DNA from: Nitzschia sp. pyKryTriq1
Taxonomy: Eukaryota; Bacillariophyta; Bacillariophyceae; Bacillariales; Bacillariaceae
Length of the DNA stretch: 64,000 bases
Direction of reading: 5' to 3'
NCBI GenBank assembly: GCA_956465555.1
Contig: OY101127.1
Span: 310,001 to 374,000, forward strand
The translations under genes and the position numbers were made by a program. The notes beneath the pieces are model-generated. The model did no database searches. It was not told the DNA's origin and was given only the letters and a program-made list of their open reading frames with translations. Below, piece by piece: positions 1 to 64,000 of the stretch. How positions within the stretch are numbered: position 1 is the first letter of the stretch; every line of letters begins with the position of its first letter.

Positions 1-797
1 AACACAAAATCGTATTCACAGTCGTTTTGAAATACCGATTGGAAGGCCGTCACGTGTTCAAATTGATCATTGGGATCAACCTGTATTCGATCCACTTGTA
101 TGGGTATAGTTGTGTTTGTTCGATCCTCTGTTGGGAAAACGACAGGTGCCAACGTATCGCGAAATCCTCGAAATCGTTCTTCCAAACTAGCATCTTGATC
201 ATTTTGCACAAACAAGGCCTTGGTAAGGAGAGTATTGTTGTTGCTGTTGCTGTTGCTGTTTTTGGAAAAATGACGTAAAAATTCGTGGGCTGCCGCCACG
301 CCCGCCACATATTCGTCCTGTGCCGCAAATCCAATCACGCCCAGTTCTCGACCGACGGCATATCCCAAATTCATTCCAAATATAGGTGTGTTCTGTTCTT
401 CAATCGCAATCGCTACGGCTTCTTGCACGAGCGCATCGGGAATGGTCACAATCAAGGCATCGTATTGTTGGGGACTGCGACGAGCCGCACTAGCAACTTC
501 TTGGGCCATTTGAAAGGAATTGAAAGATGCCGATAACTCGAGTTCCAACTGGACTCCCATATCCAACGCGGCTTGCTGCATGGCCGCTTGGACTTGCTGC
601 CAAAACGGGTGGTCGGATGTGCCGTGTAAAATCGCCTTGAGATGATATTGGCGGCGATCAATGCAAGGATCACAATCCAAACGCACCATCCTCCTCCCCG
701 TATTGGATTTTCTACTGCTACTACTATACGGAGTATCAGCTCCAGCAGCCGATACCACCATTGCGAGTACTGTTACTAGCATGAGAATCATCATCCT
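1..797 (-). CDS. Secreted periplasmic-binding-protein-like (Peripla_BP_4 type) receptor domain, C-terminus cut by window
   Basis: An uninterrupted minus-strand frame runs from the window edge to position 797; I translated it by hand. It starts at tandem Met codons (797, 794) followed by a hydrophobic stretch ending SAAGA, a plausible signal peptide. The mature part reads like the sugar-binding fold of LacI/ribose-binding proteins: an entry strand and helix with HPFWQQVQAAMQQAALDMGV, then QQYDALIVTIPDALVQEAV, TPIFGMNLGYAVG and VIGFAAQDEYVAG, the usual alternating beta/alpha pattern with 'dali.tip' and 'Vg.D...aG' style motifs. In bacteria such proteins deliver solutes to ABC transporters; in stramenopiles related domains occur as the ectodomain of membrane receptors, and that role is an inference here. 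The frame stays open upstream to a Met at 944, so a longer N-terminus is possible. The remaining domains lie outside the window. Confidence 0.7.
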
Positions 798-1639
798 CGT
801 CGCCACCGCCTCGAGTGAAAGAACGACCCACAAAAGCCTTGGCTTTTGTTGCCTCCGCCGATGATAATAACGACAGCGGCGAGGACGAATCATCTTCGCA
901 TCGTTCTTCCTCGACGAATCATCATCATCCACCAAAAGCAGCATCTCTTTACGATGTAGCGCCACTCTTTATGTGGTAGATGCGGTCTATAAGGAAAGTG
1001 CAAGAGTCGAGCCCTATTAGAGCTTGGTGGCTATGTGACAGATTTGTAACTGCTGCGTGTGTGTTTTGTGTTCATGTACGAAGTACGTTCTCGTACCGGT
1101 ACACCGGTACAGCACATGAAGTCGTTTGAGGGTGCGGTGGAGGCTATGGAGGCAGAGCAGGAAACGGGGAAGAGTTCGTGCTTTTGTCGCACACAGTGCG
1201 TACAGTACATACCGGTGAATGGGCGGGTTCACGCACGCACTATTGCGGCGCATCAGTTGTGGCATTATCGTGAGTGTTATTACTAGCACCGGTACGAGTA
1301 TGGAGGAGAAAAAGGAGAACGAAAATAGCTCATCTGTTGAGAACCTGGAGATGATGGTGCATAAGACCAACCACAGTGTACGTACCAGGTAATCTGTACT
1401 TGGTACAAGTACGAGTGCTGTACACGTACATGCATGCAATGCATGCATGCAGGCATTGGGGCCTTTTATCATCCTTCTTATTTATTGCACTCGTGCGAAA
1501 GAGATTTAATGAAACACAAACAAATGGGCATTATTATTTTTAGTTTTGTCATCAGACGAACAGAATCATCATCGATCACGCACCCATCACACAAAATGCG
1601 CCACTCCTCTTCTACCTACTACACACAGTACCGTCTTCC
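798..1639. other. Gene-poor spacer with GTAC-palindrome cluster
   Basis: I see no convincing coding frame here. From about 1078 to 1440 the spacer is rich in GTAC strings (for example CGTACCGGTACACCGGTACAG and TTGGTACAAGTACGAGTG) and in TGCATGCA repeats near 1430-1450. The same kind of string recurs in most large spacers of the window. It lies directly upstream of the minus-strand binding-protein gene and so contains that gene's promoter region, but no specific promoter element could be assigned. Confidence 0.5.
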
Positions 1640-2096
1640 AGCATGGTTCTCGCACTATGGTCAATATAGTGCAGAACTGTTGGAGAAATTCAGCTCGCTG
1701 GAGTTTTCCTCATCGGATGCAACGGTCGTGTCTCTAGACATTGAGGCTATGTATCCTAGCAGTGTAAATTTGGATTGATCAAGAAAGCGGTAGATCACTA
1801 CACCGCGAATATTGGTGCTGACAATAGAGCAACGATATCTTATTCATGTTGTCTTGAAATGGAGAAGTTTGGATTGGGCCACTCCCTGCTCACTTTCCAA
1901 GATAAGTGCTGCGAATATGACGGTGATCTTCCAGTCGAATCCAAAGGTCCGAGGTTACGAGTCCGCATGGTTGGCTGATCTTGCTGCTAGCTATTTGCTT
2001 GAAGAATCTCGATCCCTGTTTTCAGAGTCCATTTTTGACGGCATCTACCGTGACGATGGTCTTTTGGTTTTTCGGCTGGACATACCGGATCGTTGA
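1640..2096 (+). pseudogene. Decayed reverse transcriptase fragment
   Basis: Three overlapping plus-strand frames together give a reverse-transcriptase core. The first (to 1778) holds ATVVSLDIEAMYPSSVNLD, the catalytic-Asp motif A context with the conserved 'MYPS'. The second (from 1775) continues with IKKAVDHYTANIG and FGLGHSLLTFQDKCCEYDG. The third (to 2096) gives GYESAWLADLAASYLLEES and then GIYRDDGLLVF, the Y-x-DD catalytic box. Frame changes near 1775 and 1925-1950 mean no intact protein can be made. I recall similar 'DA.KMYPS ... GIYRDDGLVVF' proteins as common in diatom genomes. The class (Penelope-like, other non-LTR, or domesticated) cannot be settled from a fragment. No flanking repeats were found. 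Confidence 0.6.
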
Positions 2097-2570
2097 TCAC
2101 CTCGGCAAGAGGGGCAAGATCCGGGACCTACGATGAAGGAAAAGAAGAGGAACAAAGATGTGAGAAACAGTGAGAATCGAATCAATATGGGTATTCACAT
2201 CGAAACAAAGACTTACCTGTGAAAGAACGTACATCAATCGTTCTTCTACTTGTCTTTTTTGTCTTCGTGACTCTTCGAATTCACTTGCAGTGATCGAAGA
2301 GCCTGCAGTTACCTACAGTAGAGACCACCACCTGGAAATTCTCCTCGGATAGAGAAAGATGCTACTTCGTAGAACAGTAGACAAGAGAATATCTAGTACT
2401 ACTCCTATTCCTCGGAGCAGGCTACTGTAGTTGGAAACTTTTGGAATTTGTTTATTAAATGAAAACCGACGGTTGTGTGATATTAGTATACTGTTCAGTG
2501 TGTATTGTTCATAGATTACTCTCCACTCTCTACTAGTAGAGTCGTCCCATTCCTACCAGTAAGTCCTTCT
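2097..2570. other. Spacer between RT fragment and surface-protein gene
   Basis: No coding signal is seen in these 470 bases. They contain short CTAGTA/TACTAG strings and the 3' flank of the minus-strand surface-protein gene. No repeat arms that would bound the reverse-transcriptase fragment were recognised. Confidence 0.4.
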
Positions 2571-4388
2571 TTACATACAGAAAACTAGAGCAGAAGCGAG
2601 AATGCTGGCAGCAGTCGCACCCCCGAGAACCATCCGCCTGGAAGATGTGATAGACAAAGAAGAAGCAGACGACGACGACATTGCTGCGGATGGTGAGGAT
2701 CCAGCACCACCCACGACTGTTTCTTCAATTTCCTCGGTGTCTTCATCGGTAGGCGAATCGGTGGGTGCACTCGTTGTTGGTGCATTGGATGGTGCCGAAG
2801 TGGGCGTGCTGGTAGGGGAACTGGAAGGTTCTAGAGTAGGTCCACTTGTAGGGCTCATTGTCGGTCCACTGGTTGGCCCCTCTGTCGAAGTACTGTTGCC
2901 AGTGGGTGCTTCTGTCGAAGTACTGTTGCCAGTGGGTGCTTCTGTCGACGTGCTGTTGCTAGTGGGTGCAAGACTATCTGTGGAGGATACCGATGGAGCT
3001 TCAGAAGGAGTGTTGGTGGGAGTCGCAGTAGCCGTTTGAGAGACCGTCACCGTGGTGGTTGTCTCGTCCGATGCGACAGCTATCGATCCCGCCGTAAACG
3101 AAAACCTCTCAGCCGTGGTAGGAGCCAGTGTAGCAATAGGTGCCTTTGTGGGAGACTTGGTGGGAGCCTTAGTGGGAGCCTTAGTGGGAGCCTTAGTGGG
3201 AGCCTTAGTGGTGGGAGGCGGTGTGATGGGTGCCTTTGTGGTGGGAGGCGGTGTGGTGGGTGCCTTTGTGGTCGGAGGAGGTGCAACGAGTGCATTTGTG
3301 GCTGGAGGAGGTGCAACGGGTGCCTCAGTGGTGGGAGGCGGTGCAACTGGTGCCTTTGTGGTGGGAGGCGGTGTAACAGGTGCCTTAGTGGTGGGTGCCT
3401 TAGTGGTTGGGGCTTTCGTGGGAGCGATGGGGGCCCTTGTGGGAGTGATTGGTGCCTTGGTGGGGGGCGGTGTGGGTACAAGAGTAACCGATGCCTTTGT
3501 GGGAGCCAGTGTAACGGGCGCCTTGGTGGGAGACGGCGTCGTAGGTGACCACGCAACACCAGCATTAAGATCAGGACAGGCGTCTTTTAGGTCGCAAATC
3601 TCGAAGGGGAAGGGGCTTCCATCGCAATTGCGAAAGCCGCATTCCCCCTCAGCGATATCATCGTCGAAGGTACAACAGTATTCAGTCCCCTTGTACTTGA
3701 ATGTACATTCGTAGATATACTCTTCTCCGTCGTCCTGGTATAGGATCTTGCCATCCAGACAGACTTGCCAAGTACCGTAGTCGTAGCATTCCACCCAGGA
3801 TCGGGTGTTTCCACCGTCCACTGCGACCCAAAAGGAGTCTTGGGAGCACATGCCGCCGTCACAGTCGGAACAGTATTCGTAGGCGCACGTGATGTTTCCA
3901 ACGTACGCATCAATGTCCATACCGTCGCAGTTGCAATCCCAATCAGCGTATTCTTCGTCGTTGCACCACATGTTGATGTAGTCTGCTTCTGCGAGTCTCC
4001 GATGTGGGTTCCAAGATAGAGAGGCCGGATATTCTGCACAAAAACCTCCCATAGACGACTGAGAAGTTTTATGGCAATACACTTGGTTGCCTTCGCCACA
4101 CAAAATACCAATGTCAGCGTCCAAGGCAAGTGGATCGCACTCTACCGATGAAATGATTGGATTTTTCCTGTTGGGGGGACCCTTTACTTGATTTTTCAGA
4201 GGACTTTCAAGACGATTACGAAGATTTGATCGCAACTGAGTCTTCAAGGATGAGCCAATGCTGTACGAAAGCAAGCTGGTGGTAGCAGAACCACCTGTTG
4301 CTGTAGCACTAGACGCCTCTGGGCTTTGAGACAAGCACGCTGGAAGGGCCGACCCGGCCAAGACCGACGCTGCAACGGATAATCTCAT
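2571..4388 (-). CDS. Secreted Cys-rich, Pro/Thr-repeat cell-surface protein
   Basis: A 605-residue protein. It begins with a short signal peptide (MRLSVAASVLAGSALPACLS). Residues about 85-275 form a Cys- and acid-rich module with many paired cysteines (for example CDCDGMDIDAYVGNITC-type spacing). Residues about 280-430 are a low-complexity stalk of TKAP, TTKAPxxPPPT and TKAPTKAP units, followed by a Ser/Thr stalk with three near-identical 'NSTSTEAPTG' units. The tail ends in a hydrophobic stretch (MVLGGATAASILASALVFCM) with no cytoplasmic residues, which fits a GPI-anchor signal. Such PT-rich proteins are typical of diatom cell-wall, mucilage or adhesion proteins; that role is inferred. DNA repeats in the stalk make length variation between alleles likely. 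No catalytic motif is seen. Confidence 0.8.
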   Translation of the reverse strand: MRLSVAASVLAGSALPACLSQSPEASSATATGGSATTSLLSYSIGSSLKTQLRSNLRNRLESPLKNQVKGPPNRKNPIISSVECDPLALDADIGILCGEGNQVYCHKTSQSSMGGFCAEYPASLSWNPHRRLAEADYINMWCNDEEYADWDCNCDGMDIDAYVGNITCAYEYCSDCDGGMCSQDSFWVAVDGGNTRSWVECYDYGTWQVCLDGKILYQDDGEEYIYECTFKYKGTEYCCTFDDDIAEGECGFRNCDGSPFPFEICDLKDACPDLNAGVAWSPTTPSPTKAPVTLAPTKASVTLVPTPPPTKAPITPTRAPIAPTKAPTTKAPTTKAPVTPPPTTKAPVAPPPTTEAPVAPPPATNALVAPPPTTKAPTTPPPTTKAPITPPPTTKAPTKAPTKAPTKAPTKSPTKAPIATLAPTTAERFSFTAGSIAVASDETTTTVTVSQTATATPTNTPSEAPSVSSTDSLAPTSNSTSTEAPTGNSTSTEAPTGNSTSTEGPTSGPTMSPTSGPTLEPSSSPTSTPTSAPSNAPTTSAPTDSPTDEDTEEIEETVVGGAGSSPSAAMSSSSASSLSITSSRRMVLGGATAASILASALVFCM

Positions 4389-6391
4389 TGTGCTATAGAT
4401 TCTTTTCCTTTAAAACGTGCTGTGGGATTGGTCAATCCGATTTATTTTGATCAGAAGCCAACCCTTGGAGAAATCAATCTGCATTTCAGAAGGGGACGCT
4501 CATTTGGTTTTCGTCGAACAAAATCCGGACGAGGACCGTTAGATGGATCGCCCGGCGTTTCCCCCGACCCAACGCTTTGATCTCGCCGATCGTATGATGA
4601 GGGGAGTGAGGCCGGCACTCTTGTAGCGCGCAAGCCATCGACCAACTCCGACAAACCTCACGACCCATTCATTTGACGCGCCGGTCGGCGGCGCGGTCTG
4701 TGCAAGCAAGCAAGTGTTTCGTGAGCCAGACAGACGGAGACATTCGTCTGTCAGCCACACCAACTGCGCGCGTCTCTTGGTACTACCGCGCGCCCGCCCG
4801 CAATGCAAGACCAATGGAAAATGGGCTTGTGCAATACACACGGTCTACGCGACTCGTACGACCATAGTCTGCCCGTCGTCGGTAGATAATGTCCTGAAGG
4901 ATCTTCCACGCTAGTGCGCGCCGTGCATGCGCAGACGCCCTAGCCACGACCAGTCGATGACGTGGTCGGCCCGTAATGACTCGGGTGCGTGTGAGACGCG
5001 CGACGTACGACTGGCCCCCGTCCGTTGCAAAGACTCAACAGAAACTACAAGTCTATGTACTAGACTACAACTGCCAAACAGGCACCGAAAACTCAAGGTA
5101 TAGCAATCCATTCCAATCAACAAGTTCCACGGAGATTGGAAAAGACCAGGGGAAAACAGTGGGCCATCTGTGGTGGATCTCCACGATGGACATGGCTTCC
5201 CGATGGATCAAGGAGGAGTTTTCATTGACGACTTCATGCTGTTACATCGGGTTGGGTTTGGAGCCGATGGGACGCTATCCGGGCTTGAATCCAGCCCAGG
5301 TAATTTGGCAAGATCAGCATCACGCGTCGTAGTTTTCGCCATCTCTCTTCGAATATCCGACGTCTGCACTTCGCTCGGTGTTTGATTCCTCCGATCGAAG
5401 TCCCTCTTCCAATCTGTTGTGACACAGTGCACAGCACGTACCACCAGTACAGTTCGTACTCGTACAGTACTGGTACTGTACGCCGGTACTGTACCGTGCC
5501 ATGTACGAGTACCTGGTACTGTACCGGTAGTAGCGAGCACCGTTACGTACCGGTAGCGAACCAGGTTCGCAGTTGTCCTCATGATGACCACGGTGTGGCG
5601 CGCGGCGGTGAAAAGAGAGAATCTGTTGGTCGTAAATACTACTTGTACCGGTACAGTATTACCGGTGCCGGCGGTACTGATATTTCGTACTCGGTAATTC
5701 GACAACAACAACCCCTCTCCCCGCCCTGCATGCCTGCTTCTTGGGGAAGCCCAGCTTTGCCACCAACAAGCGTTACGAACACTTCTTATTGCTCACATGT
5801 AACTACCGGTACCTTCTCTCTAGTAGCTAGTAGTAGAGACGAGTGAAGAAGAGTGTCTCAACGAACAAACAGCAAAACAACAAACTACCGACAGCACAAT
5901 ACAGCAGGCGAAAGAAAGGACAACACAAATCCTACTGCATGTCTCGTATCGTTAATAGCTGTCAAAGCAGACGGCGAGACTCGTCCACGAAAATGGGATC
6001 AGATGCCTTGACTTCCACTGAGTAAGTTCGATGATGAGTTGTACGCGTAGACCGTAGAAGTGAGGTTCCTCCAAGAAATAAGGGACTACACGTCCTCGAC
6101 CTTGGAGGCAAGGAGAAGGAACTATGCATATAGCACCACAACGTGACAGCTTTATCCCCCTGAGGCTGTTCTTTGGTCCATGTTTTACAGCAGACGAAAG
6201 CACTCTGATGTCTCTTGTTGACGACGGATTGATTCCTCGCCGCTGATGGCTTCTCGCTTCGTTCCACTTCGCTTCACTCTTCTCACTTTACCTCATCTTT
6301 ATCGCTTCCAAGTAGACTAGGGGACAGCCTCGAATCCTCTTCTCCGTCGGATGAAGAGAATCAGCGACAAGCTCATCAGCTAATAGACCCA
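4389..6391. other. Two-kilobase spacer between divergent genes
   Basis: The surface-protein gene leaves to the left and the histidine kinase to the right, so both promoters should lie here. Short frames in it look like chance. A dyad, CAGACGGAGACATTCGTCTG, lies near 4730-4750, and a GTAC-rich block spans about 5430-5700. No TATA box, tRNA or repeat element could be assigned with confidence. Confidence 0.4.
5430..5700. repeat. GTAC/TACCGGTA-rich block
   Basis: Dense short palindromic strings such as AGTACTGGTACTGTACGCCGG, GTACCGGTAG and TACCGGTACAGTATTACCGG. The block carries frames on both strands rich in Tyr, Cys, Thr and Val, a by-product of the repeat. The same vocabulary is seen near 1080-1440, 12725-12790, 16745-16800, 23155-23185, 25590-26110, 43675-43890, 48410-48500 and 57600-57640. 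Confidence 0.6.
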
Positions 6392-9075
6392 ATGGTTGGA
6401 AATGGAATCACTCGAGAAAGTCTTTCCGCTTCTCACAAGTCTGCGGGCGAGTGCAGCGGCTTTTCCGAGTGCTCCACCAACTTTTCTTCCAACCATTCAC
6501 GTCAAATGCCACTTCCCACCCCGCCCTCTCCGGTGGTTCGAACTTCTTACATTACCCATCGACACAACATGAAACGATTCACCTTGGACTCTACCACTTC
6601 GGAGTTTGAAAACGATTCGGTCGTTCAGAATCAACAGCGGAAAATGCTACTGCAGTTGAATCTAGAGCAGTCGTCGACTCGAAAGCGTCGGTCGAGATGG
6701 CACCACTGCTTCGGAAGCCTTCCGATATCTCTGGTGAGCTTTTTCATCTTTCTGATTTTTACGGGTGCTGGAATTGTAGTAGGACTCGTCACGTCCAACT
6801 CTCAAGAGGACGCAGTGCGAGAGGAAGTCCTATCTTTGTCGGTCGAAACGGGGCGTTTTTTTTCGGAAAAGCTCGATAAAGCCATTCTTCCTCTCTTTAG
6901 CATAGCCCAATTCGCCGTGCATCTTGGGATATTCAATGATCTCCCCGAAAAAATTGGAGCAGTAGGGGAACCGGGGGCCTTGCCTCTATCGAATGAAACG
7001 TGGAAACGAGATATTCAGGGCGTTTGTGATGAGCCGACCCTCGTCAATACCTTTGTGGATATTGCCGACTCCATTAAGCGACAGTCCGGAATGGAAGGCA
7101 TCCTGACCAACATCCAACTCGCTCCCAGCGGAGTCATTTGCTTATTGCATCCCATGAACAATACGGAGGACTTTGATGAAGGACAGTTTATGGATAACAC
7201 ACCCGCTTGGGGGCTGGATCTCTTTCATGATCCAAACATGAAGTACATCGCTCTCCAAAGTATTACTCAGGAACAAGTGGGCGTCGCTGGACCACTCCAG
7301 CTCAAGCAATGTCCAGACTGTGATCCTTTCTTTATAGCCCGATTGCCAATTGTGGATCCGCGACATCACATTGTAGTGGATGGAGTTTCTTACAACCGAT
7401 GGGGATTTGCGACCGCCTTGATCGCATGGACGGCTCTCGTGGAACAAAGCGGAGTCTACAAAACATTCGAGGCCAATGGATATGAATTCCAGCTCACAAG
7501 GACGGATATAAACTTGAATACCGATACACTCGATTACGAACAAACGGTAGTCGTCTTGGCAGAAACCCCACGATTCTCCGAACGCTTCAAGTGGCGGACC
7601 GTATCCACCTCGTTGCAAACCACCAACAACCAATGGGTGATGACCGTGGCGTACGATCCATCCTCCTTTCAAATGACCTTGGGACTGATTGTCGGATCCT
7701 GTGTGCTCGTTGCCTTTTTCATTTCCATTTTAATTTATACTGTACTGACCCAAAAGCACATACACTCCGGCATGCTCGCCGAAAGTTCCGCTCAAGAGGC
7801 CAAGGTTAATACGGAACGAGACATGACTGCCTATTTTGCTCATGAATTAAGAAATCGTAAGTGTTTGGAATGAATGTACTTGCACATCCAGTACTTTGGA
7901 TTTACCTTATTCTCTCCCAGGCAACAAGCATACTCACTTGCACTTCCATTCTCCTGTCTCTCTCGACTCCACCCAATCCTCTAGCCCTGAGTGCCTTGGA
8001 TAGTGCCTTGAGTAGTATCACGGCCGACGACTTGCCCGAGAATACTCGTGAGTTGTTGGATGGCATGCATCTTTGCAGTTCATTCATGTCCTCCATCATG
8101 AACAATCTTTTGGATGTTCGCAAGATTGAAGAAGGCAAAATGCGGATCCGTGCCCGTCCTCTCTCGCTACGCAAACTGGTAGAGGACGCGCACAAGATGA
8201 ACAAGTCATCGGTCCGACCCGGAGTGGAGTTTCTACTGGATATTGATCTTCCCCCTGGTCGAAATTGGGTATCGGGGGATGAACACCGTATTCAACAAGT
8301 CTTGACGAATGTTGTGACTAATGCCATTAAATATACACTCCAAGGATCAATCACCATTTCTGTGTCGTGGCAAGGTCAATTTGTTCAGTTGGAATGTATC
8401 GATACAGGCCCGGGTATCCCCAAGAGCGAACAAGACCGCTTGTTCGAACGTTTCGTGCAGCGCGGAGGTGCTCCAGGAACGGGTTTGGGTTTGAATATTG
8501 CCCTTCAGATTGTGAACATTATGAAAGGAACCATTTGTTTCGAGAGCGATCCGACCATTGCTCGCGGTACGACGTGTCGTATTCTTCTGCCATTGTCCCT
8601 CTGCGAACAACCGCATGACGAAATGGACGAGCAACAATCCCAGCAGGCTGCTGTCCCTATGATCGAAGAACCTCTCCAAATATTGATTGTCGATGATATT
8701 AAAATGAATCGCGCCATGTTGAGTCGCCGCATCCAAAAGGCAATTTGTCCCCAAGCTACCGTTTCCATGGCAGAAACTGGTGAGCGCGCCCTGGAGTTGT
8801 GTGAGGAGATTCCCTTTGACATCATCGTTCAAGATCAATACATGGAAGAAGCCGGTGGAGTCATGTTGGGAACCGATACGATTATTGCCATGCGCCGAAA
8901 CAAGGTGAATGCCTTGATTATTGGGTGTTCCGGAAATGATTTGGATGCCGCCTTTTACGAAGCCGGGGCGGACATGGTGTGGGGCAAACCCATGCCGAGT
9001 AACTCGGAAATCATTGGTCAATGGCGAGATGGAATGATGATGCGTGAAATTGTAAGGTCGAGCCGCAGAAACTAA
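6392..9075 (+). CDS. Membrane hybrid histidine kinase (HisKA-HATPase-REC), two exons
   Basis: Exons 6392-7856 and 7985-9075 are joined by a 128-bp GT-AG intron (donor GTAAGT, acceptor CTCTAG), giving 851 residues. Order: Ser-rich cytosolic N-terminus; TM1 at about 111-133; an extracytoplasmic sensor of about 295 residues; TM2 at about 430-452; the H-box AYFAHELRNPLSALDSAL with His484; an HATPase_c domain with N-box QQVLTNVVTNAIKYT, DTGPGIP and GGAPGTGLGLN; then a receiver with ILIVDDIKMNR, probable phospho-acceptor Asp772 in VQDQYMEE, and Lys823 in WGKPMP. It should sense an external or lumenal ligand and relay phosphate His to Asp internally. The intron falls immediately after HELRN, inside the H-box. 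A paralogue lies at 32.2-35.0 kb with the same intron phase. The receiver's 'DQYME' replaces the usual 'D..MP'. The ligand is unknown. Confidence 0.88.
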
Positions 9076-9582
9076 GTTTCCTTACTCTAGATTGCTTTTA
9101 CTTGCGACTTGTCAGTTGGTTTATTGATCTACTAGTAGCGCTGTAGACCAGTGCCCTCTCTAGCTAGCAGCTCGCTCTAGTAGCGCTCTCTTGCAACAGC
9201 TCTCGCTCTCCAGGAACAGGCTCCCTATTGTGCTTCGCGCCCTATCCAACTTCCCAAAACCTCTGTAGTGTTGAGTTCTTGTTGAAACGATCCTATTCGT
9301 GTCTCGTTCCAGTCATGACAGTCATATGAGGAAGTCATCATTCATTGATGATTCATTCATCATCATTGCGTCTGATTGTCTGTCCGCCTGGGCGGGGACT
9401 TGCACAGACGCTGTCTGTCGCGTTGCGCATCATCAGCGATGATCGAAATCATCACGCACAAATATCGCGAGAGTTGAAATTTGCAATCCTTTGTCCCTAT
9501 ACAATATATCTCCCCTCTGTCCTTCGTTATTTTTCGCATTACAAACACAATACAGACAGAGACAGTACTGTATCATAAGGCA
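9076..9582. other. Spacer downstream of histidine kinase
   Basis: There is no gene in this 500-bp stretch. It holds short imperfect direct repeats built from CTAGTAGCGCT and AGCTCTCGCTCTC at about 9130-9215, and a GC-rich stretch with CTGTCTGTC strings near 9375-9420. It should include the 3' end of the kinase transcript and the promoter of the next plus-strand gene. Confidence 0.35.
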
Positions 9583-10413
9583 ATGATGATGAGACACCAC
9601 ACTTCGTACGCTCCCGTCTCTGCCAACGAAGCAGTAGCAGGCGAAGAAGAAGAATTTCCCTCGCGAGACACCCGCCTCGCCGGACTGCAATCCCACGATC
9701 ACCACGCCGCGTTGCGGAGCACTCCCCCCGCGTACCATCATTTGGAAGCGGCCCGCCATTTGACTTGGACGGATTCCTTTTACGATGGCAAATACGGAAT
9801 CATTGCGGCCTTTGATCGAGACGCGGAACGAGCGGGCAACAAGTTCATGTGGCGTTTTCTGCGGAGCGCGGGATTTCTGTGTTGTGTGAGTGGAATGTAT
9901 TGGATCTTGGGGGTCGTGGATCGACAGTACTCGGAGGAACAATCGATCATTGATGACATTTTTGGCGTGTACACGCTCATTTTAGGGGCGTTCTTCGCCA
10001 TTATGGCCTTGCGAGGACGCCAAGCCATGCGGGCCCAACATGTCGCCGTGACGGCCGAAGGCATTCGGGTCGACAATGGCACCATGGTGACAGTGACGAT
10101 TCCCTTTGAACACGTGGTCAAGGTCATCGTGTCGCCTTATAAGTTCTGTTGTCAGATCGAGGAGGGCTTCTTTACTGTGACGGTCCATCGGGCCGCGGCG
10201 CCGCTAGAGCAACTCTGCTTTCAAAAGACCAAAACCTTGGAACTTTACGGTATTTTGCGGGCCCAAGAATTTGCCGATTTGGTTCAGGCGATGAAAGACT
10301 CGCAAGATCAAGGCACGTATGAAGGAGTGGACGAAACAAGACTAGAACTTCAACTCATTCCTTCAAGTACTGCAAACTCTACTGTTACCATCGAATTCGG
10401 GGAGGAAGCTTAG
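9583..10413 (+). CDS. Two-TM protein with PH-like domain, function unknown
   Basis: 276 residues from the Met cluster at 9583 (three ATGs in a row). The frame is open further upstream, but that part is unlike protein and was left out. The N-terminus is polar and acidic. Two hydrophobic segments follow: FLCCVSGMYWILGVV, and the stretch around FGVYTLILGAFFAIMALRG. After them comes a beta-rich module (AVTAEGIRVDNGTMVTVTIPFEHVVKVIV ... LYGILRAQEFADLVQAM) that resembles the bacterial-type PH folds found after paired TM helices. I do not recognise the family. Topology suggests both ends face the cytosol with the PH-like module at a membrane. Next to it, the minus-strand kinase gene converges. Confidence 0.7.
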   Translation: MMMRHHTSYAPVSANEAVAGEEEEFPSRDTRLAGLQSHDHHAALRSTPPAYHHLEAARHLTWTDSFYDGKYGIIAAFDRDAERAGNKFMWRFLRSAGFLCCVSGMYWILGVVDRQYSEEQSIIDDIFGVYTLILGAFFAIMALRGRQAMRAQHVAVTAEGIRVDNGTMVTVTIPFEHVVKVIVSPYKFCCQIEEGFFTVTVHRAAAPLEQLCFQKTKTLELYGILRAQEFADLVQAMKDSQDQGTYEGVDETRLELQLIPSSTANSTVTIEFGEEA

Positions 10414-10813
10414 AGTGAGTCACTCGGAGTACCACCAGGGGAATGAATCCAACGATGGACGCGGCAAGAACAGAACAGGCAGCACCGCAATGTATGTACC
10501 TGTGCAGATGTCGAGCAATTAACTTTTCCTTTTTTATTTGCGATACGATTATGAAGAACAGTGGTGCTGCAATGTAATCAATACATAACTGAATCCCTTA
10601 TTTATTACTGTGCCAGTCCTGTACAAAGAGAAGAATAAAATTATCTTCGCCTTCCACCCGTTCCTCCAGCGTCTAGGACTCGACGGCTGTTTCATTGAAC
10701 ACTTCTGTGCTTAGAAGAATCGTTTGCAAATATCCCGATGGCAGAACCAACAAACAATGTGGGAGTTTCGTACCGAGTTGAGCGATGCAGTGCTGCCTCC
10801 TTGCTAAGTAGTT
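10414..10813. other. Convergent 3' spacer
   Basis: About 400 bases between the stop codons of two converging genes. It is AT-richer than the coding flanks. AATAAAA-type strings near 10630 could serve as a polyadenylation signal, although diatom genes do not rely on a strict AATAAA. Nothing else was seen. Confidence 0.35.
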
Positions 10814-12178
10814 TCAAAGTGGATTTGATTGGGAACCTTTCCTTTTCCGCGTCTCTTGGTAGGCCTTTACGGTAGACGAAAATGTTTGGCTAGCCAATTC
10901 ATAATGATGCCATCGAATATCGGCCATGGTCTTCCAGTCATTCGGGGGTTGTTGAGACGCATAGAAAAAGATCGTTGCTTCGAGCCAAGTCATGGGCAGC
11001 AACAATTGCGATTCAAGGCGAAGGAGCTCTAAATCATATTTTCGTCGTCGGGACATGTTCGACGTCTCCAATACTGATAATGTATACGAGTAGTAGTTTT
11101 GAAGGAAATAGTCTTGATTGGTAGAGGAGTGAGGGGTCGGAGTGCTCGTGCGAAAGAATTTCGCCAGGTCAAAGGCACGGTAGTGGGAACCAGCTGTCTC
11201 CAAATCAATAAATCGAATTGATGGAGCAGCGCGCTCCTCTTTCTCATTATGAAATTTCATATGCATTACATTGGATGGTTTGAAATCACCATGGCCGACT
11301 GATACCACGGGCAACTGTAGACCCTCGAGTTGTGAGCGCTGGAGCTGGACTTTGTTTCGAAGGACGGTCCGAGCGGGAGCATCCGGAATTCGTTCTAAAA
11401 GTACATCGATCGAGTCCCAAAGCATGTTAGCCGAACCACTTGGCGATAAGTTATTCGAGGGGAGCGAGAGGCTGTGTAATCGGGCCAGCGACCGCGCCAC
11501 ATTTGCGAGAATAGGCTTGGTCAGCGTTGTGCTATTAGCTTTGTTCCCTTTCTGCAGTGGTGAATGCACAATCTTCTCTGTCAACGCGACCCCATTTTCA
11601 AGCCATGCCATGAAGAGTGCTTTTTCAGAGGAGCCATAGACTTGAGGTCCAATCCCTAGGTCGCCCAGAAGATTATCAATCGACCCCACGGGTCGCATCC
11701 CGGAGAGCGCCATTCGCTTCTGAGCCAACTCGGAATATAGTTTGAGAATCCCTATTGTCCTCGTGTTGGTCGTACTTGCTATTGTATCTCGAACCAAATA
11801 TAAGGAATTGCAAAATCCCAAATTCCCACCCTCCTGGTCTGAAAGGGGGTGTAGCTGAATTTTGTCTGGGCAATGAGACGCCGCCTTTTCACCTTGATCA
11901 TTCCGCACCCTGTTCTCGATCCACTCCCAGCATTCCAGTGGCACTGCTTGTCTCGAAGAGCAAGCTTCATTATTTTCTTCAAGTTTAGATGCCAATTGAA
12001 ATTGAAACAGTATTCTGGGATCCGAGAACTTATTGGGGGTGCGGTGCAAGGAGGGTCCACCAAGGAATGAGAATGCCACCGGCAGCATCAGCCGCCCTGG
12101 TGGGAAGAAGAAGATCCAACACCCGACTACAAGTGGTATCGGCGACCGACGAGGAGCCTTCTTAGATTTATATCTCAT
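10814..12178 (-). CDS. Choline/ethanolamine-kinase or APH-like phosphotransferase
   Basis: 454 residues. The catalytic loop GHGDFKPSNVM (His296-Asp298, Asn303) is Brenner's HxDxxxxN motif of the APH/choline kinase superfamily. FIDLETAGSHYRAFDLAKFF (metal-binding Asp325 and the conserved 'YRAFDLA.FF' tail) is closest in wording to choline/ethanolamine kinases, where 'EYA.YNYRAFDIANHF' is usual. An upstream Lys in GILKLYSE (about residue 146) may bind ATP. The first 45 residues hold a hydrophobic stretch and MLPVAFSF, so a secretory or plastid presequence is possible. The substrate is uncertain: choline, ethanolamine or another small alcohol or amine. The gene converges with the two-TM protein gene. 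Confidence 0.72.
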   Translation of the reverse strand: MRYKSKKAPRRSPIPLVVGCWIFFFPPGRLMLPVAFSFLGGPSLHRTPNKFSDPRILFQFQLASKLEENNEACSSRQAVPLECWEWIENRVRNDQGEKAASHCPDKIQLHPLSDQEGGNLGFCNSLYLVRDTIASTTNTRTIGILKLYSELAQKRMALSGMRPVGSIDNLLGDLGIGPQVYGSSEKALFMAWLENGVALTEKIVHSPLQKGNKANSTTLTKPILANVARSLARLHSLSLPSNNLSPSGSANMLWDSIDVLLERIPDAPARTVLRNKVQLQRSQLEGLQLPVVSVGHGDFKPSNVMHMKFHNEKEERAAPSIRFIDLETAGSHYRAFDLAKFFRTSTPTPHSSTNQDYFLQNYYSYTLSVLETSNMSRRRKYDLELLRLESQLLLPMTWLEATIFFYASQQPPNDWKTMADIRWHHYELASQTFSSTVKAYQETRKRKGSQSNPL

Positions 12179-13112
12179 ATCTCATTCAAACTTAGTCTCT
12201 TCTTCTACATGATAGTATACGAGTAGACTAGCTATCGTACTATTGTACAGTGATAAGATTGATTCTTCTAACAGAAGAAGACAATACAAACAATTGAATA
12301 TTAGCCAGAGCTGTTTTCTCTGTGCTGCTGGAATCATTTTGCGGTCTGTCCGTTTCGCCGTTTGTTCCGCACGGACACGATGTCTCGGTATGGGCTAAAT
12401 AACAGAGTAGGCGGTGTGCCGGAATGAACTCGTGATTTACGGCGCGAATGCGGCCTTACTATGCTCATGGTTGCACTACAAAACTGATGGGATGGACTCA
12501 CTCGCCCTATTTATTCCCGAGTCCAACCCATGACTCAACGATGACGTCGAACCAAATGACCGTTACTTTTCAAATTCCAACGATCGACGAAACCCTATTC
12601 GTTTCACTACTACTGTTTCATCAATTACTCCTTTTCACCATAACTTCTATTAGTTGTCAACTATCACTACATCTTCTGACCCCTTCAATCCCAAAATTTT
12701 CCCCGTGCATGGGCGGCGCATGCCGGTAATATACCGGTACTGGTACGGTGCGGAGAACATGGTCTACTGTGCCGGTACCGGTAGGGGAGACTGCGTTTAC
12801 AGTAAGATACCGGATATGGTCAAACCGGCTGAAGGACCGACGACTGACGTTTTTCCCATACTTCCCACTTGCTACAGTAGTCTACGCAGTAGCTTGACAC
12901 GCACATTATCACGACGTCAACGCGCGGTCGTCACATCATACCATACCTGGTACCGCCACCCCTCATCGCACCATGCCATTCACCATTTGCTTCTTCTTGC
13001 ATCATCCCTCGTTTTCTGTGATGGGTGATGATCTGCCGGTCTGCTGTAGTATTTACTCTGTATGAGGCGGTGCCACTTTGTTACTAACTCAGCTATCCAT
13101 CTTCAACGCAGA
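12179..13112. other. Divergent promoter spacer with a small GTAC block
   Basis: Lies between the kinase gene (leftward) and tyrS (rightward), so it should carry both promoters. GTAC and TACCGGTA strings cluster at about 12725-12790. Short frames here (for example 12448-12729) have no protein-like pattern. No core promoter element was assigned. Confidence 0.4.
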
Positions 13113-14636
13113 ATGAAGTTTAGCATGTCGGCGGTTCTGGTAGCTCTTGCTCTTCGGGCAAGCGCTGTAGCGGCCTTTTCACCTGCCACCACAAGGTTGG
13201 CTCGGCAGCAAACGCAACTGCAGCACCAGGTCTCCTCGTCATCTTTCCTACATCAGACTCGTCTTATTTCCCGGCTCGCAGCATCGACAAAAACGGAGCC
13301 TCCGGCTGCCCCCGGTACTTTGGAAGAGGAGGAAGAAGATTCGTCTATTTACGCGGTGCAGGCCGAAGCCCTCGAAAAATTGGAATCTGAATTTTTGAAG
13401 ACCATGCGAGATCGAGGATTCTTGCACCAATGTACTAATATTCAAGAATTGGATGCCCGATTGAGCGAAGGGACACCCCAGGCCGCTTATCTGGGTTTTG
13501 ATGCGACTGCTGATTCGCTCCATGTTGGTAGCTTGCTTCAAATCATGATCTTGCGCCATCTTCAAAAATCCGGACATCGTCCGATTGTCTTGATTGGAGG
13601 AGGAACCTCCAAGGTGGGGGATCCAACAGGAAAGGATGAATCTCGCAAACTCTTGACTGAAGAAGATATCCAACGCAACATGGAAGGAATCTCCAAGGTC
13701 TTTGATAAATTCTTGCAAATTGGCGGCGACAATCCTACCGATGCAATCATGGTCAACAACGATGACTGGCTCAGCAGTCTAAAATATCTGGAATTCTTGA
13801 GGGAATACGGAACACAATTTACCATCAATCGCATGTTGAGTTTTGAATCTGTCAAGCAGCGTCTGACTCGAGAGGCACCATTTAGCTTTTTAGAGTTCAA
13901 TTACATGATTCTTCAAGCCTATGACTTTTTGGAGTTGTACCGTCGTCATAACACCATTTTGCAGCTGGGTGGAAGCGATCAATGGGGAAATATGGTATCT
14001 GGTACTGAATTGGGACGACGCTGTGAAGGAGCTCAATTATTTGCTTTAACTGCTCCTCTCATTACCAAGAGTGATGGAACCAAAATGGGAAAGACAGCTG
14101 GTGGAGCGATTTGGTTGAATGCCGACAAGTTGTCCGAATACGACTATTGGCAGTTCTGGAGGAACACTTCCGATGAAGATGTCATTCGTTTCCTCAAGTT
14201 GTTTACGGAACTCGACCTAGAAGAAATTGCCCAATTGGAACAGTTGACGGGGTCGGATATCAATAACGCCAAGATCGTACTTGCGGATCAAGCTACAGCC
14301 ATGTTGCATGGGCGTGAATGTTTGCCCCAAATTCACGAGACAATCCAAAATATGTTCAAGGGAGCTGGAGAGTCCACCGATGGCCTTCCTCGGATGTTCG
14401 TTTCGGCTGCCGATTTGGAAGGAGACGGAAAGCGATTGGCAGATTTGTTTATGGATCTGGGCCTGGCCACCAGCAAGAAGGAAGCACGGCGACTCATCGC
14501 GGGAGGTGGTGCCAAGATGGGCGAGGACAAGATTGAAGATGAAATGGCATCATTGACAATGGCTGATATGGACGGAAAGACAGAAATAGTCTTGCGGGCC
14601 GGCAAAAAGAGAGCTGGTGTGGTGGAGCTTCAATAA
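13113..14636 (+). CDS. tyrS: Tyrosyl-tRNA synthetase, bacterial/organellar type
   Basis: 507 residues from the Met at 13113. An in-frame Met at 13062 would add 17 residues, but the 13113 start puts a signal-peptide-like segment first: MKFSMSAVLVALALRASAVAAFSP, with the Ala-Phe context expected of diatom plastid presequences. The core has the class I HIGH-like motif (LHVGSL), GGGTSKVGDPTGKDESRK, LQLGGSDQWGN for tyrosine binding, and the KMSKS-like KMGKT. The C-terminus carries an S4-type RNA-binding segment (LADLFMDLGLATSKKEARRLI). It charges tRNA-Tyr in plastid and possibly mitochondrion. The stop is 34 bp from that of the converging MYND-SET gene. An eukaryotic cytosolic TyrRS would differ in sequence. 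Confidence 0.93.
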   Translation: MKFSMSAVLVALALRASAVAAFSPATTRLARQQTQLQHQVSSSSFLHQTRLISRLAASTKTEPPAAPGTLEEEEEDSSIYAVQAEALEKLESEFLKTMRDRGFLHQCTNIQELDARLSEGTPQAAYLGFDATADSLHVGSLLQIMILRHLQKSGHRPIVLIGGGTSKVGDPTGKDESRKLLTEEDIQRNMEGISKVFDKFLQIGGDNPTDAIMVNNDDWLSSLKYLEFLREYGTQFTINRMLSFESVKQRLTREAPFSFLEFNYMILQAYDFLELYRRHNTILQLGGSDQWGNMVSGTELGRRCEGAQLFALTAPLITKSDGTKMGKTAGGAIWLNADKLSEYDYWQFWRNTSDEDVIRFLKLFTELDLEEIAQLEQLTGSDINNAKIVLADQATAMLHGRECLPQIHETIQNMFKGAGESTDGLPRMFVSAADLEGDGKRLADLFMDLGLATSKKEARRLIAGGGAKMGEDKIEDEMASLTMADMDGKTEIVLRAGKKRAGVVELQ

Positions 14637-14669
14637 ATAAAAGACTATTTTATGAAACTGTGCAAGTTG

Positions 14670-16313
14670 TTAAATACGAGTAGGAGTAGCATCCGTTTGA
14701 AGTTTGCTGTTGAGTAGCTGTACCATTTCACTAGTCGGTCCTTGACTAATGGTAAGGTTCACTTTCGCCCAACGATACATGTCGGTAGCACGTTCTGTCT
14801 GTCCACACGCTTCGTAGAGATCCCCCAAGGTGAAGAGTTGGAGCCCCAACAACGAGTGGTTGGGCGTTTTCGCCAAAGCTACGCACAAAACCGCAACAAT
14901 ATGGCGACAATCCTCCAAGGCCTTTTCCGGTTGTTGGGCTACAATCCAAGTGGAAAGCCTCTGACAACGAACTTGATAAAGCCCCAAAGCAAAATAAGGT
15001 ATGCTGGAAGAATCTGTCTTCTTCTCGAGCAACATAACGGCCTTGGACAACAAATCCAATTCTCGTTCCAAGTCCTCATTTGCCGTGACAAGATTGGCCT
15101 GTTGCTGCAGCATACGGACTTGCTGAATGACATGGATATTCAGAGAGGAAGACGATGCTGCTGCTGGTTGGAGCAATTCGTCGACAGGTACTTTCACGAC
15201 GCCGAGTTGCTGTTCGACTCCGCCAAGCCGAACCCCCAGTGGATTGATTTTTTCCAAAACGTACTCTACCAAGTCGCTGGCATCCCAATCGATATAGTCC
15301 ATTGGCAGTGGAACCACATCTAGTGCAGATTGGCAACGTTGACAATCACATGCAAATTCATAAATCTCCCGAAGTCGTTCTTGCCGGGTATGGGTCGGAG
15401 CCACTAGCTCGATGTAGGAATGGGTGAGTTCTCCCCCCTTGGAAATGGCGCGGGCCGCCACAATTTCCAATACACCGCCTTTGGTGGTATATCTCAAGAG
15501 ACAATTGGGAGCACATGAATGGTTTAGTAAAGCCCCTAGTGGATAGACACCCCCTCCGACCAATCGAACCATGTCATCTACCATCCCAAAGTTGTTGACT
15601 CTAAATCGTCTAAGAATACTCTCCAGGTGTTGCTGTAACACAGAACTACCACCACCAACTTCGACTCCCATCCTGTGCAAGGTTTTGTTCTGCCTCATCA
15701 GTACCTGAACTGCCAATTGGAGGTTCTGCCGTTCCTCGGGGTCCAACCGAGTCGTCGACTGCTGCAACTGTTGAAAATGCCGACTGGAACAGACACAAAC
15801 ATTAGTGTCAGTAAGCCGACAAGAATGATGCAAAAGCTCATCATTCTTGACTTCTTGCAGAGCCATTGCCACGTGGGTTCGAATCAGCAGCCTTGCATTT
15901 CGTTGACACTGTTTGTTTCCCACCAGCAGTGTGCTGGCTTCTCGACATTCGATACGATGAAGTGGAAAATCTTTGACTTGACAGTCGCGAGAACAGTACC
16001 AGGCGTGTCGACACTTTCCACATCGGGAGAGCTTGATGGTCGGCGTTCTTCTTGTTTGAAAGCAGGCTCCACATCGTTCTTTCGGCTCGTCGACGACAAA
16101 GGCCAACGGGGCATTCCGTGCCAACACCTCGCCCGCCGCCACTGCTCGTCTAGCAAACGCGCGACGATCTTGTTCCTTGTTCTTGCCGAGGGTGATGGTC
16201 CGAGCTTGGATGAGCAGCGAGGAAGAGCAAGCGTTGGGGATGGAAAGGCAGCATGCAATATCTTCTTTACTTTTGTCGTTCCATACAATATTATGGTTCA
16301 TGGGAGATGCCAT
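14670..16313 (-). CDS. SMYD-like MYND-zinc-finger SET-domain lysine methyltransferase
   Basis: 547 residues. A MYND zinc finger lies at residues 81-123 (CGACF ... CGKCRHAWYCSRDCQ ... HRIEC), inserted in a split SET domain as in SMYD proteins. The catalytic SET part is at about 255-300: LGALLNHSCAPNC (the NHSC box) and ISKGGELTHSYIE (the 'GEel..sYi' motif). The post-SET zinc cysteines follow in FACDCQRCQ. A C-terminal helical region of about 150 residues resembles the TPR-like domain of SMYD2/3. It should transfer methyl groups from SAM to lysines of histone or non-histone proteins in nucleus or cytosol. The gene is convergent with tyrS. An acidic substrate-binding groove cannot be judged by eye. 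Confidence 0.88.
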   Translation of the reverse strand: MASPMNHNIVWNDKSKEDIACCLSIPNACSSSLLIQARTITLGKNKEQDRRAFARRAVAAGEVLARNAPLAFVVDEPKERCGACFQTRRTPTIKLSRCGKCRHAWYCSRDCQVKDFPLHRIECREASTLLVGNKQCQRNARLLIRTHVAMALQEVKNDELLHHSCRLTDTNVCVCSSRHFQQLQQSTTRLDPEERQNLQLAVQVLMRQNKTLHRMGVEVGGGSSVLQQHLESILRRFRVNNFGMVDDMVRLVGGGVYPLGALLNHSCAPNCLLRYTTKGGVLEIVAARAISKGGELTHSYIELVAPTHTRQERLREIYEFACDCQRCQSALDVVPLPMDYIDWDASDLVEYVLEKINPLGVRLGGVEQQLGVVKVPVDELLQPAAASSSSLNIHVIQQVRMLQQQANLVTANEDLERELDLLSKAVMLLEKKTDSSSIPYFALGLYQVRCQRLSTWIVAQQPEKALEDCRHIVAVLCVALAKTPNHSLLGLQLFTLGDLYEACGQTERATDMYRWAKVNLTISQGPTSEMVQLLNSKLQTDATPTRI

Positions 16314-16884
16314 GAGAGATATTAGACATTAGACATTAGACGACCAGGTCAAGTTACGTGGAGGGACGAGGTCACTGGGCACCTGGCTGGGGTGCAGGTT
16401 GTGGGTGTGGATGGAGATGGAATACTTGTACTGGAAATGTGCTGCGGGGATGGGGGGGGGCGGAAAGGGGAGGTTGGTATGGTGGAATAAATAATAGTTG
16501 AAGATATGGTTGAGTGTGGTATATGTCGAGTCAGATCTCGAACCACGATCAGTTTTAGCAAAAGAGAGAGACGAAAGGATAGTTTCGTCGAGTCAAGTTA
16601 GTCAACTGCTAGTGTTATCGATCCCCGCCAGACCTACTGGGGTACAGAAGAAGTCCCCGACAGAAGGAAGAGGAGAGAGGAGCCAGAGATATTTCTCATC
16701 AAGGTGTGCTGTACATTCGAAATCTCATCGTACAGGTATGTCTGCAGCAATAGGGTACGAGTACGTAATGTATGAGTACCAGTAACTGGTACAGGAGCAA
16801 ACAAAACTATCAGCACTTCTGCCCAAAGAGACACGCACAAACAGTTTTTCCATTGATATAGCAATATTAGCTCCTAAGACCATA
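16314..16884. other. Spacer upstream of the SMYD-like gene
   Basis: A G-rich run (ATGGGGGGGGGCGG) sits near 16455 and GTAC strings at about 16745-16800. The 3' end of the p300/CBP gene lies just to the right. The tandem 'TTAGACATTAGACATTAGACG' repeat at 16321-16342 lies only a few bases upstream of the SMYD-like start codon. No gene is recognised. Confidence 0.4.
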
Positions 16885-19800
16885 TTATCTACCAACTCCT
16901 CGGTAAACTCGGTTCATTTCCTGGCGGCGACGATCGTCCATGGCCTGCTGCTGCTTCTTCAGCTGTCGGACACGTTCTCGAATGGCCATGCAGTTTGGAA
17001 CGGGGCAAGGGGTGGCCTTGCATTGACGAGCGTGGATCTGAAGCAAGGCCCAAATGCGCTTGCAAACGTTGCAGCCTCCCGTGGCCTTTTGTTGGCACTG
17101 CGCTCCGTGCTTCAGGAGACCCTTCATTTTCGTACAATTGGCCGACGGGCACTTGGGAGAGGTGCACGTCGCGGCGTGCAAAAGTAGAGTCATGTGAAGT
17201 TGGATGCTACGTTGGCGTTCCTTCCGTTGCGCCTCGGTCAGCTCTTGCTGCTGTCCCGCGACTGGAATTGGTTTCAGCTGGTGTGGATGCCTGATGGCCT
17301 TGGGATTCTGAACGCACTCTTGGCATTGGTCAAAATCGGCGCAGGTGGGACAGTGGAATCGATAGCCCGACAAAATCTCCCTCGAACATGTTGTGCACTG
17401 CTGAACAAACTTAGGGGCGTCTCGATTGTGAAGATGCCACAGGACCATCATGGACGAGTGTTTTGCACGTCGCAAATAGTCGAATTGGTAGTGGTTTCCT
17501 TGACAAAGATTCAAAAATGCCTGACGATTGTTCAGGAATTCGCAATCCAATTCTTCCGCATCATCGTCGATAACCTTGACTCTACGCCCCTTACTATCAG
17601 TGACGTAGATAGCCTTGGCTTCTTCGCCGTCATCTTCCTTCGATTCACCCTCTTTCTGCTTTGGCTCCTCGCTCTCGTCTTCCTTCCTGGAAGAGTCGTC
17701 GACATCATCTCGTCCACGCTTGCGAGCCATGGCAGCAAATTTGCCGGCTCGCTGTTCCATGGGAATAACCTTGACAGCTTGCTTGTCGCTCGAGGGAGCC
17801 TCAGAGGGCACAGGCACAGGTGAACTGCTTCCGTCAGCGGCTGCAGGGGTAGACGGGGCTGGAGCCGGGGCATCGGGTGCGGTGAGGGCGGTGGATGGTT
17901 CCGCGGGCGTAGTTGAAGCTTCCTTTGGAGGCTCGTCCTTCTTCTCCTCGCTCTGCTCTGGGCTTGATTCTTCTTCCTTCTTGTCAACATCCATTGGCTT
18001 GGGGTCAGAGTCGCCTGAGGGTTCAGTGGCAGGGGCAGAGCAGTCAGCTGATGGCTTCTCTTCTTTTTCCTCGGCATTCAAGCCATCGGCCTCCTTCTGC
18101 TCGTCCGGCTTGTTTTCCTTCACTTCGGCATCTTCCGGCGCCTTCAGTTCGTCGGATTCCTCGGGTGGCTTTTCCATGTGATCAGTCTTGTCGTCTGGGA
18201 TGGACTCCTCCGGCTTGGGCTCTTCGGCGGCACTCTCGTCTTTCTCCGACGCGTCCGTTCTAGAATCTTCCGGCTTGGAATCGTCTGGTTTAAATTCCCC
18301 CGGTGTTGGATGCAACGGCTCGGGATTGTCTGGCTTGGAATCTTCTGCCTTGGGAACTTCAGTTGTCTTGGGCTCATCATGCGGCTGGGTCCCCGCTTTT
18401 GGTTCATCCTGTTGCTTGAAATGAACTTCAATCCCATGCTTCTCGCGGTACTCCTGGATCTCCTTCGGAACAACCATGTCCTCTGCCCTAGCGCCTTCCC
18501 ACGCAAGAAAAGCAACAATGAAACTTTCTTTCATGGGCTGAATCGTCTCCCCTAGCTTGACCATAACGTAGTCGCGGCCACCTTCCTCTAAGCTTTTCTG
18601 GTCTTTTCCTGGAGTCAAGATACCACTAGCCTTGAGAGCCTCCTCGTCCAGCCCAGTAGATCGAGTACCGCCGCGGCCGCTCTTCTTTTTTTGCTTCGCC
18701 TTGTCATTCTTTTTCTTCTTCCCTTGTTGGTTCCCCTTCTTTCCGGTTTTCCCTTCTTCGATGTCCTTGATGATATTTTCAACTTCGGCGGGGAAGTAGT
18801 CACCATCCATGTACGGCACCACTGTGGCGTCGTTCTCCTTATTGGAGAAGTACAGGTCGTACATGTTTGTCAACTTCCCAACAATGCCTCGACGTTGACA
18901 TTCGACAAGCATGTCGATGTACCACTGTTTCAAGCGGTCGTCTTTCGGAGTCTTCTGGTCTTCGGGCTTGGCGTACAAAATATAGTCGTCACCCTTGAGA
19001 GGTGGACAAGCCCAGAGATGGGCTGTCGAGAAGCCTCGCTTTCGAACGTAGTCAAGATATGAGATCAAAATTTCATGGTAAATGAACGTTCTCATAGTCC
19101 TTGGTCTCATGTAGTGCACACTATCGAGGTACGAGACATAAACCGTACGACTATTCGGTGCCGGATTCTTCTCGTCGTGCTCGTACACGTACAGGCCAAA
19201 CAAAATGACATCGACGCCGTCAAGATTTTGAAAGACAACAATGCATTTGCATCGGTAGGCGAACTCGTCTGGATAGTTTTTGAACGCGTAACGTTTCTTC
19301 ATCCGCTCCCTGACTTCTAGCTTTTTGTCCATGGACGTCACCTGGCGGATCGTGATGGCACCGCCCATCTCGACTTGCTTTATCGCGTCTTCGAGCGGGA
19401 TGCCTTCTTTCAAAGACTTCTGCTTGGCCTCCTCGGCAAGGTGCTCTTCCATCTTCACACGTACGTGATTCTCGAGGTATTCAGAAAGCTTAGTGCGCTG
19501 GAGATCCTCCGCCATCGGCGTGGTAGAGATTCCTTCAATTTGACCCTTCTTCTTTCGCTCTGCGATAGTGCACCGAGGACACGCGTACTCCGATCGTTGG
19601 TCTTTATTCTGGCGAGTGTTGAAGAGGGCGCAAATCTGGTGAATCCATCTTTCACAACGGTCACATTGCACCCAGCTTTCTTCGTGAACTTCATCGTTTT
19701 TCTTCTTCGTTAGTTGCTCCTTGCGAATGGTAATATCGCCAAGCTCGAGCGTCTTGCCATCCTTCAACTCTTGGAAGCACATGTGGCACCAGTGGTACTG

Positions 19801-22134
19801 GTTGTTGCCTCCAACGTAGTAGTAGCTGTTTCTTCGGATCCGCTTCGACGGGCAATTGAGACCGTTACAATAAAAGACTGGAGGCTCGAACAAGAGCTTC
19901 TCACATCCACAAAGGAGGCACGCCTCTCCGTTCTTTCTCTTTTGATCTTCTTCTATCATGAGCTGTTTCATCATTACCTCATAGTCAGCCGAAAACTTGT
20001 CCTTCATCTCCTTGGCCATGTTATACACAACAGATCCTTCGGGATTGTAGAGCATTGCATTATCGAAGGTCAGATGGACATTGGCCTCAAAGTCTTCGAG
20101 TGAGTGGTAGACACCATTCTCCAGTTTCTTTCGGATCGTTCCGAGGTCCATGGGTTTCTTGACGACTTCGAAGTAATCCGGCAGACCAAGCTCCACGGGA
20201 TCGACCGGGCTGTTGAAAACCCATCCATGCTGATGACTTTGGAGCACCTTCAAGACATCGAGACACGTGGTCTTCAATTTCTGAGGGGCTAATTGCAGCC
20301 CCTTGTTCAGCGACGCGATATGGGTTTCGATTTGATCGATCGAGAAGCAATTGATCAGCGTGTGATCTTCTTGTGGCTTGGGACCGGTGAACTTGGGAGT
20401 GATCATTTGACCGTTCTGGAAGGCGACTCCTGGAGCCGTCTGGATTTGAACTGGTGCAGAACCCGGAACAGCCGGCTTGGCGCCTGGGTGCTGATAGGCG
20501 TAGCCTGGTGCTGCTTGCTGAGGCTGGCCAGGAGCTCCCGGAGGTTGACCCATGGGCTGTCCAGGTTGAGATGGGATCGACTGAGCTTGGTATGGGGGCT
20601 GGGATGCTACCATACCAGGTGCCGTTCGTTGACGTTTGTTGGGAGGTTGGATGGGTGCAGGAAGACTCGGGACCGGCTGAACCTGTTGCGGTGGGAGCGG
20701 GTGCTGTTGAGCTAGCGCTTGACTAGCCAATGGCTGATTTTGCGACTGTTCGACGGCGCGCTGGTGCTGGTGTTTGAGGGCCTGCATCTGCTTTTGCTTC
20801 TCGTGGCTTCGGTGGATGGCTTCTCGAACAGGGCCACACACTGGACATCGAACATCCTTGCACCTATGGTAGTGGCTGAGGACGTAGCGCGAACTGACGC
20901 AGTGGGGGACCAGACACTTCTGATCTTTGCATTCCGCAATGTGCTTCCATAATCGTTTCATACCAGCACAATGGGGTGTAACAGGGCAACGCCCGTCTTC
21001 GTGTTGACACTTTGCTGCATGCCGAAGTAAAAGAAGTCGTTGCTGTTGGTGTCGTAGCACTTGCTGTCGGTCCGAAACTTGACGTCTAGCCCCATTCGGA
21101 GGAGACGAGCCACCCTCGGGTATAGGGGCTTGCATTTGTGCTGGAGCTTGGACCTGCGGCGCTTGTGCTGGCTGCGGCTGATACTGAAACTGCTGCTGCG
21201 GTTGCATAGGAGCAGGTTGCACCGGAGCCTGCGAAGGCTGAACCATTTGTTGCTGTACACCCATGATAGGGTTGATCTCGGCGACATTAACTATCCGTTG
21301 ACCACCTTGCTGCAGGTGTTGCTGCATCGGCTGCTGCTGCTGCTGATGTTGGTGGTGCTGGTGCTGTTGAGGAGGTTGATAGTTCTGTGGGGGTGGCGGA
21401 CGCGGCTGAACAGGTTGTTGCTGGTGGTGCTGCTGATGCGGAGCGATCGGCTGCTGTTGGGGTTGATGTTGCTGCTGTTGCGGCGGGGGTGCTCTGTACT
21501 GGGGCTGCTGATGAGCTTGAGGATGATGCGGGGGCGGCTGCTGTGGTTGTTGCTGCTGTGCTCGTTGAGCCATTTGAGCTTGCTGCATTCGCTTTGTCTT
21601 CATGCCGATGTTGTGGGCCAGTTGCTGGAGACGTTGCTTCAATGTGGTGGCATCGTTGTACTCCTCGAACGACTTGGCCGATCGGTATAGACTCTCTTCT
21701 AATCTCTTCGCCATCTGAGGCAGTTTCTTCAGCCAATCCTGAGGAGCATTCGGCTTTCGTTGTTTCAACAAGTGGACACTAGAGAAGAAAAGGTTAGCAA
21801 CGATCTTCAGCGAAATATACAGCCTGGCATCGTCAACGATCCACAACGCTTACATTTTTGCAATCATCTTTCGACGCTCGTTATAATCCTGGTCACTTTG
21901 CCATCCTCCGTTCAGGCCCTGGTGAGGGAAATGTTGACCCTGCGGCGGCGCTTGAGCTGGTTGCGGCGCAGGTGCCTGGTGTTGCTGGTAGTTTGTATTT
22001 TGAACTTGATGCTGCGGCGCGTATTGTGTATGCTGAACTATTGGGGCGTTCGGCGCCGGGGCAGGCATCACCTGTTGTTGAGGCGGTGGCGCCCCTCCTT
22101 GCGGCTGCATCTGTGGCGGCTGTGGTGCTTGCAT
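16885..22134 (-). CDS. p300/CBP-family histone acetyltransferase (KAT3), two exons
   Basis: Exon 1 (22134-21854) and exon 2 (21778-16885) are joined by a 75-bp GT-AG intron, giving 1724 residues. The upstream in-frame TGA fixes the ATG at 22134. Order: short Gln/Pro-rich head; KIX domain (about 80-155, [18 protein letters not shown] onward; the intron cuts it); long Gln/Pro/His linker; TAZ zinc finger (about 335-415); bromodomain (about 590-695, with [18 protein letters not shown] and YNPEG); RING/PHD-type zinc region (about 710-835); KAT11 HAT domain (about 840-1200, with [30 protein letters not shown] and [13 protein letters not shown]); an acidic PEDSKP-rich insert; ZZ finger (CxxC ... [13 protein letters not shown]); C-terminal TAZ2. 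It acetylates histones as a transcriptional co-activator. The order matches animal and plant homologues. The acidic insert is the least conserved-looking part. Confidence 0.95.
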
Positions 22135-24379
22135 TGCACCCAATCAAAACTTGCACTAGTTCCAGTTGCTTCCCCCAGCGAAAGGTTAAAATCAGCCGCT
22201 CTCCCCAAAATACTGCGTTGCAATGAACGAGGATCGATGGAGAAAATAAGGTGTGAGACGCTCGGAGAATAATAAAAAATGAGGGCCATCAACGCACAAG
22301 ATGTTCAACAGAATCGGCGGTTGGCGAACTGAGTAAAGCGGTCCCCGTGGTTAGGGATTGACCGCCAAGGACATCCAAAGCTGTTTTTGTCTTGCAAAAC
22401 GCAGCAGAAGATCCATGTTGCTCAACCCAAAACCCACCGCCATGGTCGCCACCAACCACTCAATCATCAATCATCGTCCATCAGCCCTGCTGCGGGGCGT
22501 CCGGAGCTACAATCAATCACGGGTCGACGGCCAGACGAACACAGTACAAAATCAACGACAATGGCGGCCGATCGACGAAAAACGGCAACCAAAAGCTCCC
22601 GAAGAAAATTCCAAACGAACAGACGCCTTCCACAACACTCAAGGACTTGTTGTATGACCATGGTAAACAATGAAGTGCAGTTCATGGTCTACTCACATGC
22701 TGACAAAGGTGATGTGAAACCACAACGACGAGGGTTTCGTGCGATTGGTGGGAGATCGGCCAACCCCCACGTATGGTACCGTAGCCACAGGTAGCCAAGG
22801 TACTGAGAAAGAACGTCAGAATATGACGCAACTCCTCTGCCTCGTCGCGACGAAAAATTCTGGGCACAAGCGGCGGCAATAAGCGATCGGGTGTTGCGAT
22901 TTGCGATGATGATGCGCGGATGAGGAAAACGCGATGCATTCAAAGCGAGAAAGTTCAGTGCGGACAGTATCGACGAAGACTCAACATAATGGAAACCAAC
23001 ATTCCATATTCCATACCTTTCTGGTACTTATTGAAGTGTATTGAGGAATTTCACAAAATCGATTCACGCGACCTTTTGTGGACGATTTTGTCGCATTTGG
23101 GTTTTTATGTGCTTTTGCACCACACATCTGTTGCGCGGTAAAGAATGCTCGCTCAGTACCAGGTACATACCGGTACAAGTACTTCGGGTTCATTCGATCG
23201 AAATCGAATTCTCACACACGTCTCAACTAACGAAGGCACAATAAGTAATCGGCGAATCATCAGTCTTCCATAAGTAGTAGGGAGTCGTAGGAATCCACTA
23301 CAATATCCATACCTCAGAAATCATGCGATGTTTTGCTCGTAAAGTGCCACCCGAGGCACTTTCGCAGGGCTTTGTAGAACGAGTAGTACCAGAATCTACT
23401 TGATCTCATTTTTGTCTCGAATTTTCAAAATTCGACGCCTCGTCGTATGATAGTTTCGTCGCTTGCGCCTGCGAAACACCATTGTACTGTGTTGCTACTA
23501 CTCTGTGAATTCTTTACCGTTTTGGTTACTTCCTCCACTTTTCACTGTTTTATCGTCATCTTCATCCATATCAATGTTCATTGTTGTCTTTGCAGGGTTG
23601 CCAATGGCACGATCGGGGTCGATCACCATTACTACTTGTCTAGTAGAGAGGGGGTTGTTGAGCGGCTGTTCTACGGTGGTTCTACGTACGTTGAGTACCA
23701 CGGAGACAATGTTTCAACAGCACAGGCGCCTAAGATAAATAATTACCCTAGCGATTCTCCACTTTAAAAATTGTGTCAAGGTAGTAACTAATTTAGACAG
23801 TGCACTTTTTCGCTGCTTTACGATATAAATCCACAGTAGTAGAGTATTGCAGACTCTCTAGAGAGTAGTGACGTACATAGCGAGGAGTTGTACCTACTGT
23901 ACCTTGTAACTCATCAATCTACATTCTGTACTCTCTACGAGTACTGTGGACGGATGATGATGCATGATGTGATGAAGGGCTTGAGCCTCCAGTCAACACG
24001 ACAGTCTCACTCTCACTCTCCTCTCTCGAACTCTCTACTAACTAGAGAGACCACCGGTACAGGTAGGAGTAGTCGACAAAGAAGGAACATCTGATCATTG
24101 CTATCTGCTACTACTACTGCTATGTTGGTAGTTGATTCGCGGTAATAACTGCTAATACAGTTTTTGAGTCGTCGCACAACACACCGGAGCACTAAGAAAG
24201 CTTCGTAATGGTATTGTCGACGCAACCAAGGAAATCAACAAGTACTGGGCAACTCCAGTAATACTTCTTGCTCAATCCTGAGCACGGTAGAGTACTCTGC
24301 AGGCCATTTCAGCTGACCAAATCGTTTTCATCGCCGCATGTACTACAGTGTCCAGTCTCTTTTCAGACCACTAACACTT
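22135..24379. other. 2.2-kb spacer upstream of p300/CBP
   Basis: No gene could be defended. A plus-strand stretch at 22387-22665 ends LKDLLYDHG before a GTAAAC donor-like site, and TGTCTTTGCAGG at 23587-23598 looks like a splice acceptor, so an unrecognised spliced gene is possible. Minus frames at 22682-22943 start with a basic, mitochondrial-like peptide but match nothing I know. One copy of the TTTTTCGCTGCTTTACGATA motif lies at 23807-23826. CTCTCTAGAGAG-type strings are frequent near 23850-24060. Confidence 0.35.
23791..23826 (+). repeat. Dispersed motif copy 1 (TTTTTCGCTGCTTTACGATA)
   Basis: The string TTAGACAGTGCAC followed by TTTTTCGCTGCTTTACGATA occurs here. Close copies occur at 53174-53193 (same 20-mer) and at 57506-57542 (TTAGACAATGCAC followed by CTTTTCGCGCTGCTTTACGAT). 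Two of the three copies share the extra left block. All are on the plus strand in spacers, which points to a small dispersed element or shared regulatory block. Confidence 0.55.
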
Positions 24380-25382
24380 TCAATGGTGCCCTTCGTAATG
24401 TCTTCCACCTCGCAACAAAAACAAGGCAAACTCGTAAGCACTGAATCGACTTCCACTGACCAAAAACGCCCTGGTCACTGACGCACTAGCGCCGGAATAT
24501 AGTCCCCGAATTCCCCGATCTCGAATGAGGTCCCGACAAACTCGCAGAGCTGACTTTTGCGCAGGCAGTAACTGTCCTTGGACTCCCGCTCGGACACAAT
24601 CTAATGGAAAACTTACAAACCACGCAAAGGCACCGGCCAATCCTCCCGCAACTGGCACAGCTACCTGAACGTGCAACCAATGATTGTGTATCAAAAACTC
24701 TCTCAATCCTTCATACATAAAAAAGTAATTCCCCAAAAACGCCGCTTCTCGCAAGGTATTGACACCATGCCCCGTGTAAACGACTCTCCAACCGTGCCTT
24801 TCTACGAGTGTGCGAACGCAATCAAAGGAACTTTGAAATTCTTTTTTGGTTACATTGTCCATTTGCATTTGTGTCTTGTTAAACGAAAGCAAAATAGTGA
24901 GAGTGCGATTGGACTCATTGCGTATTTCACCATCTATTCATTACTAAAAATATAGTAGTAGAATAAAGTCATGTGGGGCAGTTTTAGTCCAAGTATGTAC
25001 GCACCTTGACAAGATTTTCAATCGTCGACACCATTCCTGCCACTGGACTACAGGAAACCCCCGCCACGTAATTCCTCCCATCGAATCCAGGATTCGATTG
25101 ATAGACTTCTTGAAAATAGCTGTATTGCGTAAAGGTCAATGTCCCCAAAATGGAAAGACTAATGAGTGGAGGCCCAATGCCCTTGTAGAGAGAGAGCAAT
25201 CCTTCTTGTTTCGCAACAGTCCTAGCAACCTGGAAGATGTTTCCATTGGCCGACCCTGTTTGCATGCGTGTTTTGACTGTATCGAGCGGAAATCCAATGA
25301 CGGTCCCGACAATGCCCGCACTGAGTCCTCCCGCGGCTTCTTCTCCCAAATGGAGCTCTTTCCAAGATTTTCGTTTTGTCAT
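24380..25382 (-). CDS. Mitochondrial carrier family protein, two exons
   Basis: Exon 1 (25382-25005) and exon 2 (24874-24380) are joined by a 130-bp GT-AG intron (donor GTGCGT), giving 290 residues, the usual size. Three carrier repeats are visible. Repeat 1 has GFPLDTVKTRMQTG (the P-x-D-x-x-K signature). Repeat 2 is degenerate: its signature Pro is missing and it reads TIENLVKTQMQ across the splice junction. Repeat 3 has SFPLDCVRAGVQGQ. GLSAGIVGTVIG and GGLAGAFAWF are the odd-numbered helices. The protein should exchange a solute across the inner mitochondrial membrane. The wording is nearest to the amino-acid/carnitine group, but the substrate cannot be assigned. The GTAC-rich block starts just upstream of its ATG. 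Confidence 0.88.
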
Positions 25383-26360
25383 GTTTTATTCTTTTTGTGT
25401 GATTGTAGCAACAAATGAGCCAATAGAACACCGACCTCTGACTGTATCGGGTGTTAAACACGAGGAATGTAATATTCCTGTATTGATGCAGCGTGAGTAC
25501 TACCGGTATGGGCATTCTCGGCAACCATGGTACTTGTACCGTTGCCATTGTCGAGCGAGTTGCTTTCATGAGACTGGAACGAAGTTACGAGTACTATTTA
25601 CAATACTTGTACGGTACCGGTGTAGAGATGACGTTGAGATTTTTTGAGATCTTCTCCTTCTTCGTGCGTGGTGGTTTGTGGTGAGGTGAGTTCGTGAGAG
25701 CGCAGGCATGCATGCAGCTAAAAATAAATTTAGCAAAGATCTGGCGAGAGTGCATGTGACGGTCGCGTCGCGTGTTCGTGCACCCATCTACCTGGTACCG
25801 GCAAGCTACCGGTACTTGTACCTGGTACAGTACCGGTACATACAAGTAGTATCACCCTCCAGTTTCGGCCACGTTGTTGTTCGCCAGCTGCGCGATGATG
25901 TGCGGGCGATACTCGTAGCGTACAAATACCTGGTACAGTACTCGTACAGTACCGGTACAAGTTCCGGTACAGTACTCGTGCAGTACTCGTGCAGTACTCG
26001 TACAGTACTCGTACAGTACTCGTACAGTACTCGTACAGTACTCGTACAGTACTCGTACAGTACTCGTACAGTACTCGTACAGTACTCGTACAGTACCGGT
26101 ACCCTGGTACCGTTAGTTGTTCTTGCAGCGGGTTGTGCACGATGCAAGGAGGAGATAGGGGAGGAGGACGAGGAGTCCTTGTGCAAACAGCAGTACGAAT
26201 TCATTCAAATTCGTTTCCATTCGTCTTCTTCCAGAACAGGAACCCACCAAGTTGTCGTGTCCGTGCCTGATTAACAGTGCAGCAGAGTGCATCACAGTAC
26301 AGATATTAGAAGCCCTTGACTGTTTGACGCTCCAGCTCTTGCATCAGTAGTAAAGCCAGC
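25383..26360. repeat. GTAC-rich repeat block around an 11-bp minisatellite
   Basis: The whole kilobase between the carrier gene and the PX-domain gene, which diverge, is dominated by GTAC strings at 25590-26110 (GGTACCGG, TACCGGTAC, AGTACTCGTAC). The centre is a perfect tandem array described separately. Frames on both strands are Tyr/Thr/Ser/Val repeats caused by the array. The promoters of both flanking genes must lie in or beside this block. Confidence 0.65.
25970..26101 (+). repeat. 11-bp minisatellite, unit CAGTACTCGTA
   Basis: Eleven head-to-tail units of 11 bp run from 25970 to 26090. The first two end in G (CAGTACTCGTG) and the next nine are CAGTACTCGTA. A twelfth unit diverges to CAGTACCGGTA. 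The unit contains AGTACT and, across each junction, GTAC, so a 4-bp palindrome recurs about every 5-6 bases. Copy number is likely variable. Confidence 0.9.
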
Positions 26361-28721
26361 GTGCTGCAACACGAAGGAATAAAAGGGATGATTGATGCTA
26401 TCAAACGCGTGATTTCGGGGGAGGACATGCAGCAACAGCAACAACAACAACAGCAAGAATCCTCGCCGCGTTACATTCAAACGGACGAGGGATACGATGA
26501 CACGATCGGAATGCAGATTGACGATGATTCCCAGAACAACGGAAATACGAACAACAGCAGCTGCAGCCCGCGGCCCGCTGTGGTGGAGAACGATATGGAC
26601 ATGGTGGATGCGTCTGATTTTCACATTGCGTCGGCGTCCGAGACCCCGCGCTCGAGCCTCAGCGACATGAGTGCGGCGCAGCGGCTTTCGATGGATGACG
26701 AAACCATGGATGAGGCTATGGGCGTAGATCGCCAGGAAGCCACCTCTTCGAAACCTCCTCCTGGAAGTAGCAGCGCGGTAGTCATCAAGACGATGCATCG
26801 CAGCAACCAAGGTCAGCAAGCCCTGCGGAACTTGGACGCATATCGCAACTCGGACGAAGGCTCGAGTGTGGGAAAGACCGGCGGCAGCCAAACGTCTTCC
26901 CGCGATTGGGGGTGGTTCGAAGACGTCCACGCCTCAGATGGCGCTCTCGCGGCAGCGGCAGAAAGCCCGGGCGGGGGCAGTCAAACGAGATCGGGACAAC
27001 AGGACCGCACCACTTCCAACAAGCGAAAGACGGCCCAAAGGAATACCATTACAAGTTTAGTACCTTCTCAAGGGTCACTCTATCATGAAACCTTGCAACC
27101 CATACTACGAGATCCCGAAACAGGTGAGTCGCGAGTCTGTCTCAGTCTTGCCTTGGTCGTCTGTCTTTGTTCGTTGCCGCAATTCGCACGCGGTCTACCG
27201 GCACGTATTTGCCTTGGGTCGCTGTTGTGATTGGTCGTTGCGGAGGCTTGCAGGCTTATGACGTCGCTTCTTGATGAGAGCATTCGCGAATGAAGACGTT
27301 GCAGGTTTTATTTAGTTGGTGATGCATGGAAAGAGTTTTTCAGAATGCTTTGGCGTCTTTTCGAATCATCCTTCCATTCTTTCGATGTGCAAACACCCAA
27401 GCAATCTCGTCATTATCGTCCAGAATGGACAGCAAATACCACCATGTCTCCCTCCGATGGAGACCCCAAGAAACAGTTAACACTCTGGGTGAAAACGAAG
27501 TTGGCTAATGACGCCAAAGGTGTGATTTGATTTTTGTGGCGAACGAAAGGGTTGTCTTGTTTTGTTCTTGTACCACTTGTGCACATATTCGATTATGTTT
27601 GTTCCGAAAGTCTTTGATTTCGTCGTCGGAAGTGCTAACAATTCAATTCCCTTGCCCTCTTTAATGTGCAGACGCAGCAGCCATGGCAGTCACCGCTCCT
27701 ACGTATGTGCTAGAGGAGTCTTTGAGTAGCCAGCGACTGTGGAAAGATACTGCTGGACAACGTCCTCCGCAACCCGTCGAAGAACGAGCCTTTTTTGAAA
27801 AAATGTGGGCCCAAAACTTTGCTCGCAGTCAAGTCGAGTACCGAATGCCGGTCGAAGTTTTGACCGCCACCACACCCATTTCGTTGAACCCATTTGCAGA
27901 CGGCAATTTCGATGCCCAAGGGGGCCCGGGGAATTCGTTGTCGAATTACAATTTGGCAGACTCGAGTGCTGATACAGAAGCTAAAAAGAAACAACATCCT
28001 TCGGATATGGCGGAAGCCGCCTTGATGCGGAAACTATACGAACCCGCGCGTGGTGAGGTTGGCGAGGGGGAATCTCACAATGCCAAAGTGACCATGACTT
28101 GCGACGGGGATACACTTACGGTCCTAGTCAAAGGGGACAATGTATTTGGAACGACGGTTAGCAAGTCTTTTGTGCGTCCTTCGGACAATGGGGGCCCCAC
28201 CAGGGGGGTCGATACTGTCAACATCTCGGTGGCCAGTTATCGAGTAGTCGAGGTACGTGCGGATAGAGTTACGGAGTAGGATCTTCACATGGTCTGCCGT
28301 TCACTCACCGATTCTCTCTATGGAATATTATGTTTAGTCCAAAAAGCATGGCAAGTACGCTCAGTTTCTTGTGATTTATCGCGAAGGTAGCATTCGAGAT
28401 ACGATTGGAGTATGGAAGCGCTATTCCGACTTTCAAGAACTCTCACGAAAGGTAACGCAAGCCCACGAAGGATGCGCCGCTGTCATCGCCAATATGAGCC
28501 CACTCGCGGTAACGGAAGAACACGAAGTCGAACACTTGCCCAACGCAATTACTAGTTGGCGGTTGCTGAAGAAACGACAACGATGGTGGCGATGTTTGGA
28601 TGCGGGATATTTATCACTCAAAGTCTTTTTGTTGGAGCGGTTTCTGCATGATATTTTGTTTGAAAGCTCCAATCCGGATCTCTTGAGAGAATTTGTTGGT
28701 GTGCCGGAGCCAAGACGATAG
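26361..28721 (+). CDS. PX-domain (phosphoinositide-binding) protein, four exons
   Basis: Exons 26361-27123, 27424-27519, 27672-28252 and 28338-28721, all with GT-AG introns and matching phases (1, 1, 0), give 607 residues. The N-terminal 250 residues are acidic and low-complexity with a poly-Gln run. Exon 2 carries WTANTTMSPSDGDPKKQL. The C-terminal part of exon 3 and all of exon 4 make a PX domain: VNISVASYRVVE, split by intron 3, continues in KHGKYAQFLVIYREGS and VWKRYSDFQEL, where R-Y-S-D-F is the phosphoinositide-binding hallmark, and it ends with FLLERFLHDILFES. There is no BAR domain after it, so this is not a classic sorting nexin 1/2. A role in endosomal membrane targeting is likely. 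Exon 2 boundaries are the least certain. Confidence 0.78.
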
Positions 28722-30249
28722 AAAGGAGGCTGCCCCGCTTCCCCGCCAAGTCGCTTGCACAGACAAGATACGATGGTTATCGATGTACTTTAAAAAGAAC
28801 CCGTGAAAGCAAGGCCCCGAAACAAAGTCAAGGTTGGTAAACTACGAGAAAAGGGGCACCCGCAAGTTCGCAACTCAACGCTATGCACCGACTTGCTACG
28901 GGACTTACAGCATCCCAGCTTTGAGAAGCGCGATTCGTCGTCTATTCTCTCGCCGAAGCAACTGGTCTTCTTAGAAGAGCACCAAGCAAGACATGGGGTA
29001 TTGATTGTTTTAGAGTCTTCGCAGATGCAGTACAGTAGCATAGACGAAGATGTATAACACGGAATATATGCTCAACGATTTAAAATAAAATTAATCTATC
29101 GACGTGTCTTCGCTCAGCCACCGCCTTTGAACTGTTTTGTACCGGTATTAGTTCATTCCTGAAATGGCAACCCTTCTTTGCCCTCCCTTCTCTTATATTA
29201 AAACTGTAGTACGTCCCTGACATCACGGGAGGCGGACGTTTTGTCCCGGGGTGCTGACGTGTTTTGTGTTACCCTCCCGTAAAATAATTCATAATTTCCA
29301 AGACATCCTCTAGTAGTGGCAATTGATATATCTAAGAATGGTACCACAATAGTACTGATCGTGGTCGCTGTATTAGCTGTCGTTCTTCGACGACTGCACA
29401 AGTCGGGGACGAAACAAGAAGGCATGTCACAAATATCACGAAGAAGATTTGTGGATGCAATTATTACCTACAAGTGTATTTCTACTCTTGTACTAGAGCA
29501 CCAACAATATTAAATTGACAATGTCGTCTCTACTATAGAGGCTATTCTACTTTGGATCCATCTCGTGTCCTAGCCTCTGGTGTGGCGCTAGATATCGGTC
29601 CGTGCGCTTCCGCGAGGAAGACCCCCAGAACATCTCCCGCAAGGTGTAGGGGTCCCCACTGCGGGTCACGGGCCAGCTGCAAAGCGTAGCTCCAACTATC
29701 AATACAGTTTTTGGGCATGATTGACCGGCGCGGAAAAATAAATAGCATGCCGTTATTTTATATAGAAAAAGGGTGGTACCACTGTAGGAAAAAGAATGGG
29801 CCTGCCGGCTTCATCCAGATAACGTCAAGATTAGAGAAGCACCAAGAACTTGTCAAGAGATGAGTGGAGAGGTGATGCAAGGTTGTTGGAGACGTTGTCC
29901 GGGGGGTTGAGGATTGGGACATGAAAAAAATTGAATAATTTTTTCAGATTTTACGTGGGGGGCTAAAGTTGGGGTAATCAAAGTAGTAGAGGAATCCGGA
30001 ATCTTCAAAATTGTTTACATTGGGCATTTCCGAGCGGCCTCGTCCGTCCTCGCTCGCGCGCAGACAAATCTTTGGGACACACCGAAGTGCAAGCACGCGG
30101 CGGATAGGCTATTGGCTCTACCTGCAGTATGTAGCGTAAAAAATAGGGCCCACTTATTATTACTGCTGCAGTAGTATTAGTAGTAGTAGTAGCAGTAGAG
30201 AGAAGCCCCGCTCTTCCTTCTTTTCTCTTATCTCTACTACAGTAGTAGT

Positions 30250-30293
<44 letters not shown>

Positions 30294-30393
30294 AGAGCGT
30301 AGCATTCTTTCACTTTATTGCAGAGGGGTTTAAAAACCAAAGTACACGTACGGCCTAGAAGGAGCCGAGCATCAGCCGACAAACTAAAACAGA
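28722..30393. other. 1.7-kb spacer with microsatellites
   Basis: No recognised gene. A minus frame at 29542-29748 (ALQLARDPQWGPLHLAGDV) and a plus frame at 28803-29057 read somewhat protein-like but match no family I know. ACGGGAGG near 29226 and CCTCCCGT near 29273 form a short inverted repeat. Poly-AT and G-rich runs lie near 29930-29970, and the AGT and AG microsatellites sit just upstream of the lipase start. Confidence 0.35.
30240..30289 (+). repeat. (AGT)n-(AG)n microsatellite
   Basis: About seven AGT units run directly into about fifteen AG units, ending at 30289. An interrupted CTA/GTA trinucleotide run precedes them at 30155-30200. The array lies about 100 bp upstream of the lipase ATG, in its likely promoter or 5' UTR, and probably varies in length. 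Confidence 0.85.
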
Positions 30394-31479
30394 ATGCGTC
30401 GGACTCGCAATACAAATCGAGCGGGGCACCAGCATATGTCACTATTTCTATTTGTCGTCCTTCCCCCGTGCTTGGTGCTTTTCTTTGTTTCCTTTGCGTC
30501 TCCTACGGCTGCTTATACTGCGGATCGACTGCAACGACTGGCCCAGGCCGCGTCCCTTTCTTATTTGCCCATGGATAAGATGGAGTCGTCTCCCTATTTA
30601 GAACAGAGTCAGTTGACGCCTTTAGGGCAGGTTTTAGATCCAGCGACGGAATCCGGCGCCACTGTCTTTGCCGATCATCCGAACGGACAGCTTATTGTAG
30701 CATGCAGGGGAAGTGCCAATCCTCGCAATTTTGGTACCAATCTCAAGTTCAAACCAGTCCGTGCCAACCGGCTTTCGCAAAACGCTCCTCCCCCCAAAGA
30801 TGCCATGGTCCACGAGGGATTTCAAGAAGCCTCGGTGGGTCTGTGGCGGCAACTAGGACCGCCACTTTTGGAAACCTTGCGAAGACAGCCGTTTGACGAT
30901 ATAATTACGGATGTCGTCTTTACAGGACATTCGCTGGGCGCCGCGACGGCGCTCTTATGTGCCGTTCATTACAGCGCCTGTCAAAACGACAAAAATATGG
31001 CGGGTGCCTACCTCACGCCCAAAATTGTCACCTTCGGAGGACCCAAATTGTGCAACGGAAGTCTGGCACGATATTTACGGAATGGACCTCTGGAAGGATC
31101 AGATATATTGCATTTGGTACATTCTCAAGATCCAGTGTTGGTAAATAATGAACGGATGTGGAAACAGATGGGCTTTGAAAATGTAGGGATTGAAATGCAA
31201 TGCGATCCGAAAACGCCAACCGTCTATTGCGATGAGGATGATGAGCAATGTGCGGTCGATGCCAGCGGAGCACCGCCGCCGCGACCTCGGTTAGGAGTCA
31301 ATGTGGCATGGAATATTGTGAATCATTGCAATTACATGGGTGTCTTTGTAGGTCCACGCGTGATGGGAGTGGGGCCGCAATCATCTCAACGAGGGCGGCC
31401 GCCGGTGGGGGGAGTGGGGCTCAACAAGCCCAATCCGGGTGCGAACATTCGATCCGATCAAGATCGATTCCGAGCCTAG
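30394..31479 (+). CDS. Secreted class 3 lipase (alpha/beta hydrolase)
   Basis: 361 residues. A basic N-terminus and strongly hydrophobic stretch (LFLFVVLPPCLVLFFVSF) ending SPTAAY form a signal peptide. Met15 at 30436 is an equally good start. The lipase_3 core shows IVACRGSANPRNFGTNL (the oxyanion 'GT...W' region is altered), VHEGFQEA, and the nucleophile elbow TGHSLGAATALL with Ser180. KIVTFGGPKLCN follows, then HLVHSQDPVLV with a probable catalytic Asp near 246, and a later His in NIVNHCNYMGVF. It should hydrolyse acylglycerols or galactolipids in a secretory compartment or outside. The Gly/Pro-rich last 35 residues are disordered. Confidence 0.85.
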   Translation: MRRTRNTNRAGHQHMSLFLFVVLPPCLVLFFVSFASPTAAYTADRLQRLAQAASLSYLPMDKMESSPYLEQSQLTPLGQVLDPATESGATVFADHPNGQLIVACRGSANPRNFGTNLKFKPVRANRLSQNAPPPKDAMVHEGFQEASVGLWRQLGPPLLETLRRQPFDDIITDVVFTGHSLGAATALLCAVHYSACQNDKNMAGAYLTPKIVTFGGPKLCNGSLARYLRNGPLEGSDILHLVHSQDPVLVNNERMWKQMGFENVGIEMQCDPKTPTVYCDEDDEQCAVDASGAPPPRPRLGVNVAWNIVNHCNYMGVFVGPRVMGVGPQSSQRGRPPVGGVGLNKPNPGANIRSDQDRFRA

Positions 31480-32208
31480 TCTGCTGGTAGACTAGTAGTC
31501 CTGGACAATTTTGTAACGGCTGAGGGAAGATGTGGATCGTAGACATCCGTTGCGGTCGGGTGGTTGATGGCCTTCTGAATTTTTTAAAGTTCTGGATTTT
31601 TTTAAGACAGAGACAGTGAGTGCAATCTTGCAAACGTGGCGAAAGAAACGACCAGCCTATTATATACCTACTAGCATGGCCGCTTTGCACTATATCGATC
31701 GTAGAGTACTGTAGCTAGTCGAACGTGGCATCAGCCCTCGATTGTTGCCGTCGCCCCATCGACCCCGAAGATACTTTCTTCTGCTGAGAAAGTCGATTCG
31801 TCGGAAGTCGATCAAGGAATGGAAGATCCATTTCGCCGCCCGGCCCTAGCAAAATCGAGGGGCAACTGGCACAAACATCAGCAAAGTGCCATTTTTTTTC
31901 TCCGTATAAAGTGGCAAACTTTGTTTTTCGACTTCTTGCAGCCCTACTCCCCACAGCTAAAGAATACATCTTGTGGCTCGAAGATCGCTGATTTTGGAGG
32001 ATCTTTGCGGACAGGCAGGCAAACACGATACCGATGAATGGCTGAGAGGATCACAATGGAATTTTCAAATATCTCTACTCACAGCAAGCGATGGAACCAA
32101 ACGAATGAAAGCGTCGTCTTCCTACGCTATCTTGCTGCTTAACAGTCGAGTTTAGAGAATTGAATTAGCATTTTGAATGGTGGTGGTGGCGTGGTCGCCA
32201 TTATAGAG
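31480..32208. other. Spacer between lipase and frameshifted kinase
   Basis: About 730 bases between two converging genes. Short frames on both strands (31715-32037) have no recognisable domain. CTAGTAG strings and an AT-rich area near 31570-31600 are consistent with 3' ends. No gene is called. Confidence 0.35.
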
Positions 32209-34985
32209 TTACAAACTTCTGTTGCTCAAGCGTCCCGAGTAATCTCTCATTTGTCGGATGATCTTGTCATTACTCGGCAGCGGTTTCTGCCAACAGTGGT
32301 CAGCCCCGCCTCAAGAAAATCCTTCTCGATATCATTCCCGGAGCACCCGATGATAAGAGATTGGATTCCCATCCGCCTCATGGCCACAATGGTATTCGTT
32401 CCCAACAAGACGCCTCCGGCATCCTCCATGTACTGATCGCAGATAATAATGTCAAAGGATTTGCTCTTGATAATTTCCAGCGCTTCTTCGCCCGTGGCCG
32501 CCTCCGATACGGTGGCATTCGGAGCGATACCCTTTTGGAAACGCCTTTTCAGCATCATTCGATTCATTTTGATGTCATCTACAATCAAGATGGAGAGTTC
32601 TTCTTGCATTGCTTCTTCTGCCGTCTTTTTGGACTCAGCTTTTGCGGAGAGGCCAGGCCGGTGTTTCTTTGTTTTCTTCTTCTCCGGGGCATGACATAAC
32701 GGCAAAGGCAACAATACAATGCATGAAGACCCAGGTTTGACAGTGGGATCCGACACAAAATAAATCTCTCCTCCCATTAGTTCCACCACTAGATGTTTCG
32801 CTATGGCAAGTCCCAAGCCAGTACCTGGTGCTCCTCCTCGTTGCACAAATTTCTTGAAAAGTTGCGTTTGATGGGCGTTGAGAATCCCAGGCCCCGTGTC
32901 CGCGCATTCAAAGCGTATTCGAGGGGCCACCGAGATGGATTCTGTCACAATGGTAGAGGGCTTTTTCATGATACTCTTCTTCGCTTCTGCTACAACAGCA
33001 ACAGGAGGGGCAGTACCGGTAACTCGACGTTTGATATCGATATCTTGTGAGGTCTTGACTGTACCAGATGCATCCACTGAGGAAAAATTACCATGGCGTG
33101 AAAAGTCTGTGGCATCGCTGTCTGTTTGGCACGTCTCCTCGGATCCGTTTTCTGAGGATGCAAGATATGTGTCTTCCCAGCCAACCAAAAGCGTGACGGA
33201 TCCCGAGGTGGTGTGCTTTAGTGCATTCGTGATGACGTTCGTGAAAACCTGTTGTAATCGATGGTTGTCCCCAATCACCCATTGCCTTTCCTCCTGTGGA
33301 ATGTCACAACGCCATCGGAAATCTACCCCCGGTCGGACGTTTGGAAGAAACATGCTGTGTAAACTCTTAACCAATGTTGAATGTTGACGGGCATACGTTT
33401 CAAAACCAGCTCGCCTTCTTCCATTTTCCGCACGTCCAACAAATTATTCATGATCGAGGACATGAAAGAGGAACACTCTCGCATCCCCGACAGCAGCTCC
33501 TTCCCAGGTCCTGTAAAATCTTCATCTGGCATGGCTTTCAAAGCGGAATCCATTGCGCTTAGAGCTATGGAGAAAACGAGAAGAGAGGATGAGAAAGATA
33601 GAACAACATTAACTGACTCATACGATACGGCACAATGCAGTACACTTATGAACGCGCAGAGTAGGACTTACGATTTCTCAATTCATGGGCAAAGTAGGCT
33701 GTCATATTTCGTTCGGTTTCCACCTTAGAGTGCTGCGCCATGGCTTCCCCCTTCATGTTGATGTGCTCACGTTTTTGAAGAAGAATATTGAAGACAAGGA
33801 AAGAGATGCAAAATGAAGTGATCACCAGCAAAGGAAGGACCCAGACTAGCCACGGAGCTGGTGGTCTGTAGGTTATCGTCATGCTCCAGGATTCTCCTAC
33901 GACTATCGGATCCAGCTGTGTTCTCATAGAACGGCGGTCACCAGAAGATTGTTCGGAGAATCCAAGTGATTCTGCCAAGACAATAATGGCTCGATCCGAT
34001 TCGTTTGCAAACTCTGAAAAGCCGTCTCTGGTGAGTTGAAAGCCATAGCCACGTTGGGCAAACTTTTCCAAAACCCCTGAATTTTCTACAAGCGCATTCC
34101 AATGGATCCATGCAATTGCAAAACCCCATATCGGATAAGTAGCCGTGGTATTAGTTCCTCCCGGAGACATCACGTCCATTCCAGTGCCCGCTATATGGAT
34201 AGGAAGTCGAGCTTCCAACACTGAGGTACTATAGCCTCGATGTCGGCATCCCCCACCTTCAGCACCACTTTCTTGTTTCCGACAAGGAATAGTTATTGTT
34301 CTAGGCCCTGTCAGAGTTAGTTGATCCTTGTGACTGATGATTTGTTCTCCTTGCCACCGCATGGAATCAGAGAATAATCGAGGCCCAGCAAATCTGTAAT
34401 ATTCAGTGGGTGATTGTTTCCCTTGTAGTCTTCTTCATTGATGCGAGGGTGTACCATACATACAACACCATGTGGTGCCAGTTCTAATAACAGCAAAGTG
34501 TCTTGCATCCGAACATTGGCCTTGATAGTTTCTGCGACTCGAGCGTATCGATCAATCGTTTCGGGGTCCTCGCAGGCGCTGTCGGTCAAGTTTCGTTGTC
34601 GTGTACTCCTAGTATTATTCTCGCCCGCAGCAACATCAAGGAACGGGAGACTTTCGATCCCACTGCTGGCCAAATTTTGAAAGAGATCAATCTCTGTGAC
34701 AAACTGGGCCAGAGAGAGAAGGGGCAGGGTGGCATGCTCCAGTTGATCGCCTAGATAAACGCCTGTTTCCACGGAAAGCTCGAGTGCTTCCGATTCCACT
34801 TGAGTCTCCAGACCACTGAAATACGCCACACACAACCCGACACTTCCCGCGGCTAATACAATACAAAGAAAGCCGGACGTCAACAGGGCCACGCTGTGGT
34901 CCTGAGCATAGGAAAAGCACGCGATCAACACTCGGTAGCCCCAGTTCGTGTGATACACGCTTGCCTCGTTGTCCTGGGCGTCCAT
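32209..34985 (-). pseudogene. Paralogous hybrid histidine kinase with three single-base frameshifts
   Basis: Read right to left, this aligns along its length with the kinase at 6.4-9.1 kb: TM1 (about LLTSGFLCIVLAAGSVGLCVAYF), sensor beginning LELSVETGVYLGDQLEHATLPLLSLAQF, TM2, AYFAHELRN, HATPase_c (ADTGPGI, GGAPGTGLGLAIA) and receiver (ILIVDDIKMNRMML, ICDQYMEDAGGVLLG). A 107-bp GT-AG intron (33565-33671) splits the H-box after HELRN in the same phase. The frame breaks near 34363, near 33374 and at a four-C run at 32304-32307 (GGGG on the coding strand). Alignment to the paralogue places each as one missing base. Past the last break the other frame matches the paralogue's WGKPMPSN end. The N-terminal Ser-rich tail is shorter and the ATPase domain has an insert of about 60 residues. 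It is either a recent pseudogene or an intact gene with sequence errors. Confidence 0.8.
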
Positions 34986-35557
34986 TCAGAAACTGCTGCA
35001 AACGCTGCCTCCACAGACGCTGTTGGCCTCCGCCTCGAATTCACCAATCTTAAAGCTCATGGACGACGAAAGCTTCTTGGGAATAGGTTGCCACTGCCCA
35101 TTTTTTGGTCCGTGGTGTCTTCGTAGTGTTGCTCATTGGGTTCAGCGGTGGCGGAAGGGGGCAAAGAGGAAGCTTCTGCAATCCTTCTTATGATATCTTT
35201 CTGTAACTTCGATCTGTTTTCTGCGTCGATCCCTGCTCTCTTGTACTACAGTTGCTTTACTCGGAGCTTGTAGTTTGTGTTTTGTGTAATACAACTTGTT
35301 GTTTCGTTTTGTTTTTCTTGTTCGTGCGGTTTCTGTCAGGCTCGACGCCGTCTCTACTCTAGTCCCTACTGTACGGTAGCTCGACTGGGTCGACTGGAGA
35401 CGGTCAACTGACAGACCACGAGAGTCCGGAGCACCACAAACGGCAGATGTTTAATGCATGGGGGCGGGGATATCTGAAAAAGCAAAAAAGAGGGGAAAAA
35501 GGGAAAAGAAGCGATTTGGTGTAGCTTTGAAAATTGTCCCCACTCTACTTAATTTAC
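34986..35557. other. Spacer between kinase pseudogene start and copia element
   Basis: Contains the presumed promoter of the minus-strand kinase and the left flank of the copia fragment. G/T-rich runs lie at about 35255-35330 and purine runs (AAAAAGAGGGGAAAAAGGG) near 35485. No terminal repeat matching the right flank of the element was found. Confidence 0.35.
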
Positions 35558-36556
35558 TCAATAGTCTGGATCAGCTTTTGAGGGCTTAAATCCGAGTTGA
35601 CGTACGCGTTTAGAAAGATGTTCGTGGAAACGTGCGGAGGAACTTTTTAGACCGTAACATGATTTAACGAATATCATTCTCCTTCCTTCGAGTTCTTTAC
35701 CAAATTCGGGTCCTGCTACGACGTAGACCTTTTCCCGTGTCTCCCCGTAAAGAAAAGCATTACCGACATCCCCGGCACACACGAGTAAGTTATTCATCTT
35801 TGCTAGTACGAATCCTATGCGCACAGCTTCCATGGATACGACACTTGAATAGACTTCTTCGCGAGGAACATCTGGGCTTCGGTGCCCTCCTGCTACGACT
35901 CGACTCTTAAGTCTTCCATCGAACTTTACATCAAAAACCATATGGTATGGTATGCGCTTATATCCTACAGGCACATGTTCATTGTCCTGCAGGGGCTTAA
36001 ACGTCTTATATTGTAGTATTTGACTCACTTCTAGTTCCATCGATTTTGCCCATTTATCGTTTCCATTTTCCTTGTCTATGCGTAATGCATCTTTAACGTT
36101 CTTAGGTACTTCGATTCCGAATTTGTATTTTTTAGTAGTCTTGTCTATGGATACCTTGTAACCGTGTACCATGTTGCTAAACATCACGTTGGACTGGAAA
36201 TATTGGTCGGTCCACTCCCACCCTGGCTTCTCAATTAGTCCGTTATGTACTCCATAATTAACGCACATATGTGGTTGGTGCATGCGTACAGAGTTCAACG
36301 GAAGCCACGCATGTCGGTCGGGGTGGTCAGCATAATTAATCTTTAGCCATACTCTTGGTTTGTTATTTCCATCTCGTATTGCCTTGTGTCCTTTGATTGA
36401 CGCAATTCTCCATCGTTCGTCCGCAGGATCTTGCTCGTAAATTCCATTAAGCATGTCCACATATGCATGATATGCCCGCAATTCCTCGTTCTTTGGGGTT
36501 GAATCAAGAGGTTTAACGAGGTACGTTAAGTTCCATAATCCAAGCATTAAACGCAT
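35558..36556 (-). pseudogene. Truncated copia reverse transcriptase
   Basis: 332 residues. The linker (WLPLNSVRMHQPHMCVNYG) leads into the RT entry: WAKSMELEVSQILQYKTFKPL, then IPYHMVFDVKFDGRLKSRVVAGGH (the 'D.VKFDGR.KARLVA.G' copia signature), VVSMEAVRIGFVLAKMN, VCAGDVGNAFLYGETREKVYVVAGPEFG (motif A region) and CYGLKSSSARFHEHL. It stops before the expected Y-x-DD block. The catalytic centre is therefore incomplete, and the enzyme cannot be functional. Confidence 0.85.
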
Positions 36557-37970
36557 CCAAGTACGTCATTAATGGTCCTTGGGACGGAGCATAAGGAACT
36601 GCCAACTTCGCTTCGATTCCGTCGGCTCTATGTTCGTTAGAACCGTTGTTATCGTATGATGCTATAAATGAGGCCCATGCACCAATACCGTTCGCGTGTT
36701 TTGTAGTATACTGCATTAGGATACTCTCAGTGCGTCCTCGATTGGTCGAAACTAGTATACCATACAAATAACGCACATCGTTCTTAGCTTGGAAGGGCCT
36801 AATATTTGGGTATAGCGCTGCGAATTCCTCCGAATCGAACCATGTGTAGTCTCCGTTGTTGCGGTCTACGAATCTCTCAGCGATCTCGGGGTCTTGTAAA
36901 TATCCTGTCTGGGTTTGTTCTAAATGTCCGCTAATTATGCTTCGATATGCCTTAAACGTAGAGAGCTTCCCATCCCAAATTACTGAGTCACTTAGCTTGG
37001 GGCGGGTCTTTAGCTTTGAGCTAGTGTGTAAGGTTCGGGATCGACCATCGCTCCCTTCTTTTGAGTTGGTGGTACGGCGTTGGTATTCCATAGCGTTCCG
37101 TTGGTCCTCTAACAACATTTGGTACTCACGAGCTGAAATATCCCTGGAAACATGGGATTTCACATCGTTCGGGGAAGGCCTAACAGAAGCTATAGTAGTA
37201 GTAGCGCTGACCACATCGTCGTTATGTCGTAATTCCCCCTGATTCACCGAACGGGGCGTAAATACCTTGGACCGAGTCGTGACGGTATGAGGAATACTGG
37301 GATCTTCCCGGGGAACCGACTCAAAAAGTCCTGCGTACGGGTCGATGGGCTGTGGAGCTACGGTGCGGTACGTGGAAGGATGAGCGCTGGCGACTGGTGG
37401 AGTGTACGGAACGTATGACGCGGGAGTGTACGGAGGTGGGGTATGGGTACTGTGTACACTAAGATGGCTTTGTACGCTACGCGTCTGTTGGGTACGACGG
37501 ACAAGGGCTTTCAGAACAGTCGCGTAGTTCCGTGTAGTGCCGTCGACGAAGTCCGCAAATGGTGTCGCGGTTCCCGGCGCGCGTGACAACGAAAAACGCG
37601 AATACGCGTAGATGTACGAGAGCGCTTGTGCATGGCGATGGTCGAATGCAATATCGATAGGGATCGTATCGATGAAGTCGACCGCCGATATGAATTCCAT
37701 AGCACGGATCGAAGTAGCGGAGTCGAGACCGACGTCGTGAAGTAGAGTAGTAATTTGTTGTGCAGTCAATTTCAAAATGGAGTTAAAATTGGTAAACAAC
37801 CAACTACTATAGTTTCCATGCATGAGGTAATCGTGTAGGGAAGGTACGGTCATAGCATTGGCGGACGGGAAACTCGCATCAGTATCATTCGTAGTAGAGA
37901 CGGACGGACCAGAAGACAAAACCAAAAGAACGCGAAAACCGTGACGCTCAGCAATAAATAAAACGACCAA
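36513..37970 (-). pseudogene. Gag-like protein of the copia fragment
   Basis: A 485-residue frame. The N-terminal part has LHDYLMHGNYSSWLFTNFN and helical segments. The middle is Pro/Thr/Ser-rich (THTPPPYTPASYVPYTPP). The C-terminal part (SVIWDGKLSTFKAYRSIISG ... TYLDAFNAWIMELNV) resembles the gag region of diatom copia elements, where a short 'WDG...TF..Y...ie.hl.q' block is common. No CCHC zinc knuckle is present, consistent with the frame being cut at the deletion that removed protease and integrase. Confidence 0.65.
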
Positions 37971-39332
37971 TCACAATACACGACAAACAACCACGTGTTG
38001 TAACACACTCCACGCCACGAACGCAAACAAGTGGGTTCAGGCTGTTCGACTGGTTCCGATCAGACAAATGGTCTGACGAATCAAAACCACAATGAACAGG
38101 TAAAACAGGGTGAAATACTTTCCTGGCAGGAGCTGGTAAAGCTTTTGGGTCAATGATAAACTATTGTAACAGAATTGAAACAGATTTGGTTTTCTGATAA
38201 TTGTGAGCCTATTTTTATTGTCTATTTTGCTACTCTTGATTTTCCAGAAAAACTTCCAGTAGTAATTGCAATTGCATTTCCCAGTAGTAAATCCACAGGA
38301 TTCTACTGTTTTTCATCTTGCCACATCGTTGGCACTGACTCAGGATGTGCATCTCTTTATTCCTACTGGGAACTTGAAGGATGTAGGTCCTAGTACTTGA
38401 TCTAGTGTCTGATCTAGCCACATCAGTAAGTGGGAAGCTAGATCGTGTAATTTCGCTCGGGCACTCGTGGTTGGGATTGCTCGAAACCTTCGCGTGGCTC
38501 TGCGCGTGATTTCCTCGATCAGGACAGAAGGACATACTGATGACGTCATACGCCAGTCGTCATCAAACCTTGTCGAACATATACGGACGTACACAACATC
38601 GTACGTCATTACTATTATACAACATGTAACGGTTGAACAGTACGTACTTCTACTATTCTGTTCTAATATTCGCCTCTCGCAGGGCTTTCGCAAAGTGTTT
38701 GACACTCGGCATGTGCTGATGTATGTTTTGTACTCGTACTGTAAGTATGAAGATAGGATGAGACTGTTTCTACTTGTTTCAAAAAAGTAGAAACAGTCTC
38801 TTTTCGTCTGCATGCGTCAGGTGCGCTACGGTCATTATTAGGGGCTAGAAGGAGTGGTGACAAGAGTGGGAAGCATGCCATTCGCGCGCACGCTCGCCAG
38901 CTGAAACTCTATCATGCAATCCAATGCAGCCGGCCGACTAAACGTATCTTTTGAACTAAAGCAGACCTGAAGACATGCAACATATCAATAAAAACCTTAA
39001 GAGCTGGAGATTTGATATCCGGTAGTCCCCAAAAAGTGATTTTTTAGTCCTTATTTGCCTGTAGAGACTGTTTTAACTTCGTCAGTCTTACTTTGTACCC
39101 CGATTCTGCAATCTCTTCAAGCCTCAGCCAGGGACAACGCCTCAGCTCGTGATTTACGGTTGTACCAGGGCTACAGTAAAATTCTACCGGTACAGGGGGG
39201 CATTCCCTGGGGACCGTGGATTAGATCGTAAATCTCCCACTCTCATCACTTCCACAGCTTGTTGTTTCAAGAACACTGTCATATTTACCACCAGTATCGT
39301 ACCGGTAGGCCCGGAGTAACAAAGTCCCAACT
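37971..39332. other. Spacer right of copia element
   Basis: No convincing gene in 1.3 kb. Notable items are a perfect 16-bp hairpin at 38760-38800 and the left end of the A/B duplication at 39241. The 38.0-38.2 kb part may be relic copia sequence. TGACGTCA, a CRE-like palindrome, occurs at about 38541-38548. Confidence 0.4.
38760..38800. repeat. Perfect 16-bp inverted repeat (9-nt loop)
   Basis: GAGACTGTTTCTACTT at 38760-38775 pairs exactly with AAGTAGAAACAGTCTC at 38785-38800 across the loop GTTTCAAAA. A related partial string (AGAGACTGTTTTAACTT) occurs near 39063. It may be a small RNA hairpin, the relic of a short inverted-repeat transposon, or a transcription end signal. Nothing in the flanks decides. 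Confidence 0.85.
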
Positions 39333-41034
39333 ATGGTCTCGATCACAAGAGCATCATCCCTGCTGGTCATGATGATTGGTTTCGTCGTTGCAGTCTTATT
39401 GATCGTAGCCCAGCAGCTGTTCTTGATGCAAAATGCCACAACACCGGTATATATTAGCACTCAGGATGAGCCGACGAGCTTCCAGCAAGCGGTAATAGCA
39501 GTCAAGGAGGAACCGCTACCCAAGTGTGACGACCTCATGAAGAAGCACCACTTCTTGCGGGACGGGGCCTTTCTGACCCGTCAAGGAACTCACGTGGCTT
39601 GGAAATTACGCGTCGATGGCTCTCGCGAATTGACCTTACCCCTCCTGTGCAAACTCAAACGCTATACTGCCGATGAAGCGCGCCATTGTCTCGCCCACAA
39701 GCACATATTGACGATTGGTGACTCGCTCACCCGCTACCAATCAATTTCGCTCATGTACTTTCTGGAGCATGGAGAGTACCCGGCCCGGTTTGGCCGTCCC
39801 AAAAAGGGTCAGAACTGCACGCACTTCAACGAACAGGGTGAACCCATATGTTCCGCCGAGGTGGAAAACGTGTGTATGGAAGGCGAGTATGTGAAATGGA
39901 CATATTACCACCAACAACTCGGAGACATTTCGGGACCTTTTCGCGGACACCTCGAGTGTTCGTGTGCCCGATTCAAGGGAGACTCCACCACGGAATCACT
40001 TTTGTACGCCAATCACGATATCCGTGTGACACAACTCTCCGAGGTCGGCTGGGACATTAAGCCCAGGCCTATTTTAGGATTCAACTTCAAGGGTTGCAGC
40101 GCAGCAGGTTCCTGTAACATGACCATGGACGAGGTGAACGCTAAGTTGGAACGAGCAAAAAACCACGACTGGGACTGGAATATTTCCTTAAGCACGGGTT
40201 TTGATGTACTGAAAGAAAAACTAGGAACGGTCGACATTACTATTTACAATCGAGGGCTATGGAACCAAATGACCACAGCCATGGCCCAAGACTTGATGCC
40301 CAAGTTCCGTGATTTGGCCGCAGACAGATGTTTCTACAAGTCCACGACGCAATCGCAACGGACCCGAAAGAACCCCGGGTCCTTGCGCCCTATAGCCGAA
40401 AGCGATCGCGTCCTTGCACAAACAATGGCCGCGGGCTGTGGATATTTAGATGTTGCGCATTTGACTTCCTATTTTGAACACTTTGCATCCTCCTCGAAGA
40501 ACGAAGAGCTGGAAACAGTGTTTTGGGATGCAGTCCATTTTACGCCTTGGGTTTACGAAGAGCTCAACAATATGTTGCTGAATGTTCTGTGCAACACCTC
40601 TTAAGATCGATGCGGATGCACCCATATTAGCTTTGGTGGGCGGAGGCATTCCCTTGTCGTATTTGCATCGCATGACCCTACAGTTATACGAAGAGGTCAT
40701 GACCAAAGTCATAGAAGAAGAACCAGGAGATCCACAATTGTTTGATTTCATTAGTCATGTCGGTGAAATATGGGAAGCCATTGTCCAAGAAGAAGGTGGG
40801 GTGGCTGCAAAAGTGGAAGAAGCCGCACGACAAGCACGCTTTGCCAAATTCCGAGCCGAAGAAGAGGAACGACTGGCGCTACAAGGAGAAATTTCAGAGC
40901 AAGAACAGCTCCTTGTCTCGGGCACCAAATTCGAATCGGAACAGGAACGACATGAATATGCCGTTAGTATTGTGGCCAAGGGAGCACTAGAAGCCACGGT
41001 GTCCAGTAGCAAGGATAGATCCTCCGAAACACTT
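39241..41034 (+). repeat. Segmental duplication, copy 1 (gene A whole, gene B tail)
   Basis: Bases 39241-39501 match 49398-49655 with a few substitutions and one 3-bp indel. Bases 40615-41034 match 51357-51776 without any indel and with about nine substitutions (roughly 98% identity by eye). The intervening 39502-40614 (the rest of gene A) has no counterpart in copy 2. Sequence outside both ends is unrelated. Confidence 0.9.
39333..40604 (+). CDS. Type II membrane PC-esterase/TBL-like (SGNH fold) protein, gene A
   Basis: 423 residues. An N-terminal TM segment (about 9-31, LLVMMIGFVVAVLLIVAQQLFLM) is followed by a lumenal domain, the type II layout of Golgi enzymes. ILTIGDSLTRYQSISLMYF (Gly129-Asp130-Ser131) is the GDS nucleophile block of the PC-esterase/TBL family. 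The C-terminal DAVHFTPWVYEELNNML carries the DxxH catalytic pair (Asp399, His402). CNMTM and many Cys residues indicate disulfides and N-glycosylation. Plant TBL proteins O-acetylate cell-wall polysaccharides and CASD1-type relatives acetylate sialic acid, so glycan O-acetylation is likely, with substrate unknown. Its 5' end and promoter region are duplicated at 49.4 kb. The gene ends 10 bp before the duplicated tail of gene B begins. Confidence 0.75.
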   Translation: MVSITRASSLLVMMIGFVVAVLLIVAQQLFLMQNATTPVYISTQDEPTSFQQAVIAVKEEPLPKCDDLMKKHHFLRDGAFLTRQGTHVAWKLRVDGSRELTLPLLCKLKRYTADEARHCLAHKHILTIGDSLTRYQSISLMYFLEHGEYPARFGRPKKGQNCTHFNEQGEPICSAEVENVCMEGEYVKWTYYHQQLGDISGPFRGHLECSCARFKGDSTTESLLYANHDIRVTQLSEVGWDIKPRPILGFNFKGCSAAGSCNMTMDEVNAKLERAKNHDWDWNISLSTGFDVLKEKLGTVDITIYNRGLWNQMTTAMAQDLMPKFRDLAADRCFYKSTTQSQRTRKNPGSLRPIAESDRVLAQTMAAGCGYLDVAHLTSYFEHFASSSKNEELETVFWDAVHFTPWVYEELNNMLLNVLCNTS

Positions 41035-41043
41035 AAAAAATAA
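40615..41043 (+). pseudogene. Orphan 3' tail of gene B (RWD-like/coiled-coil part)
   Basis: An open frame (APILALVGGGIPLSYLHRMTL ... SSKDRSSETLKK) of about 140 residues is nearly identical to the last third of the gene at 49995-51848. It starts 10 bp after the stop of gene A and has lost the N-terminal 455 codons. Past 41034 the sequence diverges and the frame closes within three codons. There are no frame breaks inside and the divergence is small, so the loss is recent. The frame is also open 33 bases upstream from an ATG at 40582 inside gene A. I infer no product. Confidence 0.85.
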
Positions 41044-41319
41044 TTCTGCGCCATCGCTACGCGACATGGGAACTACCTCTTTTAGCGCTGACAGCTCTCC
41101 CGGATTCCGTTTCGGTGGTCTCGCACCTGTGGGGGTAGGGTGGGTACTCTATTACCCAATCTGGGATACTTCCTCCAGTATTCTGACTACGCCGGCCTTG
41201 AATTCCATAGCTACAGTATCCGATTTATGCTTGTATTAATTGTTTGTTCTTGCCGAATAACTAGCTGTCGGAGCAAAATACCCTGTAGCTCTATACAAAC
41301 CTACTGCTCTACTCGTACT

Positions 41320-43575
41320 TTAGAGTGGCTTTGTTAGGATTTGAATTGTCTCGTTGGCTCTTGAGCAGTTTTGAGTCCATGAATTCCAAAAGGACATACA
41401 CATCGAAGAATGCAGCTCCTCTTCTCGAAAGACTCCGGTACCGTTGTTGTTGAACATGGGCACTGGGTACAATTGTTTGGTTGGAATATAATGGAAACCC
41501 TCCTCGTTGTACACATATCGTAAGAACCGTTCGTAGTTACAAACCCGGGAAGGCGGTAACGGCTTTGCTCGGGAGAAAGCGATTAAAGGAGCCATGAAAT
41601 AGGGATACGCCCCATCCATATGGACGAAGGCGCCACGGTCATTCAGACCATTCCAATTCCTGCAGTGTGGCGTTACCATCGTCGGGCGCCAAGATTTTTT
41701 CGCTCCAAAATCGTCTTGCTCTTTAATTGGCGTTGGATCCAGTAGCCACTGGTGGAACTGTGTAATATCAAGGGGTTTTTCAAAACCTACATCGTCTCTC
41801 CAACGTGCTACGATGCCACGGCTGTAATCTTGTCCAGTTCCACGCATGTGTCGGTAGCATTCCTCCCATGAGATTGCTTGGCGTACATGGTTCTGGGCTC
41901 TTTTCTTGTTATAGGCAAATAGTTCTGGGGTCTTTAGGCTTTTGTCGTTTGCCGTCTGCGCTAGCCGTTGTTGATATTCAATGTAAACTTCAGGATCGAC
42001 TGCATGAGGCGAAGGTTCCCTTGTGACCACATTGAAGCCGCGGCTTGTTAAGTATTCGAAGGCCTCGTCGAATTTTGAGAAGGCAGGCTGATGCTGAGCT
42101 CTTTGCTCAGAAACGACGGCCTTTGTATACAGAGCCTTGTTATCAGTGACTACCAATGCAATATCTACACTCCCACCAATATCTTCGCGAATGGGGTTCA
42201 ACAGAGTTTCAACTTTGTTGTCGAGTTCAAGTCTTTCAAGCTGGCCATTGATACAGACAAATGACCTAATCGGAGAAGGCAGAGAATACTGTGCGTTCGA
42301 TTCAGTGGTCGTGCCTATCATTGACACCTCTGTAACTTGTGGCGCTTTGGAGGTCCCATCCAAGAGCTCTATGTTCTCATCTTGTCGAGGGCAATCTGGT
42401 CGATATGACTTCCACCAAACGCGACATAGCCGGCGACTTTTTTCTTCCGATCTGAACACCCCTTGGCCATTAATTCTGAACATAGGTATCGGATACAGAT
42501 CTCTTTCAGGGATGAATATGAATCCTTCTAGGTTGTATATATGTCGAAGGAACCGCTCATGGTTGCACACCCGATCTGATGGCAGCGGTAGCGCCCTAGT
42601 AAAGGCTGCAATCGAAGCCATGAAATAAGGATACGCCCCATCTGGATGTACAAAGGCACCTCGATCGTTTAGGCCTTGCCAATTTCGACAGTAGGGGGTC
42701 ACCATCGTAGGACGCCAATTTTGTCCTTTTCGTACTACTCCAAGATCAACCTGCTCGTCTACAACTGGAGGGTTGCGCAGCATCTCATGGAATTTTGCAA
42801 TTGGAAGGCGACGACGAAAGCCAACATCATCTCGCCAACGGGCAACAATTCCTTGGGAGTAATCTTTGCCAGTCGCAACCATTTGGCGGTAGCAGAGCTC
42901 CCCCGAGATCGCTTGGCGAACATGGTTTTGCCCTCTCCTTTTGTCATAGGCAAAAAATTCTGGATCTTGTAGATTAGCGTCAGACGCAGTTTGCGCGAGA
43001 CGCTGCAAGTACTCACGGTAAACTGTAGGATCTTCCGCATGACCTACAGGTTCTGTTGTGACTACATTGAATCCAAGGTTTGTCAAGTAGGCAACAGCAT
43101 CCTGATATTTTGTGAATGCCGGTTCGTGTTGGGCCCTCTCTGTGGAGATTTGAGCTTTGGTGTAAACTGCCTGATTTTCAGTGACTATCAATGCGATGTC
43201 AATAGTACCACCAATGTCCTCCCGAATGGGTTCCAAGAGCATTTGGACTTTGTTTTCGAGTTCAAGTCTTTCGAGTTGGCCATTGATACAAACAAATGAG
43301 GCCCTACGAGGAGACCTTGCTTCTGCTGGCAACTTTTCTTCTCCTGACGGCTTCACTTCATCCACTACAATGATTCGAGCCCGTGAAGAAGAAGAATGGA
43401 ACATTGTAACATCGAAAGGTTCATTCGATACTTCTAGTTCTGATCGAAAGGGAAAGGACAGCACGACAAGTACAACGAGGAGGCCCAATACTGGAAGAAA
43501 ATTCTTAAGGCAGCAGCGGGATGTTGTTGCCTGCTGGCGCTGGGGGGCTGCTCTCATCCCAGATACGCGCACCAT
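41320..43575 (-). CDS. Type II membrane protein with two tandem copies of a glycosyltransferase-like domain
   Basis: 751 residues. The cytosolic N-terminus and TM (about 24-43, NFLPVLGLLVVLVVLSFPF) give a Golgi-type topology. Two homologous domains of about 300 residues follow (about 94-400 and 435-745). Each starts FVCINGQLERLEL and contains DIGG.IDIAL, a GFNVVT.EP block, NHVRQAIS, YSQGIVARWRDDVGF, WRPTMVTP.CRNW.GLNDRGAFVH, and finally AYPYFMA followed by CN.ERFLR..YN.EGF. The 'NDRGAF' block and overall layout remind me of glycosyltransferase-like diatom families, but I do not recognise the domain with certainty. Internal duplication is older than the A/B duplication because the copies have diverged. 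Its position between genes for glycan-related proteins supports a glycan role. Confidence 0.7.
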   Translation of the reverse strand: MVRVSGMRAAPQRQQATTSRCCLKNFLPVLGLLVVLVVLSFPFRSELEVSNEPFDVTMFHSSSSRARIIVVDEVKPSGEEKLPAEARSPRRASFVCINGQLERLELENKVQMLLEPIREDIGGTIDIALIVTENQAVYTKAQISTERAQHEPAFTKYQDAVAYLTNLGFNVVTTEPVGHAEDPTVYREYLQRLAQTASDANLQDPEFFAYDKRRGQNHVRQAISGELCYRQMVATGKDYSQGIVARWRDDVGFRRRLPIAKFHEMLRNPPVVDEQVDLGVVRKGQNWRPTMVTPYCRNWQGLNDRGAFVHPDGAYPYFMASIAAFTRALPLPSDRVCNHERFLRHIYNLEGFIFIPERDLYPIPMFRINGQGVFRSEEKSRRLCRVWWKSYRPDCPRQDENIELLDGTSKAPQVTEVSMIGTTTESNAQYSLPSPIRSFVCINGQLERLELDNKVETLLNPIREDIGGSVDIALVVTDNKALYTKAVVSEQRAQHQPAFSKFDEAFEYLTSRGFNVVTREPSPHAVDPEVYIEYQQRLAQTANDKSLKTPELFAYNKKRAQNHVRQAISWEECYRHMRGTGQDYSRGIVARWRDDVGFEKPLDITQFHQWLLDPTPIKEQDDFGAKKSWRPTMVTPHCRNWNGLNDRGAFVHMDGAYPYFMAPLIAFSRAKPLPPSRVCNYERFLRYVYNEEGFHYIPTKQLYPVPMFNNNGTGVFREEELHSSMCMSFWNSWTQNCSRANETIQILTKPL

Positions 43576-44083
43576 GATGCTCTTCCACTTTGTTGTTGTT
43601 CTTCTTCAAAATAATCCCACTCTCGTAGTCCTAAATCATTCGAATAATGGACTGATGTATTTGAGGGAGAATGTACCGGTCTTGTTTCGTGTTCTTTTAG
43701 TCGTCCTTAGAACACCACCACATTCGATTGTGGCAATAAACGCCTGATGCATACCGGTACAGTTACAGTACTAGCGACGGAACAGTCTGCGTGCGTGCAG
43801 GGGGGGGTGTACGTACGGTAGAAGTACGCACTGGCGCGTGCAGTAGGAGTACGTTACGAAGTACCGTACACACGAGTACGGTGCGCGTGTACAGTGTAAT
43901 GATAGTACAGCGTTTTCCCAAGGCCCGAAAGATGAAAAGTCTTCGAGTCGCATTCTCTAAACTCGCACACCCGCCACCGACCCGCCATGCACACATCTTG
44001 ATGACTCTCCTCCTCTTGTATTGATAACTTCCATCGTCACAGTATTGTACTCACAGAAATCTAGACTGAAAATACATAGAAAG
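43576..44083. repeat. Divergent promoter spacer with GTAC block
   Basis: This 500-bp gap separates the heads of two divergent glycan-type genes and must hold both promoters. Bases 43675-43890 are dense in GTAC and TACCGGTA strings, plus GGGGGGGTGTACGTACGG. No other element is assignable. Confidence 0.5.
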
Positions 44084-46432
44084 ATGGCTAATATGTCGAC
44101 AACAACATCTCCGCGTGGGAGAACGAAGAAGGGTTTAGAGGGCTTTCGGTGGTTCTGCTTCCTATTTTGTGTAGGAGTGCTGGCCTTGGGTGGGCCGGTG
44201 TCAATGGATCCTTCTGGCACTTATTATTTTTCAGCTCATGGTAAGGATAATCAGATGGATAGTCCTTCGATGTCTGGTTTTGATGCAAAACATTCATTTG
44301 GTATCGGGGCAGACCCTGGTACAAGTACTGCAAAGCCAGACGGACTCGAAGTTGCCACACAAAATGACCGGCCTCTAGACAATGTGTCCGTCGTAGAAAA
44401 GGTGCTTGGAAAGGTACCAAAATCCACGTCGGGGGCATCTAAAGTGACGTCTTTGGAAGGAAACGAAACTCAGATCTCTCCAAAGGTCTGGAAAAACGAT
44501 TATGACGTCGTTCATGTTGTATACAGCCGTTTCATGCAGCACCAGCCGAACTTGCTTGCACTTGGCAAGGCAAGACTAGAGCTCTTCAAGACATTTTGTT
44601 TCCCGACAATGGCTCAACAGACAAACAAGCAGTTCCTTTGGATGATTCGGACTGACCCGGGGCTCCACCCGACTCTGAAGGAAGGGCTGATAGAAGCTCT
44701 AGACGGACTTCCAAACGTGGCTGTCGTAGGATCGACCGAAATCAGGAAAGGCTCTGTCGACCACGGTTTCCGCAGCCCAAGAGCCATCAACGACATTACT
44801 CCCGATACTCTATTCTATGGAGATATGGACTTGATCCGATCATTTCATGAATCAACTGCGGGCAGGACGGTGGTTGAGACGAATTTGGATGCCGATGACG
44901 GGCTCGGTTTGACATTTGTGGAACGAGCTCAAAAGCTTGCATTGAGCACGTTTGAGAGAATTCACGACGGGAGCGGCTGGATGAATCTGTGCGTCGGCCG
45001 TCACTTCGAATGGCAATTTTATGCGCCCTGGGATAAGAAGACTGAAAAGGGATCCTTGCGGGCTGGAAGCACACACATTTGTGTCACACCTGGCTTGAGT
45101 TGGGCCACGCAGGCTAATGCTCAGCCACGGTTTATCACAGGTCACCATTTGGTAAAAAAACAAACTCCATCTTGTGAGGAGAGCAATGAACCATTTCTCG
45201 GATGCTGGGCTGAGATTCCAGTTCCTGATCCGGATACCGACGTCATGGCAATTCGTGCTCGAACGCCCACTTCCACTGGAATGAACAGCGTCGTGCTCTC
45301 CGATGCCGGTTGGGACCAGACGGCGTTTAAATTGGACAAGCAAGCATGGCCGCTGTTGCAGCCATCGTTTGCGATAACGGAGACTTCAGTGAGAGTAGCT
45401 CACAAGCATTTGAGTGATCATTTGAAGGAACTAGTGGCCGAAAATCTGGCGGGACAATGTACCAAAGATCATTCATGCTCGGAAGCTATCAAGAAACAGC
45501 TGAAAAGTATATTTTTTACCAGTGGAAAATGGGAAAATAAGCACGACCTTGTTCATGTCGTGCATATGGAATTCCCTGCTGGCCTGGACGCTTCAAAACA
45601 ACACTTTCTTGCATTTGAGCCCATGGAGGCACAGACAACATATGAGTTTTTATTGATTCTGTATATCCAAGATACTATGGATGCGAATTTCAGGAATAAC
45701 CTTATGAAAATGCTCAAGAAGAGTCCTCTAGACATGATCGTGGTCGAGTCAAATGGAGGAGCCTCGACCATTGATTTTCGCAAGCCGGAAGCAATTGCTG
45801 GCTTTGCTAGCGAAAAGATCATTTACGGCAACGTGACATTACTTGAAGACTATCATCGGGCTGCTAAGAATCGAACTGTGTTAGAAACCTCGCTTTCTGC
45901 ATTCGAGGCGATACGGAAGACCTTTATGGAGGAGATTGAAACAGAAACGGCGTCTCAATTGTCAAAGCTCGAGGGAAACGCTTGGTACTACCAATGCGTT
46001 TCTGACTACATCGAATGGAGGTATTATGATCCTCGAGGCCAAGAGTCGTCGCATGGCTTTTTGAAGGTTGCAGACCAACCGAATGAGAAGTGTGTTGAGC
46101 GGCCGGGTTCAACAAGAATCAGTTTGCCTGGTGCTGAGATTCCGGATGATTATAAAAAGACGGAATCCGAAGAGTGTCAACCGGCTGCGGCTGCCCCGAG
46201 AAGTGGATGCTTTGTTCGCTCGGGACGAAGGGAAGCCGTCCGAGCACTCTTCCCTGCGTTTGTCGCGCCTTCCAAAATCAGTCTGCAAGTTTCTGATAAT
46301 GAGCTTGCAGTGTTGGAGGCGCAACAACAAGGTTTGCGAGCCGAACTTCACGGCACATACTCGATTGTTCGCGGTTATTTGAGCAAGCTATGTGAACTTG
46401 TGAAGCCAGATATGCAGAAAGGTCAGCAATAG
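44084..46432 (+). CDS. Putative rhamnosyltransferase-like type II membrane protein, two domains
   Basis: 782 residues from Met at 44084; an in-frame Met at 44021 adds 21 residues before the TM and is less likely. TM at about 20-38 (GFRWFCFLFCVGVLALGG). The first domain reads like the 'putative rhamnosyl transferase' family: VVHVVYSRFMQHQPNLLALGKARLELFKTF, FPTMAQQTNKQFLWMIRTDPGL, then the acidic ETNLDADDGLGLTFVE, a D-x-D/DD nucleotide-sugar-type motif, and WMNLCVGRHFEWQFY. A second copy starts at HDLVHVVHMEFPAGLDASKQHFLAFE but lacks the DADDGLG acids, so it is probably inactive and may be structural. It is expected to act in the Golgi or ER lumen on surface glycans. The donor sugar is inferred only from the family name. 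Confidence 0.75.
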   Translation: MANMSTTTSPRGRTKKGLEGFRWFCFLFCVGVLALGGPVSMDPSGTYYFSAHGKDNQMDSPSMSGFDAKHSFGIGADPGTSTAKPDGLEVATQNDRPLDNVSVVEKVLGKVPKSTSGASKVTSLEGNETQISPKVWKNDYDVVHVVYSRFMQHQPNLLALGKARLELFKTFCFPTMAQQTNKQFLWMIRTDPGLHPTLKEGLIEALDGLPNVAVVGSTEIRKGSVDHGFRSPRAINDITPDTLFYGDMDLIRSFHESTAGRTVVETNLDADDGLGLTFVERAQKLALSTFERIHDGSGWMNLCVGRHFEWQFYAPWDKKTEKGSLRAGSTHICVTPGLSWATQANAQPRFITGHHLVKKQTPSCEESNEPFLGCWAEIPVPDPDTDVMAIRARTPTSTGMNSVVLSDAGWDQTAFKLDKQAWPLLQPSFAITETSVRVAHKHLSDHLKELVAENLAGQCTKDHSCSEAIKKQLKSIFFTSGKWENKHDLVHVVHMEFPAGLDASKQHFLAFEPMEAQTTYEFLLILYIQDTMDANFRNNLMKMLKKSPLDMIVVESNGGASTIDFRKPEAIAGFASEKIIYGNVTLLEDYHRAAKNRTVLETSLSAFEAIRKTFMEEIETETASQLSKLEGNAWYYQCVSDYIEWRYYDPRGQESSHGFLKVADQPNEKCVERPGSTRISLPGAEIPDDYKKTESEECQPAAAAPRSGCFVRSGRREAVRALFPAFVAPSKISLQVSDNELAVLEAQQQGLRAELHGTYSIVRGYLSKLCELVKPDMQKGQQ

Positions 46433-46770
46433 ATAACTCTGCTATGTGAAAGTTCGCCCACAACTCGAGCGCATACTCCCTCTTTGTGGCCTCGTTGTGT
46501 TGCCTCTTATGCCCGATCTTATTCTTACAGTGCCCTGTAGAACGTTTTAAAAATAAGTCCTTTCTCCACCCCACCAGCCGCCTTTCCCTTGTCCTCATCG
46601 ATCAAGTCACTAGTTTTCCTCCCCACGCGCTCCGTCGAAATCGTGCGCACTTTTCCGAATCCACCTATACTTGCACATAATAAACTACGCATAAAAATCG
46701 ATGGAAGCTCTATTACTCGAAGAGGAGGTGGGTTTGACGATGAATTTTATGGCAACAACAACCACTATGA

Positions 46771-48147
46771 CTATAATGTCCATTCCAATCCAGCGGATAT
46801 CACTTCGTCGCCTCGGAAATCTGCCCGAACTCCAGTCTGCTGCTGATTTTCAAACACACAATTCTCAACACGAAGTTCAGGAATATTGAGAGCATAAATG
46901 CCATTGAAAAAGCCAGAGAATGTGCTGTCTTTGACTTCCAGCGCCGCAGCGTTGTTAGAATCAGGAGTAATTGATTTTCCGAATAGGATTCCGTTCCCTT
47001 GAGTTGAAGCTGACGTGAAAGTGGAATTTTTGACACTCAGCTTTACGCTGAGACCTGCAACATCCAATGCTGTGGCTGGAGTGGTAGTAGAAGTCCAGGA
47101 ATAACTGATTCCCTTCACTTTGACCTTGAGGAAGGCGGCGGCATTGCTGCCGGTAAAAGACACAGTCGAAGAAAAGATGGTCGGCACACCACTAAACGTG
47201 TTGCTTTCCAGTGTAATTCCCTGGTCGAGAAGGAGTTCTCTGCCATCGAAGTTCACGGCCAGGACCGCGATCTGAATGTTTTCGAACGCACAATCCACAA
47301 CATTGATCTGGGAAATCCCTTCGTCCAAAATGGCCACATTAAAGCCTGAGAAAGTGCTGTCCTTTACTTCGACCGCCGGCGCCGTCAGAGCGACGGTGTT
47401 GCCGGCGCTGACGATCATGCCGTTGGCAGATTCTAGGCTGTTGGAAGATAAGAAACTGGACCTTTCGACGCTGAGCTTGATATGCCCACTCGTCGAGATG
47501 ATGTAATGGTTCGATTGACTCTCAGAGTAAAACATTTGAGTCACGTTGATATAGATGGGCTGATCAATGATATTGCCGGCACTGAAGGAAAGACCGCATC
47601 CTACGTTGTCCAAGAAACGATTATTTTCAAAGGTGATAGAGTCACCCACTTCCTGCTGGGTGTTTGAGTTGAACTCGCCGCGAACAGCGTAGTTAAGGTT
47701 CTCGAACACACAGTTCTTTACTGTGGCGTTTGATGCTGATATCTGTATGGCTGTGGTCGCCGAACTTCCTTTGATGCTGTACCCAGCACAATCCAATTCT
47801 GCACCAGCGAAGAGCTCGAACATAACACAAGAAAGGTCTTCTGCTGCTACGTAGTTGGTAGACAACACGAGTCTTGTGGGTTCTTGAATCTTGATCGTCT
47901 CAGGACAAGTGGATTGGAGCTTTCGTCCGTTTTGCTCCGCATGATCTTTGAGGTCACCTTGTTGGAGGATATCATCCCCATGATCATCACGGTGATCATT
48001 TGCTTGAGGTCCAGTGCCAGCAGTAATAACACCAGCACCATCCACGGTGGCACTGTTGGAGCCTTGAGCGCCCGCCGCGTAAAGGCAGCAGGAGGTTACC
48101 AGCAAAAGAAGTGCAAAGAGCGGCGAGCAAGGACAAGAAAGCAACAT
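46771..48147 (-). CDS. Secreted right-handed beta-helix protein
   Basis: 458 residues from Met at 48147, chosen because MLLSCPCSPLFALLLLVTSCCLYAAGAQ is then a clean signal peptide; an in-frame Met at 48234 adds 29 residues. The body is a run of parallel beta-helix coils of about 22-25 residues (SNATVKNCVFENLNYAVRG, INVVDCAFENIQIAVL, LEVKDSTFSGFFNGIYA), as in pectate-lyase-like folds, with N-x-[CF]-x-[FN] ladders. No catalytic Asp cluster can be picked out. It may bind or cleave extracellular polysaccharide, which would match its glycan-related neighbours. The stop follows a coil directly, so the C-terminus looks short. Confidence 0.72.
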   Translation of the reverse strand: MLLSCPCSPLFALLLLVTSCCLYAAGAQGSNSATVDGAGVITAGTGPQANDHRDDHGDDILQQGDLKDHAEQNGRKLQSTCPETIKIQEPTRLVLSTNYVAAEDLSCVMFELFAGAELDCAGYSIKGSSATTAIQISASNATVKNCVFENLNYAVRGEFNSNTQQEVGDSITFENNRFLDNVGCGLSFSAGNIIDQPIYINVTQMFYSESQSNHYIISTSGHIKLSVERSSFLSSNSLESANGMIVSAGNTVALTAPAVEVKDSTFSGFNVAILDEGISQINVVDCAFENIQIAVLAVNFDGRELLLDQGITLESNTFSGVPTIFSSTVSFTGSNAAAFLKVKVKGISYSWTSTTTPATALDVAGLSVKLSVKNSTFTSASTQGNGILFGKSITPDSNNAAALEVKDSTFSGFFNGIYALNIPELRVENCVFENQQQTGVRADFRGDEVISAGLEWTL

Positions 48148-49397
48148 GGTAATGAACAATCCTTGGCAGCAACTTTTACCTTGTTTCAAGCAGAGATGAT
48201 GTGAGAGACAACAGAAAAATATGATCGATGTCATGCAAGGGTGCGTACCTGTATACTATCGGTATGGCAATACCGCAAACAATCGTCCAGAGTCCAGAGA
48301 TAATGCCATAAGGTAGTCTACATCATCATTGTCGGAAGACAGTACCGTATGTCGGAAACAATAAGCGTCCGGAAACAGTCATTTGGGCAGGTGCCCGAAA
48401 TGACCCGAGCGCTACCGGTACCGACGTGACTCACATGACCATAAATTCGCCCCAAAACGTCATGTAAGCTCCGCATCGCACCTACCGGTACCTGGTACAG
48501 TACTGCCATGCATGCTGCTGCGTTGCCACTACTTGTTTATTTTAAGGTGGAGTACGTGTAGTCTCCCCATTTTCTCCGGTCTAAATCCCCCATTCGCTCC
48601 CCTTTTCTCACGATCGTCGCGCCAAACAAAAGGACAACAACAACATGGCGACAATGGTGTTCTCTTGAGATAGAACGATCTACAGCTTGAAGAGACGGTT
48701 GTATTGCTTGAAATATGTATGCTATTGATTAGATTGTTGATGCGAAAGATAATTGTGCCATTGTCGATGCTTCTGTTGTTTCGGAATTTGGATTCACTTC
48801 GCTTCATAATGACCGTATGTATGTTTGTATGTATGATACACATGTAGGAATGGGTAGTGAGAGCAGACATTACCGCAGGTTGGCACTTGTCACGACATCC
48901 TCGCCGAATAACGCTCGGAATGTCGTACCCGGATCAACGCGCGTGCGCGTTGTAAAATATGTACTGCCCCTACGCTGTCCTGTGAATCGCCTCTATGGAT
49001 CCCGAAGAGGAACGAATTTACTATGGTGGTAAGAGAGGACTATAATAAAGGGTCGCCACAGCGACCCTTAATCTAATTGGCGTTAAATACTGAAAACTTG
49101 CCCCGCGCGCTCTTTTCGCCCAATCAAGAGCAACTCTACACGACATCTACGGTTGCGCTACAGCGCTACAGTGGCTAAAACTCCTCTTCTACGCCTACGG
49201 TTCCTACGGCGGTCTCCTACTCTACCCGTACGACTACGTACATACCTCCTACAGTACACGAGACTGCGGGCCTTGCCTCTACAGTGCTTCTGCCAGTACC
49301 TCCGCAGTACAACTGCTACGTACACATCCACTGCACCACACTGTTCCGTCGCTACTCTACTCTCTAGTAGGCGTTTGCAACAATTGTCCTTTGATTC
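48148..49397. other. Spacer between beta-helix gene and duplication copy 2
   Basis: No gene is recognised in 1.25 kb. GTAC strings occur at 48410-48500 and a hairpin at 49048-49069. CTAC-rich strings (CTACAGCGCTACAG, CTACGCCTACGG) fill 49145-49330. The last bases before 49398 show where homology to copy 1 stops. Confidence 0.4.
49048..49069. repeat. Perfect 9-bp inverted repeat (CACA loop)
   Basis: AAGGGTCGC and GCGACCCTT flank a four-base CACA loop, followed by an AT-rich string. A short strong hairpin; it could be a transcription end signal or part of a small mobile element. Function is not shown. Confidence 0.75.
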
Positions 49398-51776
49398 TCT
49401 CATCACTTCCACAGCTTGTTGTTTCAAGAACACTGTCATATTTACCACCAGTATCGTACCGGTAGGCCCGGAGTACTAAAGTCCCAACTATGGTCTCGAT
49501 CACGAGAGCATCATCCCTGCTGGTCATGATGATTGGTTTCGTCGTTGCAGTCTTGATCGTAGTCCAGCAGCTATTCTTGATGCAAAATGCCACGACACCG
49601 ATAGTATACAGCACTCAGGATGAGCCGACGAGCTTCCAGCAAGCGGTAATTGCAGGGCCACCCACCCACCCGGGCGATCTCTCAGGTCGCTTGGGTCAAC
49701 CGCGCCCCGGTAACACGGAGCCACGGTCACGCCCAATCAATACTAGCTAGCACGTTCTGACACACTACAACTGACACACCGTAGAGAAGGGCAGGCGTAA
49801 GGGATTCGAGAACTACTAGAAACTCCAAAAGGGATTCGGAGCCTCGCGTCGTATTGCCTGCAGCACCTGACGCAACCTGACATGCAACGCACAGGCTCAA
49901 AAGGTCAAAAGTCAAAAGTTGACGATTCTTCCAGCTTCAACAACTAAGAGCACAACAAAACTAAACCAAACCAAACCCAAAAAACGATCTCAAAATGGTA
50001 TTTTATTACCAAATTCGAGGTGGTCCCTGCCAGGGCGAATTGTCGCACGTCACCCTCCGATCACGAGATATTTGTTGCTATGTTGGTCGCGACAAGTACG
50101 AAAATGAACAATTGATCCAATACGGATGGCCAGGGGATGTTTGGTTTCACGTCGATGGATTGAGTAGTGCCCACGTCTATTTTCGTCTGAACTATAAAGA
50201 TGCTGCCGCGCATTCGCCCGATATTCCGACAAATGGTGCGATTCCGTTGGATTGTTTGCCAGAAGATTCGGTGTATGATATGATGCAAATTGTCAAACAC
50301 AATTCCATCCAGGGATGCAAAATGGCCTCGTGCAAAATTGTGTGGACTCCGCATTCGAATTTACTGAAAAAGACGATGGAAATGGAAGCCGGAACAGTGT
50401 CGTTTCAAACCACAAAATTGTGTCGATATGCGCGATGCCTGAAAGATCGAGCTCGAATCAAGGAGTTGGAAAAAACAAAGAGTCAAGACTTTACAAATGT
50501 CGATTTCTTTCAACAGCGACAAGACAATGAACGAGCTATGATTGACCGGCGCAAGCAACAAGCGAAACATGTAAAGACTCATCAAAATGCAGCGGGGGCA
50601 GGTGCCCCACTTTTTGATCCATTGGAGGCCGATAGACAGAATGTGGTCCGCAAATCGACACGACAAGGGGACGAACAATCAGGCCTCGATCAAGGCGTTG
50701 CCGCCCTTGAAGGATTGGCCTTATCGCGTACCACAACTGCATTTCATACCATTACTCAAGGAAGACCGTCCAACCATCGCAACAATAACAGTGGTGACGA
50801 CAACAATAATTATGCTGGTGATAACGACGACATTCCACTGTGGAAACAGGAACAAGCGAAAGCAGAAGAAGTGTATGCCAAACAAGACACTGCCTTGTTT
50901 TTGTTCGAGCGCGGATATCCTTGCGAGAGCATTGATATCCTGTTGCCCACACTTGTCGTCAACCAAAGCAACCACAGCTTTAATCGTACGAGGCCCAACC
51001 TGCAAGCGCTAGAACACTTGTGGAAGGGGTTGGTGTCTACTACGTCCGTATCATCATCCATGCCAGAAGAACCCAGCAATGACACTCCTCTTGACGACAT
51101 TCAACGGGTACGACAGGAAGAACGGGAAGTCCTGGCTGCCATTTTCGGGCAGGATATCGAGTGGTTTGTGGAAGTCAATGATAATGATAGTGAAGAGCAC
51201 TCACCACCACCACCAGAAGGAGGTTCCATTTTGGACGCTTCCATTCCGATTACTACCTACGTGCCACCTGACCGGTACTTTCAAGGATCGAACCCTCCTC
51301 CAGAACTGCGATTGGAAATCTATCTGCCCCCTTGGAATAGATATCCTTTTGGCCACGATGCACCCATATTAGCTCTGGTGGGCGGAGGCATTCCCTTGTC
51401 GTGTTTGCATCGCATGACCCTACAGTTATACGAAGAGGTCATGACCAAAGTCATAGAACAGGAACCGGGAGATCCACAATTGTTTGATTTCATTAGTCAT
51501 GTCGGTGAAATATGGGAAGCCATTGTCCAAGAAGAAGGTGTGGTGGCTGCAAAAGTGGAAGAAGCCGCACGACAAGCACGCTTTGCCAAATTCCGAGCCG
51601 AAGAAGAGGAACGACTGGCGCTACAAGGAGAAATTTCAGAGCAAGAACAGCTCCTTGCCTCGGGCACCAAATTCAAATCGGAACAGGAACGACATGAATA
51701 TGCCGTTAGTATTGTGGCCAGGGGAGCACTAGAAGCCACGGTGTCCAGTAGCAAGGATAGATCCTCCGAAACACTT
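49398..51776 (+). repeat. Segmental duplication, copy 2 (gene A head, gene B whole)
   Basis: This is the partner of 39241-41034. The left homologous block is 49398-49655 (start of gene A) and the right block is 51357-51776 (end of gene B). The middle, 49656-51356, holds the beginning and middle of gene B and has no counterpart in copy 1. The two loci are about 10.7 kb apart in the same orientation. Confidence 0.9.
49490..49750 (+). pseudogene. Truncated head of gene A
   Basis: The first 55 codons match gene A (same TM segment and the QDEPTSFQQAVIA stretch), with a 3-bp deletion in the TM. After GCAG at 49652-49655 the sequence switches to unrelated, Pro- and Arg-rich codons (GPPTHPGDLSGRLGQ) and stops at 49750. 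The SGNH esterase domain is absent. A short membrane peptide could be made, but function is unlikely. The upstream homology to 49398 means it probably kept gene A's promoter. Confidence 0.8.
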
Positions 51777-51848
51777 GCCAACAAGGGCAAAACCTACTAC
51801 AATACAGGTGTCAGTGACGTGTCTCTAATAGAGGATTTGTTCTCTTGA
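49995..51848 (+). CDS. NFACT-R (CCDC25-like) protein fused to an RWD-like domain, gene B
   Basis: 617 residues. Residues 1-195 match the CCDC25/NFACT-R family closely: [67 protein letters not shown] and [15 protein letters not shown], then a basic helix. A disordered middle follows. From about 370 comes an RWD-like module ([38 protein letters not shown], YP.....[12 protein letters not shown]), followed by an acidic coiled coil ([29 protein letters not shown]). CCDC25 alone is about 208 residues, so the extension is unusual. NFACT-R occurs in ribosome-quality-control factors and RWD in Gcn2/Gir2-type translation regulators, so a translation-stress role is an inference. Its last third is duplicated at 40.6 kb. 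Confidence 0.82.
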   Translation: [617 protein letters not shown]

Positions 51849-52131
51849 CGAACCAATCAGTTGTCCTTCCGACATGCGTCTTTCCTGCTTAGGGTACTGT
51901 AACTTATGGTGGGCGATATGCTTTACCAAAATAATGATTTCACTATGACGTAAAGGAACTGTATTACGACAAAATGTTTGTTGCTAGAAACTTATCATTG
52001 ATACAGTTACGAGGGTTCGACATTCCGTTCCATTGACAAATAAGGGAAAAGCGAAGGAGAAGGAAACTTATTGGGTCTAATGACTGACGGAGTCGCTACA
52101 AATACGGCTGATGGATCAATGAAATCCGAGC

Positions 52132-52662
52132 TCACGATGTGATTTCGTAATGAGTCGAGCGAGGAGTCGCTGAAACAACGACAGTCTTCTCAACTTCTCG
52201 ACCCTTGCATGAAGAAAGGAAGCCAAAAAACGTACGGCGTCGGCTTTTGCTTGTTGCAGTAGATCCATCGAGAGTGTCGGCTTCTGTGTTCCCTGAATCG
52301 TTGCTATCGTTGGCTGTCAGACCCTTCTGAGTTTCCTTTGCTTTGTTCATGGCAAGTTTGTCCAGAAGCTGCTGGCACGCATCAGCCGTATATTCGTCCT
52401 GGAGTATCATTTCTGCGTGCCGTGGTCCGCAGAGAATAATTCTGGATTCTTCTTCTTGGTTCAAGAGGATGGGGTCCAGTTCCACATTGGTAGTGTTGCC
52501 CGCTGAGCAAATAAGCTGTTCCGTGAAACCGAAGAATCGATCAATCGCATCAGGACGGTCGGTTGGTAGTTCAAGTTCAACAACTGGTGAATTTTCTTTT
52601 TTCACCACCTCAGCAAGCTCCGCTGCATCTTGTGCTTGAGTGCGTCCTTTGCCAAAAATCAT
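52132..52662 (-). CDS. Small acidic protein of unknown function
   Basis: 176 residues from Met at 52662 (MIFGKGRTQAQDAAELAEVV). The frame is open to 52914, but that extra part is His/Ser/Ile-rich and reads as a 5' UTR. The protein has an acidic middle with DRPDAIDRFFGFTEQLIC, ELDPILLNQEEESRIILCGPRH and DEYTADACQQLLDKL, and a basic patch SKSRRRTFFGFL near the end. No signal peptide or TM. I do not recognise a family. Protein-like composition and a long clean frame support it being a real gene. Confidence 0.5.
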   Translation of the reverse strand: MIFGKGRTQAQDAAELAEVVKKENSPVVELELPTDRPDAIDRFFGFTEQLICSAGNTTNVELDPILLNQEEESRIILCGPRHAEMILQDEYTADACQQLLDKLAMNKAKETQKGLTANDSNDSGNTEADTLDGSTATSKSRRRTFFGFLSSCKGREVEKTVVVSATPRSTHYEITS

Positions 52663-53239
52663 TGTTATGCGATTGTTCTTTGCTGACTGAGAAGATATCA
52701 AGAAATACAGTAGGTAGAAGATGGGATTTTCGATTACAAGTGTATGAATTGTGAACGCTATCGTTGTCCTCTGTTGGTGGGAGAAGATTGGTCGGTGTTG
52801 GCGAAACAAAGACGAGGAATGGCGATGATGATGACGGATGGATGGCGAAGTAGGTGCTCGAAGAATTGAATATTCGATATACAGTTTTGATAATAAATAT
52901 AAATGTTTATACATCTTCGTGTAAGTATGTCAATCAAACTCTAAAAGACGAGTTTCCTCATTAAACCGTTGTAAAGACGTTAAATTTGAATCTCCCGCGC
53001 ACGCGAAAAACTTGTTTTAGGACTAACGGAGTACCGTCTGTCATCATCCTTCCTGCCTTTGTCCTGTCCATATGATACAAGTGACAAGTGGCATGCGTGG
53101 GCCACATTTCGCGCTACATTTTGCGGAACAGCGTTTAGGGTTCTGGCCAGAATTCGTGTGTACTCGTACTGTATTTTTCGCTGCTTTACGATATACTACA
53201 GTATTACTACAGCAGTAGACTATTACTCTTTTAAAAAAC
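52663..53239. other. Divergent spacer upstream of DUS2
   Basis: This holds the probable 5' UTR of the small acidic gene (52663-52914, AT-rich) and the promoter of DUS2. The dispersed motif TTTTTCGCTGCTTTACGATA lies at 53174-53193, only about 47 bases before the DUS2 ATG. Confidence 0.45.
53174..53193 (+). repeat. Dispersed motif copy 2, upstream of DUS2
   Basis: TTTTTCGCTGCTTTACGATA occurs here exactly as at 23807-23826. It is preceded by CGTACTGTA rather than by the TTAGACARTGCAC block. Being close to a start codon it could act as a promoter or initiator element. Confidence 0.55.
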
Positions 53240-54550
53240 ATGCTAGACGTTCAAGAACAAGCCAATCGTCTGTATAGAGGCAAGGCATTGGCCCCGATGG
53301 TCCGTGCCTCCACCACTCCCCTACGAACACTCGCATTGGAGTACGGCGCCGACTTGGTCTACACGGAAGAATTTGTCGATCGGAGTTTGAGTCAAACGAT
53401 CCGACAGGAAAATCCGACGCTAGGAACCATTGATTATGTCAAGGATACTTCACTATTGTCCAAGAAATCCCAAAAGAAACTCTTGAGCGAGCAACGACCT
53501 TGCTTGATTTTCCGGATGGATCCTTCAGTCGAGAGAGGCAAAATTATATGTCAATTGGGCACAGGGGAACCCGAATTGGCCTTGGAGGCAGCAAAGCACG
53601 TCTATCAGGATTTTTGTGCGATCGATATTAATATGGGTTGTCCCAAGAAGTTTAGCGTCAGTGGGGGTATGGGCAGCGCTCTCTTGAATGATCCGAAACG
53701 GGCTGCCCGCATAATCGAGACGCTTCGAACGCACATCCCGCGCCCCATCTCCTGTAAAATTCGCCTGTTGAAAACCGCGGAGGATACGATAGACTTTGTA
53801 CAGCAAATGATCCAAGCGGGAGCCAACGCCGTGGCAATTCATGCCCGAAGAGTCGGGCACGATGCGACTGTTCCTGCCGACTGGGAAACACTTGAGGTGG
53901 TCATGGCTAGCCTGCGAGCCCAGTATCCTTCCTTTCCGTTTTTGCTGAATGGAGACTTTTATGATCGGACCGAAATAGAAAAAATGCTCCAAAAGACTCA
54001 AGCGAGTGGGGTTCTTCTGGGACGACCTGCGCTATACAACACTTCTATCTTTCGACCTCTCGACATGGAGCTGGAAGATAAAGGCAAAGTCATCCAACGC
54101 TATTTACAACATGCCGCACGATACGATCAGCATTTCAAAAACCCAAAGTACACCGTTTGTGAGATGATGAACAATCGTAGGGCTCCGATCCCGCGAGTCC
54201 CGTACCTTCCTCAACTGTACGAGGGAGGCCAAACCATTGCGAAGACGTGTAATTGCAAGAATTTAGAGCAAATCTTTGATGTTTGGGAGCTTCCATGGAA
54301 GGGAACGGGCAAACCAGCACTGGCTGGGGACAAAACCGCGATGACTGGTGTTCCAAGCTTGGGTGACACAGCGCTGGCACCGGGGGAGCATTGTTACACA
54401 GATTCCTACTTTCTGAAGAAACGACCGAACTCTCCATCGGATGCTACGGAAGCGAATGTGGATGCAAAGCGTGTCAAGACAAACCACCAAACAGACCAAG
54501 AAGCGACAACAACCGAAAGCGCCACCAAGACGAAAAGAAAAAATGATTAA
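53240..54550 (+). CDS. tRNA-dihydrouridine synthase 2-like (DUS2)
   Basis: 436 residues. The FMN-binding TIM-barrel features of Dus enzymes are present: KALAPMVRASTTPLRTLALEYGADLVYTEEFVD at the N-terminus, DINMGCPKKFSVSGGMGSALL with the catalytic Cys, RPISCKIRLLKTAEDTIDF, AVAIHARRVGHDA, FLLNGDFYDRTEIEKML and GVLLGRPALYNTSIF. Wording is closest to eukaryotic DUS2, which reduces U20 of cytosolic tRNA using NADPH. The C-terminal part after about 330 has no clear dsRNA-binding domain, unlike animal DUS2, and ends in a basic nuclear-type tail (DAKRVKTN ... KTKRKND). The stop is about 105 bp from that of the converging gene. Confidence 0.92.
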   Translation: MLDVQEQANRLYRGKALAPMVRASTTPLRTLALEYGADLVYTEEFVDRSLSQTIRQENPTLGTIDYVKDTSLLSKKSQKKLLSEQRPCLIFRMDPSVERGKIICQLGTGEPELALEAAKHVYQDFCAIDINMGCPKKFSVSGGMGSALLNDPKRAARIIETLRTHIPRPISCKIRLLKTAEDTIDFVQQMIQAGANAVAIHARRVGHDATVPADWETLEVVMASLRAQYPSFPFLLNGDFYDRTEIEKMLQKTQASGVLLGRPALYNTSIFRPLDMELEDKGKVIQRYLQHAARYDQHFKNPKYTVCEMMNNRRAPIPRVPYLPQLYEGGQTIAKTCNCKNLEQIFDVWELPWKGTGKPALAGDKTAMTGVPSLGDTALAPGEHCYTDSYFLKKRPNSPSDATEANVDAKRVKTNHQTDQEATTTESATKTKRKND

Positions 54551-54655
54551 TGCTCGCAGGAACTATTGTCATTGCTTCACTACAAGCCGATACAAAGTAG
54601 TAGACCGCCGCAGCTGCAGCAGGACCAGTTTTACTTCAGGGGCTCGCTGGCCTCT

Positions 54656-57289
54656 TTATTTAGCACCAATGGACCCCTCTCTAGGAGAGTTATTTCCGGT
54701 GGGGTTTCTGGGACGACCGAGAAGATCGAGATTTTTTAGAGTTGACTGGGATGACGCACTCAACGAGGAGGATGAAGATGACGACGAGGCCGAATCCACG
54801 GGCAGGCCCGTGTTAGCATCGGCCCATTCTCCGGACTGCTTGTCGACGACTGGTAGCCCAGTAGCTTCATCAATCCAAACTTCAGTCATATCATCGTCGT
54901 TGACGTCATTTTGACCCCATTCCTCGTCTAGCCCCCCGTGGTACTGATGCGGGAAATGATACTCCACTGGTGGTGGGGTATCCTCGTCATCGGTAAAGAT
55001 CATTGGGGTCCCATCCCCTGACGACTCCATGAGCGAGGCCACACCGTCTGGGTCCGAAAACACAGAGCAGTCAAGAGGGCTAGGTCGGACTGTGTGGTAG
55101 TGGGGCGGTTTGATCTTGGGCACATATGAATTGTTGTCGGTAAGAGTGGAAGTGTCGTCATAGTCATAGCAAAGATTCGAACGAGGAGGCGTGATGGAAT
55201 CTATCACCGACTGCAAGGAGGGCGGGAGAAAATCTACTTGGTCGGTGTGGGACGAGCTCGGTGTATGAATTGGTTGAGAAAAGAGTGCGCTTCTTGTGTC
55301 ACAATCAGTTGTCCCTGTCCATTCCGAGTAGTGCACCGCCGGTATCTGGCTGGACAAACGTCCTTCGTCATCTGCCGGAACCGTTTCAATGTCCAGGTCG
55401 TCTCCTGGACCCGAATGCGGGATAAGAGAGAGACTATGCTGAATGGCTCTGTCCTCGGAATCCTTGCCTGATTGTTGTGGTGGTACAGAAGGAGCGGATG
55501 ACGAGGTCATAGAAGTCACGATATCTTGCAGTGACGGTGGGGCTGGTAGGCATAGTTTGCGTTGATTGCTCGAACTCGTTGAGGCCGAAGTATATGATTT
55601 GGCGTCGTCTGGGTTGGTGACTTCCTGCATGCCTTCCAATTGCCGGCTTTGAAGATAGTTGTAAAACAGAGCGACTATCCAGTGGCCTACACTTGGAATC
55701 CAAACCGCCAAGAATAAAGTTTCAATGACGACACCATCCGCACGCATCGTCTCGGGTGGCATGGCCAAGGCCAAAAATTTCAAGCCTGTCAGACCGATGA
55801 GCGATGCTTGAAGAATTGTATCGACGGTTGTGGTTCGGAACCACCGATTCTGGTGCTCGCAATCTCCAAAAGGAGAGGCAAATCGTTGGATCAACTCCGA
55901 TACCATGAGGATCACCAAAAAGGCCGTCAAAATCCATGACGGATGTTCCGAAAGTAAAACAGGAAGCGACGCGAGAAGAGTTCGGCGTATCATCCAAAAA
56001 GCCGGCCACCACCAAGAATCCCTATAGGCCAACAAGTCGCGACTCCATTCATTTCCCTCTGAAGGCTCGGAACAGGGGTATCGCTTCGAGAGTAACCACA
56101 ACGGGAGAAGGCATCCGTACAATATAAGACCAATAATCCCCACGATCGAAGAGAGTAACGGCTCGTGACAAAACCAGTCGCTACCAGAACAATGCAGTGC
56201 CTCGAGAGACGTCACAATTATTTTCAAATGTGCGAGACTGAAGCCAACCGCTACGATGCTGCTGACGTGAATGGCTGGTATGGCTTGGGAAAGAATCCAG
56301 ACTGAGCACGATACAATCATGGGAAACACAAGGACAAACATTTGGTCCAATGCGGGTGACAATCCCAACAAGCATTGCCAAGAGAGACCAGCATCAAGGT
56401 CCAAGGCAAACATGGACAAGATCCAGCGATGGAGATGTTCCAGAAGAACCAGGTTCTGCGGGGAGGACGAGGCAGATGGAACCAGTCCCAAAAAGTATAC
56501 CATTTGGATGTATTCGACGCCCATCCATACAATCGTCGTGGAACGCGCTGGGAGAACAGAGAGAACCAATATCATAGCGACAACAAAGGACGTCATCCAG
56601 ATGGGATGCAAGATTGTTCGCAGCGTCGAGGGACACTCCGTGCACTCTTCATGCCATTCGTATTCACTTGTACGACACCACCCATCGCCCTCTTCTGGAC
56701 TCTTAAGCTGTTCGTCAGTCGCTTCCAATTGCACAAGGGTTTCGTTGAAAGAGGATCCCGCAAACGAGGCTGAAATCTCGACGGTAGCCGACGGGCTTTT
56801 CGAGCCTTCTGTCGGGGCCATTGTTGGTGTGGGCGTCTCTTCCTGAATCAATGCACAGTAGACTCTGCCATTCCACACTTGGATCGAGTTGGCCCCCTCG
56901 CCGTCATAGTGCTCGGGATCACAAGGCGAACAAAAAATGGATCTCGGAAGATTAGAATAGGCGCCTATCGGGCAAATTTCACAGTGGGAGGCCCTTGACG
57001 AAGAGGAAAACGTCCCGGCCGGGCAGTTGCTGCATGCCCCGGCTGTTTCGTTTGCTGAAAAGGTTCCAAACTCACAAGGGTAGCGTTGATTATCGTTAGA
57101 TGGGCTATAATGGCCCTTACCTACTGGCCGACATGGACGAGTTCCATCTCCATTCGTTCCACCTGAGACATGGTGGCAACCGTGGGGACAGTACTCGTCA
57201 TAGGCGACACGAGGGCATGGTCCACCATCACCTCTGGCTTTGTGGGTTGCGAGAAGAACAACAACGAGCAGTATAGTTAACAGTCGCAT
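54656..57289 (-). CDS. Multi-TM receptor-like protein with GCC2/GCC3-type Cys-rich ectodomain
   Basis: 877 residues from Met at 57289, which begins a clean signal peptide (MRLLTILLVVVLLATHKARG); an in-frame Met at 57337 is less likely. Residues about 20-150 are Cys-rich with the ephrin-receptor-like pattern (YPCEFGTFSANETAGACSNC, CPAGTFSSSSRASHCEIC, CPIGAYSNLPRSIFCSPC). After a TM-proximal stretch there are about seven to nine hydrophobic helices (FVVAMILVLSVLPA, VFPMIVSCSVWILSQAI, IVGIIGLILYGCLLPLWLL, ILTAFLVILMVSELI, ASLIGLTGLKFLALAM). The cytosolic tail of about 300 residues is Ser/Asp-rich and carries two 'W.D..TGLPV' units. It resembles GCC2/GCC3-plus-multi-TM proteins common in stramenopiles. 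A role as channel or receptor at the surface is inferred. Confidence 0.75.
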   Translation of the reverse strand: MRLLTILLVVVLLATHKARGDGGPCPRVAYDEYCPHGCHHVSGGTNGDGTRPCRPVGKGHYSPSNDNQRYPCEFGTFSANETAGACSNCPAGTFSSSSRASHCEICPIGAYSNLPRSIFCSPCDPEHYDGEGANSIQVWNGRVYCALIQEETPTPTMAPTEGSKSPSATVEISASFAGSSFNETLVQLEATDEQLKSPEEGDGWCRTSEYEWHEECTECPSTLRTILHPIWMTSFVVAMILVLSVLPARSTTIVWMGVEYIQMVYFLGLVPSASSSPQNLVLLEHLHRWILSMFALDLDAGLSWQCLLGLSPALDQMFVLVFPMIVSCSVWILSQAIPAIHVSSIVAVGFSLAHLKIIVTSLEALHCSGSDWFCHEPLLSSIVGIIGLILYGCLLPLWLLSKRYPCSEPSEGNEWSRDLLAYRDSWWWPAFWMIRRTLLASLPVLLSEHPSWILTAFLVILMVSELIQRFASPFGDCEHQNRWFRTTTVDTILQASLIGLTGLKFLALAMPPETMRADGVVIETLFLAVWIPSVGHWIVALFYNYLQSRQLEGMQEVTNPDDAKSYTSASTSSSNQRKLCLPAPPSLQDIVTSMTSSSAPSVPPQQSGKDSEDRAIQHSLSLIPHSGPGDDLDIETVPADDEGRLSSQIPAVHYSEWTGTTDCDTRSALFSQPIHTPSSSHTDQVDFLPPSLQSVIDSITPPRSNLCYDYDDTSTLTDNNSYVPKIKPPHYHTVRPSPLDCSVFSDPDGVASLMESSGDGTPMIFTDDEDTPPPVEYHFPHQYHGGLDEEWGQNDVNDDDMTEVWIDEATGLPVVDKQSGEWADANTGLPVDSASSSSSSSSLSASSQSTLKNLDLLGRPRNPTGNNSPREGSIGAK

Positions 57290-58293
57290 GATCGACCGAC
57301 CGCTTATCCTTCTAATGATAAATTGTGAAGAATGCATCTGATATCTGACGGTATGAGGTTTGCCATGGTCAGTGGCGGTGATGGTGGTGGTGGGTAGATG
57401 GTTCGGCGGCAGGTTGGAGACTTGTTTGCTTTTCGTTTCTGCCGAGGTGCGCTACTGACATTACAGAATTTTCCAGTTTTTAAAACTCTCCAATATCTAT
57501 TAGCTACATTAGACAATGCACCTTTTCGCGCTGCTTTACGATGGCTAATACTCTACTAATAGATACTCGTCAGTCTTTCAACGACTCCTCCTCCTCCCTG
57601 CCCATACCGTACGGTACCGGTACCGTAGGTACAGTATTCAGTATTGCTGTTACCGGTCAGGTGTTGAAAATCTCCGTAGTCTGTACGCTGTCAGCTGACG
57701 CTTTGACTAGTGGGACCACTTCCTCAGCCCCGCGTCGAGTATAGTGTTGATGCTACCAGCTAAAGTTCGTCTGCTCTTCTTCCGAGGCACGAACCTACCT
57801 CAAGTAAAGTAAACTTCCCTCTCAAACTTGAGATTAAGACACTTGTTATTCTACATTTGATAACTTTGCTTGTTGGTATCGGATCTTTGCTATCGCCGAT
57901 CGATCTTGGAACTGACAGATTCAACTATGAACAATAGCTCTTCCACAATGAATCTTGTCCTCCTTTTGCAGACAACGACTAAATTGACTAAAGCTGTACG
58001 TTCCAGCCCACATTCGTACCGTTACGCCTACAGTATGTATTATTTTATCAGGGGTCCAGCATCCCTACTGTATCATAGCGCGAAGAGATCCATCGCATGC
58101 CAAATACCGACGCCGCGAAGTGACCAAAACTGCGAGAGAGGGAAACAATCGGTATCTTGGGCGTAAACTGCGGCACTTGCGAGATTTTGGAGATAGGAGC
58201 ACCATATCAAGAAGCAAGAACTTCAGCTTATTGCTGCCCACTCTACCGGTGTATCCTACGAGTACTCCTAATTATAATAATAATGCCAGCAGA
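57290..58293. other. Divergent spacer with motif copy 3 and GTAC strings
   Basis: One kilobase between the multi-TM gene and the double-C2 gene, which diverge. It holds GTAC/TACCGGTA strings at 57600-57640 and motif copy 3 at 57506-57542. The plus frame is open from 58120 but reads as 5' UTR until the Met at 58294. Nothing else could be assigned. Confidence 0.4.
57506..57542 (+). repeat. Dispersed motif copy 3
   Basis: ACATTAGACAATGCACC followed by TTTTCGCGCTGCTTTACGAT. It matches copy 1 at 23791-23826 over nearly its whole length, with a 2-base difference in the CGCGCT part. It lies about 215 bases upstream of the minus-strand multi-TM gene. Confidence 0.5.
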
Positions 58294-59817
58294 ATGGTGA
58301 AGAAGGTAAAAGTCAAAATCACCGTAATGAAGGGCCGCGGGTTAGCAGCCAAGGATCGGAACTTACTGGGCCAGCGGACCTCGTCGGACCCCTACGTGGA
58401 AGTTTGGTCCAAGCAAAGGAACCCAGTCACTGACAATCTCATTGATGAGTTGATGGGAAAGACGCCAGTCATTAAGAAGACTTTGAACCCGGCCTGGACG
58501 ACTGATAATCATTTTGAATTTAAAGTGGAAGGCCCGAATCCGGTCTTGAAGTTGAAAATCTGGGATGAGGATTTTATGTCGGACGACGATTTGATGGGAG
58601 TCGTTATGGTGCCTGTCCCCATGAAAAAGTCAGACTCGACTCGATGGTACGAGGTTCCCAAAGAGTCGGCCCCAAACGCCGAAGGAACCTTGTATTTGCG
58701 CGTGCAGACAGTCGGTTTGAAGAAAAAGAAAAAGACAGAGGGAACTTCCAAAAAGAAGAAGGAAACCACCAAGCGGGGCAACTCACCAAAGGGAGAAAAG
58801 TCGCCCAAACGAGACAAGTCTCCAGCTCCTCCTGGGAGTGCCTCGTCCGCAGCAAAAAATAGCGAAGACTGGATGGACGAAGAAGATTACGACTCTCCTC
58901 CCGATGAGGATGAATTCGATCTCGACGAAAAAGATGTAGTCTTGCCTCCTCTCAAAGTCCACGATTGTATCCAGCCGAATCGAGCCGTCTTACAAGCGGA
59001 AGAAGACGCATTCAACCAAATTCGAACACTCAAGGGCAATATTGCAAAACTCAGAGATACCCTGGGTAAGGCGGAGCCATACAGTGATCTCGAAAAACGA
59101 GGTGGAGGTAAACGAAATAGCATTTTGCCCATGGTGTCATATCTGCAGGAAGAAAATGCAAGGCTTAAAAAAGAAACCGAAGAGCTCTACCAGCGTATGG
59201 AAGACGAATTGCAACGTGATCTTTATGTCAGTGAACGAATGAGAGTGCAGATGACCATTGTGAGAGGATCCGGTCTGGCAGCGAAAGATCGAAATGCCTT
59301 GGGGCAACGAACAACCTCTGATCCATACTGTGAAGTATACGACTCGAACACGAAATTGTTGGGTAAAACCAGCACCATCGAAAAGACTCTGCATCCCATA
59401 TGGAATGAGCGTTTCGATATGGAAATCCGAGTCAGCAAGGCGGTGGTGATTATCAAAATCTGGGATGAGGATTACATGTCGGAACCTGATGCCATGGGGA
59501 CCATCCGAATCATGGTTCCCACTGAACGGGGAGAACACAAGGATTGGTATCAAGTACCTTCCTACAGTGCCAAGAATGCCACTGGTCGCGTGCAAGTGAA
59601 ATTCAAAATTGAAATGATTCCCGATCCACGGTGGGAAGTGGAACGATTGGAGAAAGAAGTCGAGCGACTCAATGCCGAGCTGGCAACAACAACCTTGGAA
59701 GACGCAGACGAAGATGCAAATGCATTGCAACCAACCATGCAATTCTTGAAGGCAAAGAATAAGGAGCTGCTTCTACTCAAGCAAAAGTTGGAGACGCAAC
59801 TCAAATACAACATGTAA
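58294..59817 (+). CDS. Double C2-domain protein with coiled coils
   Basis: 507 residues from Met at 58294 (MVKKVKVKITVMKGRGLAAK). C2 domain 1 is at about 1-130 and C2 domain 2 at about 310-430. They are strikingly similar: GLAAKDRN.LGQRT.SDPY.EV, KT.VI.KTLNPAW / KTSTIEKTLHPIW, and KIWDEDFMSDDD / KIWDEDYMSEPD. The Asp residues of the AAKD, SDPY and WDED loops are the calcium ligands, so both should bind calcium and acidic phospholipids. Between them are a Lys/Ser/Pro-rich linker, an acidic patch, and a helical segment (LRDTLGKAEPYSDLEKRG, YLQEENARLKKETEEL). A coiled coil ends the protein. No TM is seen, so it is probably a cytosolic membrane tether or scaffold. Confidence 0.85.
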   Translation: MVKKVKVKITVMKGRGLAAKDRNLLGQRTSSDPYVEVWSKQRNPVTDNLIDELMGKTPVIKKTLNPAWTTDNHFEFKVEGPNPVLKLKIWDEDFMSDDDLMGVVMVPVPMKKSDSTRWYEVPKESAPNAEGTLYLRVQTVGLKKKKKTEGTSKKKKETTKRGNSPKGEKSPKRDKSPAPPGSASSAAKNSEDWMDEEDYDSPPDEDEFDLDEKDVVLPPLKVHDCIQPNRAVLQAEEDAFNQIRTLKGNIAKLRDTLGKAEPYSDLEKRGGGKRNSILPMVSYLQEENARLKKETEELYQRMEDELQRDLYVSERMRVQMTIVRGSGLAAKDRNALGQRTTSDPYCEVYDSNTKLLGKTSTIEKTLHPIWNERFDMEIRVSKAVVIIKIWDEDYMSEPDAMGTIRIMVPTERGEHKDWYQVPSYSAKNATGRVQVKFKIEMIPDPRWEVERLEKEVERLNAELATTTLEDADEDANALQPTMQFLKAKNKELLLLKQKLETQLKYNM

Positions 59818-60105
59818 AACGGCGGTTCTTGATATGACGTATGGAGTCGAATAAGGGAATCATAATCGTCGTCGCGTGGTGGTTATTTAATCAGTTCTTT
59901 ATGTGCTCCCGTATTCCGTTGTAGTCATACGCTTCTGGTGCATATTCAGTCTTAGCAGGAGGCCCACTCCTATCAATCGTTCTCAGACGATGACGCATTT
60001 TTGTTTTTAATGTCTCAAAGCAAGCGCAAGTACCTGGTAGCACTTGCCGGAAACACAGCTTGGCCAATTTCCACGACCAGAATCCGTATGTATGATATGC
60101 ATCCA

Positions 60106-61110
60106 CTAAAGTTCTTGTTTCGACCTATCCGGCCAGTATTCAAAATTGTCGCTGCCATCTGTGCTCTCTGCGTCTTCTTCTTCTTCTTCATCATCATCAT
60201 CATCATCGTCACCTTCGCCATAGTCTTCTAGTCCGAATACAGAGACACTCCCTTTATGTAATCCCAAGGTCGCCCATCCAGGGCTACGTTCCGAAAAAGA
60301 ATAATCCACTCGCAACTCCTCGCCAGCTTCGATATCGCGAGCGGCGTGAAACTCCAAGCGACACCCCGAAGCACGTGGTACTGTGACCTCCATGTTACAC
60401 TCCCATTCGGTACCGCACTCATTCACAAAACTTCCAGGATCCAAATCCACACAGGCCACCACGTAGGAATATCCGTCTTCTCTCGCTTCCATCCGTGTAT
60501 ACGCCCAATGCAAGACATCACACGCTAATGCGGGGGGCAACCCACGTAAATATTTACGATACTCTCCTCCCGTTTCAAAACGAGCCGTTTGGAAAGATTT
60601 CCAAATCAACGTTCCTTCGTCAATATCCTTGGTAGCAAATATCCCTCGACCATGTGGACCATGATCTACCTTGTAGGGAACATAAAAGCCATCCAGTCCT
60701 AAGAATCCACCCTCGGGCAAAGAACTCGTTTTCTTTCCTTGAACGACCATCACTTGATGGTAGATCGATTGCATAAATTTCCACGTGTCCGTGGAATGGA
60801 CCTTCAACAATGCGGGTGGTACTAGTTCTTCATCAGAGTCGGAGTCGGAATCGGCATCAACAGCATCTCCCTCATTTTTGTTCTTGGATCGAACTTGGTC
60901 GCATTGCAAGGTCTTATACAAGTCGTTCAGATCGCCCTCTTCCCAAACGTCATACTCGTAGTGGTCGTCGGCGTCGGCTGATGCTGATGTCATTTCCTCT
61001 TGCTGTATCGTGAAAGTGACAAAATGATTCAGTAGCAACCACAACACGAAGAAAACATGCACAGATTTCGGAACAAGAGTTGGGAAAGTATTGACTGCGT
61101 GCCTTGCCAT
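60106..61110 (-). CDS. SET-domain protein with N-terminal hydrophobic segment
   Basis: 334 residues. A hydrophobic segment (VHVFFVLWLLLNHFVTFTI) near the N-terminus is followed by an acidic stretch with DADSDSDSDEELVPP. The SET domain has its entry block (HGPHGRGIFATKDIDEGTLIW), CVDLDPGSFVNECGTEWECNMEV (where the usual NHS is replaced by NEC, and the following Cys/Asn spacing is kept), and CRLEFHAARDIEAGEELRVDYSF, the 'GEEL..DY' box for SAM and lysine. A poly-Asp/Glu run ends it. Many small SET proteins with a signal-anchor-like start occur in diatoms; substrate unknown. Whether the hydrophobic segment really directs it to the ER is open. Confidence 0.78.
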   Translation of the reverse strand: MARHAVNTFPTLVPKSVHVFFVLWLLLNHFVTFTIQQEEMTSASADADDHYEYDVWEEGDLNDLYKTLQCDQVRSKNKNEGDAVDADSDSDSDEELVPPALLKVHSTDTWKFMQSIYHQVMVVQGKKTSSLPEGGFLGLDGFYVPYKVDHGPHGRGIFATKDIDEGTLIWKSFQTARFETGGEYRKYLRGLPPALACDVLHWAYTRMEAREDGYSYVVACVDLDPGSFVNECGTEWECNMEVTVPRASGCRLEFHAARDIEAGEELRVDYSFSERSPGWATLGLHKGSVSVFGLEDYGEGDDDDDDDEEEEEDAESTDGSDNFEYWPDRSKQEL

Positions 61111-61446
61111 TTTCGATTAGGACAACAGCAAGGGGTGTCCTTCTAGTAATGAACAAGTACTACGGAATATGATGTCAAATGCTGCCAATCTGGATTGTGC
61201 CTATTGATGGGTACCTTGTCGATGATAAAGGTGAGCTACATAAATTATGGGGATGTCGCTATGATTCCATGATTTGTGTGCGAGCATTGGGAACCGCCAC
61301 GTGTAACGGCTGAATGCTCTGATTGGCGGGTTTCGATGGGTCCGCTTGTTTGACGCTGAGGTAATGGTAGCCGGCGAAGCGGGAGCGAGCTTTGGTTTCG
61401 GATAAATAAGAAGTATCGCTTTCGACGTGCACGACAAAATGAATGT

Positions 61447-61606
61447 GCGCGAAACCCCCCCATTCTCGCCCTTTTTTGGCCCGCATTCGCGCACTTGCGC
61501 AAATGCCCTCCCATTCTCTCACTTCATTCTCGCACTTTTTAATATTCATTCGCGCCCCTCTTGAGACGGCGCGAAACCCCCCCCCATCCTCGCCAACCTT
61601 TCGCGC
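61447..61606. promoter_or_regulatory. Cluster of three E2F-like sites
   Basis: GCGCGAAA lies at 61447-61454 and 61569-61576, and TTTCGCGC, the reverse complement, at 61599-61606. This 8-mer is the consensus of E2F/DP binding sites (TTTSSCGC). The first two sites sit in a near-direct repeat, GCGCGAAAC with a C-run followed by ATYCTCGCC. Location is 340-500 bp upstream of the minus-strand SET gene. Binding is inferred from the sequence alone. Confidence 0.4.
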
Positions 61607-61942
61607 CCGGTCGCGAATCCTCCTAGTAAATTGTGACTACTAGTAAAATTTGAGTATATCTACTCTTCATCCTTCAGTATCCGCAGCAACAGTAATAGCC
61701 GGTTGTACTGGCTGTGCGAGTTGTGTACGTCTACTGGTAGTGCTATCGTCTGTGTCAGACATTGTAGTGAGCGAAAGAGGAAGTAGAAGAAGAAGAGTAC
61801 AGACAAGCGAATTCGTTTATTGTATTGTTGTACTGTATTATTATTGTCGTCATTGCCGCACAGCCTTTTGATTTTTTGATCTTTTCAATTTGGAATTCTC
61901 CGAAGCTGCCGCCAAGGTTGGAGTCGTGGAAGTCAACTCCGG

Positions 61943-62040
61943 GACCGACAATTGTCGGTCGAGATGTCGGTCCCCAAGGCCCTATATCCGGGTGACTTGT
62001 AGGTCGGACCGACATCGACCGACAAATTGCCCAGACCGAC
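61943..62040. repeat. GACCGACA palindrome cluster
   Basis: GACCGACAATTGTCGGTC at 61943-61960 is a perfect 18-bp palindrome. TTGTCGGTCGA-GA-TGTCGGTCC (61952-61973) and GGACCGACATCGACCGACAA (62007-62025) form an imperfect 20-bp inverted repeat around a short loop. Six copies of the CCGAC core in both directions lie within about 100 bases. It could be a transcription-factor platform (DRE/CCGAC-like core) or a small inverted-repeat element. Confidence 0.65.
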
Positions 62041-62142
62041 GCATCTTCCAACAACAACAATAGTAATAAGACGGTCAAGCGATGGAGTGTTCCAGAAGCA
62101 GCTGATCGTAGGTGAGTTGCATAATTCCTTCAGGGCAAATGC

Positions 62143-62349
62143 TTACCATCTCGGTTGCGTAACGGTCAAAAAGAACCGACGCAACGCAACACGGAGACCA
62201 GTTCGCTTCTTGAGTATGCGCTTGCGGCAATTCTCCCTGACTACTTCAGCGGCGAGAGCCTTTTCTTCAGGAGTCGTGCTCGAACGGCCCATGACGACGA
62301 CTTGTCCAAGGATAGCGATGATGATAGCGAGAGATCGGAAGACTTTCAT
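62143..62349 (-). CDS. Possible small secreted basic peptide
   Basis: 68 residues from Met at 62349: MKVFRSLAIIIAILGQVVVMG is a clean signal-peptide or single-TM segment, followed by SSTTPEEKALAAEVVRENCR and a basic tail KRILKKRTGLRVALRRFFL. The frame is open to 62415, but that start gives no signal peptide. A perfect 9-bp dyad (GATTGTCAA-TTG-TTGACAATC) overlaps the start codon region. No family is recognised and such a short frame can arise by chance. The hydrophobic-then-basic layout is the only argument for it. Confidence 0.35.
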   Translation of the reverse strand: MKVFRSLAIIIAILGQVVVMGRSSTTPEEKALAAEVVRENCRKRILKKRTGLRVALRRFFLTVTQPRW

Positions 62350-62380
62350 GATTGTCAATTGTTGACAATCAGCAAACAAT

Positions 62381-62399
62381 AGATAGATAGATAGATAGT
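62381..62399 (+). repeat. (ATAG)n microsatellite
   Basis: About four to five ATAG/GATA tetranucleotide units upstream of the small secreted peptide frame. Likely variable. Confidence 0.8.
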
Positions 62400-62415
62400 T
62401 TGATCCTGTAATCAA

Positions 62416-62815
62416 TGCTTCTATTTTATTTGTGACAATGATGTTGTTCTTTCGATCTTGCCATGGATCGAGCGCCGCCTTGCTTGCGATATTGTGATCG
62501 ATCTCTTGTTGTGATGATGGGAGGAGAGCCGGCGTGCGTCGGCATCAAATAATCTGCACATCGAACACAACAATCCCGCAACATCAGCATTGCAAGTCGT
62601 AGCGACACCCTTTGGCCAACGAGAGACAACGAATAGCGATCCGACATCAATCAGTCACTACGAGACGTCCTAAACGACATTGTTCAGCCAACCAAAACAC
62701 GAATAACTTGAGGACACTTTTCCCTTAAGTAAGGGGGTCACCGAAAAAAAAGGAAAAAAAAAACGTTGCCGAGTATTCACAAGAAAATGACTAATTTGAC
62801 TACATCGCACGCACA
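62416..62815. other. Spacer before the BSD-domain gene
   Basis: Four hundred bases with an A-run (GAAAAAAAAGGAAAAAAAAACG) near 62744-62764. ACATCGCACGCACAG at 62802-62816 looks like a splice acceptor, after which the frame becomes protein-like. No other gene is recognised. Confidence 0.35.
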
Positions 62816-62816
62816 G

Positions 62817-64000
62817 GATTGGATAGAAACGCTCGTGCGGGGCACTCGCAGACTACTTCGAATGATGTAGAGTCATCGTCTGTTAAGAAGAAGGAGAAGG
62901 CCTCCGTAGTAGCACCATGATCGAGATCCAAGAAACCTACAGTCCATGTACCATCCGATGAAGAAGATATGAGGACGAAGCCTCCTTCTGGTTCCAATGT
63001 CACACCCGTGTCAGCGGGCCTAACCGATCGTCTCGAACAATATCAGCAAGCCATCATGATGACTCCTGCGTTGTCTCCATCGGCGGCGACTCCACCATCC
63101 GTCGGAGTACCCGTCCGTTTGCAACGTTGGAGTCAAGCAGTGACGACCTCTTCTACTATTATTACTCCGCAGCAGCAACGGCAACCGCCCAAAGTTCAAA
63201 CGCACAATGTGGCTCCGACATCATCATCATCATCAGTGGTCGAACAACAAGAAGAAGAACCATCATTATTTCCTCCCGCCAAAGGAAGTCCTTTGGAAAG
63301 GAAGTCCTTTGGGTATCGGATTGAAGGATCGTTTGAAACAATGGGACAAGCGACTAGTGGCGCTACTGCTACTGCTCCCCCTCCTCCTCCTCCAACTACA
63401 AGAAGTACAGGTACAGGTACCACATCATCACCGACTCGATCCATCCGATCGAGCACTGTTGTTGGTCGTGCTGCTGCTACTGCTGCTGCTGCTATTACTA
63501 GTAACAGTGCCTTGCAAGAAGAGACCATGTCTAGTCTGCATGCAAACAAGAAACCAGACGATCTTCATGCCTCGTCGCAACAACAAGTCTCAAGGATCGT
63601 ATGAAGGCATGGGGCAATGCATCGAGTCAGTCCTTTTCCAAGAAGAACAAGCCAATCATCATCAGTAGTGAACCGCTTATTATTCTCAACAAGGCTAGTC
63701 ATGATGCGCCGCCGCCAGCCTCTCCTGTTCCTATTATGGATCGCAAGTCTGCTCGAGCCGAATCGGATCGACGACGCAAAGCCAAAGAGACGTACTTGGA
63801 GCCTCTTCCAACTACTACTACTAGTAGTGACGCTCATGACTTTTGTTTGGATTTTCCAAGAAACTTGAACCATCGAGCCCAGGCGCGTGCGGTCCAGCTA
63901 CAAACGTTTCCGGATACAGTGGCTGTCCACTATCGTTCCATGGTACCCAAAAAGGTTTCGGAAAAGGAATTCTGGGAACGATATTACTTTCGATGCGATG
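62817..64000 (+). CDS. BSD-domain protein, frame-disrupted and cut by the window end
   Basis: The last 400 bases (from 63601) are a clean frame ending VAVHYRSMVPKKVSEKEFWERYYFRC, the conserved core of a BSD domain (FW.RYF), known from TFIIH subunit and synapse-associated proteins. Upstream, four copies of a short repeat, G.L.DRL..W..., are spread over different frames: GLTDRLEQYQQA (frame 2), VPVRLQRWSQAV (frame 2), GIGLKDRLKQWDKRL (frame 3) and SLKDRMKAWGNA (frame 1). A stop (TGA at about 62917) also cuts the protein-like stretch TSNDVESSSVKKKEKASVVAP. One frame change sits at a 16-bp exact tandem duplication at 63281-63312; without the second copy the frame joins up. Either the gene is decaying, or unrecognised introns and sequence errors are present. 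The start cannot be fixed; 62817 follows a possible splice acceptor. Confidence 0.5.

Follow-up and report, generated by a model that had tools for sequence, protein, structure and literature searches.

A probable gene relocation by duplication and loss in a diatom, with a relic of the other gene at each of two loci

Why does each of two loci on one diatom contig hold an intact gene together with a fragment of the gene that is intact at the other locus? The question arises in a 64,000-nucleotide stretch of Nitzschia sp. pyKryTriq1, which is referred to here as the window and corresponds to positions 310001-374000 of contig C13. In a self-comparison of the window by blastn, the two best-scoring self-matches are a tail block, which lies within a gene that we call B, and a head block, which covers the beginning of a gene that we call A. 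The two blocks occur in collinear order and direct orientation at both loci (Table 1), and the offset from locus 1 to locus 2 is 10157 bp for the head block and 10742 bp for the tail block. An earlier, sequence-only reading of this DNA had reported that the two loci share these blocks. The self-comparison bears this out, including the nine tail mismatches without an indel, and shifts the edges of the blocks by one or two bases. Within the head block, three bases are deleted in frame at locus 2, and changes are clustered at 39450-39455. No third copy of 39240-41034 was found in the 40.65-Mb, 20-contig assembly (three matches, with all three candidates scored). Outside the blocks, a comparison of the left and right flanks of locus 1 with those of locus 2 at word size 7 gave nothing above chance (best E 0.19). 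The idea that homology is hidden beyond the dispersed repeat R2, to the left of locus 2, was rejected on the same chance-level comparison.

Table 1. Features at and between the two loci, in window coordinates
Feature	Position	Strand	Description
Head block pair	39240-39501 vs 49397-49655		263 columns, 9 mismatches, 3 gap openings, 94.7% identity, E 1e-112
Tail block pair	40615-41034 vs 51357-51776		420 bp, 9 mismatches, 0 gaps, 97.9% identity
Head block, locus 1	39240..39501	+	93 bp 5' of gene A and its first 56 codons, intact copy
Gene A, intact	39333..40604	+	Open frame, 423 aa
Spacer	40605..40614	+	10 bp between the stop codon of A and the B fragment; maximum remnant of A's own 3' flank
B relic (tail block, locus 1)	40615..41034	+	Open frame of 140 codons, without the final 24 of B (stop included)
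Gene between the loci	41320-43575	-	751 aa, no Pfam match
Gene between the loci	44084-46432		Rhamno_transf, the only glycan-linked Pfam domain of the three genes
Gene between the loci	46771-48234		Beta-helix (Pfam)
R2, dispersed repeat	49083..49384	+	Ends 12 bp before the head block of locus 2
A relic (head block, locus 2)	49397..49655	+	93 bp upstream and A's first 55 codons
R3, dispersed repeat	49656..49852	+	5' end cut where the A relic ends
Gene B, intact	49995..51848	+	617 aa
Tail block inside intact B	51357..51776	+	
Final 24 codons of B, including the stop	51777..51848	+	Absent from locus 1

Gene A is intact at locus 1 only, and no further close copy was found in the genome. Its 423-aa frame there stands against a 259-bp relic at locus 2. 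The sequence-only reading had likewise found A complete only at locus 1, and the distance of 10 bp past A's stop codon, at which it had placed a deletion, is exact. The B relic that follows the spacer breaks off at 41034, with a stop two codons further, and occupies the expected position of the 3' UTR of A.

What kind of protein does A encode? In Pfam, A has no match above cut-off. NXPE4_C reaches 13.5 bits in A against a cut-off of 27, and PC-Esterase reaches 12.5 bits, against a cut-off of 27, in one A paralogue only. The paralogues of A, located at C13:376720-377751 and C12:1437259-1438506, are 33-56% identical to A, depending on the piece compared. A contains IGDSLTRYQ (with GDSLTRY near residue 129) and, near its C-terminus, DAVHFTPW; the corresponding motifs are IGDSVSRYL and DNVHFLPW in the C13 paralogue and IGDSLTRYQ and DSVHYQPW in the C12 paralogue. 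The GDS near the N-terminus and the D-x-x-H near the C-terminus of A and its paralogues constitute what we take to be the SGNH motif. Together with the low scores for NXPE4_C and PC-Esterase given above, these residues suggest that A is an SGNH/GDSL-like protein of the sugar-modifying SGNH type, and an N-terminal membrane anchor is predicted by eye. Among solved structures, two chains were matched at E 0.12 (2-nitroimidazole nitrohydrolase), which we take as chance, and a search of genome_contigs with gene A returned no relative. Immediately to the right of the window, at C13:374001-384000, the C13 paralogue of A lies with a second NXPE-like protein and one resembling exostosin/RXYLT1. All three have scores below the Pfam cut-offs, and they appear as another cluster of possibly secretory or glycan-type genes.

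Gene B scores 83.6 bits for NFACT-R_1 against a curated cut-off of 29.8 and 33.3 bits for an additional RWD domain against a cut-off of 22.8 (Pfam), and it matches PDB chains of CCDC25 with an E value of 1e-29. The solved CCDC25 chains comprise 193-204 residues. B differs from them in its 617 residues and its added RWD domain, and it thus carries the CCDC25-like domain within a fusion. One partial relative of B lies on C8, and a search of viral_contigs with B returned no relative; none of the region's five proteins had an NCBIfam match. The sequence-only reading had assigned to locus 2 the head of A and the entire B. Both are present, and in addition the B frame runs unbroken to 51848, that is, 72 bp beyond the tail block.

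The genes between the two loci had been described as three glycan genes; in Pfam, one of them has a glycan-linked domain, one has a beta-helix and one has no match. The gene at 41320-43575 consists of two tandem halves with approximately 70% DNA identity (41590-42264 vs 42616-43299). Elsewhere in the window, inverted pairs with 68-84% identity (8665-9002/32270-32603, 7802-7862/33666-33726 and 8080-8136/33413-33469) delineate two related gene regions in opposite orientation, 7802-9002 and 32270-33726. The frame at 6392-7873 has a weak CHASE score, and the frame at 32247-33353 contains a histidine-kinase ATPase and a response regulator.

How could A and B have come to lie apart, each beside a piece of the other? 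The history that we consider reasonably probable is a duplication followed by loss, in which A relocated, B remained and a relic of the other gene was left at each locus. A and B would originally have been neighbours at locus 2, an adjacency that we infer from the blocks. A segment reaching from 93 bp upstream of A to within the last codons of B would then have been copied to locus 1, approximately 10 kb upstream and in direct orientation; the shared blocks are observed directly, and the direction of copying is reconstructed from them. The copy would have brought along the whole of A, and its version of B would have been missing at least the C-terminus. Absent from locus 1 are the intergenic stretch between A and B and the first 454 codons of B (1362 coding bases), which may have been skipped in copying or deleted later. 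A later deletion and a copying jump leave identical traces in locus 1. The A-B intergenic sequence was found nowhere, and thus microhomology at the breakpoint is readable on one side only.

Because the B copy at locus 1 is 24 codons short, it was probably never complete; on the same ground, only A would have been mobile, and locus 2 looks like the parental locus. The whole frame of A lies within the copied segment, which would have allowed A to relocate. Since the segment would have brought just 93 bp of A's upstream sequence, the DNA upstream of A would now be mostly new. A repeat copy at approximately 38677-39090, which is 97-99% like copies on C5 and C1, stops 149 bp to the left of the locus-1 block. 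Against the proposed history, the former adjacency of A and B is never seen, and no B-like gene was found in the 10-kb stretches read around the two A paralogues. The missing intergenic sequence likewise speaks against it.

Once A was redundant, the parental A at locus 2 would have been destroyed from codon 56 onwards. What defines the edge of this loss? The repeats at locus 2 were found by a genome search with 38540-52130, in which the best 39 of 138 candidates were considered, and the repeat counts are therefore lower bounds. R2 has at least 37 other matches, of which 24 stop at 49384 or one base from it, with 12 bp of query still to come. For R3 there are at least 32 further matches, in some cases more than one from a single copy; 22 of these 32 extend into the final three bases of the query. 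With the query extended to 50100, the match ends at 49850-49852 in 11 of 12 matched stretches, and the 3' end of R3 is thus sharp. The 5' end was aligned over 14 rows picked for length, which represent 13 distinct copies (L045 repeats L037). Ten of the 13 copies go on in the 5' direction beyond the edge of the window copy; they share there, in slightly varying form, a stretch of about CCAATAGAAATTTTAA that is missing from the window copy. The remaining three start 15-16 bp further in. The window copy of R3 has the A relic in place of the common 5' stretch; therefore, the break of A is also the break of R3. The sequence-only reading had described the loss of A at locus 2 and missed that a dispersed repeat is cut at its 5' end at this very edge.

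Such an edge could have formed in two ways. R3 may have been inserted in a 5'-truncated form with loss of target sequence, or a deletion may have run into an R3 copy already located between A and B, so that the rest of A would have been lost along with the 5' part of R3. The window copy of R3 has two private substitutions in 197 bp and thus need not predate the duplication. Eight of the 13 distinct other copies have 0-2 private substitutions, with L037 counting too low because it occupies two rows. So few private changes are frequent in this repeat, and they therefore date the window copy only loosely. By eye, neither the locus-1 copy nor R3 is bordered by a clean target-site duplication, which also tells against the proposed history.

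Do the head and tail blocks record one event or two? The blast count gives 9 differences in 259 positions for the head and 9 in 420 for the tail, a roughly compatible divergence (Fisher P = 0.33). If the cluster at 39450-39455 is counted as six changes, the head has 14 differences in 259 positions against 9 in 420 for the tail (P = 0.03), and the blocks may then differ in age. Given that the result depends on how this cluster is counted, a single age for both blocks is probable rather than assured. The tail differences comprise six nonsynonymous and three synonymous changes, with 74% nonsynonymous changes expected in the absence of constraint. This fits a B relic that has been neutral since its origin, as far as nine changes can tell it from one under weak constraint.

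The same blocks can be read in other ways. A complete A-B pair may have been duplicated and then reduced by two reciprocal deletions, with a third event removing the 3' end of B at locus 1. This course would account for the order, the orientation and the roughly similar divergence of both blocks, and the 10 bp of non-B sequence retained after A's stop codon at locus 1 accord with it. It requires an extra event, however, for the loss of B's last 24 codons and the 3' flank, and we consider it unlikely. The sequence-only reading had proposed duplication with reciprocal deletions. Its complementary survival of A and B stands, but its symmetrical, complete-pair version is not supported in that form: with the B relic 24 codons short, B could have survived at locus 1 only before some further loss, although an original and a later absence of these codons would look alike. 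It is also conceivable that locus 1 is parental and locus 2 is the daughter. A is indeed intact at locus 1, and the left flanks are mutually unrelated and hence mark neither locus as the original. B would then have had to acquire its present last 24 codons, a new C-terminus with a stop, at the insertion site, yet its frame shows no interruption at the block edge or beyond; we hold this direction to be quite improbable.

Were A and B ever adjacent at all? If they were not, two independent copying events would have put 260 bp of A ahead of B and 420 bp of B after A. Partial gene copies are present in this genome, as the C2-domain gene at 58294-59817 illustrates, and the head differs more than the tail when differences are counted column by column (P = 0.03). 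The same orientation and the right order, with the head before and the tail behind, would nevertheless be needed twice independently, and in the control stretch at 10800-21800 no gene has a recent copy (best gene match 69%), so that such events are not everywhere. Two separate copies appear very improbable. An assembly artefact, either a chimera or a false duplication of two haplotypes, is scarcely credible. A false haplotype duplication should repeat a flank, and the left and right flanks all differ; none of the three intervening genes has a second copy among the matches listed (best 39 of 138 candidates), and the whole arrangement lies inside one 1.38-Mb contig. For the making of the locus-1 copy, a spliced or read-through cDNA was considered as the origin of the A-B junction. 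The skipped stretch ends in ...GGCCAC, which by eye offers no AG acceptor and makes a spliced intermediate unlikely. Transposon capture was likewise rejected, given that none of five inverted pairs of at least 14 nt in 38500-41500 brackets the locus-1 copy.

How ordinary is such a partial copy in this genome? Two window stretches, 52132-62100 and 10800-21800, served as background. In the first of these, the C2-domain gene has at least two copies on C9 with 96% identity, one of them shorter, and a partial copy with 89% identity at C13:580341-581003 (best 39 of 172 candidates). The C9 copies lie side by side at 139430-142783, as another recent partial duplication. In the second stretch, the best gene match is the distant one given above, and closer matches are short repeats (best 34 of 35 candidates). 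The presence of C2-gene copies in one stretch and their lack of a counterpart in the other indicate that partial gene copies occur here, but not everywhere. The PF00504 antenna family has 72 matches, in keeping with a diatom; a phmmer search with one FCP-like protein returned no chain at E 1e-60. Two genes of this family at C1:4283352-4323732 and two at C3:3144038-3187064 agree exactly in score and frame length. With the spacing of approximately 40 kb on both contigs, this suggests that a segment of about 40 kb was probably duplicated recently.

What would the relocation mean for the two genes and beyond them? The frame of the A relic opens with A's old ATG at 49490 and runs for 86 codons, its stop (49748-49750) lying within R3. 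Should B be transcribed from A's former start, its mRNA would bear this 86-codon frame upstream, and at locus 1 the 3' UTR of A would be the B relic. We regard it as quite improbable that the relics are active in this way, with the 93 bp and 55 codons of A starting the B transcript, the B relic serving as the 3' UTR of A, and two unrelated genes thereby coupled, possibly via small RNAs from the 98%-identical stretch. The intermediate stages of gene-order drift are seldom so plain, and the relocation appears young, both relics here being still 95-98% alike to their intact counterparts. Furthermore, the point at which the parental A breaks off can be fixed with single-base precision and falls at a dispersed repeat. 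Both the copy-then-lose route and the role of repeats in its losing step are thus made directly testable in sister strains, although the understanding of the relocation process itself is unchanged by the case of A and B.

The proposed relocation can be compared with known systems. Sequence footprints of rearrangements have been treated (PMC5569537), and duplicates in yeast and worm include complete, partial and chimeric ones (PMC2728529). For diatoms, segmental duplications are mentioned for the Phaeodactylum genome (PMC8147415). Among the titles listed for diatoms and gene relocation or loss, none concerned local nuclear relocation in a diatom, and one deals with the chloroplast-to-nucleus transfer of the ferredoxin gene in Thalassiosira. 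Mitochondrial duplication-random loss resembles the present case in that one copy of each gene is lost and pseudogene relics remain as traces. It is tandem and mitochondrial, whereas the duplication described here is nuclear and dispersed over approximately 10 kb, with a B copy that was probably incomplete from the start (PMC5745709). In Mimulus pTAC14, the working copy in one lineage likewise sits apart from a copy that is no longer expressed. That case rests on a comparison between species and has hybrid lethality as a consequence, in contrast to the single genome considered here (PMC5896889).

Two relocated animal genes offer further parallels. In Drosophila kanapiae, the copy of Cenp-C1d brought along all or part of a neighbouring gene, and the original has disappeared (PMC12724597, preprint). 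The Cenp-C1d history is inferred from synteny in the montium group across 23 species, whereas relics are present at both loci here, within one genome, and the move spans just approximately 10 kb (PMC12724597). Human DPY19L2 is like A in that the descendant copy is active and the ancestral copy silenced, the functional gene having moved within low copy repeats (PMC1475853). Its relocation, established by comparison with mouse and corroborated by dog and rat, differs in that it involved an interchromosomal segmental duplication and in that the ancestral copy persists as a pseudogene rather than a 260-bp relic (PMC1475853). Alongside these systems, the probable relocation of A is a clear, young and well-preserved case of the known copy-then-lose process.
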